DNA of 64,000 nucleotides from Jiangella aurantiaca (GCF_004349105.1 NZ_SMLB01000011.1:62001-126000), one strand, 5' to 3'; counted from the first letter of the stretch, positions 1 through 64,000 are shown. A program made the numbers and translations. The notes: generated from the letters alone by a model not told the origin.

Positions 1-1
1 C

Positions 2-3000
2 GGGTACGCGCCGATCGACGACCGTCCGACCCGCGCGCCGCAGTTCGACGCCCGCCGCACGTCGGGCAACACCAACGACCTGCGCGGGAAGATCCTGAGG
101 ATCACCGTTCAGGAGGACGGCGGCTATACCGTCCCGGAGGGCAACCTGTTCGCTCCCGGCGCGGACGGCACCCGGCCGGAGATCTACGCGATGGGCTTCC
201 GCAACCCCTTCCGCATCAGCGTCGACCAGAAGACCGGCGATGTGTGGGTGGGCGACTACGGCCCGGACTCCGGCGGCCCGAACCAGTACGGCCCCGGCGG
301 CCAGGTCGAGTTCAACCGGATCACCGAGCCGGGCAACTTCGGCTGGCCGTACTGCACCGGCCGGAACACGCCGGCGGAGACGTACGCCGACCGCGAGTTC
401 ACCTCGTACTACGGCATCGACCCGAACACCGGCCAGCCGGACCCGAACACCGGCACCAACGACCCGGTGGGTGAGAAGTTCGACTGCGCCAACGGGCCGG
501 TGAACGACTCCGCGCTGAACACCGGGTTACCGACGGTGCCGCCGGCGCAGCCGGCCTGGCTGCCGTACGACGGCGGCTCGGTGCCCGAGCTCGGCAGCGG
601 CAGCGAGTCGCCGATGGCCGGCCCGGTCTACCGGTACGACCCCGCGCTGGAGTCCGACACGAAGTTCCCCGAGTACTACGACGGGCAGTTCTTCGCCTAC
701 GAGTTCGGCCGGCGGTGGATCAAGAACATGTCCGTCGCGTCCGACGGCACGCCACTGCACATCGGCTCCTTCTCGAGCTTCATGCAGAACACCCAGCTGA
801 TGGACCTGGAGTTCGGCCCCGAGGGCTCGCTGTACGTCCTCGACTACGGCACCGGGTTCTTCAACGGCGACGAGAACTCCGCGCTCTACCGCATCGACTA
901 CGTCGCCGGCACCCGCTCGCCGTCCGCCGTCGCCACCGCGACGCCGACGTCCGGGCCGGCGCCGCTGACCGTCCAGTTCTCCTCGGCGGGCTCCGACGAC
1001 CCCGACCCGGGCGACGTCCTCAGCTACGCGTGGGACTTCGAGAGCGACGGGACGGTCGACGCCACCGAGCCGGACGCGTCGTTCACGTACACCGCCAACG
1101 GCGAGTACACCGCGACCCTGACGGTCACCGACCAGACCGGCAACGAAGGCGTGGCCACCGCGCACATCGTGGTCGGCAACACCGCGCCGGTCGTCGAGTT
1201 CGAGTCGCCGCCCAACGGCGGCCTGTTCACCTTCGGGCAGGACGTCGCGTTCGAGGTCACTGTCACCGACCCGGACGGGCAACCGGTCGACTGCGCCGAC
1301 GTCGAGGTGACGTTCGCGCTGGGCCACGACCAGCACACCCACGGCGGCGAGAGCGTGACCGGGTGCTCCGGCACCATCTCGACCGGCACCGACGGCTCGC
1401 ACGGCACCGACGACAACATGTTCGGGTTGCTACTGGCCGAGTACACCGACACGCCGCCGACGCCGGACACCGTCCCCGTCACCGGCACCGCCGAGCTCGT
1501 GCTGCAGCCGCGGCACCGCCAGGCCGAGCACTTCACGGCGCAGAACGGCATCCAGGTGGTCAGCCACGGTGGAGCGGAGGGCGGCGCCCGGGTCGGCTAC
1601 ATCGAGCCCGGCGACTGGATCGCGTTCGAGCCGTACGACCTCGCGGGCGCGAAGTCGGTGCAGATGCGGGTGTCGGCCGGCGGCCCCGGCGGCACCGTCG
1701 AGGTGCGCACGGGTGCCCCCGACGGGCCGCTCGCGGCCACCGTGCAGGTGCCGCACACCGGCAGCCCGGACAACTACGTCGACCTCGACCCCGTCCCGCT
1801 GACCGACCCGGGGACCGGGACCGGCCCGCTGTACCTGGTGTTCCAGGGCAGTGGCGGCGGCCTCATGGACATCGACGCGTTCACGTTCAGCAGCGACCCG
1901 GGCGCCTGCCCGGACCCGGACGCGGAGGTCGATCCGAACGACGAGTTCGACGGCACCGCGCTGGACCGCTGCCGCTGGACGACGATCCTGCGGCCGAACC
2001 CGGCCCGACTTGTGGTGGAAGAGGGGCACCTACAAATCGATGCGATCGAGGGCGACATGTTCGGCGGCAACACGTCCGCCGCCAACGTCGTCCTGCAGCC
2101 GATCGCCGACCCGGCCGCCGGATTCGAGGCGACCACCCAGCTGGCCCTGCCGGCGGGCGGCGACTACGAGCAGGCCGGGCTGATCGTCCACTCCAGCGAC
2201 CAGAACTTCGCCAAGGCCGTCCTCATCAACATCCCCGGTGAGGGCTGGCGGTTCGAGTTCGGCCTCAACCAGGGCGGGCAGGCGGTGTTCGACGCCGCGC
2301 TGGACCGCTCCGGGCCGCTGCCTGCGGGCATCAACGAAAACGCGTTCGTCAAGGTCGTCAGCAACGGCGCGACGCTGACGGCATACTGGTCCGCCGACGG
2401 CGAGGAGTGGACGCAGTTCGGCCGGCCGCGTCCGGCGTCGGGCCTGCCGTCGCCGCGCGCCGGGCTCGCCGCGTACAACGGCATCGGCCAGCCGGCGACG
2501 TTCGAGCACTTCCGGTTCGGTGACGACCCGGCCGTCCAGTGCGACCCGACGGACCCGGGTGCGGGCTACCAGAGTCTGTTCGACGGGACGGCGGACAGCC
2601 TGGCGGCGTGGCGGATGGCCGGTCCGGGCGGGTTCCTGCACGCCGACTGCGAGCTGGTGTCGTACGGCGGTCTGGGGCTCTACTGGTACGACCAGGCGTT
2701 CACCGACTACTCGCTGAAGCTGGACTGGATGATGCCGGGCGACGACAACTCCGGCGTCTTCGTCGGGTTCCCGAACCCGGGGACCGACCCCTGGCTGGCC
2801 GTCAACCAGGGCCACGAGATCCAGATCGACGCCACGGACGCGGCGGACCGCACCACGGGCGCGATCTACGCGTTCCAGGGTGCCGACCAGGCCGCTCGTG
2901 ACGCCGCGCTGAACCCGCCGGGTGAGTGGAACTCCTACGAGATCGTGGTGCAAGGGGACCGGATCCGGGTCTACCTCAACGGTGTCCTGATCAACGACTA

Positions 3001-3346
3001 CACCGACACCGACCCGAACCGGATGAACCAGCCGAGCTTCGTCGGCATCCAGAACCACGGCAACGGCGACGACGTGTTCTTCCGGAACGTCAGGATCCAG
3101 GAGTTCACGTTCGAGTCGGCGACGCGGCTCGTCTCGGACCTCTACGACCGGGACTCGATCAACCGGCAGCAGGAGCGGCTGCTGCTGCAGCACCTGTCCA
3201 TGGCCTCGCGGCTGGCCGGCGACGGCCAGACCGCGCAGGCCGAGCGGTCGCTGGACCGCTACGACGCAGTAGCCTCGCAGGTCCAGGACGAGGCGGTTCG
3301 TACCGAACTGCTCCGCATGAGCGACGCCCTGCGGGCGCGCCTGTAA
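2..3346 (+). CDS. Secreted PQQ-type sugar dehydrogenase with PKD, CBM6-like, DUF1349-like and DUF1080 modules (5' end outside window)
   Basis: The frame is open from base 2, so the N-terminus and signal peptide lie upstream of the window. The first ~900 bases encode the C-terminal half of a soluble aldose/glucose-sorbosone dehydrogenase propeller (NTNDLRGKILRI, GFRNPFR, DLEFGPEGSLYVLDYG), matching the three paralogues further on. Then follow a PKD domain (~925-1170), an Ig-like domain with a GHDQHTH segment (~1180-1505), a CBM6-like lectin domain starting at RQAEHF (~1510-1895), a DUF1349/LamG-like domain (~1930-2520), a DUF1080 domain (~2550-3110; this family includes 3-keto-disaccharide hydrolases) and a C-terminal helical domain of the FIMAH type (~3115-3345). 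By family it oxidises sugars outside the cell; its true substrate is unknown. A rare TTA leucine codon lies at 527-529. Part of the DUF1080 DNA is almost identical to that in the 20044 gene. Confidence 0.85.
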   Translation, partial: GYAPIDDRPTRAPQFDARRTSGNTNDLRGKILRITVQEDGGYTVPEGNLFAPGADGTRPEIYAMGFRNPFRISVDQKTGDVWVGDYGPDSGGPNQYGPGGQVEFNRITEPGNFGWPYCTGRNTPAETYADREFTSYYGIDPNTGQPDPNTGTNDPVGEKFDCANGPVNDSALNTGLPTVPPAQPAWLPYDGGSVPELGSGSESPMAGPVYRYDPALESDTKFPEYYDGQFFAYEFGRRWIKNMSVASDGTPLHIGSFSSFMQNTQLMDLEFGPEGSLYVLDYGTGFFNGDENSALYRIDYVAGTRSPSAVATATPTSGPAPLTVQFSSAGSDDPDPGDVLSYAWDFESDGTVDATEPDASFTYTANGEYTATLTVTDQTGNEGVATAHIVVGNTAPVVEFESPPNGGLFTFGQDVAFEVTVTDPDGQPVDCADVEVTFALGHDQHTHGGESVTGCSGTISTGTDGSHGTDDNMFGLLLAEYTDTPPTPDTVPVTGTAELVLQPRHRQAEHFTAQNGIQVVSHGGAEGGARVGYIEPGDWIAFEPYDLAGAKSVQMRVSAGGPGGTVEVRTGAPDGPLAATVQVPHTGSPDNYVDLDPVPLTDPGTGTGPLYLVFQGSGGGLMDIDAFTFSSDPGACPDPDAEVDPNDEFDGTALDRCRWTTILRPNPARLVVEEGHLQIDAIEGDMFGGNTSAANVVLQPIADPAAGFEATTQLALPAGGDYEQAGLIVHSSDQNFAKAVLINIPGEGWRFEFGLNQGGQAVFDAALDRSGPLPAGINENAFVKVVSNGATLTAYWSADGEEWTQFGRPRPASGLPSPRAGLAAYNGIGQPATFEHFRFGDDPAVQCDPTDPGAGYQSLFDGTADSLAAWRMAGPGGFLHADCELVSYGGLGLYWYDQAFTDYSLKLDWMMPGDDNSGVFVGFPNPGTDPWLAVNQGHEIQIDATDAADRTTGAIYAFQGADQAARDAALNPPGEWNSYEIVVQGDRIRVYLNGVLINDYTDTDPNRMNQPSFVGIQNHGNGDDVFFRNVRIQEFTFESATRLVSDLYDRDSINRQQERLLLQHLSMASRLAGDGQTAQAERSLDRYDAVASQVQDEAVRTELLRMSDALRARL

Positions 3347-3412
3347 CCATCCGCGGCGTCCGGGCCGGCAGCCTCGCCGGCCCGGACACCGCCCGAGAGA
3401 GGAGACGTCACC

Positions 3413-4201
3413 GTGCAAGCTCAACGTCCTGCGAACGTGGCGAACCGACGCGACGAATCACGGAGACCGAGCGCGCGCGGCGGACGGGGGACCGGTGCCG
3501 GCCGGTCCCCGTCCCCGGCGCCGGGGCAGCAGACCCCGCCCCGGCGCCGGGGTTTCTGGATCGCCGTCGCGGCGGTTCTCGCCGCCCTCAACATCGTGCT
3601 GGCCACCCTGGTCCTCACCGGCGGAGGCGGCGACGACGACCCTATCGCCGACCGTGTCGCCGAACTCGAGGCACAGGAGGACGCCCGTCACCTCGAGCTG
3701 GTCGGCCAGCTGACCGAGCAGACCACCACCGCGCACGGCACGCTGCTGTCCGTCATCGAAGGCCTGCACGGCGTGGTCCCGGCCGAGGGGACGGCGGCCG
3801 TCTCGCCGACCGCGGACCCGGCCGCCTGGCACGCCGCCGTCGGGTCGGCGGTGGAGGCCTTCGGCGAGCCCCCGTCCGGTTCGACGGAGTTCAACACCGC
3901 CCGCAACGGCCTGCTGCTCGCCGTCGACCTGCTCGGCTCCTCGGTGTCCGCCTACGACTCGGCGGCCGTCGCGGAGGCCGGGGCGCAACAGGACGCGCTG
4001 CTGGAGCTGTCCGGGAGGCTGCGCGACCAGGCGGTGGCCGCGTGGTCGGTGGCCGCCACTCAGCTCGACGTCCTCAACATCGACGCCGGTAACGGCCACG
4101 TCCACATCAACCTGCCGTCCCGCCCCGGCGAAGAGGTCGACCCCCACGGCGGCGTCGGCTTCGAGCCCTCCGACGAAGGGGGTCACGAGGGCCACGACTG
4201 A
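3413..4201 (+). CDS. Single-pass membrane protein with extracellular helical domain, unknown function
   Basis: 262 aa from a GTG start, preceded by GAGAGGAG at a good distance. Residues 1-47 are basic and Pro/Arg-rich (cytoplasmic), residues ~48-69 form one membrane helix (FWIAVAAVLAALNIVLATLV), then a short acidic GGGGDDD linker and an Ala/Leu/Gln-rich helical, partly coiled-coil region. The C-terminus is rich in His, Asp and Gly (GNGHVHINLP; GGHEGHD), which could bind metal. I do not recognise the family. It follows the 5' dehydrogenase gene by 66 bases and probably shares its transcript, so a role in anchoring or assembling the secreted enzyme is possible but not shown. The bases GGAGACGTCACC before the start recur before the small reading frame at 26515. 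Confidence 0.75.
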   Translation: MQAQRPANVANRRDESRRPSARGGRGTGAGRSPSPAPGQQTPPRRRGFWIAVAAVLAALNIVLATLVLTGGGGDDDPIADRVAELEAQEDARHLELVGQLTEQTTTAHGTLLSVIEGLHGVVPAEGTAAVSPTADPAAWHAAVGSAVEAFGEPPSGSTEFNTARNGLLLAVDLLGSSVSAYDSAAVAEAGAQQDALLELSGRLRDQAVAAWSVAATQLDVLNIDAGNGHVHINLPSRPGEEVDPHGGVGFEPSDEGGHEGHD

Positions 4202-4228
4202 CGCCCGGCCCGCTCGGCCCACGTCCAC

Positions 4229-4292
4229 CTTCCCATGATCATCAAGGACTCCACCCCCTATGGCGTGGTGGATCCTTGATGATCATGGGAAG
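4229..4292. repeat. Perfect 20-bp inverted repeat, 24-nt loop
   Basis: The arms CTTCCCATGATCATCAAGGA (4229-4248) and its exact complement (4273-4292) enclose a 24-nt loop that itself pairs weakly (CCACC/GGTGG). It lies between the stop of the membrane-protein gene and the first ROK gene. It could act as a terminator, but there is no T-run. It resembles the palindromes at 29590, 37717, 49535 and 52471 in size and position but has different arm sequence. Confidence 0.8.
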
Positions 4293-4371
4293 GGGTGGTG
4301 GCAACCGCTTTCCCGGCCCCAGGGTGCCCGTCAGGCTGAATGTTGAGACGGCTGTGCTCGACATGGGAGAT

Positions 4372-4396
4372 ACTTTCGCGGCGGAGCGGCGAAAGT
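4372..4396. promoter_or_regulatory. Candidate operator: ACTTTCGC-N9-GCGAAAGT dyad before a ROK regulator gene
   Basis: An 8-bp perfect inverted repeat (4372-4379 and 4389-4396) ends 16 bases before the ATG of the ROK gene. A GCGAAAGT half-site recurs at 5686-5697 upstream of the sugar isomerase. Autoregulation by the ROK protein is a reasonable inference. A possible -35 TTGAGA lies at 4343-4348, but no convincing -10 is seen. Confidence 0.45.
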
Positions 4397-4412
4397 GTGG
4401 CACGATGGGCTC

Positions 4413-5615
4413 ATGGCGCACACGCTCGCCGGACGGCCGGAGACGGCGACCCAGGCGAAAGTCCTGAAGTTGCTGCGCGACGAAGGGCCGCTCTCCCGGG
4501 TGGAGCTCGCCGACCGGCTGGGTGTCTCGCGGACCACGATGGCCAGTGAGGTCAGCCGGCTGACGGAGCTCGGCCTGGCCGAAGGCGCGGGCCCGGCGGC
4601 CTCCCGCGGCGGCCGGCGCTCGACGCTCGTCGACCTGTCGTCGGACGTGCGGTTCGTCGGGGTGGCGATCGGGGCGACGACGGTGTCCGTGGCGCTGACC
4701 GACGGCCGGCTGACGGTGCTCGGGCAGCGCTCGGTCGACATGGACGTGCGCCTGGGCCCGGAGCCGGTGCTGGCCCGCGCCCTCGAACTGACCCACAAGG
4801 TGCTGGCCGAGCACGGTGTCACCCGCCCGGCCGGCGTCGGCGTGGGCGTGCCTGGCCCGGTCGACTTCCACGGCGGCATGCCGGTCTCGCCGCCGATCAT
4901 GCCCGGCTGGGACGGCTACCCGGTCCGCGACGCGCTCGCGCGCGAGCTGGGCTGCCCGGTGCTGCTCGACAACGACGTCAACGTCATGGCGCTGGGCGAG
5001 CAGCACTCCGGGGTCGCCAAGGCGGCCCGCGACTTCCTGTTCGTGAAGATCGGGACGGGCATCGGCTGCGGCATCGTGGTCGACGGCCAGTTGTACCGGG
5101 GCGTCGACGGGTGCGCCGGCGACATCGGGCACATCCGGGTCGAGGAGTTCGGCCCGACCTGCGCGTGCGGCAACACCGGCTGCCTCGAGGCGTTCTTCGG
5201 CGGCGCCGCGCTGGCCCGCGACGCGCTCGCGGCGGCCCGCGGCGGACGGTCGCCGGCGCTGGCGTCGCTGCTGGCCGAGAAGGGCGAGAACGGCGAGCTG
5301 ACCGGTGCCGACGTCGCCGCGGCGGTCGCGATGGGCGACCCGTACTCCGTCCAGATGATCCGCGACGGCGGCCACCGTGTCGGCTGGGTGCTGGCCAGCC
5401 TGGTCTCGTTCTTCAACCCCGGCCTGATCGTCATCGGCGGCCGGGTGGCCCGGCTCGGACACCCGCTGCTGGCCGAGATCCGCGGCGTCGTCTACCGTCG
5501 CTCCTTGCCGCTGGCCACCGGGAACCTGCCCGTCGTGCTCAGCGAGATGGGCGACGACGCGGGGGTCGTCGGTGCCGCCGCGCTCATCAGCGACGCCATC
5601 TTCGCCGCGCCCTGA
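4413..5615 (+). CDS. ROK-family transcriptional regulator
   Basis: 400 aa from ATG 4413; an in-frame GTG at 4395 would add six residues but overlaps the dyad at 4372-4396. An N-terminal MarR-like winged helix (~14-58, SRVELADRLGVSRTTMASEV) precedes a ROK sugar-kinase-fold domain with DNDVNVMALGE (~186), the phosphate-binding IGTGIGCGI (~213) and the zinc motif CACGNTGCLE (~250). By family it is a sugar-responsive repressor. It is followed in the same direction by the sugar isomerase/dehydrogenase operon, whose promoter shares a GCGAAAGT half-site with its own, so control of that operon is likely but unproven. Confidence 0.85.
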   Translation: MAHTLAGRPETATQAKVLKLLRDEGPLSRVELADRLGVSRTTMASEVSRLTELGLAEGAGPAASRGGRRSTLVDLSSDVRFVGVAIGATTVSVALTDGRLTVLGQRSVDMDVRLGPEPVLARALELTHKVLAEHGVTRPAGVGVGVPGPVDFHGGMPVSPPIMPGWDGYPVRDALARELGCPVLLDNDVNVMALGEQHSGVAKAARDFLFVKIGTGIGCGIVVDGQLYRGVDGCAGDIGHIRVEEFGPTCACGNTGCLEAFFGGAALARDALAAARGGRSPALASLLAEKGENGELTGADVAAAVAMGDPYSVQMIRDGGHRVGWVLASLVSFFNPGLIVIGGRVARLGHPLLAEIRGVVYRRSLPLATGNLPVVLSEMGDDAGVVGAAALISDAIFAAP

Positions 5616-5706
5616 CCGGGCGCCCGTCTCGCGCCGCAGCCGCCGCATCATTCGATCGCGGCCTCCTTACTTACAACGTCAAGTTGCGAAAGTTCGCCGA
5701 GAACTG

Positions 5707-5736
5707 TTGACCTGGCGTTCCTCAGACGTCTAGTTT
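5707..5736 (+). promoter_or_regulatory. Promoter: TTGACC-N18-TAGTTT
   Basis: -35 TTGACC at 5707-5712 and -10 TAGTTT at 5731-5736, spacer 18. The same hexamers and spacing occur at 13531-13560 before the second ROK gene. Just upstream is a small dyad GCGAAAGTTCGC (5686-5697), similar in position to dyads before two other promoters of this locus. The implied leader of about 140 nt before ATG 5880 shows no riboswitch that I recognise. Confidence 0.6.
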
Positions 5737-5879
5737 GCGTGATCACGGCCGGTTTCGGCCGGTTCTTTCGCGCGTTCGCACGGGCACGTGTCTGGGAGGA
5801 GGGGGGCATCGCTCGGCGCGCGCTCGCATCCCGTCACAGATCCCGCGCAGCGGTCGATCGGCTCAATGAGGAGAACGCG

Positions 5880-6827
5880 ATGGCACGTCCCGAGATCAAC
5901 AGACGGCAGTTCCTGAGTGCCGTCGCCGGCACGACGATGGCGGTGACCGCGGCCGGGCTGGCCGCTCCGTCCGTCGCGAACGCGGCGAAGGGCATGCTGG
6001 TGCCGCCCGGCAAGATCGGCATCCAGCTGTTCACGATCCGCAACCTCGTCTCCTCGCTCGGCTTCCGAGTGGTGTTCGAGGAGCTGGCCCGCATCGGCTA
6101 CAAGAACGTCGAGTTCGCCGGCTACACCTCTCAGGCCGAGCCGGGCATCACCGTCCAGCAGATCAAGCAGCTGCTCGACGACAATGGCCTCACCGGCATC
6201 GGCAGCCATGTCAGCCTGAACGCCTTCCGGAACAACATCCAACTCGAGCTGGACCGGGCCGAGATCCTCGGCCTGCCGTTCATCGGCACCGCCAACGAGC
6301 CGGTGACGGCGGCCAACCGGACGGTCGCGGGCTACCACGCCGCTGCCGCCGAGTTCAACGCGTTCGGCGCGGCGGCGCAGGCCCGCGGGCTGCGCTGGTA
6401 CCACCACAACCACCACAACGAGTTCCGCTTCGCCGCCGACGACCCCAGCGTCCGGCTCTACGACGTACTGCTGGCCGAGACGGACCCGAAGCTCGTGTTC
6501 CTCGAGATGGACATCTACTGGGCCTACGTGGGCCAGCACATCGCGCCCGGCTTCGACCCGATCCAGTACGTCGTCGACAACCGGCTGCGCTACCCGCTGT
6601 TCCACGCCAAGGACGGCCGCCGGTCCACGGCGGCCAACGGCTACGACATCGTCGAGTTCGGTGCCGGCGACATCGACTTCGAGCGCTTCTACAGCACCAT
6701 CGGGTCGCGCGGCCGGCACTACTCGCTGTGGGAGCAGGACAACGCGCCGAACACGCCGGCGGAGGCCGGTGGCGCGCTCGGTGCCGCGGAGCGCAGCTAC
6801 GACAACATCTACGAGCTGCGCGGCTGA
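5880..6827 (+). CDS. Tat-exported sugar phosphate isomerase/epimerase-like TIM-barrel protein
   Basis: 315 aa from ATG 5880, with GAGGAG just upstream. The start is chosen because it places a twin-arginine signal at the N-terminus (NRRQFLSAVAG, then a hydrophobic stretch ending PSVANAA). The rest is an AP-endonuclease-2/xylose-isomerase-like barrel: GIQLFTIRN, NVEFAG, the His-rich WYHHNHHNEF, FLEMDIYWAY, FHAKDG and WEQDN supply the usual Glu/Asp/His metal ligands. Export folded with metal is expected from the Tat signal. Related barrels act as epimerases, isomerases or 3-keto-glycoside lyases; the reaction here is unknown. The dehydrogenase gene follows after 27 bases, so the two are almost certainly co-transcribed. 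A paralogue lies at 34913. Confidence 0.85.
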   Translation: MARPEINRRQFLSAVAGTTMAVTAAGLAAPSVANAAKGMLVPPGKIGIQLFTIRNLVSSLGFRVVFEELARIGYKNVEFAGYTSQAEPGITVQQIKQLLDDNGLTGIGSHVSLNAFRNNIQLELDRAEILGLPFIGTANEPVTAANRTVAGYHAAAAEFNAFGAAAQARGLRWYHHNHHNEFRFAADDPSVRLYDVLLAETDPKLVFLEMDIYWAYVGQHIAPGFDPIQYVVDNRLRYPLFHAKDGRRSTAANGYDIVEFGAGDIDFERFYSTIGSRGRHYSLWEQDNAPNTPAEAGGALGAAERSYDNIYELRG

Positions 6828-6854
6828 CGCGGCGCCGGACGAGGGGACGCAAAG

Positions 6855-9800
6855 ATGCGCCGCATCCGCACCACGCTGACCACCCTGGTGGCCGCCGCCC
6901 TGTTCCCCGTGGCCGCGCTCACGGCGACAACGCCGGCAGTCGCGCACGACAACCACGAGCCGGGCGCCGATGACCCCGCCCTGGACTGGGACAACTACGA
7001 GAAGATCCTGCTGAGCAAGAACACCGGCGAGCCGATCGACCTCGCCGTCCTGCCGGACTCGCGGGTGCTGCACACCGCCCGCAACGGCGCCGTGCGGCTG
7101 ACCGACCCGGCCACCGGCATCACCCGGACCATCAACACGATCGACGTCTACGCGAACTCGGAGGACGGCCTGCAGACCATCGCGATCGACCCGGACTTCG
7201 AGACCAACCAGTGGGTGTACCTGTTCTACGCGCCACGCGTCATGGAGCCGCCGTACCCGCAGACGACGCCGACCGGCAGCGCGCCGAACTCGCTCCCCGC
7301 CGGCGAGACCGAGGCCTACTGGGACCGCTGGAAGGGCTACAACGTCCTGTCCCGGTTCAAGTGGAACGAGGAGACCGACTCGCTGGACCTGTCCACCGAG
7401 CAGGAGATCATCAAGGTCGAGACACAGCGCGGCCAGTGCTGCCACGTCGCCGGTGACATGGCGTGGGACGCCGACGGCAACCTCTACCTGTCCACCGGCG
7501 ACAACACGCCGGCCAGCACGCCGGGCGCCAACGGCATGGCACCCAACAACGACGCCCCCGGCATGAACCCGGGCTTCGACGCCCGCCGCGGCCCGGGCAA
7601 CACCAACGACCTGCGCGGCAAGATCCTGCGGATCACGGTGCAGGAGGACGGCTCGTACACGATCCCGGAGGGCAACCTGTTCCAGCCGGACACGGCAGGG
7701 ACCCGGCCGGAGATCTACGTCATGGGCGTGCGCAACCCGTTCCGCATCGACTACGACGTGCAGACCGGCGCGCTGGTCTGGGGCGACTACGGCCCGGACG
7801 CCGGCGCGCCGAACGCCCAGCGCGGCCCGATGGGCTACGTCGAGTGGCAGTCGACGCTCGAGCCGATCAACGGCGGCTGGCCCTACTGCCACGGCCCGAA
7901 CGCCAACTACAACGAGTGGAACTACGCGACGGCGACGCCCGGGGCGTGGTTCGACTGCGAGGCGGGCGCGGAGAACAACTCGCGCTGGAACACCGGCCTC
8001 GACGTCGTCCCGCCGGCCACCGCGCCGCACCTGTACTACGGCGACAACGCCAGCCACCAGCCGTGGCCGGAGCTGACCGACCTCGGTGGCGGCGGCCAGG
8101 GCCCGATGGGCGGCCCGGTCTACCAGTACGACCCGGACAACCCGTCGCCGGCGAAGTTCCCCGAGTTCTGGGACGGCCACCCGTTCTTCGGCGAGTTCTC
8201 CCAGGACTACGTCGCCGTGTTCGACCTCGACCTGGCCACCAGCGGCCCGGTCACGGACATCATCGACTTCCTGCCGAACGCGCACCTGACCCACGTCGCC
8301 CAGCCGATCTGGGACAACGTCATGGACATGGAGTTCGGCCCGGACGGCTCGCTGTACGTGCTGGAGTACGGTGACGGCTTCTTCCGGCAGAACGCCGACG
8401 CCGGCCTGTACCGGGTCGACTACGCGGAGGGCAACAAGTCGCCGCAGGCCCGGTTCACCGCCGACCCCATCTCCAGCAGCAGCGCACCGCTGACGGTCAC
8501 GTTCGACGCGTCCACCTCGGCCGATCCCGAGGGCGCCGCGCTGACGTACGAGTGGGACTTCGACGGCGACGGCGCGTTCGACGCCACCGGCGTCGCGGTC
8601 ACACACACGTACACCGAGCTCGGCCAGTACAACGCCGCGCTGCGGGTGACCGACCCGTCCGGCAAGTTCGGTGTCCGGTCGACGCAGGTCACCGTCGGTA
8701 ACGTGGCCCCGACGGTCACGCTGGACACCCCGACCGGCGCGTTCTTCGACTGGGGCCAGGCAGTGCCGGTGACCGTCTCCGTCAGCGACGCCGAGGACGG
8801 CGACACCCCGGTGTGCTCCCGCGTCAACTGGGCGTTCGGCCTCGGCCACGACGAACACGCGCACCCGCTCACCTCCGGCGCGGGCAGCTGCAGGTTCGGC
8901 GTCCCGACGCCGGCCGACGCGCCCGAGCACGGCGTGACGGAGAACATCTACGGCGGTCTGGTGGTCGGCTACACCGACGCCGGGCACCTCGGGGTGCCGC
9001 CGGCCCGCGGCGAGGCGTCGCTGCTGCTGAACCCCAAGACGCAGCAGGCGGAGTGGTTCGACGTCAGCAACGGCGTGACGATCACCGACGACCCGGACGC
9101 GCGTGGCCTGCGCAAGGTGACGTCGTTCGACGCCGGCGACTGGATCGCCTTCGACCCGGTCAACCTGGTGAACATCGACAGTGTCGTCGCCCGCGCCTGG
9201 GGACGGGGCACCCTGCACCTGCGCTGGAACGACCCGAAGGCGGCGCCGTTCGCGACCATCTCGTTCCGCAACCGCACCGGCTGGTTCGAGCTCGAGCAGG
9301 CGCTCACCAACGCGCCTGCGGGCTCGGGCCGGCTGTACCTGACGTCGACCAGCGGGTTCGACCTCGACGAGCTGCGCTTCGTCGGCAACGGCGTCGCCGA
9401 CGTCACCCCGCCCACGGTGAGCCACACGCTCAACCCGGCGGCTCCCACCGGCCAGAACGGCTGGTACACCGGTGATGTCGCGCTCACCGTCAACGCCACC
9501 GACAACGGCACCGTCGCCAGCCGGCAGCGGTCCCTGGACGGCGGCGTCACGTGGGCCAACGCGAACAACCCACTGACCATCACGGCCGATGGCAGCACGA
9601 CGGTGCACTACCGGGCCACCGACAACGGCGGCAACGTGTCGTCAGTCGGCTCCGTCACCGTCAAGATCGACAAGACGCCGCCCGCCGCGTCGATCGGCGG
9701 GGTCGAGAACGGCGGCAGCTACGCCGCGAGCGGCACGCTCACGCCGTCGTTCGCCGGCACCGACGCGGTCTCGGGGATCGCCTCGGTGGCGGGAACGCTT

Positions 9801-10190
9801 GACGGCGCACCGCTGGCCTCCGGGTCCACGCTCCAGCTGTGGACGCTGACCGTAGGCCAGCACACGCTCGCCGCCACGGCCACCGACAACGCCGGCCGGC
9901 AGGGCACCGCGACGACCGCGTTCACGGTGACCACGTCGCTGGCGGACCTCGCGGCGATCGTCGACCACTACGCCGGCGCGGGCGCCTTCACGACAGCGGG
10001 GGAGAGCCGGCTGCGGCTGCACCTCGACACCGCCATCCGTAACGCCGAGGCGGGCCGTCCCGACAGCGCCGTCCGCTCGTTGGCGCAGTTCGCCTCGACC
10101 GCCCGGAGCGCCACGTTCGTCACCGACGCCGCCGCGCGGACCGTGCTCACCCACCACGCGGAGGTGCTGACCGCCCAACTGAGCGCCTGA
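6855..10190 (+). CDS. Secreted PQQ-type sugar dehydrogenase with PKD, CBM6-like and Ig-like domains
   Basis: 1111 aa with a Sec signal peptide (MRRIRTTL... ending PAVAHD). Residues ~45-525 are a Gdh/sorbosone dehydrogenase propeller with the group's landmarks: IAIDPDF, GQCCHVAGDM, LSTGDN, NTNDLRGKILRI, GVRNPFR and DMEFGPDGSLYVLEYG. A PKD domain (~529-616), an Ig-like domain with GHDEHAHP (~617-725), a CBM6-like lectin domain (~726-846, QQAEWF... GDWIAFD), two Ig/OmpL47-like domains (~851-1026, TGQNGWYTGDV) and a C-terminal helical FIMAH-like domain follow. It probably oxidises aldoses outside the cell with PQQ as cofactor, the accessory domains binding glycans. Unlike the 5' and 20044 paralogues it lacks DUF1080. 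It is the second gene of the operon started at 5707. Confidence 0.88.
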   Translation: MRRIRTTLTTLVAAALFPVAALTATTPAVAHDNHEPGADDPALDWDNYEKILLSKNTGEPIDLAVLPDSRVLHTARNGAVRLTDPATGITRTINTIDVYANSEDGLQTIAIDPDFETNQWVYLFYAPRVMEPPYPQTTPTGSAPNSLPAGETEAYWDRWKGYNVLSRFKWNEETDSLDLSTEQEIIKVETQRGQCCHVAGDMAWDADGNLYLSTGDNTPASTPGANGMAPNNDAPGMNPGFDARRGPGNTNDLRGKILRITVQEDGSYTIPEGNLFQPDTAGTRPEIYVMGVRNPFRIDYDVQTGALVWGDYGPDAGAPNAQRGPMGYVEWQSTLEPINGGWPYCHGPNANYNEWNYATATPGAWFDCEAGAENNSRWNTGLDVVPPATAPHLYYGDNASHQPWPELTDLGGGGQGPMGGPVYQYDPDNPSPAKFPEFWDGHPFFGEFSQDYVAVFDLDLATSGPVTDIIDFLPNAHLTHVAQPIWDNVMDMEFGPDGSLYVLEYGDGFFRQNADAGLYRVDYAEGNKSPQARFTADPISSSSAPLTVTFDASTSADPEGAALTYEWDFDGDGAFDATGVAVTHTYTELGQYNAALRVTDPSGKFGVRSTQVTVGNVAPTVTLDTPTGAFFDWGQAVPVTVSVSDAEDGDTPVCSRVNWAFGLGHDEHAHPLTSGAGSCRFGVPTPADAPEHGVTENIYGGLVVGYTDAGHLGVPPARGEASLLLNPKTQQAEWFDVSNGVTITDDPDARGLRKVTSFDAGDWIAFDPVNLVNIDSVVARAWGRGTLHLRWNDPKAAPFATISFRNRTGWFELEQALTNAPAGSGRLYLTSTSGFDLDELRFVGNGVADVTPPTVSHTLNPAAPTGQNGWYTGDVALTVNATDNGTVASRQRSLDGGVTWANANNPLTITADGSTTVHYRATDNGGNVSSVGSVTVKIDKTPPAASIGGVENGGSYAASGTLTPSFAGTDAVSGIASVAGTLDGAPLASGSTLQLWTLTVGQHTLAATATDNAGRQGTATTAFTVTTSLADLAAIVDHYAGAGAFTTAGESRLRLHLDTAIRNAEAGRPDSAVRSLAQFASTARSATFVTDAAARTVLTHHAEVLTAQLSA

Positions 10191-10206
10191 GGATCCATCC
10201 CGGGCA

Positions 10207-10242
10207 CGCCGGTGGGCCGGGCCGCAGATCGGCCCACCGGCG
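10207..10242 (+). terminator. Hairpin terminator candidate after the isomerase-dehydrogenase operon
   Basis: A perfect 12-bp stem CGCCGGTGGGCC / GGCCCACCGGCG with a 12-nt loop begins 16 bases after the stop of the 6855 gene. There is no T-run, as is common for actinobacterial terminators. Confidence 0.6.
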
Positions 10243-10302
10243 CCTCACCCTGTCCAGAACGGACTTTCGTCACGTCAGCGCTCAGATTGCACGGTTGATG
10301 AC

Positions 10303-10350
10303 GAAACTGTTTCAAACGTCTTGACATAGTGGAAACAGGACGTTTGTCTG
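10303..10350 (+). promoter_or_regulatory. Promoter with two overlapping operator-like dyads
   Basis: A -35 TTGACA sits at 10321-10326, with a poor -10 around 10344-10350. Directly upstream is the palindrome GAAACTGTTTC (10303-10313), and an 8-bp inverted repeat CAAACGTC (10313-10320) / GACGTTTG (10339-10346) brackets the -35 box. Such a layout suits repression by a dimeric regulator, perhaps one of the nearby ROK proteins. The regulator is inferred. Confidence 0.5.
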
Positions 10351-10380
10351 AGGCCTTCCGAACCGTGATCGGAGGGCAGC

Positions 10381-12513
10381 ATGCGCAAAGCCGTAGTGAT
10401 GGCGGCGGGGGCGCTCGTCGCGTCCACGCTCGTCGCGGCTCCCGGACTGGCGGCGTCCGGGGCACCCGGTCCCGCCGCGGCCCCGGAGGCGGCACCGCCG
10501 GATTCGGCGTTCCAGAAAATCACCCTGAACGACACCCCGGGCGAGCCGATGGACCTCGTGGTCCTCCCGGACGGCCGGGTGCTGCACACCACGCGGGCCG
10601 GCGAGGTGTGGCTGCACGACCCCGACACGCGGCTCAACACGCTGGCCGCGGAGCTCGACGTCTACGCGCACGACGAGGAGGGGCTGCAGAGCATCGCCAT
10701 CGACCCCGGGTTCGGCACGACCAACGACTGGATCTACCTCTACTACTCGCCGCCTCTGGACACCCCGCTCGACGACCCGCTGACCCCGACGGTCAACGAG
10801 GGCGACGCGCCGTTCACGGGGACCCCGGCGGACTGGGAGCCGTTCGAGGGGCACATCACGCTGTCGCGGTTCGAGCTCGTCGGTGACGAGATCGACCTGT
10901 CGACCGAGCAGCACATCATGGACGTGCCAGTCGACCGCGGCATCTGCTGCCACGTCGGCGGCGACATCGCGTTCGACGACGCCGGGCACCTGTATCTCGG
11001 CACCGGCGACGACACCAACCCGTTCGAGTCCGACGGGTACGCGCCCATCGACGAGCGGCCGGACCGCAACCCGGCCTTCGACGCGCAGCGCACCTCCGCG
11101 AACACCAACGACCTGCGCGGCAAGGTGCTGCGGATCGTCGTCGGCGAGGACGGCGGCTACACGATCCCCGAGGGGAACCTGTTCCCGCCGGGCACCGAGG
11201 GCACCCGGCCGGAGATCTACGCGATGGGCCTGCGCAACCCGTTCCGGCTCGAGGTGCAGCCGGAGACCGGTGACGTCTACGTCGGCGACTACTCGCCCGA
11301 CGCCGACGAGGCCGACCCCGCCCGCGGTCCGGCCGGGCAGGGCAAGTGGACCGTCATCCGCGAGCCGGCGAACTACGGCTGGCCGTACTGCGCGACGGCC
11401 GAGCTGCCGTACGTCGACTACGACTTCGCCACCGGCGTCTCCGGCGAGCCGTTCGACTGCGCCGCGCCGGTGAACGAGTCGCCGCACAACACCGGGCTCA
11501 CCGAGCTGCCGCCGGTGACGCAGCCGGACATCTGGTACGGCTACGGCGAGTCGGCGGAGTTCCCGGAGCTGGGCACCGGCGGCATCGGCCCGATGGGCGG
11601 CCCGGCGTACGACTTCGACCCGCGCGACACCCGCGGCCGCGCGCCGATCGCGTGGCCGGAGCACTACGACGGCGTCCCGCTGCTCTACGAGTGGACCCGC
11701 GACTGGATCAAGGGCATCCACCTGGACGAGAACGGCGACGTCGCGGCCATCGAGGACGTCGTCCCGTCGATCGTCGTCGACAACCCGATGGACATGGAGT
11801 TCGGCCCCGACGGCGCGCTCTACGTGCTGGAGTACGGCGACGGCTTCTTCGCCGAGAACCCCGACGCGCAGCTGTCGCGCATCGACCACATCGGCCTCGG
11901 CGGGAACCACACGCCGGTCCCGCAGGTGGCGGCCGACGTCACCCAGGGGCATGCGCCGATGACCGTGCAGTTCTCCAGCGCGGGCACGGCCGACGAGGAC
12001 GGCGACCGGCTGCGCTATGAGTGGGACTTCGACGGCGACGGCCGGGTCGACTCGCGGCTGCGGAACCCGTCGTTCACCTACGAGGAGAACGGCCTCTACC
12101 ACGCGACGCTCAAGGTCACCGACCTGGGCGGCAAGCACCGGGGCAAGACGGCGTCGGCCGAGGTCGACATCATCGTCGGCAACCTCACCCCGGTGGTCGA
12201 GTTCGTGACGCCCGCCGCGGGCGACACGTTCGCCTTCGGCGACGAGGTCGCGTACGAGGTGCGGGTCACCGACGACCAGCCGGTGGACTGCTCCCGCCTC
12301 CAGGTGACCTACATCCTCGGCCACGACGACCACGGTCACCCGCAGACGACGGCGCTCGGCTGCACCGGCACGCTGCGGACGACCCTGCCGGGTGGCCACG
12401 ACCCGGGCGACAACCTGCGCGGCGTCTTCAATGCCACCTACACCGACGACCCCGGCGAGGGTGTGCCGTCACTGACCGCCAGTGCGGAGGTGGTGCTGGT
12501 CCCGGAGGGCTGA
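10381..12513 (+). CDS. Secreted PQQ-type sugar dehydrogenase with one PKD and one Ig-like domain (short form)
   Basis: 710 aa, ATG 10381 with GGAGG nearby. A Sec signal peptide (MRKAVVMAAGALVASTL...) leads to a Gdh/sorbosone dehydrogenase propeller (~40-510: GICCHVGGDIAF, NTNDLRGKVLRI, GLRNPFR, DMEFGPDGALYVLEYG), a PKD domain (~512-600) and an Ig-like domain with GHDDHGHP (~600-710). It ends where its paralogues run on into a CBM6-like domain (VVLVPEG versus LVLQP..RQAEHF), so the lectin, DUF1080 and helical modules are missing. It has its own promoter. The gene ends 26 bases before a hairpin and 145 bases before a large palindrome, so loss of the 3' modules by rearrangement is possible; it is also a complete, well-bounded protein as it stands. 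Confidence 0.87.
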   Translation: MRKAVVMAAGALVASTLVAAPGLAASGAPGPAAAPEAAPPDSAFQKITLNDTPGEPMDLVVLPDGRVLHTTRAGEVWLHDPDTRLNTLAAELDVYAHDEEGLQSIAIDPGFGTTNDWIYLYYSPPLDTPLDDPLTPTVNEGDAPFTGTPADWEPFEGHITLSRFELVGDEIDLSTEQHIMDVPVDRGICCHVGGDIAFDDAGHLYLGTGDDTNPFESDGYAPIDERPDRNPAFDAQRTSANTNDLRGKVLRIVVGEDGGYTIPEGNLFPPGTEGTRPEIYAMGLRNPFRLEVQPETGDVYVGDYSPDADEADPARGPAGQGKWTVIREPANYGWPYCATAELPYVDYDFATGVSGEPFDCAAPVNESPHNTGLTELPPVTQPDIWYGYGESAEFPELGTGGIGPMGGPAYDFDPRDTRGRAPIAWPEHYDGVPLLYEWTRDWIKGIHLDENGDVAAIEDVVPSIVVDNPMDMEFGPDGALYVLEYGDGFFAENPDAQLSRIDHIGLGGNHTPVPQVAADVTQGHAPMTVQFSSAGTADEDGDRLRYEWDFDGDGRVDSRLRNPSFTYEENGLYHATLKVTDLGGKHRGKTASAEVDIIVGNLTPVVEFVTPAAGDTFAFGDEVAYEVRVTDDQPVDCSRLQVTYILGHDDHGHPQTTALGCTGTLRTTLPGGHDPGDNLRGVFNATYTDDPGEGVPSLTASAEVVLVPEG

Positions 12514-12538
12514 CGTCCTGACCGTTCGGACGCACACA

Positions 12539-12577
12539 CCGGCCGGGTTCTCGTCCATGGGGCGGGAACCCGGCCGG
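12539..12577 (+). terminator. Hairpin terminator candidate after the short dehydrogenase gene
   Basis: A perfect 12-bp stem CCGGCCGGGTTC / GAACCCGGCCGG with a 15-nt loop starts 26 bases after the stop codon. No T-run. Confidence 0.6.
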
Positions 12578-12657
12578 ATTCACGGGGTTGGCGGAGGATG
12601 TGCGTCTTGGTGGCTGGGTTCGCCGGATGGCACACGTTGGCCGGGGATGGCCGCGTG

Positions 12658-13127
12658 GGCCGTCCCCCTGCTGCCCATTCTCTTGGCCGCGCACACGCGC
12701 CTCAAGCGGACCAATGGGGCACTTCGCGCCGACGGGGGACCGCTTGACCCGCGCGCACGCGGCCGAAGAACGGGCAGCTATCAGGGGGACGGCGGAAGAG
12801 CGGGCACAGCCCGCCGTGGCGAACGTGCGCGCCCGTGTCCGCGTTTTGCGGGCCGCCCACCACGATTCCTCGTGCGTCAACACGCTTACAACCGTGTTGA
12901 CGCACGAGGAATCGTGGTGATGTCCGCGATCGTCGATGATCAACACTGTCCACACGCGGACCACGCCAGCGCTGGTCGAGGTGTGCCCAGATTCGCCCCG
13001 TCCCTGATAGCTGCCCGTTCTTGGCCGCGGGCGCGCGGGTCAAGTCCGCCTCTCCGTCGCGAAGCGACCCCATCAGCGGACTTGAGGCGTGCGTTCGCGG
13101 CAAGAGAATGGGGCAGCAGGGGGACGG
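12658..13127. repeat. Concentric ~470-bp imperfect palindrome in a gene-free region
   Basis: The outer arms (about 12658-12812 and 12979-13127) are inverted copies of each other with frequent substitutions and small gaps; shared stretches include GGGCAGCTATCAGGG, CCTCAAG, GTCCCCCTGCTGCC and TTGACCCGCGCGC. At the centre lies a perfect 27-bp inverted repeat with an 8-nt loop (12858-12884 / 12893-12919; CACGATTCCTCGTGCGTCAA in the left arm). All layers share a centre near 12,890. Reading frames exist on both strands through it, but they mirror one another and carry no recognisable domain, so I treat it as non-coding. The remainder of 12,514-13,530 outside the palindrome shows nothing I can name. 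Confidence 0.75.
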
Positions 13128-13530
13128 CGAACCTCACGGCTCCGGCGAACGGGTTCACCGAGTCCAACCCGCCCACGGGTCAGCCGGGCCACCTCGGCCG
13201 CGACGGCGTCGGTCCCGACGCGGCGGCGACGTTGAAACGGTTCGCCACTTTGTCCAATCAGTGTCAGAAGTTCGTCGTTCGCGTGCATGAAACCCGGCTT
13301 CGGTGCTGACGTTCTGTCGCCCTGGTGCCGGATGTTGCCGAACCGTGACCTCGCCCGCCCGGCCCTCCGCGTCCGCACGTCAGGCGCCCGGTCCGGGCGG
13401 TCAAGCCCCAGCTCAAGCCGCATATCACCTGGTATGCACCGAGTCGTCCGGCCACTCCGGCGGCCGCGGCCGGGCCGCCGGTCGTGCGGGCGTCATCGGC
13501 TGGTCACCGGAAGAAACTCGTTCGTAACTC

Positions 13531-13560
13531 TTGACCTTGAGTGGCCGCCCTTCCTAGTTT
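13531..13560 (+). promoter_or_regulatory. Promoter: TTGACC-N18-TAGTTT
   Basis: -35 TTGACC at 13531-13536, -10 TAGTTT at 13555-13560, spacer 18, followed by a G as at 5707-5736. A GAAACTCGTTC element at 13513-13523 starts 18 bases before the -35, exactly as GAAACTGTTTC does at 10303. It serves the ROK and sugar-transporter operon. Confidence 0.65.
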
Positions 13561-13616
13561 GTTGTCCCATCCGACGAACACCCGTGATGCAGGTCACGCC
13601 GGGAGAGGGGGCACCT

Positions 13617-14882
13617 ATGACGGACGCGTCCGCGCCCGCCGACCAGGTGTTCCTGCGCCGGCACAACCTCGCCATGGTGCTGCGCGACTTGCGCGACGCC
13701 GGCCCGCGCTCGCGGGCCCGCATCGCCGCCGACACCGGCCTCAACAAGGCCACCGTCTCGAGCCTGGTCGCCGAGCTGGCCGAACTCGGGCTGGTCCGCG
13801 ACGGCGACGTCGAGCGCGGCGGCGGGGTGGGCCGGCCCGGGCAGACGGTCGAGATCGACGGCCGCATCTGCGGCCTGGGCGCCGAGGTCAACGTCGACTA
13901 CGTCGCCGTCCTGGTGCTCGACCTGCGCGGCGAGGAGCTCAGCTACGTCCGCACCCCGCTCGACGTGCCGCGGCTGGGCGTGGAGAAGACGCTGGACGAG
14001 CTGGCCGCCGCCATCGCGGCCGCCGTCGACGACGCCGCCGCCAAGGGGCACGAGGTCGCCGGCATCACCGTCGGCATCCCCGGCATGGTCGAGACCGCTC
14101 CCGGCGTGCTGCGGCACGCGCCGAACATCGGCTGGCGCGAGGTGCGCATCGCCGACGAGCTGGCCGCCCGGCTGGCCGGCCCGGGCGCGACCATCCGGGT
14201 CGACAACGACGCCAACCTCAGCGCGCTGGCCGAGTACGCCGTCGGCACGTCGGCGGGCACGGCCGACCTCGTCTACGTCACCGGCGAGACCGGCGTCGGC
14301 GGCGGCATCATCTCCGACGGCGTGCTGCTGCGCGGCACCGAGGGCTACGGCGGCGAGATCGGCCACATGCCGATCGGCGACCCGGCGCACCGCTGCGGCT
14401 GCGGCAAGCTCGGCTGCTGGGAGGCGTCGGTCGGCCTGGCCGCGCTGCTGCGCGAGGTGGCCGACAAGGACGACCCCGTCACCGACCCGTCGGTCGACCT
14501 CGAGGTCCGGCTGGCCGAGATGCGCCGCCGCGCCGCGCTCGGCGACGGGCGGACGCTGCGCGGCATCGAGGCGGTCGGCACGTCGCTCGGGCTCGGCGCG
14601 GCCATCCTGGTCAACCTGTTCAACCCGCGGGTGATCGTGCTCGGCGGCTACTTCGCGGCGCTGGGCGAGTTCTTCCTGCCGGCCATGGAGACCGAGCTGG
14701 ACAAGCGGGTCGTCGCGCCGGCCCGCGGCGGCTGCCGCATCGAGCTGTCCGCGCTCGGGTTCACGGCCGCCTGCCGGGGCGGCGCGCACGTCGCGCTGGA
14801 AGCCGTCTTCACCGACCCCGCGGCTGTGGGCATGGCGGCCGCCTCCTCGATTCCTTCCCCACTCCCCGGAGGTGTGGCGTGA
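13617..14882 (+). CDS. ROK-family transcriptional regulator, first gene of the sugar-transporter operon
   Basis: 421 aa from ATG 13617, chosen because a purine-rich GGGAGAGGGG lies just upstream; longer frames upstream run through the promoter. The winged helix (~30-58, SRARIAADTGLNKATVSSLV) precedes a ROK domain with DNDANLSALAEY (~196), TGETGVGGGI and the zinc motif CGCGKLGCWE (~260). The stop overlaps the start of the ATPase gene (GTGA), so regulator and transporter are translated together. It likely represses its own operon in the absence of the transported sugar. The matching upstream elements at 5688 and 10303 suggest it may also act on the dehydrogenase genes. Confidence 0.88.
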   Translation: MTDASAPADQVFLRRHNLAMVLRDLRDAGPRSRARIAADTGLNKATVSSLVAELAELGLVRDGDVERGGGVGRPGQTVEIDGRICGLGAEVNVDYVAVLVLDLRGEELSYVRTPLDVPRLGVEKTLDELAAAIAAAVDDAAAKGHEVAGITVGIPGMVETAPGVLRHAPNIGWREVRIADELAARLAGPGATIRVDNDANLSALAEYAVGTSAGTADLVYVTGETGVGGGIISDGVLLRGTEGYGGEIGHMPIGDPAHRCGCGKLGCWEASVGLAALLREVADKDDPVTDPSVDLEVRLAEMRRRAALGDGRTLRGIEAVGTSLGLGAAILVNLFNPRVIVLGGYFAALGEFFLPAMETELDKRVVAPARGGCRIELSALGFTAACRGGAHVALEAVFTDPAAVGMAAASSIPSPLPGGVA

Positions 14883-16384
14883 GCGACCCGCTGCTGCAGA
14901 TGCACGGCATCGTCAAGGTCTTCCCGGGCGTGCGGGCCCTCGACGGCGTCGACCTCGACGTCCGCGCCGGCGAGGTGCACTGCCTGCTCGGCCAGAACGG
15001 CGCCGGCAAGTCCACGCTGATCAAGGTGCTGGCCGGCGCCCACCAGCCGGACGAGGGCGAGATCCGCTGGCAGGGCGAGCAGATCCGGCTCACCACGCCG
15101 ATGGCGGCGATGAAGAACGGCATCGCGACGATCTACCAGGAGCTGGACCTCGTCGACGGCCTCACCGTCGCCGAGAACATCTACCTCGGCCACGAAATGG
15201 CCTCCGCCGGCTTCGCCCGCCGCGGTGAGACCCAGAAGGCCGCCGCCGCGCTACTGTCCCGGCTCGGGCACCCGGAGATCTCGCCGCGGCGCGAGGTCGG
15301 CGCGCTGTCCGCGGCCGGCAAGCAGATCGTCAGCATGGCGCGGGCCCTGTCCCATGACGTCAAGCTGATCATCATGGACGAGCCGTCCGCGGTGCTCGAC
15401 CAGGAGGAGGTCGCCCGGCTGTTCAAGGTCATCCGTGACCTCACGGCCGAGGGCGTCGCCGTCGTCTACATCTCGCACCGGCTGGAGGAGATCCGCCAGA
15501 TCGGCGACCGCGTCACGGTGCTGAAGGACGGCCGCACCGTCGCCACCGGCCTGGCCGCCCGCGACACCCCGACACGCGAGCTGACCCGCCGGATGACCGG
15601 CCGCGACATCGAGTACGTGTTCCCGCCGCGCCAGTCGCGCGACGGCGACGGCTCGGTCGTGCTCGCGGTCCGCGACCTCTCCGCCGGCAAGGAGTTCAGC
15701 GGCGTCGACTTCGAGGTCCGGGCGGGCGAGATCGTCGGGCTGGCCGGGCTGGTCGGCTCCGGCCGCTCGGAGATCCTCGAGACCATCTATGGCGCGCGCA
15801 AGGCGTCGTCGGGATCGGTGAGCGTCGACGGCCGGACGCTGCGCAACGGGTCGGTCCGCGCGGCCGTCGGCGCCGGCGTCGGGCTGTGCCCCGAGGAGCG
15901 CAAGAGCCAGGGCCTGCTGCTCGACGAGGCCATCTACCGCAACGTCAGCCTCGCCACCATCGGGCGGTTCGCCCGCGGCGGGTTCCTCAACCGCGGCGAC
16001 GAGAAGCGCGCCGCCACCGAGCACATCAAGTCGCTCGACGTCCGCCCCGCGGACGTCGAGCGCGCCGTCCGCACCCTGTCGGGCGGCAACCAGCAGAAGG
16101 TCGTCCTCGCCAGGTGGCTGCTCCGGGAGTGCCGGGTGCTGCTGCTGGACGAGCCGACGCGAGGGGTCGACGTCGGTGCGCGCAGCGAGATCTACGCGCT
16201 CGTCCGCCGGCTCGCCGACGAGGGCGTCGCCGTCGTCCTGGTCAGCAGTGAGGTCCCCGAGGTGCTCGGCCTGGCCGACCGGGTGCTGGTCCTTCGGGAC
16301 GGGGTCGTCGTGCACACCGGGCCGGCCGACGACATCGACGAGCACCGGGTCCTGGACCTGGTGATGGAAGGGAGCGCAGCGTGA
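14879..16384 (+). CDS. Sugar ABC transporter ATP-binding protein, RbsA/MglA type
   Basis: 501 aa with two fused nucleotide-binding domains, the usual length of the ribose/galactose class. The first has Walker A GQNGAGKST, a degenerate signature (LSAAGKQ) and Walker B IIMDEP. The second has a degenerate Walker A (GLVGSGRSE), a good signature LSGGNQQK and Walker B LLLDEPTRGVDV. This mixed pattern is typical of the CUT2 family, where the second half is catalytically weak. GTG start overlapping the ROK stop by 4 bases; its own stop overlaps the permease start by 4 bases. It energises uptake of a monosaccharide or polyol. Confidence 0.93.
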   Translation: MSDPLLQMHGIVKVFPGVRALDGVDLDVRAGEVHCLLGQNGAGKSTLIKVLAGAHQPDEGEIRWQGEQIRLTTPMAAMKNGIATIYQELDLVDGLTVAENIYLGHEMASAGFARRGETQKAAAALLSRLGHPEISPRREVGALSAAGKQIVSMARALSHDVKLIIMDEPSAVLDQEEVARLFKVIRDLTAEGVAVVYISHRLEEIRQIGDRVTVLKDGRTVATGLAARDTPTRELTRRMTGRDIEYVFPPRQSRDGDGSVVLAVRDLSAGKEFSGVDFEVRAGEIVGLAGLVGSGRSEILETIYGARKASSGSVSVDGRTLRNGSVRAAVGAGVGLCPEERKSQGLLLDEAIYRNVSLATIGRFARGGFLNRGDEKRAATEHIKSLDVRPADVERAVRTLSGGNQQKVVLARWLLRECRVLLLDEPTRGVDVGARSEIYALVRRLADEGVAVVLVSSEVPEVLGLADRVLVLRDGVVVHTGPADDIDEHRVLDLVMEGSAA

Positions 16385-17454
16385 GCGAGCAGACGCCGGC
16401 CGCACCGCCGACGACCACCCCGCCCGCCGACGAGCATCGCCGCATCGAGGCGGCTGCCGCCGCCGAGGGCGAGACCCAGTCCCGCTTCGTCCGGTTCATG
16501 ACCAGCCCGTTCGGCCGGAACCTCGGCCTCATCGTCGCGCTGCTCGTGCTGTGCGCCGTGGGCGCCGCCACGGCTGGCGACCGCTTCGTCAGCACCGACA
16601 ACATGCTGACCGTCCTGCGGTTCTCCGCCGTCATCGGCGTGGTCAGCATCGGCATGACGTTCGTGATCATCGGCGGCGGCATCGACCTGTCCGTCGGCGC
16701 GATCGTCGCACTCGCGTCCGTGTGGGCCACCACCCTGGCCACGCAGACGATGGCCGAGGACACCCATTGGCTCATCATGGTGTTCGTCGCCTGCGCCGTC
16801 GGAGTCGGCTGCGGGCTGGTCAACGGCGTACTCGTGGCGTACGGAGGCATGGCGCCGTTCATTGCGACGCTGGCGATGTTCGCCGCCGCCCGCGGCCTGG
16901 CCGAGATCATCTCCGAGAAGCGCACCCAGATCGTCGACGTCCGCGGGCTGGTCGACGTCATCAACGGCGAGTTCATCGGCATCCCGGTGCTGATCTGGAT
17001 CTTCGCCATCGTCGGCGCCATCGGCTGGGTCCTGCTGAACCGCACCACGTTCGGCCGCCGCACCATCGCCGTCGGCGGCAACGCGACAGCCGCCCGGCTG
17101 GCCGGCATCGCGGTCAAGCGGCACACCGTCCTGCTGTACGTGGTGTTGGGGCTGGCCTGCGGCATCGCCGCGATCATGCTGACGGCCCGCACCGGCACCG
17201 GCAGCGCGACCCACGGCGGGCTGTACGAGCTCGACGCGATCGCCGCCGTCGTCATCGGCGGGACGCTGCTCACCGGCGGCCGCGGCACCATCGTCGGCAC
17301 CATCATCGGCGTCCTGATCTTCACCACGCTGACGAACGTGTTCACGCTGAACAACCTCGACAGCTCCACGCAGGCCGTGGCCAAGGGCGCGATCATCGTC
17401 GTCGCCGTGCTCCTGCAGCAGCGGGTCGCGGTCCGCGGCAGCGACTCGACCTAG
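16381..17454 (+). CDS. Sugar ABC transporter permease, RbsC type
   Basis: 357 aa, GTG start coupled to the ATPase. After a ~40-residue charged cytoplasmic tail come about nine or ten hydrophobic helices. The family features are IGMTFVIIGGGIDLSVGAIVAL in the N-terminal half and the loop around GRRTIAVGGNATAARLAGI before the last helices. It forms the membrane channel with the adjacent ATPase and the binding protein that follows after 79 bases. Some readers might stop at a shorter start, but the overlap with the ATPase stop favours this one. Confidence 0.92.
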   Translation: MSEQTPAAPPTTTPPADEHRRIEAAAAAEGETQSRFVRFMTSPFGRNLGLIVALLVLCAVGAATAGDRFVSTDNMLTVLRFSAVIGVVSIGMTFVIIGGGIDLSVGAIVALASVWATTLATQTMAEDTHWLIMVFVACAVGVGCGLVNGVLVAYGGMAPFIATLAMFAAARGLAEIISEKRTQIVDVRGLVDVINGEFIGIPVLIWIFAIVGAIGWVLLNRTTFGRRTIAVGGNATAARLAGIAVKRHTVLLYVVLGLACGIAAIMLTARTGTGSATHGGLYELDAIAAVVIGGTLLTGGRGTIVGTIIGVLIFTTLTNVFTLNNLDSSTQAVAKGAIIVVAVLLQQRVAVRGSDST

Positions 17455-17533
17455 CGCCCGAGCCCTACCACCCCCAGAAGAGCGCACCCGCCGGACGGGC
17501 AGTCCGGGACCGATCAATGACGAGGAGAGACCC

Positions 17534-18601
17534 ATGTCCGTAGGCACGAATCGGCCGCACCGCCGGTTGCTGACGTCCATGGCCGCCGTGTTCGCGGCCG
17601 GGGCCTTCGTGGTGGGCTGCACCAGCAACGAGCCCGAGGAGGAGGAAAACGCGCCGGCGGCCGAGACGGGCGGCGATGGCGGCGGCAACAGCAACGACGA
17701 GCCGGGCGAGACCGTCGTCATCGGCTTCTCCGGCCCTGAGGCCGACCACGGCTGGCTGGCCGCCGTCAACGACTCCGCCATCGCCGAGGCGGAGAACTAC
17801 GACGACATCGAGCTGCGCACGGCGGAGGGCACCAACGACGCCAGCCTGCAGATCAGCCAGATCGAGACGTTCATCAACGAGGGCGTCGACGCCATCGTGC
17901 TGCTGCCCACCGACGGCGCCCAGCTCACCGAGGTGGCCACCCGGGCGATGGAGGCCGGCATCCCGGTCGTCAACGTCGACCGCGAGTTCTCGACGCCGTT
18001 CGCCGCCCGCACCACGATCCTCGGCGACAACTACGGCATGGGTGTCTCGGCCGGGACGTACGCCTGCCAGCTGATCGAGGAGCATGGCATCGCCGACCCG
18101 GTGATCGCCGAGATCGCCGGCATCGACTCGCTGCCGCTCACCCAGGACCGCTCGCAGGGCTTCGAGGACGCGCTCGCCGCCTGCGACCAGACCGTCGACA
18201 ACCGCGTCGCCGCCGAGTTCACCGTCGAGTCCGGCGAGGAGCAGGCCGCGAACCTGCTGCAGGCCGCGCCGCAGATCGACATCATCTGGAACCACGACGA
18301 CGACCAGGGCGTCGGCGTCAAGCAGGCGTTCGACAACGCCGGCCGCGACGAGTTCTTCTTCATCGGCGGCGCCGGCTCCTCGAACGCGATGCAGTGGATC
18401 CAGGACGGCGAGATGGAGGCCACCATCCTCTACCCGCCGACGCAGGCTGCCGACGGCATCCGGCTGGCCCGGCTGCTGGCGCAGAACAAGGGGATGTCGG
18501 ACCTGGTGCAGGTCGAGGTGCCGCGCCGGATCGTGCTGAACGCTCCGGTGGTCAACGCCGACAACGTCGAGGACTACCTGCACCTGGGCTTCGAGTCCTA
18601 G
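17534..18601 (+). CDS. Sugar ABC transporter substrate-binding lipoprotein, RbsB type
   Basis: 355 aa. The signal peptide ends in a lipobox (FVVGC, Cys ~36), then an acidic Glu/Gly/Asn linker and a periplasmic-binding-protein type 1 fold: VVIGFSGPEADHGWLAAV, QISQIETFINEGVDAIVLLP, AGIPVVNVDRE, WNHDDDQGVGV. By class the ligand is a monosaccharide or cyclitol; the sequence does not say which. Start ATG 17534 follows GAGGAGAG. It completes the ROK-RbsA-RbsC-RbsB operon and precedes a hairpin and then a Gfo/Idh oxidoreductase, the likely first enzyme acting on the imported compound. Confidence 0.92.
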   Translation: MSVGTNRPHRRLLTSMAAVFAAGAFVVGCTSNEPEEEENAPAAETGGDGGGNSNDEPGETVVIGFSGPEADHGWLAAVNDSAIAEAENYDDIELRTAEGTNDASLQISQIETFINEGVDAIVLLPTDGAQLTEVATRAMEAGIPVVNVDREFSTPFAARTTILGDNYGMGVSAGTYACQLIEEHGIADPVIAEIAGIDSLPLTQDRSQGFEDALAACDQTVDNRVAAEFTVESGEEQAANLLQAAPQIDIIWNHDDDQGVGVKQAFDNAGRDEFFFIGGAGSSNAMQWIQDGEMEATILYPPTQAADGIRLARLLAQNKGMSDLVQVEVPRRIVLNAPVVNADNVEDYLHLGFES

Positions 18602-18605
18602 TAAG

Positions 18606-18656
18606 GACGGGCGAGGTGGCGGGGCCGGCGCCGGTCCCGCCACCGCCTCGCCCGTC
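18606..18656 (+). terminator. Hairpin after the binding-protein gene
   Basis: GACGGGCGAGG..TGGCGGG pairs with CCCGCCACCGCCTCGCCCGTC, a stem of about 18 bp with a 3-nt bulge, just after the stop at 18601. There is no T-run. It may only lower transcription into the following oxidoreductase gene, a common way to overproduce a binding protein. Confidence 0.55.
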
Positions 18657-18689
18657 ACCAACGGGGGCACACAACGGAAGGCACAGCAC

Positions 18690-19883
18690 ATGACGGTTGA
18701 CGACACGCCGACCCTCGGCATCGGGATGGTGGGCTACGCGTTCATGGGGGCGGCCCACTCCCAGGCCTGGCGCAATGCGCGTAGTTTCTTCGATGTTCCA
18801 GTTGTTCCGCTCCTCAGAGCGCTGGGCGGCCGGAACTTCGAAGCAGCGAGCAACGTCGCCAGACGCTTCGGGTGGGAGAGCGTCGAGACGGACTGGCGGC
18901 AGCTCATCGCCCGCGACGACGTGGGTTTGGTCGACGTCTGCACGCCCGGCGACACGCACGCCGAGATCGCGATCGCGGCGCTCGAAGCCGGCAAGCACGT
19001 GCTCTGCGAGAAGCCGCTGGCCAACACCGTGGCCGAGGCCGAGGCCATGGTCGAGGCGGCGGAGAAGGCGGCGGAGTCGGGCGTGCGCAGCCTGGTCGGC
19101 TTCACCTACCGCCGGGTGCCGGCCATCGCGCTGGCCCGGCAGCTGGTGGCCGAGGGCCGGCTCGGGCAGCTGCACCACGTCCGCGCGCAGTACCTGCAGG
19201 ACTGGATCGCCGACCCGGACGTGCCGCTGTCGTGGCGGCTGCAGAAGGACAAGGCCGGCTCCGGCGCGCTCGGCGACATCGGCGCGCACGTCATCGACCT
19301 GACGCAGTACATCACCGGCGAGCGCATCACCGGCGTCAGCGCGATCCTCGAGACGTTCGTCAAGGAGCGCCCGATCCCCGAGTCGTTCACCGGGCTGGCC
19401 GGCTCCGCGTCCGAGCACGCCGCGAAGGGCCCCGTCACCGTCGACGACACCGCGCTGTTCCTGACCCGGTTCACCGGGGGAGCGGTGGGCTCGTTCGAGG
19501 CGACCCGGTTCGCCACCGGGCGCAAGAACGCCATCCGCGTCGAGATCAACGGGGCGAAGGGCAGCCTCGCGTTCGACTTCGAGGACATGAACGTCCTCAA
19601 CGTCTTCGACAACACCGAGGACCCCCGGGTGGGCGGCTTCAAACGGGTGCTGGTCACCGAGCCCAGCCACCCGTACATCAGCGCCTGGTGGCCCGCGGGG
19701 CACGGGCTGGGCTACGAGCACGCCTTCACCCACCAGGCCGTCGACCTGCTGACGGCGATCGCCGAGGGCCGCGACCCGGAGCCGTCGTTCGCCGACGGCC
19801 TGAACATCCAGCGGATCCTGGCCGCTGTCGAGGACAGCGCCGCGGCCGGGAGCGCGTGGACGGAGGTGCCCGCACCCACCTGA
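18690..19883 (+). CDS. Gfo/Idh/MocA-family NAD(P)-dependent oxidoreductase
   Basis: 397 aa. The N-terminal Rossmann domain begins GIGMVGYAFMG (~10-20); CEKPLANT (~106) carries the family's catalytic Lys, and GDIGAHVIDL (~195) and GYEHAFTHQ supply the other conserved active-site positions in the C-terminal substrate domain. The family includes inositol, glucose-fructose and 3-keto-sugar (ThuB-like) dehydrogenases. Position just after a sugar transporter and before a ThuA-containing secreted protein suggests oxidation of a sugar at C3 or of a cyclitol; this is inference. Residues ~28-60 use unusual codons (AGT, GTT, CCA, AGA) compared with the rest of the gene. Confidence 0.9.
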   Translation: MTVDDTPTLGIGMVGYAFMGAAHSQAWRNARSFFDVPVVPLLRALGGRNFEAASNVARRFGWESVETDWRQLIARDDVGLVDVCTPGDTHAEIAIAALEAGKHVLCEKPLANTVAEAEAMVEAAEKAAESGVRSLVGFTYRRVPAIALARQLVAEGRLGQLHHVRAQYLQDWIADPDVPLSWRLQKDKAGSGALGDIGAHVIDLTQYITGERITGVSAILETFVKERPIPESFTGLAGSASEHAAKGPVTVDDTALFLTRFTGGAVGSFEATRFATGRKNAIRVEINGAKGSLAFDFEDMNVLNVFDNTEDPRVGGFKRVLVTEPSHPYISAWWPAGHGLGYEHAFTHQAVDLLTAIAEGRDPEPSFADGLNIQRILAAVEDSAAAGSAWTEVPAPT

Positions 19884-20043
19884 TCCACGCGGCCGGCACC
19901 GCCGGCGCGACGATGCACCTACCCGCAGCTTGCGAGGACGAGACATTTCGGCCTCACCGGAAAAGCATGGTTCGGCCGAGAACCACGGGGGAACCCCCGG
20001 CACGGAGCGCACTTCCCGTTTCCGACAGTCGAAGGAGACTGTG

Positions 20044-23000
20044 GTGAGTCATCCCGCGCAACGCGCCCGCCGATGGGCGCGGCGATTATTGGCTGCAGGT
20101 GTCGCCGTCGTGACGGCGGTCCCGCTCGCGGTCGCCGCGATGGCGCCCCCGGCCGCGGCCCACCCCGGCCACGGCGGTTACTCGATCCTGGTGTTCTCGA
20201 AGACCGCGGGGTTCCGGCACGACTCGATCCCGGCGGGCATCGCGGCGATCCAGCAGCTGGGCGCCGAGCACGACTTCGACGTCACCGCGACGGAGGACGC
20301 CACGGCGTTCACCGACGCGAACCTGGCCCAGTACGACGCCGTCGTCTGGCTGTCCACCACCGGCGACGTGCTCAACGCCGACCAGCAGGCGGCGTTCGAG
20401 CGGTACATCCAGGCCGGCGGCGGGTACGCCGGCATCCACTCCGCGTCCGACACCGAGTACAGCTGGCCGTGGTACGGCGGGCTGGTCGGTGCCTACTTCG
20501 CCAGCCACCCGCAGAACCAGACCGCGACGGTCAAGGTGGAGGACCCGGCGCACCCGTCGACGGCGCACCTCGACCCGCTCTGGTCCCGGTTCGACGAGTG
20601 GTACAACTACCAGTCCAACCCGCGCGGGAACGTGCACGTGCTGACGTCGCTGGACGAGAAATCGTACTCGCCAGGCGGCGGCGCCATGGGTGCGGACCAC
20701 CCGATCACCTGGTGCCAGGACTACGACGGCGGCCGGTCCTGGTACACCGGCCTGGGCCACACCATCGAGTCGTACTCGGAGCCCGACTTCCTGCAGCTGG
20801 TCCTCGGCGGCATCGAGACCGCGGCCGGCGTCACGCCGGCGGACTGCTCGGCCAGCAAGCCGGACAGCTTCGAGAAGGTGACGCTCGACGACACCACCAG
20901 CAACCCGATGGAGCTGGCGGTCGCCGACGACGGGCGGGTCCTCTACATCGACCGCAACGGCGCGGTCCGGCTCATCCGGCCCGACGGCTCGGCCACCACG
21001 GTCGGCACGCTGAGCGTGTACACGGGCCAGGAGTTCGGCCTCATGGGCATCGCGCTGGACCCCGACTTCACCACCAACGGCTGGATCTACCTCACCTACG
21101 CACCGGCGGGCGGCGAGGCGATCGACCGGGTGTCGCGGTTCACGCTGACCGGCGAGACGCTCGACCTCGCCAGCGAGACAGTCATCATCGAGTACCCGAC
21201 CAACCGGGTCGAGTGCTGCCACGCCGGCGGCGCGCTGGAGTTCGACAACGACGGCAACCTGTACCTCACCACCGGCGACAACACGAACCCGTTCGCGTCC
21301 AACGGCTACGCGCCGATCGACGAGCGGCCCGGCCGCGAGCTCTGGGACGCCCAGCGCACGTCGGCCAACACCAACAGCCTCAGCGGCAAGGTGCTGCGCA
21401 TCACCCCGTCCGACGGCGGCGGCTACACGATCCCCGCGGGGAACCTGTTCCCTTCAGGTACCGCGCAGACCCGGCCCGAGATCTTCGCGATGGGCTTCCG
21501 CAACCCGTTCCGCATCGGTCTGGACCCGGCGACGAACAAGCTCATGGTCGCCGACTACGGCCCGGACGCCGGAAGCGCGAACCCCAGCCGCGGCCCGGAC
21601 GGCCGGGTGGAGTGGAACATCGTCGACCAGCCCGGGTTCTACGGCTGGCCGTACTGCGTCGGCAACAACACGCCGTACATCGACTTCGACTTCGCCACCA
21701 ACCAGTCGGGCGCCGCGTTCAACTGCGACGCACCGGTCAACAACTCGCCGAACAACACCGGCCTGACGCAACTGCCGGCTGCCATACAGGCGGAGGTCTG
21801 GTACGGCTACTCCACCAACCCGCTGTTCCAGGAGATCGGCGGCGGTGGCGCCCCGATGGCCGGCGGCGTCTACCGGTATGACCCGGACCTGGTGTCTGAC
21901 CGCAAGTGGCCGGCGTACTGGGACGGCAAGGCCATCTTCGGTGAGTGGAACCAGGGCAACCTGTACTCGTTCCAGCTGGACGAGGCCGGTTCCGCCGTCA
22001 CCGACATCAACGCCGTCTTCCCGGACTGGCCGTTCGCCCGGCCGCACGCCCTGCAGTGGGGCCCGGACGGCGCGCTGTACGTGATCGAGTGGGGTAGCGG
22101 CTTCGGCGGCAACAACGCCGACTCCGGCGTCTACCGCATCGACTACGTGCAGGGCACCCGGGCGCCGGTGGCGCGCATCAGCGCCAGCGCGACGTCCGGC
22201 CCGGTGCCGCTGGAGGTGTCGTTCGACGGCACCGCGTCGATCGACCCCGAGGGCGGGCCGGTCACCTACGCGTGGGACTTCAACGGCGACGGCACGGTCG
22301 ACTCCACCGAGCCGGAGGCGTCGTACACGTATACGACGGCGGGCGACTACACCGTCGCGCTGACCGTCACGGACGGCGACGGCCTGCAGGACATCGCCAA
22401 CGTCGAGATCGCGGCCGGCAACACCGCACCCGAGGTGAACGTGGCCTGGCCGCCGAACGGCGGGTTCTTCGACTTCGGCGACACCATTCGCTACGAGGTG
22501 AGCGCCACCGACGCCGAGGACGGCCAGGGCGAGTGCCCGCGCATCGTCACCCAGCCCGGGCTCGGCCACGACGAGCACTCGCACGAGTACGCCGAGTACT
22601 TCGGCTGCGCGGGCACGTTCGCGCTGCCCGGCGACGAGGGGCACGTCGGCGCGAACATCTTCGGCACCGTCACGGTCACCTACACCGACAACGGCGCGCC
22701 GAACGTCCGCCCGCTGACCAGCCAGGAGGTGCTGGTCCTGCAGCCCAAGCGGCGCGAGGCCGAGCACTTCGACCACACCGGCCGGCTGTCCGGCTCCACG
22801 TCGGGCGGTGACCCGGGCGTGGCGCTGGAAACCACCGGCGACCCGGCCGGCGGCAGCCAGAACATCGGCTGGATCGACGACGGCGACTGGTGGGCGTGGG
22901 ACCCGATGAACCTCACGAACATCGAGGACATCACGCTGCGGGCGGCGTCGCCGTCGGCCGGCGCCACGGTCGAGGTCCGCACCGGCGCGCCGGATGGCCC

Positions 23001-26000
23001 GACCGTGGCCACCATCGCCGTGGCGGCGACCGGCGCCTGGCAGGTCTACGGTGAGTTCACCGGCGAGGTGAGCGGCGAGACGGCGACCACGAGCGGCCCG
23101 CTCTACTTCGTCAAGACCGCCGGCCAGCTCAACGTGAACTGGATCGACTTCAACGGCCGCGGCGTCACCGACAACCAGCGGCCCGACGTCGAGGTGACCG
23201 CGACGCCGACCAGCGGCACCGTCCCGCTGGACGTCGACTTCGAGGCCACCGCCACCGACCCCGAGGGCGACGACCCGCTCACCTACGCGTGGGTCTTCGG
23301 CGACGGCGGCACCGCCACCGGCCCCACGGCGTCGCACACCTACACCGAGGCGGGCAGCTACGACGCCTCGGTGACAGTGACCGACGCGCGCGGCGCCGCG
23401 GCGACCGAGCACGTCACCATCGAGGTCGACCCGGTCGTGAGCGAGCCGCCGGTCTGCCTCAACGGGCGGTCCGACGGATTCGACGGCACGTCGCTGGACC
23501 GAGACCGCTGGACGACGGTGATCCGCGAGAACCAGGACCTCGTGGTCGAGGACGGCTCGCTGGCGCTGCCGACGTCGAGCACCGACATCTACGGCACCAA
23601 CAACACGAACACGCCGAACATCGTCCTGCAGGACCTGCCGGACGGGCCGTTCACCGCGACCGCGAAGCTGACCATGCAGGCCTACCGGGCCTACCAGCAG
23701 GCCGGTCTGATCATCTACGGCGACGACGACAACTACGCCAAGATGGTGCTGGAGGGCCGTGACACCGGCACCACCAACCCGGCGGCGCGCATCTTCCAGT
23801 TCATCCGCGAGGAGAACGGCGCGCCCAACGAGGTCGGCGAGAGCAACACCGCCAACCTCGGCGCCGCCTACCCGGACACCGTCTGGGTGCGCTACATCAG
23901 CGATGGCACCAACCTGCGCGCCGCGTACAGCGCCGACGGCGTGAACTTCACCGAGATGCCGCAGACGAAGAGCCTGTCCGGCATCACGAACCCGAAGATC
24001 GGCCTGGTCGCGTTGTCCGGCACCGGCCAGCCGGTCACCGAGGTGCGGTTCGACTCGTTCCACATCACGCCCGACGACACCGCCACGCCGCCGGCCCCGG
24101 ACGACGAGTTCGACGGGACGACGCTGGACGGCTGCCGCTGGACCGTGCTGCGGCCGGACGAGACGGGCTACCGGGTCGCCGACGGGAAGCTGGAGATCGA
24201 CACCCCGAACGGCGACATCTACACCGGCGACACCACGCCGCCGCCGGGGAACTTCATGCTCCAGCCGGCGCCCGCCGGCGACGAGTGGACCATCGAGACG
24301 CTGGTCGACGCCTCCGCATTGGTCGAGCAGTACCAGCAGGGCGGGCTGATCGTCTACGAGGACGACGACAACTACGTCAAGTTCGATTTCGTGGTCGACA
24401 ACCCGGCCGGTCAGCCGGTGGCCCGCCGCATCGAGCTGCGTAGCGAGGTCGGCGCCGCCATCCAGAACCCGCAACCCCAGGTCACCGGCCTGACCCAGGG
24501 CGTGTGGCACCTGCGCCTCTCCCGGTCCGGCGACACCTACAGCGGCGCCTACAGCGCCGACGGGCAGACCTGGACCCCGCTGGGCGAGGCGGTCACCAAC
24601 ACCGCGCTGTCCGCGGGCGATGTACGGGTCGGCCTGTTCACCATCGGCACCAACCAGGTGGCGCCCAAGACGGTCACGTTCGACTACTTCCACGTCGACG
24701 GCGGCCAGCAGGCCTGCGAGCCGACGGCGCCGGAGGAGGGCTACACCAGCCTCTTCGACGGCACCGAGGCGAGCCTGGCCGGCTGGGAGATGGCCGGTCC
24801 GGGCGGGTTCGCGCTTACCGAGGACTGCACGCTGCTGTCCGAGGGCGGCATGGGCCTGTACTGGTACTCGGCGGACTCCTACGAGGACTACAGCCTCAAG
24901 CTGGACTGGATGATGCCGGGCGACGACAACTCCGGCGTCTTCGTCGGGTTCCCGAACCCGGGGACCGACCCCTGGGTCGCCGTCAACCAGGGCCACGAGA
25001 TCCAGATCGACGCCACGGACGCGGCGGACCGCACCACGGGTGCGATCTACGCGTTCCAGGGTGCCGACCAGGCCGCTCGCGACGCGGCGCTCAACCCGCC
25101 GGGCGAGTGGAACGAGTACGAGATCGTGGTCCAGGGCGACCGCATCCGGGTCTACCTCAACGGTGCGCTGATCAACGACTACACCGACACCGACCCGAAT
25201 CGGATGAACCAGCCCAGCTACATCGGCATCCAGAACCACGGAGCCGCGGACCAGGTGTACTTCCGCAACGTCCGCATCCAGGAGCTCGTCGACGAGACGG
25301 CGCCCGCGGTCGAGGTCACCCTCGACCCGGCCGAGCCGACCGGCCAGAACGGCTGGTGGACCGGCCCGGTCTCCGTCACCGCGGTGGGCACCGACGAGCA
25401 GGGCGGCGAGGTCGCGTTGGAGTACCGGACCGGCGGCGGCGACTGGACGCCGTACACCGGTGCGGTGATCGTGGACGCCGACGGCGAGCACGCGCTGGAG
25501 TTCCGTGGCACCGACACCGCCGGCAACGTGTCCGGCCCGGTGCCGGTGGCGGTCCGCAAGGACGCCACGCCGCCGGTCACCACCGCCACGCTCGAGGGCG
25601 GCGGCCCGGGCGGCGCCGTGGACGTCACGCTGGCGGCCACCGACGCCACGTCCGGCGTCGCGGCCACCGAGTGGTCGCTCGACGGAGGCGAATGGACGGC
25701 CTACGACGGGCCGGTCACGGTCAGCGGCGACGGCGAGCACGAGCTGCTGTACCGCTCGACCGACGCGGCCGGGAACGCCGAGGACGCCAAGGCGGTCACA
25801 GTCAGCGTCGACGGGTCCGCGCCGGTGCTGTCGGTGAGCGGCGTCGCGCACGGCCAGCTCTACGGCGACAGCCTGAGCCTGACCGTCAGCTGGGCGGCGA
25901 CGGACAACGGACCGGTCACTGTGACCGGGACGCTGGACGGCGCGCCGATCCAGTCCGGTGCCGTGGTCGCGCTGCACGCGATCCCGCTCGGCCTGCACGA

Positions 26001-26436
26001 GCTGGTCGTCGAGGCGACCGACGCGGCCGGCAACAGCACGGTCCAGGAGCTGGTGTTCTTCTCCACGACGTCCTTCTCGGACATGGAGAGCCTGATCACC
26101 CAGTTCCAGACGGCCGGGCAGATCACGCCACGAGTGGCCAAGGACCTGCAGAAGTCGCTGTCCACCGCCCGCCGGCAGGAGGGCATGGGCCGCGAGGACC
26201 GGGCCGTGATCGCGCTGGAGACGTTCAAGAGCACGGTCAACGCGAAGGTCACCGACGCGGGGGTGCGCGGCACCCTCGTCCGGGACGCCGACGCGATGAT
26301 CCTCCGGCTCGGCGGCACGCCGCGGCAGGCCGCGGCCGGCGTCGAGGCCAACGGTGGTGAGGCGCTCACCGAGACGGGCCGTCTCGACGGCGACCCGGAC
26401 CGTACAGAGGGCAAGGAGCTGCCCGCCACGGAGTAA
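20044..26436 (+). CDS. Giant secreted multidomain protein: ThuA + PQQ-type sugar dehydrogenase + PKD/CBM6/DUF1349/DUF1080/Ig modules
   Basis: 2130 aa from GTG 20044, six bases after AAGGAG; GTG 20041 and ATG 19930 are possible but put extra residues before an obvious signal peptide (RRWARRLLAAG... ending PPAAAH). Domains in order: ThuA-like (~40-270), Gdh/sorbosone dehydrogenase (~277-700; VECCHAGGALEF, GFRNPFR), PKD (~706-794), Ig-like (~796-892), CBM6-like (~898-1035), second PKD (~1046-1132), two DUF1349-like (~1146-1342, ~1353-1556), DUF1080 (~1565-1749), three Ig/OmpL47-like (~1753-2007) and a helical FIMAH-like domain (~2010-2095). ThuA and DUF1080 families include enzymes of 3-keto-sugar metabolism, so one polypeptide may oxidise and cleave glycosides outside the cell. 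A TTA codon at 20086-20088 lies in the signal peptide. Confidence 0.88.
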   Translation: MSHPAQRARRWARRLLAAGVAVVTAVPLAVAAMAPPAAAHPGHGGYSILVFSKTAGFRHDSIPAGIAAIQQLGAEHDFDVTATEDATAFTDANLAQYDAVVWLSTTGDVLNADQQAAFERYIQAGGGYAGIHSASDTEYSWPWYGGLVGAYFASHPQNQTATVKVEDPAHPSTAHLDPLWSRFDEWYNYQSNPRGNVHVLTSLDEKSYSPGGGAMGADHPITWCQDYDGGRSWYTGLGHTIESYSEPDFLQLVLGGIETAAGVTPADCSASKPDSFEKVTLDDTTSNPMELAVADDGRVLYIDRNGAVRLIRPDGSATTVGTLSVYTGQEFGLMGIALDPDFTTNGWIYLTYAPAGGEAIDRVSRFTLTGETLDLASETVIIEYPTNRVECCHAGGALEFDNDGNLYLTTGDNTNPFASNGYAPIDERPGRELWDAQRTSANTNSLSGKVLRITPSDGGGYTIPAGNLFPSGTAQTRPEIFAMGFRNPFRIGLDPATNKLMVADYGPDAGSANPSRGPDGRVEWNIVDQPGFYGWPYCVGNNTPYIDFDFATNQSGAAFNCDAPVNNSPNNTGLTQLPAAIQAEVWYGYSTNPLFQEIGGGGAPMAGGVYRYDPDLVSDRKWPAYWDGKAIFGEWNQGNLYSFQLDEAGSAVTDINAVFPDWPFARPHALQWGPDGALYVIEWGSGFGGNNADSGVYRIDYVQGTRAPVARISASATSGPVPLEVSFDGTASIDPEGGPVTYAWDFNGDGTVDSTEPEASYTYTTAGDYTVALTVTDGDGLQDIANVEIAAGNTAPEVNVAWPPNGGFFDFGDTIRYEVSATDAEDGQGECPRIVTQPGLGHDEHSHEYAEYFGCAGTFALPGDEGHVGANIFGTVTVTYTDNGAPNVRPLTSQEVLVLQPKRREAEHFDHTGRLSGSTSGGDPGVALETTGDPAGGSQNIGWIDDGDWWAWDPMNLTNIEDITLRAASPSAGATVEVRTGAPDGPTVATIAVAATGAWQVYGEFTGEVSGETATTSGPLYFVKTAGQLNVNWIDFNGRGVTDNQRPDVEVTATPTSGTVPLDVDFEATATDPEGDDPLTYAWVFGDGGTATGPTASHTYTEAGSYDASVTVTDARGAAATEHVTIEVDPVVSEPPVCLNGRSDGFDGTSLDRDRWTTVIRENQDLVVEDGSLALPTSSTDIYGTNNTNTPNIVLQDLPDGPFTATAKLTMQAYRAYQQAGLIIYGDDDNYAKMVLEGRDTGTTNPAARIFQFIREENGAPNEVGESNTANLGAAYPDTVWVRYISDGTNLRAAYSADGVNFTEMPQTKSLSGITNPKIGLVALSGTGQPVTEVRFDSFHITPDDTATPPAPDDEFDGTTLDGCRWTVLRPDETGYRVADGKLEIDTPNGDIYTGDTTPPPGNFMLQPAPAGDEWTIETLVDASALVEQYQQGGLIVYEDDDNYVKFDFVVDNPAGQPVARRIELRSEVGAAIQNPQPQVTGLTQGVWHLRLSRSGDTYSGAYSADGQTWTPLGEAVTNTALSAGDVRVGLFTIGTNQVAPKTVTFDYFHVDGGQQACEPTAPEEGYTSLFDGTEASLAGWEMAGPGGFALTEDCTLLSEGGMGLYWYSADSYEDYSLKLDWMMPGDDNSGVFVGFPNPGTDPWVAVNQGHEIQIDATDAADRTTGAIYAFQGADQAARDAALNPPGEWNEYEIVVQGDRIRVYLNGALINDYTDTDPNRMNQPSYIGIQNHGAADQVYFRNVRIQELVDETAPAVEVTLDPAEPTGQNGWWTGPVSVTAVGTDEQGGEVALEYRTGGGDWTPYTGAVIVDADGEHALEFRGTDTAGNVSGPVPVAVRKDATPPVTTATLEGGGPGGAVDVTLAATDATSGVAATEWSLDGGEWTAYDGPVTVSGDGEHELLYRSTDAAGNAEDAKAVTVSVDGSAPVLSVSGVAHGQLYGDSLSLTVSWAATDNGPVTVTGTLDGAPIQSGAVVALHAIPLGLHELVVEATDAAGNSTVQELVFFSTTSFSDMESLITQFQTAGQITPRVAKDLQKSLSTARRQEGMGREDRAVIALETFKSTVNAKVTDAGVRGTLVRDADAMILRLGGTPRQAAAGVEANGGEALTETGRLDGDPDRTEGKELPATE

Positions 26437-26514
26437 CCGTTGTAGCCGACCGCGAGGTCTGACGTCAGTCGGCGATGACACAGTCCCCAACCCCCACCAC
26501 AAGGAGACGTCACC

Positions 26515-26721
26515 ATGAGAGTTCTGCTGCCGTCCGGCGCGCCGCGCCGGAACGGAACCCGCGACCAGGGCACCTCGGCCCTGCCCCGGATCGCCGGGCC
26601 GGGCTCTCGTGGGCGACGGGGAGCCGGCACACGCCGGCTCCCGGCCCCGGTGCCGGAGCGACGCGCTCCGCGCCGGCACCGGGGCGCCAGCTTCGTGGCG
26701 TTCGAAGGGGCGCAGGCATGA
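26515..26721 (+). CDS. Small open reading frame or structured leader before the ebo-like operon
   Basis: 68 codons from ATG 26515, with AAGGAG nine bases upstream, ending in an ATGA overlap with the cyclase gene, so the translation signals look real. The peptide is Arg/Pro/Gly-rich with no domain. Its second half is dominated by two strong hairpins in the DNA (26619-26642 and 26645-26684), which suggests the RNA structure matters more than the peptide. The start context GGAGACGTCACC is shared with the 3413 gene. It may be a leader peptide, a degenerate gene or a genuine small protein; I cannot decide. Confidence 0.35.
   Translation: MRVLLPSGAPRRNGTRDQGTSALPRIAGPGSRGRRGAGTRRLPAPVPERRAPRRHRGASFVAFEGAQA
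26619..26684 (+). promoter_or_regulatory. Two tandem strong hairpins in the leader of the ebo-like operon
   Basis: First hairpin: GGGAGCCGGC (26619-26628) with GCCGGCTCCC (26633-26642), loop 4. Second: CCCCGGTGCCGG (26645-26656) with CCGGCACCGGGG (26673-26684), whose loop can pair further (GAGCG/CGCTC). They sit 34 bases before the cyclase start. No T-run follows, so attenuation, RNA stabilisation or insertion debris are all possible. Confidence 0.55.
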
Positions 26722-27872
26722 GCGGCGTCGGCATCTGGTTCGTCGGCGCCCGTGGCTCGGTGGCCACGACGACCACGGTCGGCCTGCTGGCCATCCGGTC
26801 CCGGCTGGCCGGGCACACCGGCATGGTGTCCGAGCTGCCCGAGGTCGCGGCGGCCGGGCTGCCGTCGCTGGACGGCGTCGTCGTCGGCGGCCACGAGGTC
26901 GCCGAGGGAACGCTGGGCAAGCGGGCCGAGGAGCTGAGCGCGGGCGGTGTGTTCCCGCCCGCTCTGGCCACCGTACTGGCCGGCGACCTCGCCGCCGCCG
27001 ACGAGCGGATCCGGCCCGGCGTCGTGGCCGGGCACGGGACGCAGCGTTCGGCGGCGGACCGGGTCGGGGCCGAGCTGCGCGCGTTCCGCGACGAGAACGG
27101 CCTGGACCGCGTGGTCGTCGTCGACGTGTCGAGCACCGAGCCGCCGGCCGGCGACGTCCCCGCGCTGGAGACGCTCGCGGCACTGGAGGGCGCGCTGGAC
27201 GCGGGCGAGGCGCCGCTGCCGGGCAGCTCGCTGTACGCCTACGCGGCGTTCCGGGCCGGCTGCCCGTACGTCGCCTTCACCCCGAGCCCGGGACCGCGGC
27301 TCCCGGCTCTGCTCGAACTGGCGCTGGAGCGGGGCGTCCCGTGGGCCGGTTCGGACGCCAAGACCGGCGAGACGCTGGTCAAGACCGTGCTCGGGCCGAT
27401 GTTCGCGATGCGCGCGCTGAAGGTGCGCTCGTGGTCGTCGGTCAACCTGCTGGGGGGCGGCGACGGGCAGACGCTCGCCGACCCGGACAACGCCGCCAGC
27501 AAGATCGCCACCAAGGCCAACGGCCTGGAGTCGATCCTCGGCCACCCGGTCGACGGGCCGCTGCACATCGACTACGTGCCCGACCTCGGTGACTGGAAGA
27601 CGGCATGGGACCTGGTGTCGTTCGAGGGCTTCCTCGGCACCCGGATGTCCATGCAGTTCACCTGGTCCGGCTGCGACTCCTCGCTGGCCGCGCCGCTGGT
27701 GCTGGACCTCGTCCGGCTGCTCGCGCGGGCGCACGAGCTGGGCGCCGCCGGGCCGGTGCCGGAGTTCGGGTTCTTCTTCAAGGACCCGGCCGCCAGCGAC
27801 GTGCACGCGCTCAGCGCGCAGTGGGCGGCGCTGGCCGGCTGGTGCGCGCGGGCCGGTCGGGGAGCGTTATGA
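26718..27872 (+). CDS. myo-Inositol-1-phosphate-synthase-like NAD-dependent cyclase, first enzyme of the ebo-like cluster
   Basis: 384 aa from ATG 26718. The Rossmann NAD site is WFVGARGSVATTTTVG near the N-terminus; the MIPS core appears as GSDAKTGETLVKTVL, SVNLLGGGDGQTL, SKIATKANGLES and FEGFLGTRMSMQF, equivalent to GDDFKSGQT, SYNHLGNNDG and KSNVVDD of known synthases. It is thus a divergent member that could turn a sugar 6-phosphate into a cyclitol phosphate. Its stop overlaps the UbiA start by 4 bases, so it is part of this pathway rather than general inositol supply. Known ebo clusters carry EboD, a dehydroquinate-synthase-like cyclase, which is not seen here. The two families are unrelated in fold, but both are NAD-using sugar-phosphate cyclases. 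Confidence 0.87.
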   Translation: MSGVGIWFVGARGSVATTTTVGLLAIRSRLAGHTGMVSELPEVAAAGLPSLDGVVVGGHEVAEGTLGKRAEELSAGGVFPPALATVLAGDLAAADERIRPGVVAGHGTQRSAADRVGAELRAFRDENGLDRVVVVDVSSTEPPAGDVPALETLAALEGALDAGEAPLPGSSLYAYAAFRAGCPYVAFTPSPGPRLPALLELALERGVPWAGSDAKTGETLVKTVLGPMFAMRALKVRSWSSVNLLGGGDGQTLADPDNAASKIATKANGLESILGHPVDGPLHIDYVPDLGDWKTAWDLVSFEGFLGTRMSMQFTWSGCDSSLAAPLVLDLVRLLARAHELGAAGPVPEFGFFFKDPAASDVHALSAQWAALAGWCARAGRGAL

Positions 27873-28726
27873 GGTTCCGCGACGTCGCCGAGCTGGTGCG
27901 GGCGCCCGCGGCGTTGACCGTGCCGGGCGACTCGCTGGCGGGCGCGGCCGCGGCCGGGTTCCCGTATGGCGTCCGGACCGCGGTCACGCCGCTGGCCTCG
28001 GCCTGCCTGTACTGGGCCGGCATGGCACTGAACGACTATGCCGACCGCGACCTCGACCGCGTCGAGCGACCGGAGCGGCCGATCCCGTCCGGCCGGGTGC
28101 GGCCCGGTGAGGCGCTGGCCCTGGCCGCCGGCCTGACGGCGGCCGGCGTGGGGCTGGCGGCCGTGGCCGGTGGACGGCGAGCCGTGCGGGTCGCCGTCCC
28201 GCTGGCCGCCACGGTGTGGGCTTACGACCTGGTCGCCAAGGCCACCCCGGCCGGGCCGGTCGCGATGGGCGCCGCCCGCGGCCTCGACGTGCTGCTGGGC
28301 GCCGGCGGCCGCGAACGCGCGGCGGCGCTGCCGGCGCTGGCGGTCGCCACCCACACCGTCGGTGTCACCGTGCTCAGCCGCGGCGAGGTGCACGGCGGTT
28401 CGACGGCGTCGGCCCGGGCCGCACTCGGCGCGACCGCGGCCGCGTCGCTGGCCGCCGCACTGCCGCCGCCGACCCGGTCCGTGCGCGGGCTGGCGGCGGC
28501 CGGATTCGCCGCGTTGTATGCGGCGACGGTGGGGCGGGCGCAGCTCGGCGCGGCTCGCACGCCGGACGCCGCGACCGTCCGGTCCGCGACCGGGGCCGGC
28601 GTGCGCGGCGTCATCCCTCTGCAGTCGGCGCTGCTCGCCCGGGCCGGGGCGGTGGCGCTGGCCGGCGCCGTCGTCGGCATCGGCCCGGCGGTCCGGGCGC
28701 TGTCGAAGGTGGTGTCGCCGACGTGA
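27869..28726 (+). CDS. eboC: UbiA-family prenyltransferase, EboC-like
   Basis: 285 aa from ATG 27869 (ATGA overlap with the cyclase). An Ala/Gly/Val-rich integral membrane protein with about eight helices. The first Asp-rich motif is NDYADRDLDRVERPERP and the second region is YDLVAKATPAGPVAMGAARGLD, both characteristic of UbiA enzymes that bind Mg-prenyl diphosphate. It likely joins a prenyl chain to a polar acceptor at the membrane; the product of the adjacent cyclase is the obvious candidate acceptor. EboC of described ebo clusters belongs to this family. The stop overlaps the next start (GTGA). Confidence 0.85.
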   Translation: MRFRDVAELVRAPAALTVPGDSLAGAAAAGFPYGVRTAVTPLASACLYWAGMALNDYADRDLDRVERPERPIPSGRVRPGEALALAAGLTAAGVGLAAVAGGRRAVRVAVPLAATVWAYDLVAKATPAGPVAMGAARGLDVLLGAGGRERAAALPALAVATHTVGVTVLSRGEVHGGSTASARAALGATAAASLAAALPPPTRSVRGLAAAGFAALYAATVGRAQLGAARTPDAATVRSATGAGVRGVIPLQSALLARAGAVALAGAVVGIGPAVRALSKVVSPT

Positions 28727-29724
28727 GTCTCAGATTTGGCTATGGCACGAACGGGTTCGGCAGCCACCGGCTCGACGACGCGCTCGCCGTCATCGCCGGG
28801 CTGGGCTACGACGGCGTCGCGCTGACGGTGGACCACCCGCACCTGGACCCGTTCGCGCCGAACCTGTCCGCGCGCACCGTCGCGGTCGGGCAGCGGCTGG
28901 CCGAGCTGGACCTCGATGTCGTCATCGAGACCGGCGCGCGGTACGTGCTGGACCCGTGGCGCAAGCACGAGCCGAACCTGGTCTCCGACAGCGGCCGGGA
29001 ACGGCGGGTCGACCTGCTGTGCCGGGCGGTCCGGATCGGCGCCGAGCTGGGCGCGGAGGCGGTGTCGTTCTGGTCCGGCACGCTGCCCGGTGGCGTCAGC
29101 GCCGACGAGGGCTGGCGGCGGCTGACGGCGGGCGTGGCGGCGGTGCTGGAGGAGGCCGACCGGCGCGGCATGGTCTGCGCGTTCGAGCCGGAGCCCGGGA
29201 TGTTCGTCGACACCGTCGCCGGAGTGCTGGAGCTGCGCAAACGGCTCGGCGACCCGGACCACCTCCGCGTGACGTTGGACGTCGGGCACGTCGTCGCGAA
29301 CGAGGCGGGCACCGTCGCCGACTGTGTCCACCAGGCCGGCGACCTGCTCGCGAACGTCCAGCTCGACGACATGGTCGAGGGCGTGCACGAGCATCTCGAG
29401 TTCGGCGAGGGCGAGGTCGACCTGCCGGCGGCGCTGGGTGCACTCCTGGACGTCGGCTACGGCGGGCTGGCCGCCGTCGAGCTGCCGCGGCACGGGCACG
29501 CCGCGCCCGCCGTCGCGCGCCGCTCACTGGACGCACTGCGGGCGGCCGAGGCGCAGGCCCGCGCTGCCCGCCAACGCCCCGAGAACCCAGTTGATCTTGG
29601 AGTAACCGTGGAATCAATCCGGCAAAACGGACCTCAACCCGCCGGTTACTCCAAGATCAACGCGAAGGGGGACGGGGACGACCGGGGGAGAACACAAGAC
29701 GGGGGAGAGGAGTCAACGTCATGA
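28723..29724 (+). CDS. Xylose-isomerase-like TIM-barrel enzyme with a C-terminal tail encoded by a palindromic element
   Basis: 333 aa from GTG 28723. Barrel motifs: LRFGYGTNGFG, GYDGVALTVDHPH, VIETGARY, CAFEPEPGMFVD, RVTLDVGHVV, NVQLDDM, AAVELPRHG; Glu, Asp and His ligands for a divalent metal are present. It resembles sugar isomerases/epimerases and lies between eboC and eboA, where described ebo clusters do not usually have an extra barrel. The fold ends near ARAARQRPE (~29,580). The last ~45 residues are read through the palindrome at 29590-29661 and a hydrophilic stretch, so the element appears to have inserted at the gene end and supplied a new stop that overlaps the EboA start (ATGA). 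Confidence 0.83.
   Translation: MSLRFGYGTNGFGSHRLDDALAVIAGLGYDGVALTVDHPHLDPFAPNLSARTVAVGQRLAELDLDVVIETGARYVLDPWRKHEPNLVSDSGRERRVDLLCRAVRIGAELGAEAVSFWSGTLPGGVSADEGWRRLTAGVAAVLEEADRRGMVCAFEPEPGMFVDTVAGVLELRKRLGDPDHLRVTLDVGHVVANEAGTVADCVHQAGDLLANVQLDDMVEGVHEHLEFGEGEVDLPAALGALLDVGYGGLAAVELPRHGHAAPAVARRSLDALRAAEAQARAARQRPENPVDLGVTVESIRQNGPQPAGYSKINAKGDGDDRGRTQDGGEESTS
29590..29661. repeat. Palindromic element, 19-bp perfect arms with GTTGATCTTGGAG ends, inside a coding 3' end
   Basis: GTTGATCTTGGAGTAACCG (29590-29608) is the exact complement of 29643-29661, with a 34-nt centre. The outer 14 bases (GTTGATCTTGGAGT) are identical to those of the element at 49535-49606, and the ends follow the GTTGATC..GGAG pattern of those at 37717 and 52471. 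Confidence 0.85.
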
Positions 29725-30392
29725 GCGCGACGATCGAACGCACCACCCCGCACCTCGACGAGGCCGCCCGGGCCCGGCTGACCGCGCTGGTCGCGGAGGT
29801 CGAGACGGACCCGGGCCGGATCTCGGTGCTGTTCCCAGCGGTAGGCCGGACGGTGGCCCGCGGGCCGTCGAACCCTGCAGACCCGGACGGGCTACGCAGC
29901 CCGCGGCTGGAGGACGAGGCCCGAGCGGCGCTGCTCGTCGCCGCCGCGGACGGCTGGAGCAAGGAGCCCGGGAAGCTGGTCGAGGAGATCGGCCAGCTGT
30001 ACCGGTTCGGCGACGCCGACGAGAAACGGGCGGTCCTGCGCGCGCTGCCGGCGCTCGACATCGCCGACGCCGGGCTGCCACTGGTCGCCGACGCGCTGCG
30101 CACCAACGACGTCCGGCTGGTCGCCGCCGCGCTGGGGCCGTACGCCGCGCGGCACCTCGACGCCGCGGCCTGGCGGCAGGGCGTGCTGAAGTGCCTGTTC
30201 GTCGGCGTGCCGCTGGACGCCGTCGCCGACCTCGACGCACGCACCGACGAGGAGCTGGCCCGCATGGTCGCCGACTACGGCAACGAGCGGGTGGCCGCCG
30301 GCCGGTCCGTGCCCACCGACGCCTGGCGCATCCTCGGCCGCCATCCCGAGGCGGTCGCCGGCCGCTTCCCCGTCCCCTCCCAGGAGGACTGA
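29721..30392 (+). CDS. eboA: EboA-family protein
   Basis: 223 aa from ATG 29721 (ATGA overlap), with a GGGAGAGGAG purine tract upstream. A soluble, mainly helical protein. The C-terminal half carries what I recognise as the EboA pattern: GLPLVADALRTNDVRLVAAAL, HLDAAAWRQGVLKCLFVGVPL and a short ELARMVADYGNERVAAGR segment ending in TDAWR. The biochemical role of EboA is not known. In described ebo clusters it accompanies export or modification of a small molecule. Gene order EboC-(barrel)-EboA-EboB-EboE-EboF supports the assignment. Confidence 0.82.
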   Translation: MSATIERTTPHLDEAARARLTALVAEVETDPGRISVLFPAVGRTVARGPSNPADPDGLRSPRLEDEARAALLVAAADGWSKEPGKLVEEIGQLYRFGDADEKRAVLRALPALDIADAGLPLVADALRTNDVRLVAAALGPYAARHLDAAAWRQGVLKCLFVGVPLDAVADLDARTDEELARMVADYGNERVAAGRSVPTDAWRILGRHPEAVAGRFPVPSQED

Positions 30393-30394
30393 CG

Positions 30395-31279
30395 ATGCGC
30401 ATCTTCGACCCCCACATCCACATGACGTCGCGCACCACCGACGACTACCAGCGCATGTACGCCGCCGGGGTGCGGGCGATCACCGAGCCGGCGTTCTGGC
30501 TCGGCCAGCCGCGCACCAACGTCGGCTCGTTCGTCGACTACTTCGACGGGCTGCTCGGCTGGGAGCGGTTCCGGGCCGCGCAGTTCGGCATCCGGCACCA
30601 TTGCACGATCGCGTTGAACCCGAAGGAGGCCAACGACCCGCGCTGCCACGGCGTGCTCGAGGTGCTGCCGCGGTACCTGGCCAAGGACGGCGTCGTCGCG
30701 GTCGGCGAGGTCGGCTTCGACTCGATGACCGATGACGAGGAGAAGGTGTTCCTCCGGCAGCTGGAGCTGGCCGGCGAGCACGACCTGCCGGTGCTGGTGC
30801 ACACGCCGCACCGCGACAAGGCGGCCGGGACGCGGCGCACGCTGGAGCTGGTCGCGGCGAGCGGGCTGCCGCCGGAGCGGGTGCTGGTCGACCACCTCAA
30901 CGAGACGACCGTCGGCATGGTCGCCGACTCCGGCTGCTGGATGGGGTTCTCGATCTACCCGGACACCAAGATGGACGAGCACCGGATGGTCCGCATCCTC
31001 GCCGACCGCGGGCTGGAGCGGATGATCGTCAACTCCGCCGCCGACTGGGGGCACAGCGACCCGCTGAAGACCGTCAAGACCGGCCGCGCCATGCTCGCCG
31101 AAGGGTTCAGCGCCGACGACGTCGACACGGTGCTCTGGCAGAACCCGGTCGAGTTCTACGGGCAGAGCGGCCGGTTGCTGCTCGACGAGGTGGACCTCGC
31201 CGGGACGGGCGGGCGGGCCGCGACGTTCGAGGGCAATTCCATCCTGCGCGGCCAGCGACCCGACCCCGCGGAGGCCTGA
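30395..31279 (+). CDS. eboB: TatD-like metal-dependent hydrolase, EboB
   Basis: 294 aa from ATG 30395, two bases after the eboA stop, with CAGGAGG inside the preceding gene. Amidohydrolase-type barrel: DPHIHMTS (metal HxH), AVGEVGFDSM (metal Glu), LPVLVHTPHRDK, VLVDHLNETT and NSAADWGHSDPL (catalytic Asp) appear in the order expected for TatD/EboB proteins. It probably hydrolyses a phospho- or carboxyl-ester bond of the pathway intermediate; the substrate is unknown. Cytoplasmic, no signal. The family name is firm, the reaction is not. Confidence 0.86.
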   Translation: MRIFDPHIHMTSRTTDDYQRMYAAGVRAITEPAFWLGQPRTNVGSFVDYFDGLLGWERFRAAQFGIRHHCTIALNPKEANDPRCHGVLEVLPRYLAKDGVVAVGEVGFDSMTDDEEKVFLRQLELAGEHDLPVLVHTPHRDKAAGTRRTLELVAASGLPPERVLVDHLNETTVGMVADSGCWMGFSIYPDTKMDEHRMVRILADRGLERMIVNSAADWGHSDPLKTVKTGRAMLAEGFSADDVDTVLWQNPVEFYGQSGRLLLDEVDLAGTGGRAATFEGNSILRGQRPDPAEA

Positions 31280-31281
31280 GG

Positions 31282-32457
31282 ATGCGGTTCCGGCACTCCG
31301 ACGGCACCGTCGTCCACCTCGCGTACTGCACGAACGTCCACCCGACCGAGGACGTCGAGGCGCTGCTGGACCAGGTGACGCGGTACGGCGCGGGCGCGCG
31401 GTCGCGGCTCGGGGCGTCCCGTCTGGGGCTGGGCCTGTGGCTGCCGGCGCCGGTGGTCGCTCGGCTGGCGTCCGAGGCCGGCCGCGGCGACCTCGACCGG
31501 CTGCGCGCGACGCTGGCCGCCGGCGGGCTCGAGGTGGTGACGCTCAACGCGTTCCCGTACCAGGGCTTCCACGACCCGCGGGTGAAGCTGGGCGTCTACC
31601 ACCCCGACTGGCTCACGACCCAGCGGCTGGCCTACACGCTGGACTGCGCCCGGGTGCTGGCGGCGCTGCTGCCCGACGACGCCGTCCGCGGCAGCGTGTC
31701 GAGCCTGCCGCTGGCCTGGCGCACGCCGTGGGACGACGCCCGGCGCGGGCTCGCGGCGGACCGGCTGGCGCAGCTGGCCGACGGGCTGGCCAAGGTCGAG
31801 GCGGACACCGGGCGGACGGTCCGGGTGGCGCTGGAGCCGGAGCCGGGCTGCGTCGTCGAGACGATCGACGGGGCCGCCGCCCAGCTCGGCGCCGTCGACA
31901 CCGACCGGATCGGCGTCTGCCTGGACGCCTGCCACCTGGCGACGCAGTTCGAGGAGCCGGCCGACGCGCTGGCCACGCTGGCGGCCGCCGGGCTGCCCGT
32001 CGTCAAGACGCAGGCGTCGGCGGCGCTCGAGGTCGCCGACCCGTCCGACCCGGTCGCCCGCAAGGCGCTGGCCGCGTACGCCGAGGACCGGTTCCTGCAC
32101 CAGACCCGGGTCCGCACACGCGGCCAGGTCGTGGGAGTCGACGACCTGCCGGCGGCGCTGTCGTCGGCGGCGTTCCCGGACGACGGGCCATGGCGGGTGC
32201 ACTTCCACGTGCCAGTGCACGAGCAGCCGGAGCCGCCGCTGGCCGCCACGCAGCAGCACCTGACGGCGACGCTACGGGCGCTGTTCGGCGGCGAGCGGGC
32301 GGTGACCGACCACGTGGAGGTCGAGACGTACACCTGGTCGGTGCTGCCCGCGGGGCGCCGGCCGGAGGGCCCGGACGGGCTGACGGACGGGCTGGCGGCG
32401 GAGCTGCGCTGGGTCGCGGACCGAATGGCCGAAATCGGTATGGAGGAGATCGCGTGA
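31282..32457 (+). CDS. eboE: EboE, xylose-isomerase-like TIM-barrel protein
   Basis: 391 aa from ATG 31282, two bases after the eboB stop. The opening LAYCTNVHPTEDVEALLDQV and TLNAFPYQGFHDPRVK are strongly characteristic of the EboE group; ALEPEPGCVVET, GVCLDACHLATQFE and the late HFHVPVHEQPEPPL supply candidate Glu, Asp and His ligands. TIM-barrel family, usual length. The last residues ([12 protein letters not shown]) overlap the EboF start (GTGA). Its substrate is unknown; the EboE group is required, with its neighbours, for metabolite traffic in the best studied clusters. Confidence 0.87.
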   Translation: MRFRHSDGTVVHLAYCTNVHPTEDVEALLDQVTRYGAGARSRLGASRLGLGLWLPAPVVARLASEAGRGDLDRLRATLAAGGLEVVTLNAFPYQGFHDPRVKLGVYHPDWLTTQRLAYTLDCARVLAALLPDDAVRGSVSSLPLAWRTPWDDARRGLAADRLAQLADGLAKVEADTGRTVRVALEPEPGCVVETIDGAAAQLGAVDTDRIGVCLDACHLATQFEEPADALATLAAAGLPVVKTQASAALEVADPSDPVARKALAAYAEDRFLHQTRVRTRGQVVGVDDLPAALSSAAFPDDGPWRVHFHVPVHEQPEPPLAATQQHLTATLRALFGGERAVTDHVEVETYTWSVLPAGRRPEGPDGLTDGLAAELRWVADRMAEIGMEEIA

Positions 32458-33836
32458 ACAAGCTCTTGGTGCTCGACGTCGTCGGCCTGACGCCGCGGCT
32501 GCTGGAGCACACCCCGAACCTGCGGGCGATCGCCGGGGAGGGCTGGCAGGCGGCGCTGGGCACGGTGCTGCCGGCGGTGACCTGCTCGGTCCAGTCGACG
32601 TTCCTCACCGGCGCCATGCCTCGCGACCACGGCATCGTCGGCAACGGCTGGTACTTCCGCGACCTCGGCGAGATCTTCCTGTGGCGGCAGCACAACCGGC
32701 TGGTCCAGGGCGAGAAGGTGTGGGACGTCGCGCGGCAGGTGCGGCCCGGCTACACCGTCGCGAACGTGTGCTGGTGGTACGCGATGGGCGCCGACACCGA
32801 CTGGACGGTGACGCCGCGGCCGATCTACCACGCCGACGGCCGCAAGTCGCCGGACTGCTACACCCGGCCGCCGGCCCTGCACGACGAGCTGACCCGCTCG
32901 CTGGGAGCGTTCCCGCTGTTCCAGTACTGGGGTCCGACGGCGTCGATCAAGTCCAGCGAGTGGATCGTCCAGGCGACGCGGAAGCTGATGCCGCAGGCCG
33001 ACCTCACGCTGGCCTACGTCCCGCACCTCGACTACGACCTGCAGCGGTTCGGGCCGCACAGCCCGCAGGCCGTCGCCGCGGCCCGCGACGTCGACCGCGT
33101 GCTGGCGCCGCTGCTCACTGACGCCCGCGACCAGGGCGTCACGGTCGTCGCGCTCAGCGAGTACGGCATCGGCCCGGCCAGCCGCCCGGTGCACGTCAAC
33201 CGGGCGCTGCGGCAGGCCGGGCTGCTGGACGTCTACACGCAGGCCGGCATGGAGTACCTGGACCCGTGGGCGTCGCGGGCGTTCGCCGTCGCCGACCACC
33301 AGGTGGCGCATGTCTACGTCAAGGATCCGGCCGACCTCGACGCCGTCCGGGAGCTGTGCCAGGCGCTGCCCGGCGTCGACCTCGTCCTGGACAAGGAGGC
33401 GCAGCGGGAGTTCGGGCTGGACCACGAGCGCTCCGGCGAGCTGGTGCTGGTCGCGGACCTCGGCGCGTGGTTCACCTACTACTACTGGCTGCACGACGAC
33501 CGCGCGCCCGACTTCGCGCGCGGTGTCGAGATCCACCGCAAGCCCGGCTACGACCCCGCCGAGCTGTTCCTCGACCCCGCCGACCCGCGGGTCAAGCTGC
33601 GGGCCGGCGCCAACCTGGCGAAGAAGAAGCTGGGCCTGCGGTACGCGATGAACGTCGTGCCGCTGGACGGGCAGTGGGTCCGCGGCACGCACGGCCGGCT
33701 GCCCGACGACCCCGCCGACGGGCCGGTGCTGCTGTGCAGCGACCCGTCGACCGCCCGCGACCAGCTGGCCGCCACCGACGTCCGCGATCTGATGCTCGAG
33801 CTCGCCGAGCTCAGCACCCCTGCCCGGAATCGATAG
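32454..33836 (+). CDS. eboF: EboF-like nucleotide pyrophosphatase/phosphodiesterase (alkaline phosphatase superfamily)
   Basis: 460 aa from GTG 32454, overlapping the eboE stop. Alkaline-phosphatase-superfamily core: [14 protein letters not shown] (metal Asp), [15 protein letters not shown] (nucleophile Thr), [24 protein letters not shown] (metal Asp/His), ALSEYGIGP (replacing the more common SDHG) and HGRLPDD near the end. It should cleave a phosphodiester or pyrophosphate in the pathway product. No signal peptide, so it acts in the cytoplasm. It ends 38 bases before the next TIM-barrel gene. Confidence 0.85.
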
Positions 33837-33874
33837 CAGAGCGCGCAACCGCACCGACGCACGAAGGAGACACC

Positions 33875-34882
33875 ATGGCACGACCGATCACCCTGTTCAC
33901 CGGGCAGTGGGCCGACCTGCCGTTCGAGGAGGTCGCCCGGCTGGCCGGCGAGTGGGGCTACGACGGCCTCGAGATCGCCTGCTGGGGCGACCACCTCGAC
34001 GTGTGGCGCGCGGCCGAGGACGACGCCTACGTGAAGTCGCGGCTGGACATCCTGGAGCAGAACGGCCTGAAGGTGTGGGCGATCTCCAACCACCTCAAGG
34101 GCCAGGCGGTCTGCGACGACCCGATCGACCAGCGGCACCGGGGGATCCTGCCGGACCGCATCTGGGGCGACGGCGAGCCCGAAGGCGTCCGGCAGCGCGC
34201 CGCCGAGGAGATGAAGATGACGGCGCGCGCGGCCGCCCGGCTCGGCGTGAACACCGTCGTCGGCTTCACCGGCTCGGCGATCTGGAAGTACGTCGCGATG
34301 TTCCCGCCGGCGTCGGACGACATGATCGCTGCCGGCTACCGCGACTTCGCCGACCGCTGGAACCCGATCCTCGACGTGTTCGACGAGGTCGGCGTGCGGT
34401 TCGCGCACGAGGTGCACCCGTCGGAGATCGCCTACGACTACTGGACGACGGTGCAGACGCTCGAGGCCATCGGACACCGCGAGGCGTTCGGCCTCAACTG
34501 GGACCCCAGCCACATGGTCTGGCAGGACCTCGACCCCGTCGCGTTCATCTGGGACTTCCGCGACCGCATCTACCACGTCGACTGCAAGGACACGAAGAAG
34601 CAGCTCGGCAACGGCCGCAACGGCCGGCTCAGCTCGCACCTGCCGTGGGCCGACCCGCGGCGGGGCTGGGACTTCGTCTCCACCGGCCACGGCGACGTGC
34701 CGTGGGAGCAGGCGTTCCGCACGCTCAACGCGATCGGCTACGACGGCCCCATCTCCGTCGAGTGGGAGGACGCCGGCATGGACCGCCTGCGCGGCGCCCC
34801 CGAGGCCCTGGAGTTCGTGAAGTCGCGCCTGTTCGACGCGCCGGCGGCGGCGTTCGACGCCGCGTTCAGCTCCGGCGACTAG
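33875..34882 (+). CDS. Sugar phosphate isomerase/epimerase-like TIM-barrel enzyme (cytoplasmic)
   Basis: 335 aa from ATG 33875, behind GAAGGAG. Barrel with [26 protein letters not shown], the [11 protein letters not shown] segment, [11 protein letters not shown] (metal Glu), [12 protein letters not shown] (metal Asp/His), YHVDCKD and [11 protein letters not shown] (metal Glu). Full length for the family and no signal peptide. It is close to inositol-catabolic or keto-sugar isomerases in general appearance, but the substrate is unknown. Short spacing after eboF suggests it is the penultimate gene of the operon. Confidence 0.88.
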
Positions 34883-34912
34883 ACCTTCGCAGCACCCCCC
34901 GAAAGGAGCACG

Positions 34913-35872
34913 ATGATGTGTTACGGATACGACGGCGACCGCGCCTTGGACGAGTCGCTGGCCCGTCGCGGACTGGGCCGGCGGACGTTCCTGCTCGGCG
35001 CGGCCGCGGCCGCCGGCGGCGTGCTGGCGGGTGTCGGCGGTGCGCTGCCCGCATCGGCCGGCGCCCGGCCGACCGGCCGGGCGATCGTCCCGCGCGGCGC
35101 GATCAGCATCCAGCTGTGGACGGTGCGCGACGCGCTGTGGGGTTCGCCGGGGTTCGACGCGACGCTGCAGGCGATCGCCGACTACGGCTACGTCAAGGTC
35201 GAGCAGGCCCTCGGGTACTTCGGCCGCACCGCTGCCCAGCTGCGCGACTTCTACGATGAGATCGGCATCTCGTGCACGTCGAGCCACGACGGCATCAGTG
35301 GCGACCAGGCCTCGCTGGAGACCAAGCTCGAGAACGCCGTCACGCTGGGCCAGCGGTTCATCGTCGTCCCGTACCTCGCCTCGGACAAGCTGTCCGACTG
35401 GCAGCTGTGGGCCGAGCAGATGAACGAGGAGGCCGCGCTGGCGCGGACGTACGGTCTGCGCTACGGCTACCACAACCACGCGCACGAGTTCACGACCGAC
35501 CTCGGCGGCGGCGTGACGCCGTGGGAGGTGCTGACGTCCGAGCTGGATCCGGGCCTCGTCCACCTCGAGGTCGACCTCTACTGGGCCGTGACCGGCGGCA
35601 TCAACAGCGGCGTCGCGGTCGAGGACTCCGAGCAGTTCGCCATCGACGTCATCGACGCCGCGCCGCAGCGGACGTTGCAGTACCACGTCAAGGACCGCCA
35701 CCTCGCTGGCGGCGACATGGCCGATCTTGGCACCGGGCACATCGACTTCGCGAAGATCTTCCGCGCGCACCGCGTGCTGGAGTACATCGTCGAGAACGAC
35801 ACCCCGGACGTCACCCCGCTGCAGACCGCGGAGGTCGGCTACCGGTACCTCACCGAGCTGCGGATGCGCTGA
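34913..35872 (+). CDS. Tat-exported sugar isomerase/epimerase-like TIM-barrel protein
   Basis: 319 aa from ATG 34913 (ATG 34916 is also possible), with GAAAGGAG upstream. A twin-arginine signal LGRRTFLLGAAAAAGG is preceded by an unusual MCYGYDGDRALDESL head. The barrel carries SIQLWTVRDAL, VKVEQALGYF, YGYHNHAHEFTTDLGG, VHLEVDLYWAVTGG, YHVKDRH and EYIVEND. It is a paralogue of the 5880 protein: the two share SIQL(W/F)T(V/I)R, NHxHEF and the E(V/M)D(L/I)YWA motif. Export places one barrel of the operon outside the membrane, on the side where the dehydrogenases work. A strong hairpin follows. Confidence 0.88.
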   Translation: MMCYGYDGDRALDESLARRGLGRRTFLLGAAAAAGGVLAGVGGALPASAGARPTGRAIVPRGAISIQLWTVRDALWGSPGFDATLQAIADYGYVKVEQALGYFGRTAAQLRDFYDEIGISCTSSHDGISGDQASLETKLENAVTLGQRFIVVPYLASDKLSDWQLWAEQMNEEAALARTYGLRYGYHNHAHEFTTDLGGGVTPWEVLTSELDPGLVHLEVDLYWAVTGGINSGVAVEDSEQFAIDVIDAAPQRTLQYHVKDRHLAGGDMADLGTGHIDFAKIFRAHRVLEYIVENDTPDVTPLQTAEVGYRYLTELRMR

Positions 35873-35886
35873 ACGCAGCCGATCCC

Positions 35887-35929
35887 ACACGGGGCGGCAG
35901 CACGCCGGACGCGTGTTGCCGCCCCGTGT
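35887..35929 (+). terminator. Strong hairpin terminating the ebo-like operon
   Basis: A 19-bp stem (ACACGGGGCGGCAGCACGC with 35911-35929, one G-U pair) and a 5-nt loop start 14 bases after the last stop of the operon. No T-run follows. Confidence 0.7.
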
Positions 35930-36009
35930 CGTGCGGATGTCGATGATCATCGATTCGCCCGGAAGGGTAGCTGCCAGGCACCTCGTCGGGGCACACTTGG
36001 TGGACCGAG

Positions 36010-37089
36010 GTGGTGCCGGTGATCCGATCGAGGGCGGAGGGTCGCGCGCTGCCGTCCCAGCGTGGGCGGCCGGACGGTGACTTCTCCGACGTCAGAGACC
36101 TGGGCGATCCTGTGCCCGTGGCCGTCGTCGACGACGACGATCCGCCGGCCGCGCCGATGCCGCGGATTCACGACGCCGGTCCCGGCGGCGGCACCGACCT
36201 CACCCGCCGCTACCTGCGCGAGATCGGCCGCATCCCGCTGCTCAGCGGCGCCGAGGAGGTCCGGCTGGCGCGCGCCATCGAGGCCGGGCTGCTGGCCGGC
36301 GAGCGGCTGGCCGCCGGCGATGCCGGTCCCGACCACGACGCGCTCGTCGAGGTCGTCCGCATCGGCCAGCGGGCCAAGGCCAGCCTCATCGAGGCCAACC
36401 TGCGCCTCGTCGTCTCCATCGCCCGCCGCTACACTCGCCGCGGCCTGCCCATGCTGGACCTCATCCAGGAGGGCAACGTCGGCCTCATCCGCGCCGTCGA
36501 GCGGTTCGACCACGCCCGCGGGTTCAAGTTCTCCACGTACGCCACCTGGTGGATCCGCCAGGCCATCAGCCGCGCGCTGGCCGAGCAGGGCCGCACGATC
36601 CGGCTGCCGGTCCACGTGGTCGACGAGCTCAACCGTGTCCTGCGGGTGCTGCGTACGCTGGCGCAGAAGCAGGCCCGCGACCCGTCCGTCGAGGAGCTGG
36701 CCGCCGCCACGTCGCTGCCCGCCGACCGCGTCGTCGAGCTGCTCTCGTACGCCGAGGAGCCGGTCAGCCTGCAGCTGCCGGTCGGCGAGTCGTCGGACAA
36801 CATGTTCGGCGACTTCGTCGAGGACACCGACGCGCTGAGCCCCGAGGAGCTGGTCGCACAGCTGCTGCTGCGCGACCAGGTCGAGCAGGTGCTCGACGGC
36901 CTCAGCGAGCGCGAGAAGATGGTCGTCCGACTCCGCTACGGCCTGCATGACGGCCGCACCCGGACGCTGGAGGAGGTGGGTCGCGAGTTCGGCGTCACCC
37001 GCGAACGGGTCCGCCAGATCGAGCACCGGACGCTCACCAAGCTGCGGCGCAACGAGTGGGCCAGCGAGCTGCGCGACTACCTCGCCTGA
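36010..37089 (+). CDS. RNA polymerase sigma factor, sigma-70 family (group 2, SigB/Hrd type)
   Basis: Up to 359 aa. Regions are clear: 1.2 ([22 protein letters not shown]), 2.1-2.4 ([39 protein letters not shown]), 3 ([16 protein letters not shown]) and 4 ([15 protein letters not shown]... [21 protein letters not shown]). There is no long region 1.1 acidic extension, so it is an alternative, housekeeping-like factor. The start is uncertain: GTG 36010, GTG 36112 or 36118, or ATG 36157 all leave region 1.2 intact. Nothing links it to the operon upstream, which has its own terminator. Confidence 0.9.
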
Positions 37090-37167
37090 GGCCTCGCTGG
37101 CCCACGGCCTACCGCGAGGTCCCGGCCGGCAGCAGTCCCGCAAGGGAACGGGAATTAGGCTGGGCCG

Positions 37168-37644
37168 ATGAGGCTGCGCCGGCAACGTCCCCCTGCCATC
37201 GACGGACTCGCGCCGGGAGAACGGGTGCTCGCGACCGCCGACGGCCCTGACGGCGAGGTCGCCGCCACCACGCACCGGTTGCTGCTGCGCGGCACCTCGG
37301 TGGAGTGGGCCCGCGTCGAGACGGCCGCGTGGGACGGCGACGCCGAGCTGCTCGTCGTCACGGAGCTCCCGGACGGCAACGGACGCCGGCGCCGGCACCG
37401 CGTGGCGCTCGAGTCGCCGCGCCGGCTGGTCGACGTCGTCCGCGAACAGGTCACCCAGAGCGTGGTCATCAGCCGCCATGTCGCCGTCGACGGCCGCCGC
37501 GGCGTGCGCGTCACCGGCCGGCGCACCCCGTCCGACGAGATCGTCTGGACCGCGGCCGTGGACTCCGGCATCGACCTGCGCGACCCCGGCACAAAGGCCC
37601 GGGTCGACGCCGCGGTCGCGCTGGTCCGCAACGAGGTCGAGTAG
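37168..37644 (+). CDS. Small conserved actinobacterial-type protein, unknown function
   Basis: 158 aa. A -10-like TAGGCT at 37155-37160 lies 7 bases before the ATG and no ribosome-binding site fits, so the mRNA is probably leaderless. The protein is soluble, Arg-rich, with alternating beta-strand segments (GERVLATADGPDGEVAATTHRLLLRG, then RVETAAWDGDAELLVVT) that suggest a PH-like or bPH-type barrel. The last part, ESPRRLVDVVREQVTQSVVISRHV, looks helical. I do not know a function. Confidence 0.75.
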   Translation: MRLRRQRPPAIDGLAPGERVLATADGPDGEVAATTHRLLLRGTSVEWARVETAAWDGDAELLVVTELPDGNGRRRRHRVALESPRRLVDVVREQVTQSVVISRHVAVDGRRGVRVTGRRTPSDEIVWTAAVDSGIDLRDPGTKARVDAAVALVRNEVE

Positions 37645-37716
37645 TCACGCTCGACGGCGTCACAACGGGCAACCCTCGTTGCGCACCCCGCGACGACATC
37701 GAACCCACACCATGAC

Positions 37717-37777
37717 GTTGATCACGGAGAAGCGTCCCTTTCCAGTGCCTCCGCAGGGGGAGTTCTCCGTGGTCAAC
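37717..37777. repeat. Palindromic element, 15-bp arms GTTGATCACGGAGAA / TTCTCCGTGGTCAAC
   Basis: 61 bp, one mismatch in the arms, with weak internal pairing (TCCCT/AGGGG). It aligns without gaps to the 61-bp element at 52471-52531 (about four fifths of bases equal). It lies between the 3' ends of convergent genes (37644 + and 37803 -). Confidence 0.85.
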
Positions 37778-37802
37778 AAGGATTCGGGGGTGCTAGAGCG
37801 TT

Positions 37803-38246
37803 CTAAGGCGTCAGCCGAGCGGCCGCGTGCTGCGCGAGGCCGTCGGCGCACTGCTGGATGAACTTCGTCAGTGTGCGGCGGTAGAGGCCGCCCATGCCCG
37901 GCACTTTCGCCCGGAACGACGAGTGCCAGCGGATGGTGGTGCCGTCCGGGCGCTCGGTGAGGTCGATGTCGGCGCGGTAGTCCTTGATGGCCAGGCCGGA
38001 CAGCAGCACGTAGCTGAGCCGCCGGTCCGGGACGAGCTCGACGATGCGCTCGCGGCTGGTGGTGCGGCCGGTGCGGAACACCCGCACCGCGCCGACGCTC
38101 TCGCCGCCGTCCTCGCCGGGTGACTCCAGCTCGAACGAGCCGAGCGGGGACCAGCCCGGCCAGCTCGCGCCATCTCGCAGTAGCGCGTAGACGGCGGCGG
38201 CCGGTGCCGTCGTGGTGGCCGAGACGTCGATGTGTTGCACACCCAT
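37803..38246 (-). CDS. SRPBCC-family (polyketide cyclase/START-like) protein
   Basis: 147 aa. The ATG at 38246 follows a consensus AGGAGGT; an upstream ATG at 38264 would start inside the operator. Sequence features of the START/Bet v1-like ligand-binding fold: HIDVSATTTAPAAAVYALLRDGASWPGWSPL at the N-terminus, then alternating strands and a long C-terminal helix (YRRTLTKFIQQCADGLAQH). It probably binds a hydrophobic small molecule. It is divergent from the TetR gene and shares its operator, so it is likely the main target of that regulator. Confidence 0.85.
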   Translation of the reverse strand: MGVQHIDVSATTTAPAAAVYALLRDGASWPGWSPLGSFELESPGEDGGESVGAVRVFRTGRTTSRERIVELVPDRRLSYVLLSGLAIKDYRADIDLTERPDGTTIRWHSSFRAKVPGMGGLYRRTLTKFIQQCADGLAQHAAARLTP

Positions 38247-38256
38247 GATGACCTCC

Positions 38257-38280
38257 TGTACCAAATGGTACAGCTAGGAT
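38257..38280. promoter_or_regulatory. TetR operator TGTACCA-AA-TGGTACA and leaderless TetR promoter
   Basis: A perfect 7-bp inverted repeat with a 2-bp spacer (38257-38272) sits between divergent SRPBCC and TetR genes. A -10 TAGGAT (38275-38280) lies 6 bases before the TetR ATG, which makes that transcript probably leaderless. On the minus strand the operator overlaps a TACCAT -10-like box and abuts the AGGAGGT of the SRPBCC gene. One bound dimer could block both directions. Confidence 0.7.
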
Positions 38281-38286
38281 CTGGGC

Positions 38287-38859
38287 ATGACGGAGGCGGG
38301 TGGCGGGAAGGAGCGGCTGCTGCGTGCGGCGGTCGAGTACGTCGCGGCGAACGGGGTGGGGGAGCGGAGCCTGCGGCAGATCGCGGCCGCATTGGGCACC
38401 AGTCACCGCATGCTGATCTACCACTTCGGCTCCAAGGAGGGCCTGTTCGTCGAGGTCGTCCGGGCCATGGAAGAACGGCAGCGCGAGCTGCTCGCCGAGC
38501 TGACCGCCGCCGAGGACGACCCGATCGACGCGGCGCGCCGGTTCTGGGCCCGGCTCGCCGACCCCGCGCTCTGGCCCCACGAGCGGTTGTTCTTCGAGCT
38601 CTACGGCCGCGCGCTGCAGGGCGACCCGGCTGCGCTGCCGCTGCTCGACGGCATCGTCGACACCTGGGTGACGGCGCTGGTGGGGCCTCTGGAGAAGGCC
38701 GGCACCGCGCCCGACGCAGCCCGGGCGCAGGCCCGGCTCGGCCTCGCAGTCGCCCGCGGGCTGCTGCTCGACCTGCTCGCCACCGGCGACCGCGCCGGCG
38801 TCGACGCCGCGATGGAGGAGTTCACCCGCATGTACGCCGCGACGCTGCCGCCGCGCTGA
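38287..38859 (+). CDS. TetR/AcrR-family transcriptional regulator
   Basis: 190 aa. N-terminal helix-turn-helix (KERLLRAAVEYVAANGVGERSLRQIAAALGTSHRMLIYHFGSKEGLF split over ~8-50) of the TetR type, then a helical ligand-binding domain with tryptophans and a C-terminal FTRMYAA helix. It should repress itself and the divergent SRPBCC gene through the dyad at 38257-38272. The ligand is unknown; the SRPBCC protein may bind the same one. Start chosen from the leaderless promoter. Confidence 0.9.
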   Translation: MTEAGGGKERLLRAAVEYVAANGVGERSLRQIAAALGTSHRMLIYHFGSKEGLFVEVVRAMEERQRELLAELTAAEDDPIDAARRFWARLADPALWPHERLFFELYGRALQGDPAALPLLDGIVDTWVTALVGPLEKAGTAPDAARAQARLGLAVARGLLLDLLATGDRAGVDAAMEEFTRMYAATLPPR

Positions 38860-38936
38860 CCCGGCGGCGCTGCGCTCGGCGCGCCGAATTCCCCCGGATC
38901 GGCCAGAATGGGGACGAACCCCCAGGGAGGTCGGCG

Positions 38937-39527
38937 GTGACGACGGACGAGGTGACGATGCTCGCCACCCGGCGGCTGCGGCTGCGCGACTTCCGCGACG
39001 ACGACGTCGACGGGCTGTACGCGCTGGTCAGCGACGACCGCCTGACCCGGACCCTGGCGTTCGACTCGCTCGATCGCGAACAGGCGGCCGGCATGCTCCG
39101 TACCGCCGTCGACCTTGCCGCCGCCCGGCCGCGGGTCGAGTACTACCTCGCCGTCACGCTGCGCGAGGGCGATGACGTCCCGATCGGCTTCGTCCGGCTC
39201 GGCCTGGCCGACGTGCGGGCGGGCAAGCTCGGCTACCTGATCGCGGCCGAGCACTGGGGTCACGGCTATGCAACCGAGGCCGCGGCCGCGATGCTGGACC
39301 TCGCGTTCGGCCCGCTCGGCCTGCACCGTGTCAGCGCGGCGATCGGGCCGGACAATGCCGCCTCGATCGCCGTCGCCGAGCGGCTCGGGCTGGTGCTCGA
39401 GGGCCGCATGCGCGAGAACGTCTTCACCAACGGCGGCTGGCGCGACTCGCTGTTGTACTCCGTGCTCGCTCCCGAGTGGACCCGGCCTCACGCCGGTTCG
39501 GCGAACACCACCACGTTGTCGCGATAG
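38937..39527 (+). CDS. GNAT-family N-acetyltransferase (RimJ/RimL-like)
   Basis: 196 aa from GTG 38937 with GGGAGG seven bases upstream (an internal ATG at 38958 is an alternative). The RimJ/RimL pattern is plain: TRRLRLRDFRDDDVDGLYALVSD at the start, GYLIAAEHWGHGYATEAAAAML (acetyl-CoA loop) and NAASIAVAERLGLVLEGRMREN near the end. It probably acetylates a protein N-terminus or a small amine. The last 40 bases overlap the 3' end of the opposing sortase gene. Confidence 0.88.
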   Translation: MTTDEVTMLATRRLRLRDFRDDDVDGLYALVSDDRLTRTLAFDSLDREQAAGMLRTAVDLAAARPRVEYYLAVTLREGDDVPIGFVRLGLADVRAGKLGYLIAAEHWGHGYATEAAAAMLDLAFGPLGLHRVSAAIGPDNAASIAVAERLGLVLEGRMRENVFTNGGWRDSLLYSVLAPEWTRPHAGSANTTTLSR

Positions 39528-40198
39528 CGGCCCAGCCGGCGGTCGTACTCGCCACCGCAGGTGATCAGCCGCAGCAGCGGCCGGTCGTCCGTGCCGCCGT
39601 AGACGGCGTCGGTCGGGAAGGCATCCTGCGAGTACTGCCCGACCTCGACCGCCCGGAACGACGACGTCCCGCCATCGGCGTGGGTGACGACGATCTCGTC
39701 GCCCGGCGCCACGTCCCCGAGCCGGTAGAACACGTCCGGCCCATCGCGGCTGTCCAGGTGACCGGCGATGACGGCCGCGCCGTTCTCGCCCGGCTCCGGC
39801 CCCTCCTCCCACCAGCCGGCGTCACCGTACGGGGGCGGGACGAGGACGTTGCCGGCGTCGACGGCGATCGGGACGACGTCCGTCTCGATGCCAACCGCCG
39901 GCACCGCGACCGTGACCGGGTCGGCCAGCTCCGGCTCGGGCGCCCGGGTGGGTGCGGGGAACGGGGACGGCGTACGGCTCGGGGCCGGTGCGGCCGGCGG
40001 CGACGGGGTGGGGGCCGCCATGGCGGCCGGCGGGTTCGTCGCCGGCCCGGTGCCGGAAGGGTCGCCGTCGCCGCCGCACGCGGCCGCCAGCAGGGCGGAC
40101 AGCGCCGCGATGGCCGCCGCCCGCCCGGGCCGGCGGCCACCGCGTGTGCGGCGAACGGCGGGTGTGCCGGTCAGCTCTCGGTCCGGAACCGACGCCAC
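39488..40198 (-). CDS. Class E/F-type sortase
   Basis: 236 aa from GTG 40198. A short cytoplasmic head, a hydrophobic segment (AAAIAALSALLAAACGG) with a lipobox-like Cys, a long Pro/Ala/Ser linker and a sortase beta-barrel: AAVIAGHLDSRDG (catalytic His), RLITCGGEYD (catalytic Cys ~214) and GRYRDNVVVFA (catalytic Arg). It should attach or cut surface proteins at the membrane. Its first 28 bases overlap the end of the D/G-rich surface-protein gene, so the two are co-transcribed and that protein is the natural substrate. The catalytic triad is complete. Confidence 0.87.
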   Translation of the reverse strand: MASVPDRELTGTPAVRRTRGGRRPGRAAAIAALSALLAAACGGDGDPSGTGPATNPPAAMAAPTPSPPAAPAPSRTPSPFPAPTRAPEPELADPVTVAVPAVGIETDVVPIAVDAGNVLVPPPYGDAGWWEEGPEPGENGAAVIAGHLDSRDGPDVFYRLGDVAPGDEIVVTHADGGTSSFRAVEVGQYSQDAFPTDAVYGGTDDRPLLRLITCGGEYDRRLGRYRDNVVVFAEPA

Positions 40199-40746
40199 AG
40201 CAGGCCCGCCCCGCCGACCGTGGCCAGCCCGACCAGCGCGCCCGGCGCCAGCCAGCCGGTGTCGTCGCCTGCCGTGCCGCCGGCGCCGGTGTCGACGCCG
40301 CCACTGGGCGCTTGGCCGCCGTCGTCGTCGCCGGAGCCGTCATCGTCGCCGTCGTCGTCGCTGGCGGTGACGCCAGTGTTCACGCCGCCGCTCGGCGCCT
40401 GGCCGTCGTCGCCGTCGTCGTCACCGGCACCATCGTCGTCACCGCCGCCGGAGCCGCCCGCCCCGCCGGCCGCGCCGTCATCGTCACCGGCACCATCGTC
40501 GTCACCGCCGCCATCGTCGTCACCGGCGCCGGCCGCGCCGTCGTCGTCACCGGCACCATCGTCGTCACCGCCGCCATCGTCACCGCCGTCGTCGTCGCCG
40601 GAGCCGTCATCGCCCCCGTCGTCGTCGGCCGAGACGGCCACGGAGTCGACCGCTGCCGTCGCGGGCGTGGCGAGTGCGACGCCGGCACCGGTCAGGCCGG
40701 CGGCCGCGGCGAGCGCCGCGGCGAGGCTGATCTTGGTGGAACGCAT
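40171..40746 (-). CDS. Asp/Gly-repeat surface protein with C-terminal membrane anchor
   Basis: 191 aa from ATG 40746, behind GAAGGAG. A Sec signal (MRSTKISLAAALAAAAGL... ending PATAA) leads to low-complexity repeats of DDDG, GAGDDDG and QAPSGGV(N/D)TG, then a hydrophobic helix (LAPGALVGLATVGGAGLLW) and a basic tail RRFRTES. This is the layout of a sortase substrate, but no LPXTG or LAXTG is seen; TGWLAPG before the helix is the nearest. The acidic repeats could bind calcium. GGCGACGAC-type triplet repeats make the length prone to change. The sortase follows directly. Confidence 0.82.
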   Translation of the reverse strand: MRSTKISLAAALAAAAGLTGAGVALATPATAAVDSVAVSADDDGGDDGSGDDDGGDDGGGDDDGAGDDDGAAGAGDDDGGGDDDGAGDDDGAAGGAGGSGGGDDDGAGDDDGDDGQAPSGGVNTGVTASDDDGDDDGSGDDDGGQAPSGGVDTGAGGTAGDDTGWLAPGALVGLATVGGAGLLWRRFRTES

Positions 40747-40895
40747 GGCTGGACTCCTTCGTGTGGGTGCACTTCCAGCCTCAATCTGTCCTGGCCAGCG
40801 GCCGGATTCCAGCGCGGGCGGCGTTGTTGAGAGCGTTCTCATCGAGACCTCATCGCCGGCCGGGGATCTCTCATGAAACGGCTGAAAACGGGCCG

Positions 40896-40932
40896 TTCCC
40901 CGCCGCCCGGCGAAGCGCCGGACGACGGGGAA
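40896..40932 (-). terminator. Terminator of the phosphoesterase transcript
   Basis: A 17-bp stem (CGCCGGGCGGCGGGGAA-type, two G-U pairs) with a 3-nt loop begins 13 bases beyond the minus-strand stop at 40945; on the minus strand it is followed by a short TTTT. This is the most conventional intrinsic terminator in the window. Confidence 0.75.
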
Positions 40933-40944
40933 GGGCGAGGGGCA

Positions 40945-43900
40945 TCAGCGCGCGGCCAGCTGGTCCAGCACCGCGAACGGGTTCGACGCCCCACCGTTGG
41001 CGGCCGCGACCACCCGCCGGTCCAGCGTGTAGCTCCCGCCGGCCGGGATCTCGACCTGGAACCGGCTCATCACCCAGTTCCCGTTGCCGTAGGCGGTGAA
41101 CGCGTCGTCGCCCGCGTAGATGACCCCGTACGTCTGCGGGTCGGTGCCGGTGGCGCCGATCCAGCGCCCCGCCGGCTCGTACGACGCTGGGCTCTCGTAG
41201 GGCGTCGTGATGACGCCGTGGCCGGGAACGCCGATCCGCTGGCCGGCGCCGTCCCAGTCCATGGCGTCGCCGACCCAGACGTTCAGGTCCGACGTCCCGG
41301 TGTTCGTGAACACCGTCGAGGCCCGGACCCACTCCTCGCCGGGGCGTACCGTGTACGTCGTTTCGACGGTGACGCCGGGGTGCGCCGACGACGTCCCGGT
41401 GGTGCGCACGACCGCCTGGTCGCCCGTGGCCTGGACGATCTCGAGGCCGCTGTTCCGGACGGTCGTCTGCTGCCACGCCTCGGTGCCGGTCGGCTGCTCG
41501 TCCACGATGTACGGCAGGTTCAGCCAGTCCAGCTGGTCGGCTCTGCCACGGACGGCGAGGTCGATCGGCTTGCCGACGGTGGAGTTCGGCAGCTGGCCGT
41601 CGTTGAACACCTTGGAGATCGTCATGGCGAGCTTGTCGTTCTCCATGACGACGTCCTGCAAGCCGCCTTCGGCGGTGCCGCCGGAGAGCTGCCGGCCGGT
41701 GCTGGCCAGCACGGTCACCGGCGTCAGCGCGACGTCCGCCGTCGCGGTCGCGCCGGCCACCACCGAAGCGGGCACCGACGCCGTCGCGTAGCCGAGCGTC
41801 GCCACCCGCAGCGTGTAGTCGCCCGGGTCCAGCGCCATCAGGTAACGGCCGTCCGCCGCCGTCCGCGCCGCGCCGACCACAGCGCCCGACCCGTCCACCG
41901 CCTCCACCAGCACGCCCGCGGCCGGCGCACCGGTGTCCGACTGCGTCACCGTGCCGCCCACACGAGACCGGTCGGCCACCTCGTCGTCGAGCAGGTCGAG
42001 CCGGTCGGCCCACTGCGCGATGTTGGAGGAGACGTGCCCGGCGCCCGGGTAGTCGGTGATGTGGTACCAGGTGATGGTCCGGGTGTCGCCGGCGTCGACG
42101 CTGGCGTCGAACCACGTGCCGGTGACGTAGCCGAACCCGCTGATCGCGTACGGCTCGTCTTCCAGCCAGGCCAGCCCGTGCGCAGGGACCGGCCGGACCG
42201 TCGTCGAGCCGACGTAGACGAAGTTGTCGGTCCAGCCCGACCGGACGTAGCCGGGGTCGTTGCGGCCGATGCCCGGCACGTACGCGACGTCCTGCGCGCT
42301 GTCGGGGTCGAGCAGGTACTGGAAGTACCCGTCGAAGTCCGACGTGCCGGTGTTCTGGATGTCCAGGGTGATCTTGACGACCGGCGCGTCGCCCAGCGCA
42401 CGGTAGCGCAGCGTCGTCTTCAGGTCGCCGTCGACGCGTGCCGACCCGGAGGCCACGACGGTGTCGCCGTCGGCGCCGATGTCGGTGAGGTTCAGCCAGT
42501 CGTTCGGACGGTTCCAGTCCGGCGTGCCAGGGCCGCCGGCCGTCCGCGACAGCATCAGCTCGCTCCAGTCCAGCGTCTCCTGCGCGGTGCCGTCGAGCAG
42601 GAACAGGTCGCCGAGGCTGCCCGCGGCCAGCGTGCCGGGCAGGTTGTTCGCGGCCGCCCGGGACGAGATGGTCGCCTGGACGCGCTCGTTCATGGTGAAG
42701 TGGTACGTCTCGCCGGCCACCGCGTCGGTGCGCGGGCTGCCCGAGCCGTAGTCGGGCACGACGGTGGACGCGCCGGCCGTCGGGCCGGTCACCTCGACCA
42801 GCTCGAGGTCCGCCGTCTGCGTGCCGGTGCTGCCCACCGTCACCGTCGCGGACGAGCCGCTGGTCGGCAGGAACGCCCGCTTCGCAGTCGACAGCGTGTA
42901 GCTCCCCGGCGCCAGGCCGAGCACGTACCGGCCCTGCGAGTCGGTGGTCGTCGAGAGCGACGTGCCGCCTGCAGTGGCGACCACGCGGGCGTCGGCGATC
43001 GGCGCGCCGGTCGCCTCATCCGTCACCGTCCCGGTGACCCGGGCCCAGCGCGCCGCCGCCTCGCCGCCGGGGGTGAACGCGTAGAGGTTGCCGTCCCACG
43101 CGCCGGCGACGACGGTGTTGCCGCTGACCGCCGGGCCGGAGCCGACCCAGGTGCCGATCTCGTACTGCCACAGCGGCTGCCCGGTCACGCTGTCCAGAGC
43201 GTAGAAGTAGCCGTTGTTGGCGCCGACGAACAGCGTCTCGCCGCTGAGAACGGGCGACGACAGTACGCCACCGGTGTAGGTCCCGCCAGGCAGCATCCGG
43301 TCCCACAGCACCGCGCCGGTGCGTGCGTTGAGCGCTGTCACCGCGCCGCTCGGGAAGCCCATGTAGACGATCTCGCCGGCGACGACGGGCGCCGACGGCG
43401 TGGCGCCGCTGGACACCCGCGACGCGTGCGGGCTGCGGTAGGTCCACAGGTCGCGGCCGGTGGCGGCGTCGCGGGCGATGATGCCGTTGTTCGAGCCGAT
43501 GAACACCCGGCCGCCGCCCGCGGCGGGGATGCCGTCCTGCCAGCCGCCGAGCACGGCCGACGACTGCCACTGCCGGGTGCCGGTGGCAGCGTCGTACGCG
43601 AGCACCCGGTCGGCGGTCTGGCTGCCGACGAAGACCCGCCCGTCCGCGACCGCGGGCGTGCCGTCGCTCATCGTCGCGCCGGCCATCGGGGACGCCCACA
43701 GCTCGCTGCCGTCCTCTGGGTCGAGCGCGACCAGCAGGCCCTGACTGGCCGGGCCGTAGCGGGTCTGGTAGGCCCAGTACACCTTGCCGTCGGCGACGGC
43801 GGGGGAGTAGTAGCCATAGGCGCGCTGGTTGTTCGGGTCCGGCGCCTCCTCGGTGTCGCGCTGCCAGACCAGTTCGCCGGTCGCGCGGTCGACGGCGAAC

Positions 43901-45672
43901 AGTTGCGCGCGCAGCGTGCCGACGAACACCGTGTCGCCGAGGATCGCCGGGGTGCCGACGACCGACGATGGCACCGGGAACTCCCACAGCTTCTCGCCGG
44001 TGGCGAGGTCGACGGCGTGCAGCGCGGCGTTGCCGTCGCCGTTCTCGTCGCGGGTGCCGGCGTACACGACGCCGTCGGCGATGACCGGCGAGCCGGTGAG
44101 GAACGTGCCCGGCGTGCGGTAGCTCCACGCCAGCTCCAGCCCGGGGTCGACGACGTCGGTGGCCACGCCTGAATGCGCGGAGTCGCCGTGGTGCTGGGTC
44201 CAGTCGGAACCGGCAACAGGCGCGACCAGCGGCTCGGTCGTCATGGTGAAGTCCGCCGACTCGGTCCAGCGCTCGCCGCCCTCGCTGACCGCCTCGACCT
44301 CGATGGTGTGCGCACCGGGCGCCGGCGCACGGCCGACGAACTCCGAGTGCCAGGTCAGCTCGCCGGTCGGCTTCAGACTGCGCCACGAGCCGTTGTCGAT
44401 GCGGTACCGGACCCGGACCACGTCGTCGGCGGTGTCGTACGCGTTGACCTGGATGTCCGGGAAGCCGGTGCGGTGACCGTCGGCGCCGACCTCGCTGCCC
44501 GGGGCCGGGCTGGTGATCGTCAGCGCCTGGTCCACGCCGTACATCCGGAAGGGGTTCTCGAACTGGTCGCCGCGCATGTGGATGAAGCGGAAACCGCGCG
44601 GCGCGTTGTCGATCGTGTACGAGCTGGACACCGTCTGGATGTGCTTCGCCGACGGCGCGAACTCGCTGTTCGGCTCGACGTCGTTGGAGTGTTCGTGGCC
44701 GACCAGCATCAGCTCGGCGCCGTACTGGTCGAACAGGTCGCCGTACTGGTCGTACGTCGACGGCGAGCCGAACGGCACGTTCATCGGCTGGTGCGCGAGG
44801 ACGACCAGCTCCTTGTCGCCGACGTTGGCCTCCAGGTCGCGGCGGATCCAGCTGAGCTGCTCGTCGAACGGTGCCTGGCCGTTGTTCTCCAGCACCAGGA
44901 AGTGCCGGTTGCCGTAGTCGAACGAGTACCACTCCGGGCCGACGTGCCGGCGGTAGTTGTCGATGCGCGCGGCATAGCCGGTGCCGCCGCCGGAGAAGTA
45001 CTCGTGGTTGCCCACCGCGGGCCACACCGGCACGTCCGAGCCTGCGGTCGCGTTCTTGTAGTTGTTGAACTCCGCGTCGGTCGCGTTGTTCGTGAGGTCG
45101 CCGCTGACGGCGATGAACGGGATGTCGTTCGAGGTGGAGTTGATCTCGTGGATCTGCTCCGGCAGCTGCGGGTTGACGTGCGGGTCGGCGATGTTGGCGA
45201 ACGAGAACGTCGAGCTGCCGCTGCCCGGGTCGCGGGTCAGCGCGAAGTCCGCCGTCCGCGCCTCACCGGCCGGTACCTGGCCGAAGTTCCGGTAGAACCG
45301 CGGCGTCATGAACTCGTCGGTCCCCACCACGTAGCCGGACGGCTGGGTGATGAACACCATGTCGCTCAGGCGCCGGTCGGTGGCCATCTCCAGCTGGTAG
45401 CGGCCCTCGGCGTCGGTCTCGACCAGCGCGACGCCGTCGGACACGCTCACGCCGGCGACACCTGGCTCGCCGGCGTCCTGCCGGCCGTTGCCGTTGGCGT
45501 CCTCGAACACGACGCCGCTGACCTGTGCGGCCGAGGCGGCGATCGTCTCGGCGACGACGGTCGCGACGGGGCCTATGAGGGCGAGCCCCACCAGCACGGC
45601 CAGCGACGCGTAGACCGCACGGCGGTAGCGGCCGAGCGCCTCCGGGGAGAGGCGTGCGCTGAGCGTTCTCAC
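40945..45672 (-). CDS. Very large secreted calcineurin-type phosphoesterase with PQQ-propeller and carboxypeptidase-regulatory-like domains
   Basis: 1575 aa from GTG 45672, with GGAG five bases upstream; GTG 45696 overlaps the preceding stop but lacks such a site. N-terminal membrane segment (YASLAVLVGLALIGPVATVVAETIA), an SdrD-B/MetallophosN-like domain (VSGVVFEDANGNGRQDAGE), then a metallophosphatase with all five motifs: IADPHVNP, VSGDLTNN, VGNHEYF, LAHQP, VGHEHSND. An Ig-like domain, a full PQQ-repeat beta-propeller (LHAVDLATGEKLWEFP, LVALDPEDGSELW, YALDSVTGQPLWQYE) and two carboxypeptidase-regulatory-like domains follow around sugar-binding-like regions. Probably a cell-surface phosphodiesterase acting on teichoic or nucleotide phosphates; the substrate is unknown. 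Co-transcribed with the HupE-like gene. Confidence 0.87.
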   Translation of the reverse strand: MRTLSARLSPEALGRYRRAVYASLAVLVGLALIGPVATVVAETIAASAAQVSGVVFEDANGNGRQDAGEPGVAGVSVSDGVALVETDAEGRYQLEMATDRRLSDMVFITQPSGYVVGTDEFMTPRFYRNFGQVPAGEARTADFALTRDPGSGSSTFSFANIADPHVNPQLPEQIHEINSTSNDIPFIAVSGDLTNNATDAEFNNYKNATAGSDVPVWPAVGNHEYFSGGGTGYAARIDNYRRHVGPEWYSFDYGNRHFLVLENNGQAPFDEQLSWIRRDLEANVGDKELVVLAHQPMNVPFGSPSTYDQYGDLFDQYGAELMLVGHEHSNDVEPNSEFAPSAKHIQTVSSSYTIDNAPRGFRFIHMRGDQFENPFRMYGVDQALTITSPAPGSEVGADGHRTGFPDIQVNAYDTADDVVRVRYRIDNGSWRSLKPTGELTWHSEFVGRAPAPGAHTIEVEAVSEGGERWTESADFTMTTEPLVAPVAGSDWTQHHGDSAHSGVATDVVDPGLELAWSYRTPGTFLTGSPVIADGVVYAGTRDENGDGNAALHAVDLATGEKLWEFPVPSSVVGTPAILGDTVFVGTLRAQLFAVDRATGELVWQRDTEEAPDPNNQRAYGYYSPAVADGKVYWAYQTRYGPASQGLLVALDPEDGSELWASPMAGATMSDGTPAVADGRVFVGSQTADRVLAYDAATGTRQWQSSAVLGGWQDGIPAAGGGRVFIGSNNGIIARDAATGRDLWTYRSPHASRVSSGATPSAPVVAGEIVYMGFPSGAVTALNARTGAVLWDRMLPGGTYTGGVLSSPVLSGETLFVGANNGYFYALDSVTGQPLWQYEIGTWVGSGPAVSGNTVVAGAWDGNLYAFTPGGEAAARWARVTGTVTDEATGAPIADARVVATAGGTSLSTTTDSQGRYVLGLAPGSYTLSTAKRAFLPTSGSSATVTVGSTGTQTADLELVEVTGPTAGASTVVPDYGSGSPRTDAVAGETYHFTMNERVQATISSRAAANNLPGTLAAGSLGDLFLLDGTAQETLDWSELMLSRTAGGPGTPDWNRPNDWLNLTDIGADGDTVVASGSARVDGDLKTTLRYRALGDAPVVKITLDIQNTGTSDFDGYFQYLLDPDSAQDVAYVPGIGRNDPGYVRSGWTDNFVYVGSTTVRPVPAHGLAWLEDEPYAISGFGYVTGTWFDASVDAGDTRTITWYHITDYPGAGHVSSNIAQWADRLDLLDDEVADRSRVGGTVTQSDTGAPAAGVLVEAVDGSGAVVGAARTAADGRYLMALDPGDYTLRVATLGYATASVPASVVAGATATADVALTPVTVLASTGRQLSGGTAEGGLQDVVMENDKLAMTISKVFNDGQLPNSTVGKPIDLAVRGRADQLDWLNLPYIVDEQPTGTEAWQQTTVRNSGLEIVQATGDQAVVRTTGTSSAHPGVTVETTYTVRPGEEWVRASTVFTNTGTSDLNVWVGDAMDWDGAGQRIGVPGHGVITTPYESPASYEPAGRWIGATGTDPQTYGVIYAGDDAFTAYGNGNWVMSRFQVEIPAGGSYTLDRRVVAAANGGASNPFAVLDQLAAR

Positions 45673-45692
45673 TTCGTCTCCATTCACTGGGG

Positions 45693-46823
45693 TCACAGCA
45701 ACCGGTGGACGAACCACGCCAGCCCGGTCACGACGGTCGCGGCGGCCGCGACCACGTGGGCCAGCGAGAACCACGCGTGGCGCCGGCCGGCGGCGGCCAG
45801 CCCGAACAGCCCGGCGGCCAGGACGGCGATGCCGAGCTCGAGGCCGAGGTTGAAGCCCGCGTACGACGTCACCAGGTCCCAACCGAGGTCGTCGGCGAAC
45901 CGCAGCTCGCCGGCGAACGCCGGCCCGTGCAGCAGGCCGGCGGCGGCGACCACCGGCAGCCGCCAGCGCGACTCCGGCCCGACGACGTTCGTCGCGGCGA
46001 CGTAGACGACCGACAGCGCGACCAGCGGGCCGACGATCTGGTCCGGCACGCTGACCCAGCCGGCGACGGCGGCCAGCAGCCCGGCGCTGCTGGTGACGGC
46101 GAACGCGGCGACCGCGCGGGCCAGCTGCCCGAGCCCCGTCGCGCCGATGGCCAGCGCGGCGACGAACAGGGCGTGGTCCAGGCCGGTGAGGACGCGCTGC
46201 GCGCCCAGCCCGGCGGACCGCAGCGCGGAGTCGCCGAACGACTGCTCGCCGGTGCTGAACCGGGGATGGCCGCCGTCCAGCACGACCCGGCCGCGCTCGC
46301 CGCCGAGGTCGTAGTCGACGGTGGTGGTGTGGTCGTCGACGACGGCGTCCGAGCCGGCCCCGGAGAACACCGAGTAGTCGACGACGTACCGGCCGGACGT
46401 CGCCCCATGGCAGTTGTAGTTCAGGTCCAGCACGGCGTAGGGGACGTCCTCGGCGGTGGCGTCGGTGGCGGGCAGCTGCTGGACGCCGGACCCGTCCAGC
46501 GTCATCGTGCACGCGACCCCGTCGACGAAGACGCGGACGCGGTCGGTCAGGTAGGTCTCGATGAGGTCGTGGTGCTCTTCGAGCGCGGCCCGGCGGCTGC
46601 CGTCGTCGGGTGCCTCGATCGCCGCCGTGCCCATGCCTATGGCGCGGGCGAGGATCTCGTACTCCACGCCAAGGCGGTAGTCGACGCGGTCGCCGTTGGT
46701 CCGGATCTGCGACCAGCCGTCGCTGGTGCGCACGTGCGCCAGGGCGGGCGCCGCGGCCGGCAGCAGGACGAGGACGGCCACGACGCCGGCCACGGCCGCG
46801 CGAACCACCCGACTCGTCGACAT
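45693..46823 (-). CDS. HupE/UreJ-type membrane protein
   Basis: 376 aa from ATG 46823 (GTG 46829 also possible), with GGAAAGG upstream. A signal peptide (VLVLLPAAAPALAH) precedes an extracellular beta-rich region of ~170 residues, then six or seven hydrophobic helices with the HupE_UreJ_2-type motifs LTGLDHALFVAALA and LLHGPAFAGEL and a late HAWFSLAHVVAAAA. These His/Asp positions suggest metal (Ni/Co) handling, but many such proteins in Actinobacteria stand alone, and no hydrogenase or urease gene is near. Its stop overlaps an upstream start of the large phosphoesterase, which needs metal, so metal supply is a testable link. Confidence 0.83.
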   Translation of the reverse strand: MSTSRVVRAAVAGVVAVLVLLPAAAPALAHVRTSDGWSQIRTNGDRVDYRLGVEYEILARAIGMGTAAIEAPDDGSRRAALEEHHDLIETYLTDRVRVFVDGVACTMTLDGSGVQQLPATDATAEDVPYAVLDLNYNCHGATSGRYVVDYSVFSGAGSDAVVDDHTTTVDYDLGGERGRVVLDGGHPRFSTGEQSFGDSALRSAGLGAQRVLTGLDHALFVAALAIGATGLGQLARAVAAFAVTSSAGLLAAVAGWVSVPDQIVGPLVALSVVYVAATNVVGPESRWRLPVVAAAGLLHGPAFAGELRFADDLGWDLVTSYAGFNLGLELGIAVLAAGLFGLAAAGRRHAWFSLAHVVAAAATVVTGLAWFVHRLL

Positions 46824-46859
46824 GCGCACCTTTCCGGACTACAGCCCTATTCAGAAGTC

Positions 46860-46968
46860 GGGTTATGCAAAGATCACGAACTCTCTCCAGTCGACATACG
46901 CACTGGACCGAGGACTGAGGACTTAGGGGACCTTCGGCCACCTAGAGCCCGTCGGTTTTGCATAACCC
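46860..46968. promoter_or_regulatory. 12-bp inverted repeat GGGTTATGCAAA ... TTTGCATAACCC in the divergent intergenic region
   Basis: The two copies (46860-46871 and 46957-46968) are exact complements 85 bases apart. They lie in the region between the HupE-like gene (-) and the small membrane-protein gene (+), which is also noticeably richer in A and T than its surroundings. They could be paired sites for one regulator, or ends of a small element. Apart from this dyad I see nothing in the 308 bases between the two genes. Confidence 0.5.
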
Positions 46969-47131
46969 TCCTGGGTCCGGCATCCGCCGGGAACACCCTG
47001 GTTCGCCGGAGTTCCCGGCGGCAATGCTCGTCGCCCGTTGTTCGCCCAGGGTTCGCGCCGGCTACGGCACGGCGTCGACTGCCCGGCAACGGGGGTGCGA
47101 CCGGGTCGCAGGAAGGACCAGACTGGGCGTT

Positions 47132-47560
47132 ATGGAACTGCCCCGGACGGTGCGGGTCGCGGCGGTGGCCGCGGTGCTGAGCGGGCTGCCGTCGACGGCG
47201 TACGCGGCGGTCACGGGCGGGGACGTGCTGGCGTCCACTCGAGCGGCCGGCACGCTGCTGCCGGGCCGTCGGTCCCGTCCGTCGGTCGCCGGCGGCGTGG
47301 TCGCCCATGTCGTGGTGAGCGCCGGCTGGACGGCGGTGCTGTTCGCCGTCGCGCGGCGGCGGCCGCTGGGCGTGGCGGGCGGGCTGGCCGCGGGGGCCGC
47401 GATCGCGGCGCTCGACCTCGAGCTGATCGGCCGTCGCTACCCGGCGATCCGGACGCTGCCGCGCGGGCCGCAGTGGCTCGACCACCTCGCCTTCGGCGCC
47501 GTCGTCGGGGCGTTCAGCGCGGATTCAGGCGAGTCACCGCAGGCTCGGGACCGGAGGTGA
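47132..47560 (+). CDS. Small integral membrane protein, unknown function
   Basis: 142 aa from ATG 47132. No ribosome-binding site fits, but a CAGACT box seven bases upstream could be the -10 of a leaderless transcript. Three or four hydrophobic segments (VAAVAAVLSGLPSTAYA, VVAHVVVSAGWTAVLF, VAGGLAAGAAIAAL, WLDHLAFGAVVGAF) and a short hydrophilic tail. I do not recognise the family. It stands four bases before the response regulator and so is probably in the same operon. Confidence 0.65.
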   Translation: MELPRTVRVAAVAAVLSGLPSTAYAAVTGGDVLASTRAAGTLLPGRRSRPSVAGGVVAHVVVSAGWTAVLFAVARRRPLGVAGGLAAGAAIAALDLELIGRRYPAIRTLPRGPQWLDHLAFGAVVGAFSADSGESPQARDRR

Positions 47561-47564
47561 CGCG

Positions 47565-48242
47565 ATGCGCGTCCTGGTGGTCGAGGATGAGCGGCGGCTG
47601 GCCGACGGGATCCGCGCCGGCCTCGAGGCCGAGGGGTTCGCCGTCGACGTCGCCCACACCGGCACCGACGGGCTCTGGTCCGCCGCCGAGCACCCGTACG
47701 ACGCGATCGTGCTCGACCTGCTGCTCCCCGGGCTGAACGGCTACCAGGTCTGCGCCCGGCTGCGCGAGCGCGGCGTGTGGACGCCGATCCTGGTGCTCAC
47801 CGCCAAGGACGGCGAGTGGGACGAGGTCGAGGCCCTCGAGACCGGCGCCGACGACTACCTCACCAAGCCGTTCTCGCACCACGTGCTGGTCGCGCGGCTA
47901 CGTGCCCTGCTCCGCCGCGACCTGCGGGAACGGCCGGTCGTCCTCGAGGCGGGCGACCTGCGGGCCGATCCCGGCTCCCGGCGGGCCTGGCGCGGTGAGC
48001 AGGAGGTGGAGCTGACCGCACGCGAGTTCTCCGTGCTGGAGTTCCTGCTGCGCCGGCGCGGCGAGGTGCTGTCGAAGTCGGAGATCCTGCGGCATGTGTG
48101 GGACGAGGCGTTCGACGGCGACCCCAACATCGTCGAGGTCTACGTCGGGCATCTGCGCACGAAGCTCGACCGCCCGTTCGGGCGCCGGGGCATCGAGACG
48201 GTGCGGGGCGCGGGCTACCGGATGGCCGTCGATGGCGGCTGA
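47565..48242 (+). CDS. OmpR-family response regulator
   Basis: 225 aa. Receiver domain with the acidic pair in VLVVEDERR, phosphoacceptor Asp51 (IVLDLLLPG), Thr/Ser in LVLTAKDG and Lys101 (YLTKPF). The C-terminal winged helix (ELTAREFSVLEFLLRRRGEVLSK... VEVYVGHLRTKLDRPF... VRGAGYRM) binds tandem direct repeats in this family. The 11-bp repeats before the PepSY gene at 49649-49670 are a likely target. It overlaps the sensor kinase gene by 11 bases and is preceded by a small membrane protein. Confidence 0.95.
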   Translation: MRVLVVEDERRLADGIRAGLEAEGFAVDVAHTGTDGLWSAAEHPYDAIVLDLLLPGLNGYQVCARLRERGVWTPILVLTAKDGEWDEVEALETGADDYLTKPFSHHVLVARLRALLRRDLRERPVVLEAGDLRADPGSRRAWRGEQEVELTAREFSVLEFLLRRRGEVLSKSEILRHVWDEAFDGDPNIVEVYVGHLRTKLDRPFGRRGIETVRGAGYRMAVDGG

Positions 48243-49539
48243 CCCGGTTCTGCGGAGCCGCTGGGGCTCGGTCCGGCTGCGCACGACGGTCGGCGCGGTG
48301 GTGATCGTCGGGCTGGCGCTGCTGCTCGGCGGCGTCGCGCTGGTCGCCGTCATGAGGTCGACGCTGCTCGAGCAGGTGGCCGACGCGGCGCGGGCCCGGG
48401 CGGAGTCGGTCGACTCCGCGGATCCGCGGCTGACCTCCGACGACGACGGGTTCGTGCAGGTGGTCTCCGCCGACGGCCGGGTCGTCGCGGCGACGCCGAA
48501 CGTGGCCGGGGCCGCGGCCGTCGACGTGAGTCCCGGCGACACCGCGCGGGTGGACGTCGCCGGCGAGGACATGCTGGCCGTGGCGCTCCGCGCCGGCGAC
48601 CGGACCGTCGTGGCCGGCCAGTCGGCCGACGACGTCGCCGAGGCGACCGCGGTCGTGACGCGCCTGCTCGGCGTCGGCCTGCCGGTGCTGCTCGCCGTCG
48701 TAGCGGTCACGACGTGGTGGACGGCGGGCCGGGCGCTCGCGCCGGTCGAGGCCGTCCGGGCGGAGGTCGACGAGATCTCCGCCGCCGAGCTGCACCGCCG
48801 AGTGCCCGCCGGCCGCGGCGACGACGAGATCGCCCGGCTGGCCCGCACCATGAACCGGATGCTGGATCGCCTGGAGGAGGCGCAGACGCGGCAGCGCGCG
48901 TTCGTCTCCGACGCCTCGCACGAACTGCGCTCGCCGGTCGCGTCGATCCGGCAGCATGCCGAGGTCGCCCTCGCCCACCCGGACCGCACCACCGTGCCGG
49001 ACCTCGCGGGCATTGTCCTGGCCGAGGACCTGCGGGTGCAGCGCCTGGTCGACGACCTGCTGGTGCTCGCCCGCGCCGACGAGCAGCTGCTGCGGCCCGC
49101 CGCGCACCCCGTCGACCTCGACGACCTCGTGCTGGAGGAGGCGGCGCGGCTACGGGCGGCCGACGTCGAGGTGGACACGACCGGTGTCGCCGCGGCCCGG
49201 GTGACCGGCGACGCGGCGGCACTGCGCCGCGTGCTGCGCAACCTCGGCGACAACGCCGCCCGGCATGCGGCCGGGGTCGTCACGCTGTCGGTCGCGGTGC
49301 GCGACGGCGCGGCGGTCCTGGCCGTCGAGGATGACGGTCCCGGCATCCCGCCGGCCGACCGCGAGCGCGTCCTGCGCCGCTTCGTCCGCCTCGACGAGGC
49401 CCGCGACCGCGGCGCCGGCGGCGCCGGCCTGGGCCTGGCCATCGTCGACGAGCTGGTCCGCGCCCACGGCGGCACGGTGTCGGTGGACGCGGCCGCGGGC
49501 GGCGGCGCCCGGATCGTCGTGCACCTCCCTACTCGTTGA
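48232..49539 (+). CDS. Two-component sensor histidine kinase
   Basis: 435 aa from ATG 48232. Two membrane helices (TTVGAVVIVGLALLLGGVALV and LLGVGLPVLLAVVAVTTWW) frame an extracellular sensor domain of about 120 residues; then HAMP (ALAPVEAVRAEVDEI), the H-box FVSDASHELRSPV with His230, N-box NLGDNAARHA, G1 DDGPGIP and G2 GAGLGLAIVDEL. All catalytic motifs are intact. The stop codon lies inside the left arm of the palindrome at 49535. Partner of the preceding regulator; the signal is unknown, but a PepSY target gene suggests envelope stress. Confidence 0.95.
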   Translation: MAADPVLRSRWGSVRLRTTVGAVVIVGLALLLGGVALVAVMRSTLLEQVADAARARAESVDSADPRLTSDDDGFVQVVSADGRVVAATPNVAGAAAVDVSPGDTARVDVAGEDMLAVALRAGDRTVVAGQSADDVAEATAVVTRLLGVGLPVLLAVVAVTTWWTAGRALAPVEAVRAEVDEISAAELHRRVPAGRGDDEIARLARTMNRMLDRLEEAQTRQRAFVSDASHELRSPVASIRQHAEVALAHPDRTTVPDLAGIVLAEDLRVQRLVDDLLVLARADEQLLRPAAHPVDLDDLVLEEAARLRAADVEVDTTGVAAARVTGDAAALRRVLRNLGDNAARHAAGVVTLSVAVRDGAAVLAVEDDGPGIPPADRERVLRRFVRLDEARDRGAGGAGLGLAIVDELVRAHGGTVSVDAAAGGGARIVVHLPTR

Positions 49540-49606
49540 TCTTGGAGTTGTTCGGCCATCTATCGGACATATCGCCCCGCAATGGCCGAACAACTCCAAG
49601 ATCAAC
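49535..49606. repeat. Palindromic element, 25-bp perfect arms with GTTGATCTTGGAG ends
   Basis: The left arm 49535-49559 is the exact complement of 49582-49606, with a 22-nt loop containing TATCGGACATATCG. The outer 14 bases match the element at 29590. The left arm supplies the TGA of the histidine kinase gene (49537-49539). It could serve as terminator of the two-component operon. Confidence 0.88.
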
Positions 49607-49648
49607 GGGGGATGGCCCGTCGGTGCTTGGCGCTGGGGGGCGTGCGCC

Positions 49649-49670
49649 GTTCAGCGCCGGTTCAGCGCCG
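49649..49670 (+). promoter_or_regulatory. Tandem 11-bp direct repeat GTTCAGCGCCG, candidate response-regulator site
   Basis: Two abutting exact copies (49649-49659, 49660-49670) lie about 50 bases upstream of the PepSY gene start. OmpR-family regulators bind direct repeats one helical turn apart, so the regulator at 47565 is the likely binder. No clear -10 was identified after the repeats. Confidence 0.6.
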
Positions 49671-49720
49671 GGGGCGCACGCTCGTGCCATCACCGCGGAA
49701 CACCGGGAAGGAGCGGGACG

Positions 49721-50032
49721 ATGAGGCACCCGAAGGCATGGATCGGCGGCGGCGCGGCGGCGGTGGCGGCGGCCGGGGCGATCGCCGTCACGGGCGCGGC
49801 CGCCGCGGACCACGACAGCGAGCAACCCATCACCGGCGACGCCCTCGAACGGGCCAGTGCGGCCGCCCTCGATCACACGGGCGGCGGCACGGTCACCGGC
49901 ACCGAGGCCGGCGACGAAGAGGGCTTCTACGAGGTCGAGGTCACGCTCGACGACGGGACGCAGGTCGACGTCCACCTGGACAAGGACTTCACCGTACTCG
50001 GCGACGAGTCCGACGGCGCCGGCGGCGACTGA
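49721..50032 (+). CDS. Secreted PepSY-domain protein
   Basis: 103 aa from ATG 49721 with GGAAGGAG upstream. A signal peptide (AWIGGGAAAVAAAGAIAVTGAAAA) and one PepSY-like domain: ITGDALERASAAALDHTGGGTVTGTE... GFYEVEVTLDDGTQVDVHLDKDFTVLG. PepSY domains are thought to inhibit or chaperone extracellular enzymes. In many Actinobacteria such a gene lies beside a two-component system, as here. One base separates its stop from the start of the lipoprotein gene, so they are co-transcribed. Confidence 0.85.
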   Translation: MRHPKAWIGGGAAAVAAAGAIAVTGAAAADHDSEQPITGDALERASAAALDHTGGGTVTGTEAGDEEGFYEVEVTLDDGTQVDVHLDKDFTVLGDESDGAGGD

Positions 50033-50033
50033 G

Positions 50034-51182
50034 ATGCGCGCGCGCCCAGGGGTCGCCGTCGTGGCGGCCGGCCTCGTGCTCGCCGGCTGCGGCGCGAGCC
50101 AGGAGACCGGCGACGCCGCCACTCAGCGCGTCGACACCGGCACGCCGTCGTTCGCCGAGCGGAGCGCCGTCACGAACCCGCTGTTCCCCCTGGCGGTGGG
50201 TGACCAGACGATCCAGCTGGGCCAGGAGGAGGGCGAGCCGCTGCGCGTCGAGGTCACGACGCTGCCGCGGACGCGGACGATCACCTGGGCCGGCCAGCGG
50301 ATCGAGGCCGTCGTGTCCCAGTACGTCGCCTACCGGGCCGGGCGCATCGTCGAAGTGGCGCTCGACTACTACGCGCAGGCCGACGACGGCGGCGTCTGGT
50401 ATCTCGGCGAGTACGTCGACAACTACGAGGACGGTGCGCTCGCCGACCACGACGGCAGCTGGCTCGCCGGTCGCGACGGACCGGGCGGGCTGATCATGCC
50501 CGCGGACCCGCGTGAGGGCGACGTGTACCGGCCCGAGAACATCCCGGACCTGGTGTTCGAGGAGGTCACCGTCCAGGACGCCGAGGTCATCGTCGACGGG
50601 CCGCGCGGCGCGGTGCACGGCGCGATCGCCACAGAGGAGCGGCTCCTGGACGGCGCGGTCGAGCACAAGGTCTTCGCGCCCGGGTACGGGGAGTTCCGCG
50701 CCGAGGCCGCCGACGAGCTCGTCGAGGTCGCGCTGGCGGTCCCCGCCGACGCCACTCCCGGTCCGGTTCCGGCCGTGCTGACGGAGCTCGCCGATGGTGC
50801 CGCGCGAGTCTTCGACGACGCGGGCGCCGGTGCCGGCGCCGCCGTCGTCCGTGGCCGGGTCGACGCGATGACGACCGCCTGGCGGGACCGGCCCGACGAC
50901 ACGGCGCCGGCCGCCCTCGCCGCCGAGCTGGACGACGCGCTCGCCCGGCTGGCGGACGCGGCGGCTGCTGGCGACACGGGCGCCGTCAAGCAGGCCGCCG
51001 TCGACACCGCGACCGCCGTCCTGGACCTCACCCTGGCCTACCGGCCGCCGGCCGAGGTCGACAGCGCGAGACTCGACGTCGTCGCCCGGCAGCTGACGAT
51101 CGACACGGCGGCCGGCGATCTCGCCGGGCAGCGGTCCGACGCGGCGATCCTCGCCGCGCTCCGCGAGCGTGGCGCGCGGTGA
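50034..51182 (+). CDS. Lipoprotein of unknown function
   Basis: 382 aa from ATG 50034. The signal peptide ends in a clear lipobox LAGC (Cys ~19). The mature protein has a beta-rich part (NPLFPLAVGDQTIQLGQEEGEPL, WAGQRIEAVVSQYVAY, GGVWYLGEYVDNYEDG, FEEVTVQDAEVIV, EHKVFAPGYGEFRAE) and an Ala-rich helical C-terminal part. Part of this pattern resembles secreted proteins in metal or cell-wall stress operons, but I cannot name a family. It sits directly behind the PepSY gene and is probably under the same two-component control. Confidence 0.75.
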   Translation: MRARPGVAVVAAGLVLAGCGASQETGDAATQRVDTGTPSFAERSAVTNPLFPLAVGDQTIQLGQEEGEPLRVEVTTLPRTRTITWAGQRIEAVVSQYVAYRAGRIVEVALDYYAQADDGGVWYLGEYVDNYEDGALADHDGSWLAGRDGPGGLIMPADPREGDVYRPENIPDLVFEEVTVQDAEVIVDGPRGAVHGAIATEERLLDGAVEHKVFAPGYGEFRAEAADELVEVALAVPADATPGPVPAVLTELADGAARVFDDAGAGAGAAVVRGRVDAMTTAWRDRPDDTAPAALAAELDDALARLADAAAAGDTGAVKQAAVDTATAVLDLTLAYRPPAEVDSARLDVVARQLTIDTAAGDLAGQRSDAAILAALRERGAR

Positions 51183-51237
51183 CGCGCTGAGCGAACGCTC
51201 GTCGCCGCGGGGGAGCGGCGGTACTACGCTCCGCCTC

Positions 51238-52443
51238 ATGTCCGACGCGACACGCGACCACGGCCCGGTGATCCCGGCGATCCGGCTCATCCGGGCGCCC
51301 GGCCAGGAGCAGCGGGCCACGTTCTTCGAGCTGTTCTTCGACCTCGTCTACGTCTTCGCCGTGACCCAGCTCTCGCATCACCTGCTGGCCGCCCACCTGA
51401 GCTGGACAGGCGTGGCCGAGACGGCGTTCATGCTGGTGGCGGTCTACTGGGCGTGGAACTACACGACCTGGATGGCGAACTGGTTCGACCCGGAGACGGC
51501 GCCGGTGCGGCTGGTGCTGGTCTTCGTCATGCTGGCCAGTCTGCTCATGGCGGTGGCCATCCCGGAGGGCTTCAGCGATCTCGCACTGCTGTTCGCGTGC
51601 AGCTACGCGGGTCTGCAGATCGGCCGCAACCTGTTCGTCGTCGCGGCGACACCACCCGGCGTGTTCAACCAGAACTTCCGCCAGATCCTCGCGTGGAGTG
51701 TGCTGTCGGCACCGCTCTGGGTGGCCGGCGGACTCGTCGACGACGCCCGCTGGCCGCTCTGGCTGGCCGCGCTGGCGCTCGACCTCGCCGCGCCCATGGC
51801 GCGGTACTGGCTCCCGGGCCTCGGCGCGACGCCGATGAGCCAGTGGTCCATCGACGGTCACCACTTCGCCGAGCGGTTCCAGCTCTTCATCATCATCGCG
51901 CTGGGCGAGAGCATCGTGCTGACCGGCGCCACCGCCGCGGGCGCCGGCATGAGTGGTGAGGTCGGCCTGGCACTCGGGCTGTCGTTCCTCGGTTCGGTGG
52001 CGCTCTGGTGGCTGTACTTCTCGGGGGCCTCACCCCTGATCGCCCGGCGCATGAGGAACAGCAGGACCGAGGACGTCGGTGCCCTGGGCCGCGACATCTA
52101 CACGTACCTGCATCTGCCGATCGTCGCCGGCATCGTGCTGACGGCGGTCGGCGACGAGCTGGTGGTCGCGCACCCCGACTATGACCTGGAGGTCGCCGGC
52201 GCGCTGGCCGTCCTCGGTGGTCCGGCGCTGTTCCTGCTCGGCCTCATCGCCTGCGGGGTCCGGATCCGGCACCGCATCGGCTGGCCTGCGGTCGTCGCGG
52301 TGGTCCTGCTGCTGGCCGGCGTCCCCGTCATGGCCGGGCAGAGCGGTCTGGTGGCGTCGGCGTTCGTGCTCGTGGTGCTCGGCACGCTGGCAGTGGCCGA
52401 ACACCGGCGTACGGCGCGCGAGTCCGTCGTCGGTGCGGCTTGA
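51238..52443 (+). CDS. Low-temperature-requirement A (LtrA) family membrane protein
   Basis: 401 aa from ATG 51238, seven bases after a TACGCT -10-like box (51225-51230), so probably leaderless. The family opening is plain: TFFELFFDLVYVFAVTQLSHHLL, then AVYWAWNYTTWMANWFDPE and the late HFAERFQLFIIIALGESIVLTG. About ten to eleven membrane helices. The role of LtrA proteins is not settled. Independent of its neighbours. Confidence 0.9.
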   Translation: MSDATRDHGPVIPAIRLIRAPGQEQRATFFELFFDLVYVFAVTQLSHHLLAAHLSWTGVAETAFMLVAVYWAWNYTTWMANWFDPETAPVRLVLVFVMLASLLMAVAIPEGFSDLALLFACSYAGLQIGRNLFVVAATPPGVFNQNFRQILAWSVLSAPLWVAGGLVDDARWPLWLAALALDLAAPMARYWLPGLGATPMSQWSIDGHHFAERFQLFIIIALGESIVLTGATAAGAGMSGEVGLALGLSFLGSVALWWLYFSGASPLIARRMRNSRTEDVGALGRDIYTYLHLPIVAGIVLTAVGDELVVAHPDYDLEVAGALAVLGGPALFLLGLIACGVRIRHRIGWPAVVAVVLLLAGVPVMAGQSGLVASAFVLVVLGTLAVAEHRRTARESVVGAA

Positions 52444-52470
52444 TCGACTCGCCGGGTAGACGTGCATCGC

Positions 52471-52531
52471 GTTGATCATGGAGAAACGCCCCTCTCCGGC
52501 GCCTCGAAAGGGGATCTTCTCCGTGATCAAC
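52471..52531. repeat. Palindromic element, 15-bp arms GTTGATCATGGAGAA / TTCTCCGTGATCAAC
   Basis: 61 bp with one arm mismatch and internal CCCCT/AGGGG pairing. It is gap-free alignable with the element at 37717-37777. It lies 27 bases after the LtrA gene and before the GDPD gene. Confidence 0.87.
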
Positions 52532-52660
52532 GGCGAGCGGCGTGGGCGGCATCCAACCGTCGCGAGGACGCCGTGCCGCCGTCGTCCGCGGTTCACCGGC
52601 CGGTCGGACGGCAGGGCGAATACTCGACGAGCCCCCAAGAGCTCGTCGAGAGGATCAGAC

Positions 52661-53860
52661 ATGGGCGTGAGGACGCTGCGCCGGACGGTGGCGGCCGTCG
52701 GTGCGATCGTGCTGCTCACCGGGCTGGCCGCGACGCAGGCCGGCGCCGAGGGTGAGGAGGACCCGCGGATCGAGCAGTACCGGCAGGCGTTGGCCCAGCT
52801 CCGGCCGCTGACCGACCCGCCCGCTTGCGACCAGATGCCCGAGCCGGACCGCTGGGCCGACGCCGGCACCCCGGACCAGGGCTCGGCCGACGCCGTCATC
52901 TCCGCGCACCGCGGTGCGCTGACGCTGGCGCCGGAGAACACGCTGGACTCCTACGCGTACGCGTTCGCCTACGGCGTCGACCTGGTGGAGGTCGACGTCC
53001 AGCAGACGAAGGACGGCCGGTTCGTCACGCTGCACGACTCCACCGTCGACCGCACCACCGACGGCACCGGCAACATCGCCGACCTCACGTTCGACGAGGT
53101 CCGGGCGCTCAACGCGGCCGACTACGCGCCGTGGAAGGGTAGCGCCTACGACCCTGCCCAGGTGGCGTCCCTGGAGGAGGTCCTGGCACTCGCACAGCAG
53201 GCCGGCAAGGGCATCGAGCTGGACATCAAGGGCTCGGTCACCGAAGAGGGCGAACTGGCCGTGCTGGTCGGCGAGTACGGCCTCGTCGAGGAGTCGATCT
53301 TCAACTCGGGAGACCCGCGCATCTTCATCGCCGAGCCGGGCGCCCGGCTCATCTACAACCGTGACCGGTGGGAGCCGAACTTCCTGATCTACGAGATCGC
53401 GGAGATCTTCAAGGTGTTCGGCTCCCGGCTGGACGAGTACACGCCGGAGTCGATCGCGGCCGCCCACGACGCCTGCGCGATCGTCATGCCGCACGCGTAT
53501 GACGCCGGCCCGGAGCAGGAGGTCGCGCAGTTCGTGCAGGCCCGGGCGATGGGCGCGGACGGCGTCCAGACCAACCAGCCCGCGCTCATCGTCGCCGCCG
53601 CCGGTGAGGCGGTCGGCTCCGCGATCGAGGTGAACCGCGGCGAGCACGGCCGCATCGACGAGATCTGCCTGGTCAACGCCGACAACGGGTTCGGCTTCCC
53701 GGGCAAGCCGGTGCGGTTCGACCGCGGCACGAAGTCGGCCGAACTCACCACGGGCCGCGGTGGCTGCGTCGCGCCGCCGGACGGCCACTGGCTGGGCGCC
53801 CGGGTGACGTTCGCCGGCGACGGCGCGGTCCACGCCTCCACCGCGCGGCTCGTGCCGTAA
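52661..53860 (+). CDS. Secreted glycerophosphodiester phosphodiesterase (GDPD family)
   Basis: 399 aa from ATG 52661, chosen because a signal peptide follows at once (TVAAVGAIVLLTGLAATQAGA); longer frames start inside the palindrome at 52471. GDPD motifs: ISAHRGALTLAPENTLDSY (metal/catalytic His and Glu), GVDLVEVDVQQTKDGRFVTLHDSTVDRTTDGTG (second His, split here for length), ELDIKG and DGVQTNQP near the C-terminus. A short C-terminal beta domain follows. It should cleave glycerophosphodiesters to glycerol-3-phosphate outside the cell. A 9-bp dyad CTCGACGAG/CTCGTCGAG (52623-52650) lies just before the GAGAGG translation signal and might limit access to it. Confidence 0.9.
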   Translation: MGVRTLRRTVAAVGAIVLLTGLAATQAGAEGEEDPRIEQYRQALAQLRPLTDPPACDQMPEPDRWADAGTPDQGSADAVISAHRGALTLAPENTLDSYAYAFAYGVDLVEVDVQQTKDGRFVTLHDSTVDRTTDGTGNIADLTFDEVRALNAADYAPWKGSAYDPAQVASLEEVLALAQQAGKGIELDIKGSVTEEGELAVLVGEYGLVEESIFNSGDPRIFIAEPGARLIYNRDRWEPNFLIYEIAEIFKVFGSRLDEYTPESIAAAHDACAIVMPHAYDAGPEQEVAQFVQARAMGADGVQTNQPALIVAAAGEAVGSAIEVNRGEHGRIDEICLVNADNGFGFPGKPVRFDRGTKSAELTTGRGGCVAPPDGHWLGARVTFAGDGAVHASTARLVP

Positions 53861-53867
53861 GCCCACG

Positions 53868-53899
53868 TCCCTCGCGGCCGCCGCAGCGGCCGCGAGGGA
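53868..53899. terminator. Bidirectional terminator between convergent genes
   Basis: A perfect 14-bp stem TCCCTCGCGGCCGC / GCGGCCGCGAGGGA with a CGCA loop, placed between the stops of the GDPD (+) and PIG-L (-) genes. Confidence 0.75.
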
Positions 53900-53907
53900 A
53901 CCAGTCG

Positions 53908-56637
53908 TCAGAACCGGTAGGCCGCGGCGTCGTTGGCTTCGCCAGACTCCAGCGAGACCACGAGCCAGCGGTCCGAGCCGCCGCCGGCACCGGACAGCGG
54001 AATGGTCACCGTGTGCCGGCCGGCCGCCAGCTCCTGGTCGAGCCGGCCCAGCACCGCCGTGCCGTCCCAGACGAAGATCCGCGCCCGGCCGCCGCGCCAG
54101 GCACGCAGCTGTGCCGTGACCGACCCGGCCGCGGCCGACGCGGACAGCACCTCGACCGACCCGTCGCCGAGCGAGCGCCAGCCGCCCAGCGGGACGTTGT
54201 CGCCCGCCGACTGCAGGATGCTCTGCGCCGACTCGACGCTCTTGGCGGCGGTGTCGGGCAGGACCGGCTCCTTCGGCGAGGACGGCTGCGCGGCCAGGTC
54301 GGGCAGGGTGACGACGGCCCACCGGTACGGGTCCGCACGCACGCCCTGCCAGGTGGACCAGCCGATCCGGGTCTGGCTGGCCTTGTCCTGCGTGTCGGAG
54401 TCGTTGATCAGGATGTTGAAGCCCACGTGCTGCGGGTCGAGGGTGTCGGGCAGCACGTCGAACGGGATCTTCGCCACCACGGTGTAGCCGGTGTAGGGGT
54501 CGCCGACCCGCGACGCGACCTCCATGCCCGGTGCCGTCTCCGGTCCCGGGCCCTGCCGGTTGTCGCGGTCGCGGTGGAAGCTCGGTGGGTTGCCGTTCGC
54601 GGGGTCGTCGGTGATCGGGAAGATACCGGCGATGAACACCGTCGACGTGTTGGCCGACGTGCCGCGCGGATCGATGTTGATCTCGACGGAGTCGGTGCGC
54701 CGCTGCCGCTTGGTGTCCTCGGGCGGCAGCACGAAGCCCAGGACGTCGTCGGTGATGTTCACGTAGACGTAGAAGGCGTCGTCGGTGTAAGTGATCTTTG
54801 CGTGCCCGGAGATGTCCGCGGCCGGCGCCCGCTCGCCCTCCCAGCGGGTCGAGATGTCGATGACGTCGCCGGGGAACTCGCTCTCGTCGACGTCGCCGGC
54901 GACGCGCGGCGGCGTCGTCGCCTTCACCAGCTCCAGCGACGGCACGAGCAGCAGCGCGGCGTCCTGGGTGCCGCTACCGCCGCCGTACGTCGTGACGATC
55001 TCGATGGGGTAGCGGCCGTCGTTCGGCGCCCGGTTCGACGTCGGCAGCGACCTGTCGGTGTTGGTGACGGTGAACGTCACCGCGCCGGTGGCACCCGGAG
55101 CCAGGTCCTGGTACGGCCGGCTCGCGGGGGAGACGCCGAAGCCAGCCGGCACCGACAGCGTCACCGTGCCCGACTGCGGGCGGTCGCTGGTGTTGGCCAG
55201 GTCGACGCGGATCTCGCGGCTGCGCCCGCTGCCCAGCGCCAGCAGCGGCAGGATGAGGCTGTCCAGGTGCTCGACCCGGTTGGCCGCCGTCCACTCGCGG
55301 AACTGGGCGATCTCCGGCAACGGCTCCAGCGTCCCGCACACCGGCGCGCCGATCTCCACGACCTCGTCGACCGCGCCGCTCCCCTGCCGAGGAGTGGTGA
55401 GCGTGCCCCGCAGGGTGAACCGCTCGCCGATCACGGCGCCGGCCGGGACCGTGACGGTGAAGCGCGCCGCCGCCGGCCGTCCAGGCGCGAGCACGCCCAG
55501 CTCGCCGGACCCGCTGATCGTCCACCCGTCGGGCACGTCGACAGTGACCGTGGCGTTCGGTACAGGCTGCCGCGCGGCCGCGCGAGCGTACGCGACCAGC
55601 TCGAACGACGTTCCCGGCAGTACCCGGAAGCTGGGCGCCTCCAGGTAGAACTCGGTGCCAAGCGGTAGCCCGCCGGGCGCCTGCAGCGCCGCGCCCTCGA
55701 TGGCCGCCAGGTCGCCGGACGTCGGCGCAGGGTACGGCGTCCGGGTGTCGATCAGCGTGAACCACTGGCTGGAGATGCGGGCCGGGTCGGACGGCGGGAA
55801 CGCCCGCGTGCCCCAGCCCTGGGAGATGTACTCGCGCGCCGCCCACGTCTTGACGACGCTCCACCGCTCGCCGCCGTGGCGCTCCGACACAGTGCCGTCC
55901 CAGGTGCCGAACACCACGTCCGTCGCGACGTTCGGGGTGTGGCCGACGGTGGGACCGTCCGGGCCCAGCGGGCCGCTGCCGACGGCGCCGCTCTGCAGGA
56001 TCCGGCCGACCCGCCACGGCTGGAAGCCCTCGTCGGCGTGTTCGGGGAAGCGCTCGGGGTCAGCGGCGGCGTAGTAGGCCTCGACGGCGAGCTTGGCCGC
56101 CTGCTGGTGGTTGCCGTGGTTGCCGTCGGTCGCCGACGGGTTCATCGTGACGATGACGCTCGGCCGGGTCGCGCGGATGACCCGGACGATGCGTCCGAGG
56201 GTGCTGTCGTGCCCCCAGATCTGCTCGCTCAGCGGAGCGCTGGCGGTGTAGTAGAAGTCGAGACCGTCGAGGTTGTAGACGTGCTCGATGCCGGCGTAGG
56301 CCACCGCGCGGCGCTCCTCGGCCTCGCGCAGCAGACCCAGCGGCGGGCCCTCCTCCAGGCCGACGGCGTTGCCGCCGCCCTCACCCCGGGTGATCGTGAT
56401 GACGCCGGCGCGGACATCGTGGTACTCGTTCCACTGACCCAGCGCGCCCAGCGTGCCGGCTTCGTCGTCGGGATGGGCACCGATGTAGAGGATGTCCAGG
56501 TCGACCGCCCCTCCCGGCTCGGCCAGTGCCCGCTCCGCGGGTGTCAGGAGCCGCAGACCGGCGGCGGCGCCGACGGCCGCCGCGGTGACGGCGCCGGTCC
56601 CACGCAGGAAACTACGGCGGTTCAGGTTCACGTCCAT
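53908..56637 (-). CDS. Tat-exported PIG-L-type deacetylase with C-terminal accessory domains
   Basis: 909 aa from ATG 56637. Twin-arginine signal (NLNRRSFLRGTGAVTAAA). A LmbE/PIG-L domain follows: LYIGAHPDDEAG (zinc ligands and catalytic Asp), TRGEGGGN, VVTMNPSATDGNHGNHQQAA (third zinc ligand). PIG-L enzymes remove acetyl groups from N-acetylglucosamine-type sugars. The rest holds a middle region with two NPCBM/alpha-galactosidase-NEW3-like beta domains (TVTLSVPAGFGVSPASRPYQ) and a CBM9/DOMON-like domain (ITYTDDAFYVYVNITDDV, SVEINIDPRG). It probably deacetylates glycans or glycoconjugates outside the cell. Divergent from a ROK regulator, which may control it. Confidence 0.88.
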   Translation of the reverse strand: MDVNLNRRSFLRGTGAVTAAAVGAAAGLRLLTPAERALAEPGGAVDLDILYIGAHPDDEAGTLGALGQWNEYHDVRAGVITITRGEGGGNAVGLEEGPPLGLLREAEERRAVAYAGIEHVYNLDGLDFYYTASAPLSEQIWGHDSTLGRIVRVIRATRPSVIVTMNPSATDGNHGNHQQAAKLAVEAYYAAADPERFPEHADEGFQPWRVGRILQSGAVGSGPLGPDGPTVGHTPNVATDVVFGTWDGTVSERHGGERWSVVKTWAAREYISQGWGTRAFPPSDPARISSQWFTLIDTRTPYPAPTSGDLAAIEGAALQAPGGLPLGTEFYLEAPSFRVLPGTSFELVAYARAAARQPVPNATVTVDVPDGWTISGSGELGVLAPGRPAAARFTVTVPAGAVIGERFTLRGTLTTPRQGSGAVDEVVEIGAPVCGTLEPLPEIAQFREWTAANRVEHLDSLILPLLALGSGRSREIRVDLANTSDRPQSGTVTLSVPAGFGVSPASRPYQDLAPGATGAVTFTVTNTDRSLPTSNRAPNDGRYPIEIVTTYGGGSGTQDAALLLVPSLELVKATTPPRVAGDVDESEFPGDVIDISTRWEGERAPAADISGHAKITYTDDAFYVYVNITDDVLGFVLPPEDTKRQRRTDSVEINIDPRGTSANTSTVFIAGIFPITDDPANGNPPSFHRDRDNRQGPGPETAPGMEVASRVGDPYTGYTVVAKIPFDVLPDTLDPQHVGFNILINDSDTQDKASQTRIGWSTWQGVRADPYRWAVVTLPDLAAQPSSPKEPVLPDTAAKSVESAQSILQSAGDNVPLGGWRSLGDGSVEVLSASAAAGSVTAQLRAWRGGRARIFVWDGTAVLGRLDQELAAGRHTVTIPLSGAGGGSDRWLVVSLESGEANDAAAYRF

Positions 56638-56725
56638 TTGAGCCCTCTCTACGACGCGCGACGACAGCGCGATTCAAAGCAAGAGCGGACGCCGGCCGAG
56701 CGTCCCAGAAGGCCTTCGAATGGCG

Positions 56726-56755
56726 ACCATAGGGACGTCTCCGGCCGGTTGGCAA
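56726..56755 (-). promoter_or_regulatory. Promoter of the PIG-L gene: TTGCCA-N18-TATGGT
   Basis: On the minus strand, -35 TTGCCA (56755-56750) and -10 TATGGT (56731-56726) with an 18-bp spacer, the same spacing as the two TTGACC promoters of the sugar locus. Confidence 0.55.
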
Positions 56756-56770
56756 GAGTTCGCGAGCTTT

Positions 56771-56862
56771 TTCCTTCGGAGAACGAAAAATAACGGGCCG
56801 AGACCCGCCGTGTCCGAAACGTGTCTTGACCGCAGTAGTTCCTTCGCCGTACAAAATAACGG
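56771..56862 (+). promoter_or_regulatory. Promoter and direct-repeat operators of the third ROK gene; leaderless start
   Basis: -35 TTGACC (56826-56831) and -10 TACAAA (56850-56855), spacer 18; the GTG start at 56862 is only six bases further, so the transcript is probably leaderless. A direct repeat TTCCTTCG...AATAACGG occurs at 56771-56796 and again at 56839-56862 over the -10. The pair would suit autorepression. Confidence 0.6.
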
Positions 56863-58028
56863 TGAAGGCGCAATCAGAGGTCCCCGCGAGCCCCGTGCGA
56901 CGGGAGCGTTCCCGGGAGATCAAGCGGTCCGCGGTCATCTCCGCGGCACGTCAGGCCCGGCTGCTGTCGCGATCACAACTCACCGAACTGACCGGGCTGA
57001 GTCCTGCGACCCTCACACCGCTCGTCCGCGAGCTGATCGCCGAAGGCTATCTGATCGAACGCGGCGCCGAGTCGTCGCGCGCCGGCCGCCCCCGAGAGAA
57101 ACTGGAGTTCAACCCGCGCGCGGAGCTGGTCGCGGCGGTGGCACTGCAGCCACACCAGGCGCGGTGCGAGATCGCCGACAGCGACGGCAGCGTCATCGCC
57201 CACGACGACGTGCCACTCGGCCCGGACATCGTCGCCACCATCTGCGACGTCGTGCCGCGGCTGGCCGGCGCGGGCCGTCCGGAGCTCCGCGGCGTCGCGG
57301 TCGCGGTGCCCGGCGTCACCGCCGACGGCGAGGTCCGGCTGGCCCCGTCCGTCGGCGTGGTCGAGACCCGGTCGATCGGGGAGGGCATCCGGGAACGCCT
57401 CGGCGTGTCCGTCGTCGTCGACAACGACGTCAACCTCATGGTGGCCGGCGAGCACGCCGCCGGCGCCGGCAGCGACGTCCGGGATCTCATGCTGCTGTAC
57501 GTCACCGACGGCGTGGGCGCCGGGCTCATGCTCGACGGCCGGGTCCGCCGGGGCGCCTCGAGCGCGGCCGGCGAGGTCGGGTTCATGACGCTGGACCGGG
57601 ATGCGCACACCCGGGACGGCGTCGGTGCCTTCGAGGCACGGTGGTCCGAGAGCGCCATCGCGCGTCACCTCGACGACGCCGGCATCGACCGGGACGGCGC
57701 CGGCCCGGTCACCGCTCTCGTCACCGCCGCGGCCGGCGAAGGGCCTGCCGCCGCCGGCGCCCGTGCGTATCTCGACGAGGTGCTGGTTGCGTGGTCGCGG
57801 CTGGTCATCTCGTGCGCGTGTGTCGTCGACCCCGGACGGGTGCTGCTCAGCGGGGCGGCCGCCGAGCTCGACGACGCCGCGCTGGCCCGGCTGCAGGAAC
57901 TGGTCGACGCCGACGTGCCGGCGCCGGTGGAGATCCGCCGCGGCGCGCTCGGGGAGCGCGCCGTCCTGCACGGCGCCATCAGCTCCGCACTCACCGCTGC
58001 CGGACTGATGGCGGTACCGGCCACCTGA
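56862..58028 (+). CDS. ROK-family regulator lacking the zinc cluster
   Basis: 388 aa from GTG 56862, chosen from the leaderless promoter; an in-frame TTG at 56826 lies in the -35 box. N-terminal winged helix (SRSQLTELTGLSPATLTPLV, ~30-66), then a ROK fold with VDNDVNLMVAGEHAAG (~187) and TDGVGAGLMLDGRVRRGASS (~214). Where ROK proteins have the CxCGxxGCxE zinc motif, this one reads GEVGFMTLDRDAHTRDGVGAFEARW with no Cys (split region ~236-262). It may bind its ligand differently. It likely controls the transporter operon that follows 71 bases later and the divergent PIG-L gene. Confidence 0.87.
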   Translation: MKAQSEVPASPVRRERSREIKRSAVISAARQARLLSRSQLTELTGLSPATLTPLVRELIAEGYLIERGAESSRAGRPREKLEFNPRAELVAAVALQPHQARCEIADSDGSVIAHDDVPLGPDIVATICDVVPRLAGAGRPELRGVAVAVPGVTADGEVRLAPSVGVVETRSIGEGIRERLGVSVVVDNDVNLMVAGEHAAGAGSDVRDLMLLYVTDGVGAGLMLDGRVRRGASSAAGEVGFMTLDRDAHTRDGVGAFEARWSESAIARHLDDAGIDRDGAGPVTALVTAAAGEGPAAAGARAYLDEVLVAWSRLVISCACVVDPGRVLLSGAAAELDDAALARLQELVDADVPAPVEIRRGALGERAVLHGAISSALTAAGLMAVPAT

Positions 58029-58099
58029 CACCACCGCGCGGCTCAGCCCAGCGCGCACCCCTGCTTCGCACGTCATCACCCACTCACTGGAGGTCACCC

Positions 58100-59158
58100 A
58101 TGCGACGCCCCATCATCGTGCTCGGCGCGACCGTCGCGCTCGGCATGGTCCTCACCGCCTGCGGCGGCGACGACAGCGACACCACGTCCGAAGGCGGCGG
58201 CGACCCGGAATCGCGTAGCCTCACCATCTACAGCGCCCGCGACTCCAACATCACCGACTTCGTGATCGAGCGGTTCGAGGAGGAGTATCCCGAGTACGCG
58301 GGCAACGTCGAGGTGCTGAACCTCGGCGCCCAGGAGGTGCTCGAGCGGGTTCGCGCCGAGGCCTCGAACGCGCAGGCCGACGTCTGGTGGGGCGGCACCC
58401 AGCAGGGGCTGGACGCCGCCGCCGCGGAGGACCTGCTCGAGCCGATCGAGCCCGCGTTCGCCGCTGACATCGCCGACGAGCACAAGGACCCCGAGGGCCG
58501 CTGGTTCGGCGAGATCCTGCTGCCCGAGGTGATCATGTACAACAACGCGGCCCTCTCCGAGGACGAGGCGCCGCAGGACTGGGACGACCTGCTCGACCCG
58601 AAGTGGAAGGACCAGATCATCATCCGCGACGTGGCCGCGTCGGGCACCATGCGCTCGATCTACGCCGCGATGATCCTCAAGGAGTCCCCGGACGGCCAGG
58701 ACCCGCAGCCGGGCTACGAGTGGCTGAAGCAGCTGGACGCGAACACCGCGGAGTACGCCGCCAACCCGGCCGACCTCTATCTGAAGATGTCGCGTGAGCA
58801 GGGCGTCCTCAGCGCCTGGAACCTGCAGGACATCCTCATCCAGGCCGAGCAGCAGAACATGCCCTTCGGCTACGTCCTGCCCGCTTCCGGCGCGCCGGTG
58901 CTGGTGGACGGCGTCGCCGCGGTGGCCGGCGGCGACAGCGAGGCCGCCACGCAGTTCCTGGAGTTCCTGTTCGACGACGGGCTGCGTGCCGAGCTCGCCG
59001 CCGACTACTTCCAGATCCCGACCGTCGAGATCTCCGAGCAGCCGGAGTGGCTGGCGAACCTCGACCTGCAGCCGATGGACGTCGACTGGGCCACCGTCGG
59101 CCAGAACGAGACGGACTGGATCAACTACTGGAACGAGAACATCAAGAACAAGGGCTGA
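58100..59158 (+). CDS. ABC transporter substrate-binding lipoprotein, Fbp/PotD-like (family 1)
   Basis: 352 aa from ATG 58100 behind GGAGG. Lipobox VLTAC (Cys ~21). Fold of the ferric-iron/spermidine/phosphonate binding group: LTIYSARDSNITDFVIERFEEEYP, ADVWWGGTQQGLDAA, VIMYNNAALSEDEAPQDWDDLLDPKWK, MPFGYVLPASGAPVLVDGVA. The typical paired Tyr iron ligands near the C-terminus are not obvious, so an organic ligand is more likely than iron. First gene of a five-gene operon. Confidence 0.9.
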   Translation: MRRPIIVLGATVALGMVLTACGGDDSDTTSEGGGDPESRSLTIYSARDSNITDFVIERFEEEYPEYAGNVEVLNLGAQEVLERVRAEASNAQADVWWGGTQQGLDAAAAEDLLEPIEPAFAADIADEHKDPEGRWFGEILLPEVIMYNNAALSEDEAPQDWDDLLDPKWKDQIIIRDVAASGTMRSIYAAMILKESPDGQDPQPGYEWLKQLDANTAEYAANPADLYLKMSREQGVLSAWNLQDILIQAEQQNMPFGYVLPASGAPVLVDGVAAVAGGDSEAATQFLEFLFDDGLRAELAADYFQIPTVEISEQPEWLANLDLQPMDVDWATVGQNETDWINYWNENIKNKG

Positions 59159-59224
59159 CCGCCCGGCAGACCGGCGGGCGCGCGAGACCGTGCGCCCGCC
59201 GGGCGCTCGAAGAAGAGGTGAGAC

Positions 59225-60295
59225 ATGGTCGAGGTCCGGCTCGATGCGGTGAGCAAGGTGTTCGCCCGCTCCGGCGATCCCGCGGTGGACGAGGTCGATC
59301 TGACCATCCGGGACGGGGAGTTCTTCACGCTGCTGGGTCCCAGCGGGTGCGGGAAGACGACGACGCTGCGGATGGTCGCGGGGTTCTACTTCCCGTCCTC
59401 GGGACGGATCTTCTTCGGTTCCGACGACGTCACGCGGCAGGCGCCGAACAAGCGCGACACCGGCATGGTGTTCCAGAACTACGCGCTGTTCCCGCACCTC
59501 AGCGTGGCGCAGAACGTGGGCTACGGACTGAAGACCCGCAAGGTGCGCGGCACGGAGGCCAAACGCCGCATCGACGAGGCGCTGGAACAGGTGCATCTGT
59601 CCGGCTACGGCGCCCGCCGCATCGACCAGCTGTCCGGTGGGCAGCAGCAGCGGGTGGCGCTGGCCCGCGCCCTGGTGATCCGGCCGCGCACGCTGCTGCT
59701 GGACGAACCGCTGTCGAACCTCGACGCCAAGCTGCGCGAGGAGACCCGGCTGGAGATCCGCCGCATCCAGCGGGAGGCCGGCACCACCTCCGTCTACGTC
59801 ACCCATGACCAGGCCGAGGCGATGGCCATGTCGGACCGCATCGCCGTCATGAACGGCGGCACGGTGCAGCAGGTGGGCGCGCCGGAGGAGATCTACCGGC
59901 GCCCGGCCAACCGGTTCGTCGCCACGTTCATCGGCCGCAGCAACGTCCTCTCGCTCCCGGTCGTCGGGGCCGGGCCGGAGCAGGTCGAGGTCGCGGGCCC
60001 GGACGGTGTCACCCTCCGGGCCGCAGCACCGGAGGCCCACGGGTTGAGCGAGTCGGCCACCGCGCTGGTGTCGGTGCGTCCGGAGCACGTCCGGCTCACG
60101 GGGCTCGACGCCGCAGGGAGCCTGAGCGCGACCGTCGTCGAGACGGAGTTCACCGGCATGTCGACCCATGTGACGGTCGACCTCGCCGGCACGCCGCTGC
60201 ACGTCGCCGCCGTCCAGCTGCCCGCCGGGCTGACCACCGGCGACACCGTCGGCGTCGTGCTGCCGCCGGAGCATCTGTGGGTGGTCCGGCCGTGA
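59225..60295 (+). CDS. ABC transporter ATP-binding protein, PotA/FbpC type
   Basis: 356 aa. Walker A LLGPSGCGKTTTLRM, Q-loop VFQNYALFPHL, signature QLSGGQQQRVALARAL, Walker B LLLDEPLSNLD, H-loop VYVTHDQAEAM, and a C-terminal TOBE domain (VSVRPEHVRL... TEFTGMSTHVTV), which is usual for this class. Stop and permease start overlap (GTGA). ATG 59225 follows GAAGAAGAGGTGAGAC. Confidence 0.95.
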   Translation: MVEVRLDAVSKVFARSGDPAVDEVDLTIRDGEFFTLLGPSGCGKTTTLRMVAGFYFPSSGRIFFGSDDVTRQAPNKRDTGMVFQNYALFPHLSVAQNVGYGLKTRKVRGTEAKRRIDEALEQVHLSGYGARRIDQLSGGQQQRVALARALVIRPRTLLLDEPLSNLDAKLREETRLEIRRIQREAGTTSVYVTHDQAEAMAMSDRIAVMNGGTVQQVGAPEEIYRRPANRFVATFIGRSNVLSLPVVGAGPEQVEVAGPDGVTLRAAAPEAHGLSESATALVSVRPEHVRLTGLDAAGSLSATVVETEFTGMSTHVTVDLAGTPLHVAAVQLPAGLTTGDTVGVVLPPEHLWVVRP

Positions 60296-62067
60296 GCGTC
60301 CGGACCGAGCCGGACGCCGTCACCTCGGCCGAGACGCCGGCGGCCGCCTCGGCACGGCGGCTGCGCAGCGGTGCCGTCACCGGGTCGCGGTGGTTCCCGT
60401 ACATCCTGGTGCTGCCGCTGGCGCTGGTGCTGTGGGGCTACATCGTCCAGCCGATGCTGGCGACGTTCTCCGAGAGCGTCGCCGAGAACGCCGGCGACAA
60501 CTACGCGGGCTTCTTCACCGCCGGCGGCGTGGCCCGCCAGTCGCTGATCAACTCGATCCTCATCTCGGTGGCGAGCGTGGTGCTGTGCGGCGTGGTGGGG
60601 GTGGCGATGGCGTTCCTGCTGCGCCGTTTCCAGTTCCCCGGCCGCGGGCTGATCGAGGCGATCATCCTGGTGCCGGCCGCGCTTCCGCCGCTGATCGGCG
60701 CCATCTCGTTCCAGCTGCTCTACAGCGAGACCGGCATCCTGCCACGCGCGCTGCAGCAGCTGTTCGGGACCGAGGAGCCGGTGCTCGCGGTCAGCGGGAT
60801 CGCCGGCGTGCTGGTGGTCCACACGTTCACGATGTACCCGTTCTTCTACCTGGCCGCGTCGGCGGCGTTGCGTGGCCTGGACCCGTCCATCGAGGAGGCG
60901 GCCTACAACCTGGGTGCGTCGCGGCTGCGCGTCTGGCGCACGGTGCTGCTGCCGATGCTGACCCCGGCCATGGTCTCCGGCGCGCTGCTGGTGTTCATGA
61001 CGTCGCTGGCGTCGTACACCGCGCCACTGCTGTTCGGCGTCGACCAGACCATGACCATGCAGATCTACATCAACCGCACCAACGGCGACATGCCTCTGGC
61101 ATCGACGTACGCGTCGGTCCTCGGTGTGGTGTCGATCCTGTTCCTCCTGGCCATGCGGTGGTACGAGGGCCGGCGCAGTTACCGCTCGCTGTCCAAGGGC
61201 GTCGCCAGCCACCGGCGCGAGGTGACCAACCCGCTGGGCCGGTGGCTGGCGATGCTCGGATCGCTGGCCGGCGTCGCCGTGCTGCTCGCGCCCGTGGCGA
61301 CGATCGCGCTGGTGGCGTTCTCGCGCGACGGCTCGTGGACCACGCAGGTGATCCCGTCGGAGTACACGGCGGAGAACTTCCGCACGATCTTCGCCGAGCC
61401 GCGCGCCTTCGAACCGATCCTGAACTCGGTGACCATCAGTGCGGTGGCCACGGCCGGCATCATCGTCGTCGGCGTCCTGATCGCGTACGCGGTGCGCCGG
61501 CTGCGGTTCGTCGGCCGGTCGCTGCTCGACATCGGCGTCATGCTGGCCTGGGCGCTGCCCGGCACCGTCGTCGCGATCAACCTCATCGCCGCGTTCAGCA
61601 CCGGCAACGCGTTCAGCTTCGGGCAGGTGCTGGTGGCCACGTTCTGGATCATGCCGCTGGCCTACTTCGTGCGGTTCCTGCCGATGGTGTTCCGCTCGAC
61701 GTCGGCGGCGCTGGCGCAGATCGACCCGGCGTTGGAGGAGGCCGCCCGCAACCTGGGCGCGTCGTGGCCGCGCGCGTTCCTGACGGTGACGGTGCGGCTG
61801 GTCCTGCCCGGCGTGGTGGCCGGCGCGCTGCTGGCGTTCGTGCACGGTGTGGGTGAATTCGTCGCGTCCGTGCTGATCTACACGTCGCAGACCGAGCCCA
61901 TCTCCGTCGCCATCAACAACAGCATGTACCGCTTCGAGATGGGCACGGCGGCCGCGTACGGCATGCTGCAGGTCGTGCTCATCTTCGTCGTCATGCTCGT
62001 CAGCGGCCGGCTCGAGAACGGCCGGTCGTCCCGCTCGGCCCGGGAGGCGACGCAGTGGGCGGGCTGA
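60292..62067 (+). CDS. Fused two-domain ABC permease, FbpB type
   Basis: 591 aa, GTG start coupled to the ATPase. Two BPD-type permease units in one chain, each with an EAA loop: EEAAYNLGASRLRVWRTVLLPM in the first half and EEAARNLGASWPRAFLTVTVRL in the second; about twelve membrane helices. This fused arrangement is that of ferric-iron and phosphonate-type importers, so no second permease gene is needed. The end overlaps the next gene by 13 bases. Confidence 0.93.
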   Translation: MSVRTEPDAVTSAETPAAASARRLRSGAVTGSRWFPYILVLPLALVLWGYIVQPMLATFSESVAENAGDNYAGFFTAGGVARQSLINSILISVASVVLCGVVGVAMAFLLRRFQFPGRGLIEAIILVPAALPPLIGAISFQLLYSETGILPRALQQLFGTEEPVLAVSGIAGVLVVHTFTMYPFFYLAASAALRGLDPSIEEAAYNLGASRLRVWRTVLLPMLTPAMVSGALLVFMTSLASYTAPLLFGVDQTMTMQIYINRTNGDMPLASTYASVLGVVSILFLLAMRWYEGRRSYRSLSKGVASHRREVTNPLGRWLAMLGSLAGVAVLLAPVATIALVAFSRDGSWTTQVIPSEYTAENFRTIFAEPRAFEPILNSVTISAVATAGIIVVGVLIAYAVRRLRFVGRSLLDIGVMLAWALPGTVVAINLIAAFSTGNAFSFGQVLVATFWIMPLAYFVRFLPMVFRSTSAALAQIDPALEEAARNLGASWPRAFLTVTVRLVLPGVVAGALLAFVHGVGEFVASVLIYTSQTEPISVAINNSMYRFEMGTAAAYGMLQVVLIFVVMLVSGRLENGRSSRSAREATQWAG

Positions 62068-62885
62068 TCGACGCCACCCGGGTCACCGGCGCAGCCTGGC
62101 CCGGTGTCGTCACAGAGGCCGATCTCGCCGTCCTGCCCGTCGGGGCGTTCGAGTGGCACGGCCCGCACCTGCCGCTGGGCACCGACCTGCTGCTCGCCGA
62201 GGGGTTCGCCCGCGCGTGGGCTGAGGCGTCCGACGCACCGCGAGGAGTGCTGTACCCGGCCGTCGCCTACACCGCCTGCCCGGGCCAGACCCGCCCGTGG
62301 CCCGGCACCATCGGCATCCGTCCCGAAGTGGCGCTGCCGTACCTGTGCGACGTCCTGGAGGGGATCGTCGCGGCCGGCTTCCTCCGCGTGCTGGTGGTCA
62401 ACGGGCACGACGCGAACATGTCGATCGTCAGGGCGGCCATGGAATGGGTCTCCGGACGGCATCGGTGCAGCCTGCTCCTGGCCAACTGGTTCCAGCTCAT
62501 CACGCCGGAGGAGACGACGCGGCTGTTCGGGCCGCTGCCGTCGCGTGGCCACGGCGGCGCCTACGAGACCAGTGGTGTCGCCGGGTTCGCGCCGGACGCC
62601 GTCGACCTCACCGCCGCACGCGACCTCCCGCCCCGGGCCAGGCTGGCCACCACCAGCCCGTACGTCCTCATCGAGTCCCGGCCCACACCGTGGGACGGCT
62701 GGTCCGGGCACGTGTCGCTGGTGCGCGACGACTCCGGCCGGCGCGTCCGCGAGCTGGGCGCGCGGCGGCTGCGCGAGCTCGTCGACGCCTGGCTGGCGGC
62801 GCCGCCGCCCGACGCCCCCGGGACCGACCCGCTACACGTCACACCTGCGCCCAGAGCGTCCGACACAGGAGAGGCCGATGGCTGA
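62055..62885 (+). CDS. Creatininase-family amidohydrolase
   Basis: 276 aa from GTG 62055. Metal-site motifs: PVGAFEWHGPHLPLGTD (Glu/His/Asp), VLVVNGHDANMS and PSRGHGGAYETS, in creatininase order. The family cleaves cyclic or linear amides; members occur in creatinine, flavin-precursor and mycofactocin pathways. Translationally coupled to both neighbours (13-base overlap upstream, 8 downstream). Given the next gene, an amide substrate imported by the ABC system is the simplest idea. Confidence 0.88.
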   Translation: MGGLIDATRVTGAAWPGVVTEADLAVLPVGAFEWHGPHLPLGTDLLLAEGFARAWAEASDAPRGVLYPAVAYTACPGQTRPWPGTIGIRPEVALPYLCDVLEGIVAAGFLRVLVVNGHDANMSIVRAAMEWVSGRHRCSLLLANWFQLITPEETTRLFGPLPSRGHGGAYETSGVAGFAPDAVDLTAARDLPPRARLATTSPYVLIESRPTPWDGWSGHVSLVRDDSGRRVRELGARRLRELVDAWLAAPPPDAPGTDPLHVTPAPRASDTGEADG

Positions 62886-64000
62886 CCAGGCCCTGACCGT
62901 CTACCAGGAGAACCACCTGCGGGTGGCGTTCGAGCACCACGTGGGCATGCTGTACGGCCCGATGGTGCAGGCCAGCCGGGCCCACGTGGTCATGCTGGCC
63001 GACCAGGGCCTCGTCCCGGCAGAGCGCGCCGCCACCCTGCTGCGCGGCCTGGAGGCGATGCGGGCCGACGACCCGTCCGCCCTCACCTACGACGGCTCTG
63101 TCGAGGACGTCTACTTCACCGTGGAGAAGCGGCTGGCCGCTGCGGCCGGCATCGACACATCGGAACTGGACGTCCAGCTGGCGCGTAGCCGCAACGACCT
63201 CGACCAGGGCGTGTTCCGGATGATCTTGCGCGACCAGGTCGCGGCGGTGCAGGACGAGGTGCTGGGGACCGCGGACGCGCTGCTCGGCGCCGCCGACCGG
63301 TACGCCGACGTCGTCGTCATCGGGTACACGCACCGGCGGCCGGCGCAGCCGACCACCATCGGGCACGTGCTGGCCGGCTACGCCGAAGCGCTCACCGGGC
63401 ACGCCCGCGCCTACGCGGAGCTGCTCGACGAGATCAACGTGTCGCCGCTCGGATCGTGCGCCTTCGCCGGCACCGACCTCGACATCGACCCGGCACGGGT
63501 GGCGCGGCTGCTCGGCTTCGACGGCCTGATCGTCAACTCCTACGAGGCGGTGGCCGGTGCTGACTACCTCATGCGAGTGGCCACCGTCAACGCGCAGGTG
63601 CTGGCGACGGGCGCCCGGTTCGCGCGGACGCTGATGGACTGGCTGAGCTGGCAGTGGGTGACCACGCCGCCGGAGTTCACGCAGGGCAGCAGCATCATGC
63701 CGCAGAAGCGCAACCCGGTGGTGTTCGAGCACCTGATCTCGATGGCCGGGGCCACTGCGGCCGACGCCGCCTCGGTGCTCAACAACGTCGGCGCGGCGTG
63801 GTGGGAGGACTCCAACAACGCGACCACCGACGTCCAGGCCCGGCTGTGGGAGAGCAACGACCGGGCGCGGCGGTTCTTCCGCCTGCTCGGCGGCTTGGTC
63901 GCACGGGTCGAGCCGCTGTCGACGCCGGCCGCGGCCGAGATCGTCGCCACCGGCGCCACCACGACGGCCGCCACTGACACCCTCACCGCGTCCGGCGTGC
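62878..64000 (+). CDS. Argininosuccinate-lyase-like enzyme of the fumarase/aspartase superfamily (3' end outside window)
   Basis: At least 374 aa from ATG 62878 and still open at the window end. ASL-type motifs: LDVQLARSRNDLDQGVFRM, VVIGYTHRRPAQPTTIGHVLAGYAEAL, SPLGSCAFAGTDLDIDP and the superfamily signature GSSIMPQKRNPVVFEHL. It should break a C-N bond by elimination, releasing fumarate or a similar acid. The operon with a specific importer and an amidohydrolase argues for a catabolic paralogue rather than the arginine-biosynthesis enzyme. Confidence 0.85.
   Translation, partial: MADQALTVYQENHLRVAFEHHVGMLYGPMVQASRAHVVMLADQGLVPAERAATLLRGLEAMRADDPSALTYDGSVEDVYFTVEKRLAAAAGIDTSELDVQLARSRNDLDQGVFRMILRDQVAAVQDEVLGTADALLGAADRYADVVVIGYTHRRPAQPTTIGHVLAGYAEALTGHARAYAELLDEINVSPLGSCAFAGTDLDIDPARVARLLGFDGLIVNSYEAVAGADYLMRVATVNAQVLATGARFARTLMDWLSWQWVTTPPEFTQGSSIMPQKRNPVVFEHLISMAGATAADAASVLNNVGAAWWEDSNNATTDVQARLWESNDRARRFFRLLGGLVARVEPLSTPAAAEIVATGATTTAATDTLTASGV

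Follow-up and report, generated by a model that had tools for sequence, protein, structure and literature searches.

The replacement of EboD by a MIPS-type cyclase in actinobacterial ebo clusters is well supported by the data described here, and the same arrangement prevails across the Actinobacteria. The classical ebo operon comprises eboA–F, and its product has been predicted to be an isoprenoid-cyclitol (PMC5133447). In a 64,000-nucleotide stretch of DNA from Jiangella aurantiaca (hereafter, the window), we found an ebo-type cluster of seven tightly packed genes, all on the + strand, at positions 26718–33836 (Table 1). Because EboD is absent from both the cluster and the genome and a MIPS is present instead, we class this cluster as an ebo variant rather than a classical ebo operon. 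Our search of the open-access literature turned up no paper linking MIPS to ebo or describing this variant.

Organization of the cluster

A previous reading of the window, made from the sequence only, had proposed seven ebo-type genes in this interval. All are present, co-directional and in a recurrent order. As that reading also stated, most neighbors overlap by 4 bases (4 of 6 junctions); the other 2 junctions have 2-base gaps. The gene order repeats in dozens of actinobacterial genomes, which rules out chance clustering of the seven genes. The MIPS reading frame extends back to an ATG at 26475; homology supports 26718 as the start. None of the seven genes encodes an exporter or other transporter, an NRPS, a PKS or a resistance protein. 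A further TIM-barrel gene, TIM2, often lies near MIPS-type ebo clusters yet is outside the core set. Among loci spanning 19 kb or more, 30 of 74 contain it, and in 7 it directly neighbors EboF.

Table 1. Genes of the J. aurantiaca cluster and the neighboring TIM2 gene, numbered from the first nucleotide of the window
Gene product	Coordinates	Strand	Length and start	Model or remark
MIPS-like NAD-dependent sugar-phosphate cyclase	26718..27872	+	384 aa	PF07994/PF01658; in EboD's place
UbiA-superfamily prenyltransferase, SCO3242 family, EboC counterpart	27869..28726	+	285 aa	NF045897
Gene 3, xylose-isomerase-like TIM barrel, ketose(-phosphate) 3-epimerase fold	28723..29724	+	333 aa, GTG start	PF01261
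EboA, predicted all-helical, HEAT/ARM-like	29721..30392	+	223 aa	NF035938
TatD-like metal-dependent hydrolase, EboB counterpart	30395..31279	+	294 aa	PF01026
EboE, TIM barrel	31282..32457	+	391 aa	NF035939
EboF, alkaline-phosphatase/NPP superfamily	32454..33836	+	460 aa, GTG start	PF01663
TIM2, second sugar-phosphate-isomerase-like TIM barrel	33875..34882	+		PF01261, 148 bits

The ebo genes are embedded in a sugar-oxidation/uptake region (10381–26436 and 33875–35872). These flanks encode PQQ-type glucose/sorbosone dehydrogenase proteins, a ROK regulator, a sugar ABC permease and binding protein, a Gfo/Idh oxidoreductase and a 2168-aa ThuA/GSDH/3-keto-disaccharide-hydrolase protein, followed by two further TIM barrels. 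Similar genes flank a cluster in Gemmatirosa, and a ThuA gene flanks one in Halocatena (see below).

The cluster cyclase

As judged from its sequence, the window cyclase belongs to the MIPS enzyme superfamily, its activity being predicted. It scores 145 bits on PF07994 and 110 bits on PF01658, and its best match among solved structures is Archaeoglobus MIPS (1u1i, E = 1e-67). Eight residues of the Archaeoglobus enzyme that we take to be catalytic (D225, N255, D261, K274, K278, K306, D332 and K367) are kept as D213, N243, D249, K262, K266, K294, D320 and K355, respectively, and all eight are invariant across 18 cluster MIPS. Archaeoglobus D259 is replaced by Gly in the window protein.

Identity of this protein with the housekeeping inositol synthase, INO1, was rejected, in agreement with the sequence-only reading. 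The genome has a true INO1 on another contig (C36), which scores 688 bits on the mycothiol INO1 model TIGR03450, versus 29 bits for the cluster cyclase (cut-off 638). On A2, a profile built from cluster MIPS with the window protein among them, the scores are 606 bits for the window protein and 81 bits for INO1. In a maximum-likelihood tree, the actinobacterial cluster MIPS form one clade (support 96/97). INO1, on a very long branch, lies outside it, as do the YcaO-cluster group and the archaeal-like and phosphoinositol-lipid types. The cluster cyclase has the same fold and catalytic residues as both archaeal MIPS (1u1i), to which it is closest, and mycothiol INO1/InoA, but groups separately from either. 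The ebo MIPS of Gemmatimonadota and haloarchaea fall outside the actinobacterial clade, and hence the tree does not establish a single origin of the swap.

MIPS and EboD in actinobacterial genomes

The J. aurantiaca genome (6.6 Mb, 102 contigs, listed as 100% complete) encodes one DHQ synthase, which is AroB-type by sequence and falls far short of the cut-off of the EboD model NF004852 (169 versus 333 bits). This model recognizes classical EboD, as the protein from an Azospirillum ebo cluster scores 571 bits. An EboD acting from elsewhere in the genome, which the sequence-only reading had considered, is thus rejected. Across 296 actinobacterial genomes, no protein passes the NF004852 cut-off, and most of 26 ebo-positive actinobacterial genomes show one DHQ-synthase match each. 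All 16 plasmid records with EboD are non-actinobacterial, and plasmid records with EboE from Streptomyces, Embleya, Nonomuraea and Gemmatirosa carry MIPS. EboD-type clusters carry relatives of the same A, B, C, E and F proteins.

EboE was found above cut-off in 13 of the 296 sampled genomes. Cluster-type MIPS, defined by a score above ∼490 bits on A2 or by two pieces (363 + 167 or 361 + 158 bits), is present in all 13 of these and in 0 of the other 283 (Fisher P = 6e-23, uncorrected for species relatedness, with A2 containing the own MIPS of some among the 13). A survey of Ebo loci for MIPS versus EboD, as envisaged in the sequence-only reading, pointed the same way: of 83 actinobacterial loci with sufficient sequence on the upstream side, 68 have a co-directional MIPS as the immediately preceding gene. 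Some genomes contribute several loci to this set, and the window's genome is included in it.

Among the 15 loci lacking an adjacent MIPS is a Streptomyces type that has a phytoene-desaturase-like gene in its place. A MIPS-less Ebo locus occurs in 13 named Streptomyces genomes, of which 12 keep cluster-type MIPS elsewhere and 11 have a second EboE. In the draft genome of S. alanosinicus (L066/G305), which has a MIPS-less Ebo locus, cluster-type MIPS was not found. Of two clusters in S. scabiei, one lacks MIPS; the other contains it, but UbiA and EboF were not detectable there. In Herbidospora, a MIPS-EboA-TatD-EboE cluster lacks UbiA, and a UbiA above cut-off is encoded elsewhere in the genome. 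It is difficult to see why MIPS or UbiA would be kept in trans if MIPS did not act together with the remaining ebo genes. In one genome (G279), EboE and UbiA are frame-broken and MIPS is of the YcaO-cluster type, which we read as a decayed cluster.

Given these data, we consider it improbable that the cluster MIPS is simply a duplicated inositol-phosphate synthase that raises inositol supply, with a positional link to ebo and no cyclase needed by actinobacterial ebo. Conservation of the catalytic residues of true MIPS fits that idea, as do the 15 loci without a neighboring MIPS. However, the genome already has a housekeeping INO1, the cluster type is confined to EboE genomes, genomes with MIPS-less clusters keep MIPS elsewhere, and haloarchaea and Gemmatimonadota likewise have MIPS together with UbiA, TatD and EboF relatives.

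Several features of individual Streptomyces loci were also seen. In the MIPS-less type, the phytoene-desaturase-like FAD oxidoreductase is encoded directly upstream of UbiA (L023:13912-15333; also L050, L058, L060, L064, L065, L067 and L071), and these proteins are 86–94% identical. Streptomyces sp. WM6386 has a cluster-type MIPS beside a possible EboF remnant (L171:8952-9215), a trace of cluster decay. On a Streptomyces camelliae plasmid, a ScyD/ScyE family protein, of a family named after the scytonemin operon, is encoded directly upstream of MIPS (L123:3221-4423), with a multicopper oxidase downstream.

Gene 3 and its association with MIPS

The third gene, which is absent from the classical six-gene ebo set, scores 125 bits on PF01261. 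Its predicted structure (pLDDT 90) is matched best in Foldseek by UlaE, an L-xylulose-5-P 3-epimerase (E = 5e-16), and also by D-tagatose 3-epimerases and the 3-keto-glucoside epimerase YcjR. Plasmids of Methylobacterium, Roseomonas and Hymenobacter (L129, L130 and L131) carry in one cluster a MIPS relative and a gene-3 relative (46–47% identical), and no recognized ebo genes. Since the two cluster together outside ebo, MIPS and gene 3 are a traveling pair. We read the functional substitute for EboD as a two-gene module of MIPS and an epimerase-like TIM barrel. The sequence-only reading had a single enzyme taking over the EboD step; a MIPS-family cyclase does sit at the EboD position in a genome without EboD, but the replacement involves two genes.

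The annotated Roseomonas and Hymenobacter clusters also contain YcaO, Gfo/Idh and PIG-L genes, and that of Roseomonas additionally has MBL-fold, methyltransferase and glycosyltransferase genes. These plasmid clusters look like an undescribed cyclitol pathway, perhaps a mycothiol-like one.

Inositol phosphate is not necessarily the product of a MIPS homologue; one example is 6k96, a solved homologue named five-membered-cyclitol-phosphate synthase. The window cyclase could in principle make a cyclitol phosphate with a five-membered ring or another unusual structure by Ari2-like chemistry, with gene 3 first epimerizing the sugar phosphate. The fold of gene 3 is in line with this, as ketose-phosphate 3-epimerases act on ketoses and not on inositol phosphate. 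We nonetheless regard such a product as unlikely, because the window cyclase is far closer to archaeal MIPS than to 6k96 (E = 3e-12); an inositol-type cyclitol phosphate is the product that we favor.

The prenyltransferase and the other Ebo proteins

The window UbiA scores 378 bits on NF045897 (cut-off 260), the model for the SCO3242 prenyltransferase. Its next-best model is NF035940 (EboC), on which it reaches 144.5 bits and stays below the cut-off of 250; the UbiA of the EboD-type Azospirillum cluster is also under this cut-off (89 bits). The SCO3242 family is sister to EboC, and the window UbiA is the EboC counterpart. The first Asp motif, NDxxDxxxD, is intact and conserved, and the region of the second motif reads RxE. 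The nearest solved structure is digeranylgeranylglyceryl phosphate (DGGGP) synthase (6m31). As this enzyme prenylates a phosphorylated polyol ether, the similarity is consistent with a cyclitol-phosphate acceptor. One caveat here is that, in E. coli, a flavobacterial EboC-type UbiA attached farnesyl groups to quinoline acids (PMC9235831), which raises the possibility of a non-cyclitol acceptor.

EboA and EboE match their family models, as the sequence-only reading held: EboA scores 173 bits on NF035938 (cut-off 50) and EboE scores 411 bits on NF035939 (cut-off 250). The assignment of every protein to an Ebo family model did not hold throughout, with UbiA below the EboC cut-off and no dedicated NCBIfam model hit for EboB or EboF. 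These two were assigned from Pfam, synteny and similarity to genes of one EboD-type cluster. EboB scores 54.5 bits on PF01026, has 3guw (AF_1765) as its nearest structure and is 59% identical to the TatD gene product of the Azospirillum EboD-type cluster; EboF scores 222 bits on PF01663 and is 54% identical to EboF of that cluster.

The AlphaFold2 model of EboA is all-helical with high confidence (pLDDT 95). Searched against the PDB, it gave no significant match; the helical-repeat matches are weak (best E = 0.26), and so no function can be read from the structure. A confidently modeled all-helical protein without close structural relatives would fit a scaffold role.

EboF is conserved, yet SEYG replaces the SDHG of superfamily hydrolases in 94 of 96 homologues. 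The metal site is, to judge from these residues, probably remodeled, which makes hydrolysis (i.e. a phosphodiesterase step) uncertain. We also saw Gln at the expected histidine of DxxxH in the EboF family; SEYG and this Gln are found in EboD- and MIPS-type clusters alike.

Proposed pathway

Gene content, protein families, the absence of EboD, co-occurrence, the separate ancestry of the cyclase and the conservation of its catalytic residues were observed directly. The best explanation for them, and in our view the probable one, is that the actinobacterial MIPS-type ebo pathway yields a prenyl-cyclitol with a carrier or cofactor role in the membrane, aiding outward movement of a small molecule; its chemistry, the order of its steps and export are what we infer. 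In the cytoplasm, MIPS, probably together with the gene-3 TIM barrel, would convert a sugar phosphate (most likely hexose-6-phosphate) to an inositol-type cyclitol phosphate. In the membrane, the SCO3242/EboC prenyltransferase would place a prenyl chain on a hydroxyl of this phosphorylated polyol, comparable to the action of DGGGP synthase on a glycerol-phosphate ether. EboB, EboE and EboF would edit the head group, and EboA would act as a helical scaffold. The prenyl-cyclitol may then function as the membrane carrier or cofactor that moves a small molecule outward, a role reported for ebo in Nostoc, where loss of any one ebo gene stops the export of another compound and gives no gene-specific intermediates (PMC6282210). 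That the product is a prenylated cyclitol (phosphate) is a sound inference from MIPS plus UbiA, and such a product has already been proposed for classical ebo clusters (PMC5133447).

A MIPS-type cyclase in the EboD position of Actinobacteria narrows the chemistry of the ebo product. MIPS-type enzymes start from a hexose phosphate and retain the phosphate. They would thereby give the phosphatase-like EboF a substrate, something left unexplained for EboD by Yurchenko et al. (PMC5133447).

Comparison with known systems

The classical ebo clusters (PMC5133447) share with the window cluster the EboA domain, a TatD-like EboB, a UbiA-type prenyltransferase, EboE, EboF, tight clustering and the predicted product class. 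They differ in having a DHQ-synthase-like EboD in place of MIPS and the extra epimerase-like TIM barrel, and the window UbiA is of the SCO3242 family. Fusions of EboA with a TIM barrel in Actinobacteria were described by Yurchenko et al., who did not mention inositol (PMC5133447). The ebo genes of Nostoc punctiforme, involved in scytonemin export, include homologues of EboA, EboB, EboC, EboE and EboF; there, an EboD homologue is nearby as the cyclase and no MIPS has been reported (PMC6282210).

The CDA cluster of Streptomyces coelicolor, SCO3210–3249, has been listed with SCO3242 and SCO3243 among its genes, the latter named myo-inositol phosphate synthase (PMC3610822); SCO3237 is a phosphodiesterase (PMC8981147). 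SCO3242 is annotated as a transferase and gives its name to NF045897. The housekeeping synthase of this organism, InoA, is part of a different operon, SCO3899/3900 (PMC7581861). Both ends of SCO3237–SCO3243 match the seven-gene run of the window, whereas the literature treats these genes as CDA and not as ebo. Based on position, SCO3237–3243 are probably the seven ebo-type genes of S. coelicolor. With the MIPS-type variant, the ebo question can be taken up in Streptomyces, which are genetically easy to handle, and seven genes commonly assigned to the CDA cluster may instead form a separate, general system. In the literature we found, a product, substrate or phenotype has been reported for no actinobacterial ebo gene.

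The CDA location also bears on a different reading, namely that the cluster makes a prenylated secondary metabolite (e.g. a protective or antimicrobial compound), with the cyclitol as a building block rather than part of a transport carrier lipid. The patchy distribution (13/296 genomes), plasmid-borne Streptomyces copies and position in an annotated antibiotic region are compatible with such a metabolite, and a protective metabolite was the ebo product preferred by Yurchenko et al. (PMC5133447). Nevertheless, the seven-gene cluster lacks NRPS, PKS, resistance and exporter genes, and the Nostoc deletions affect export of another compound rather than causing gene-specific intermediates to accumulate. 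On balance, we view a secondary metabolite as possible but doubtful, and continue to prefer the carrier or cofactor.

Clusters outside the Actinobacteria

In Gemmatirosa, MIPS, the gene-3 TIM barrel, UbiA, EboF, TatD and EboE (460 bits) occur together. Plasmids of the haloarchaea Halobaculum and Halocatena carry MIPS-NPP divergent from TatD-TIM-UbiA-TIM (L127:4109-10659 and L128:4244-10545). These two clusters contain no recognized EboA and no canonical EboE, and their UbiA proteins score about equally on the two prenyltransferase models. We tentatively suggest that Actinobacteria, Gemmatimonadota and haloarchaea share an unrecognized class of membrane lipid, a prenyl inositol-type cyclitol phosphate made by MIPS, epimerase and UbiA, which might be a general carrier taking small molecules across the membrane, with EboD or MIPS plus TIM barrel as interchangeable routes to the head group. 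The haloarchaeal plasmid clusters have the appearance of an ebo-like pathway in archaea.
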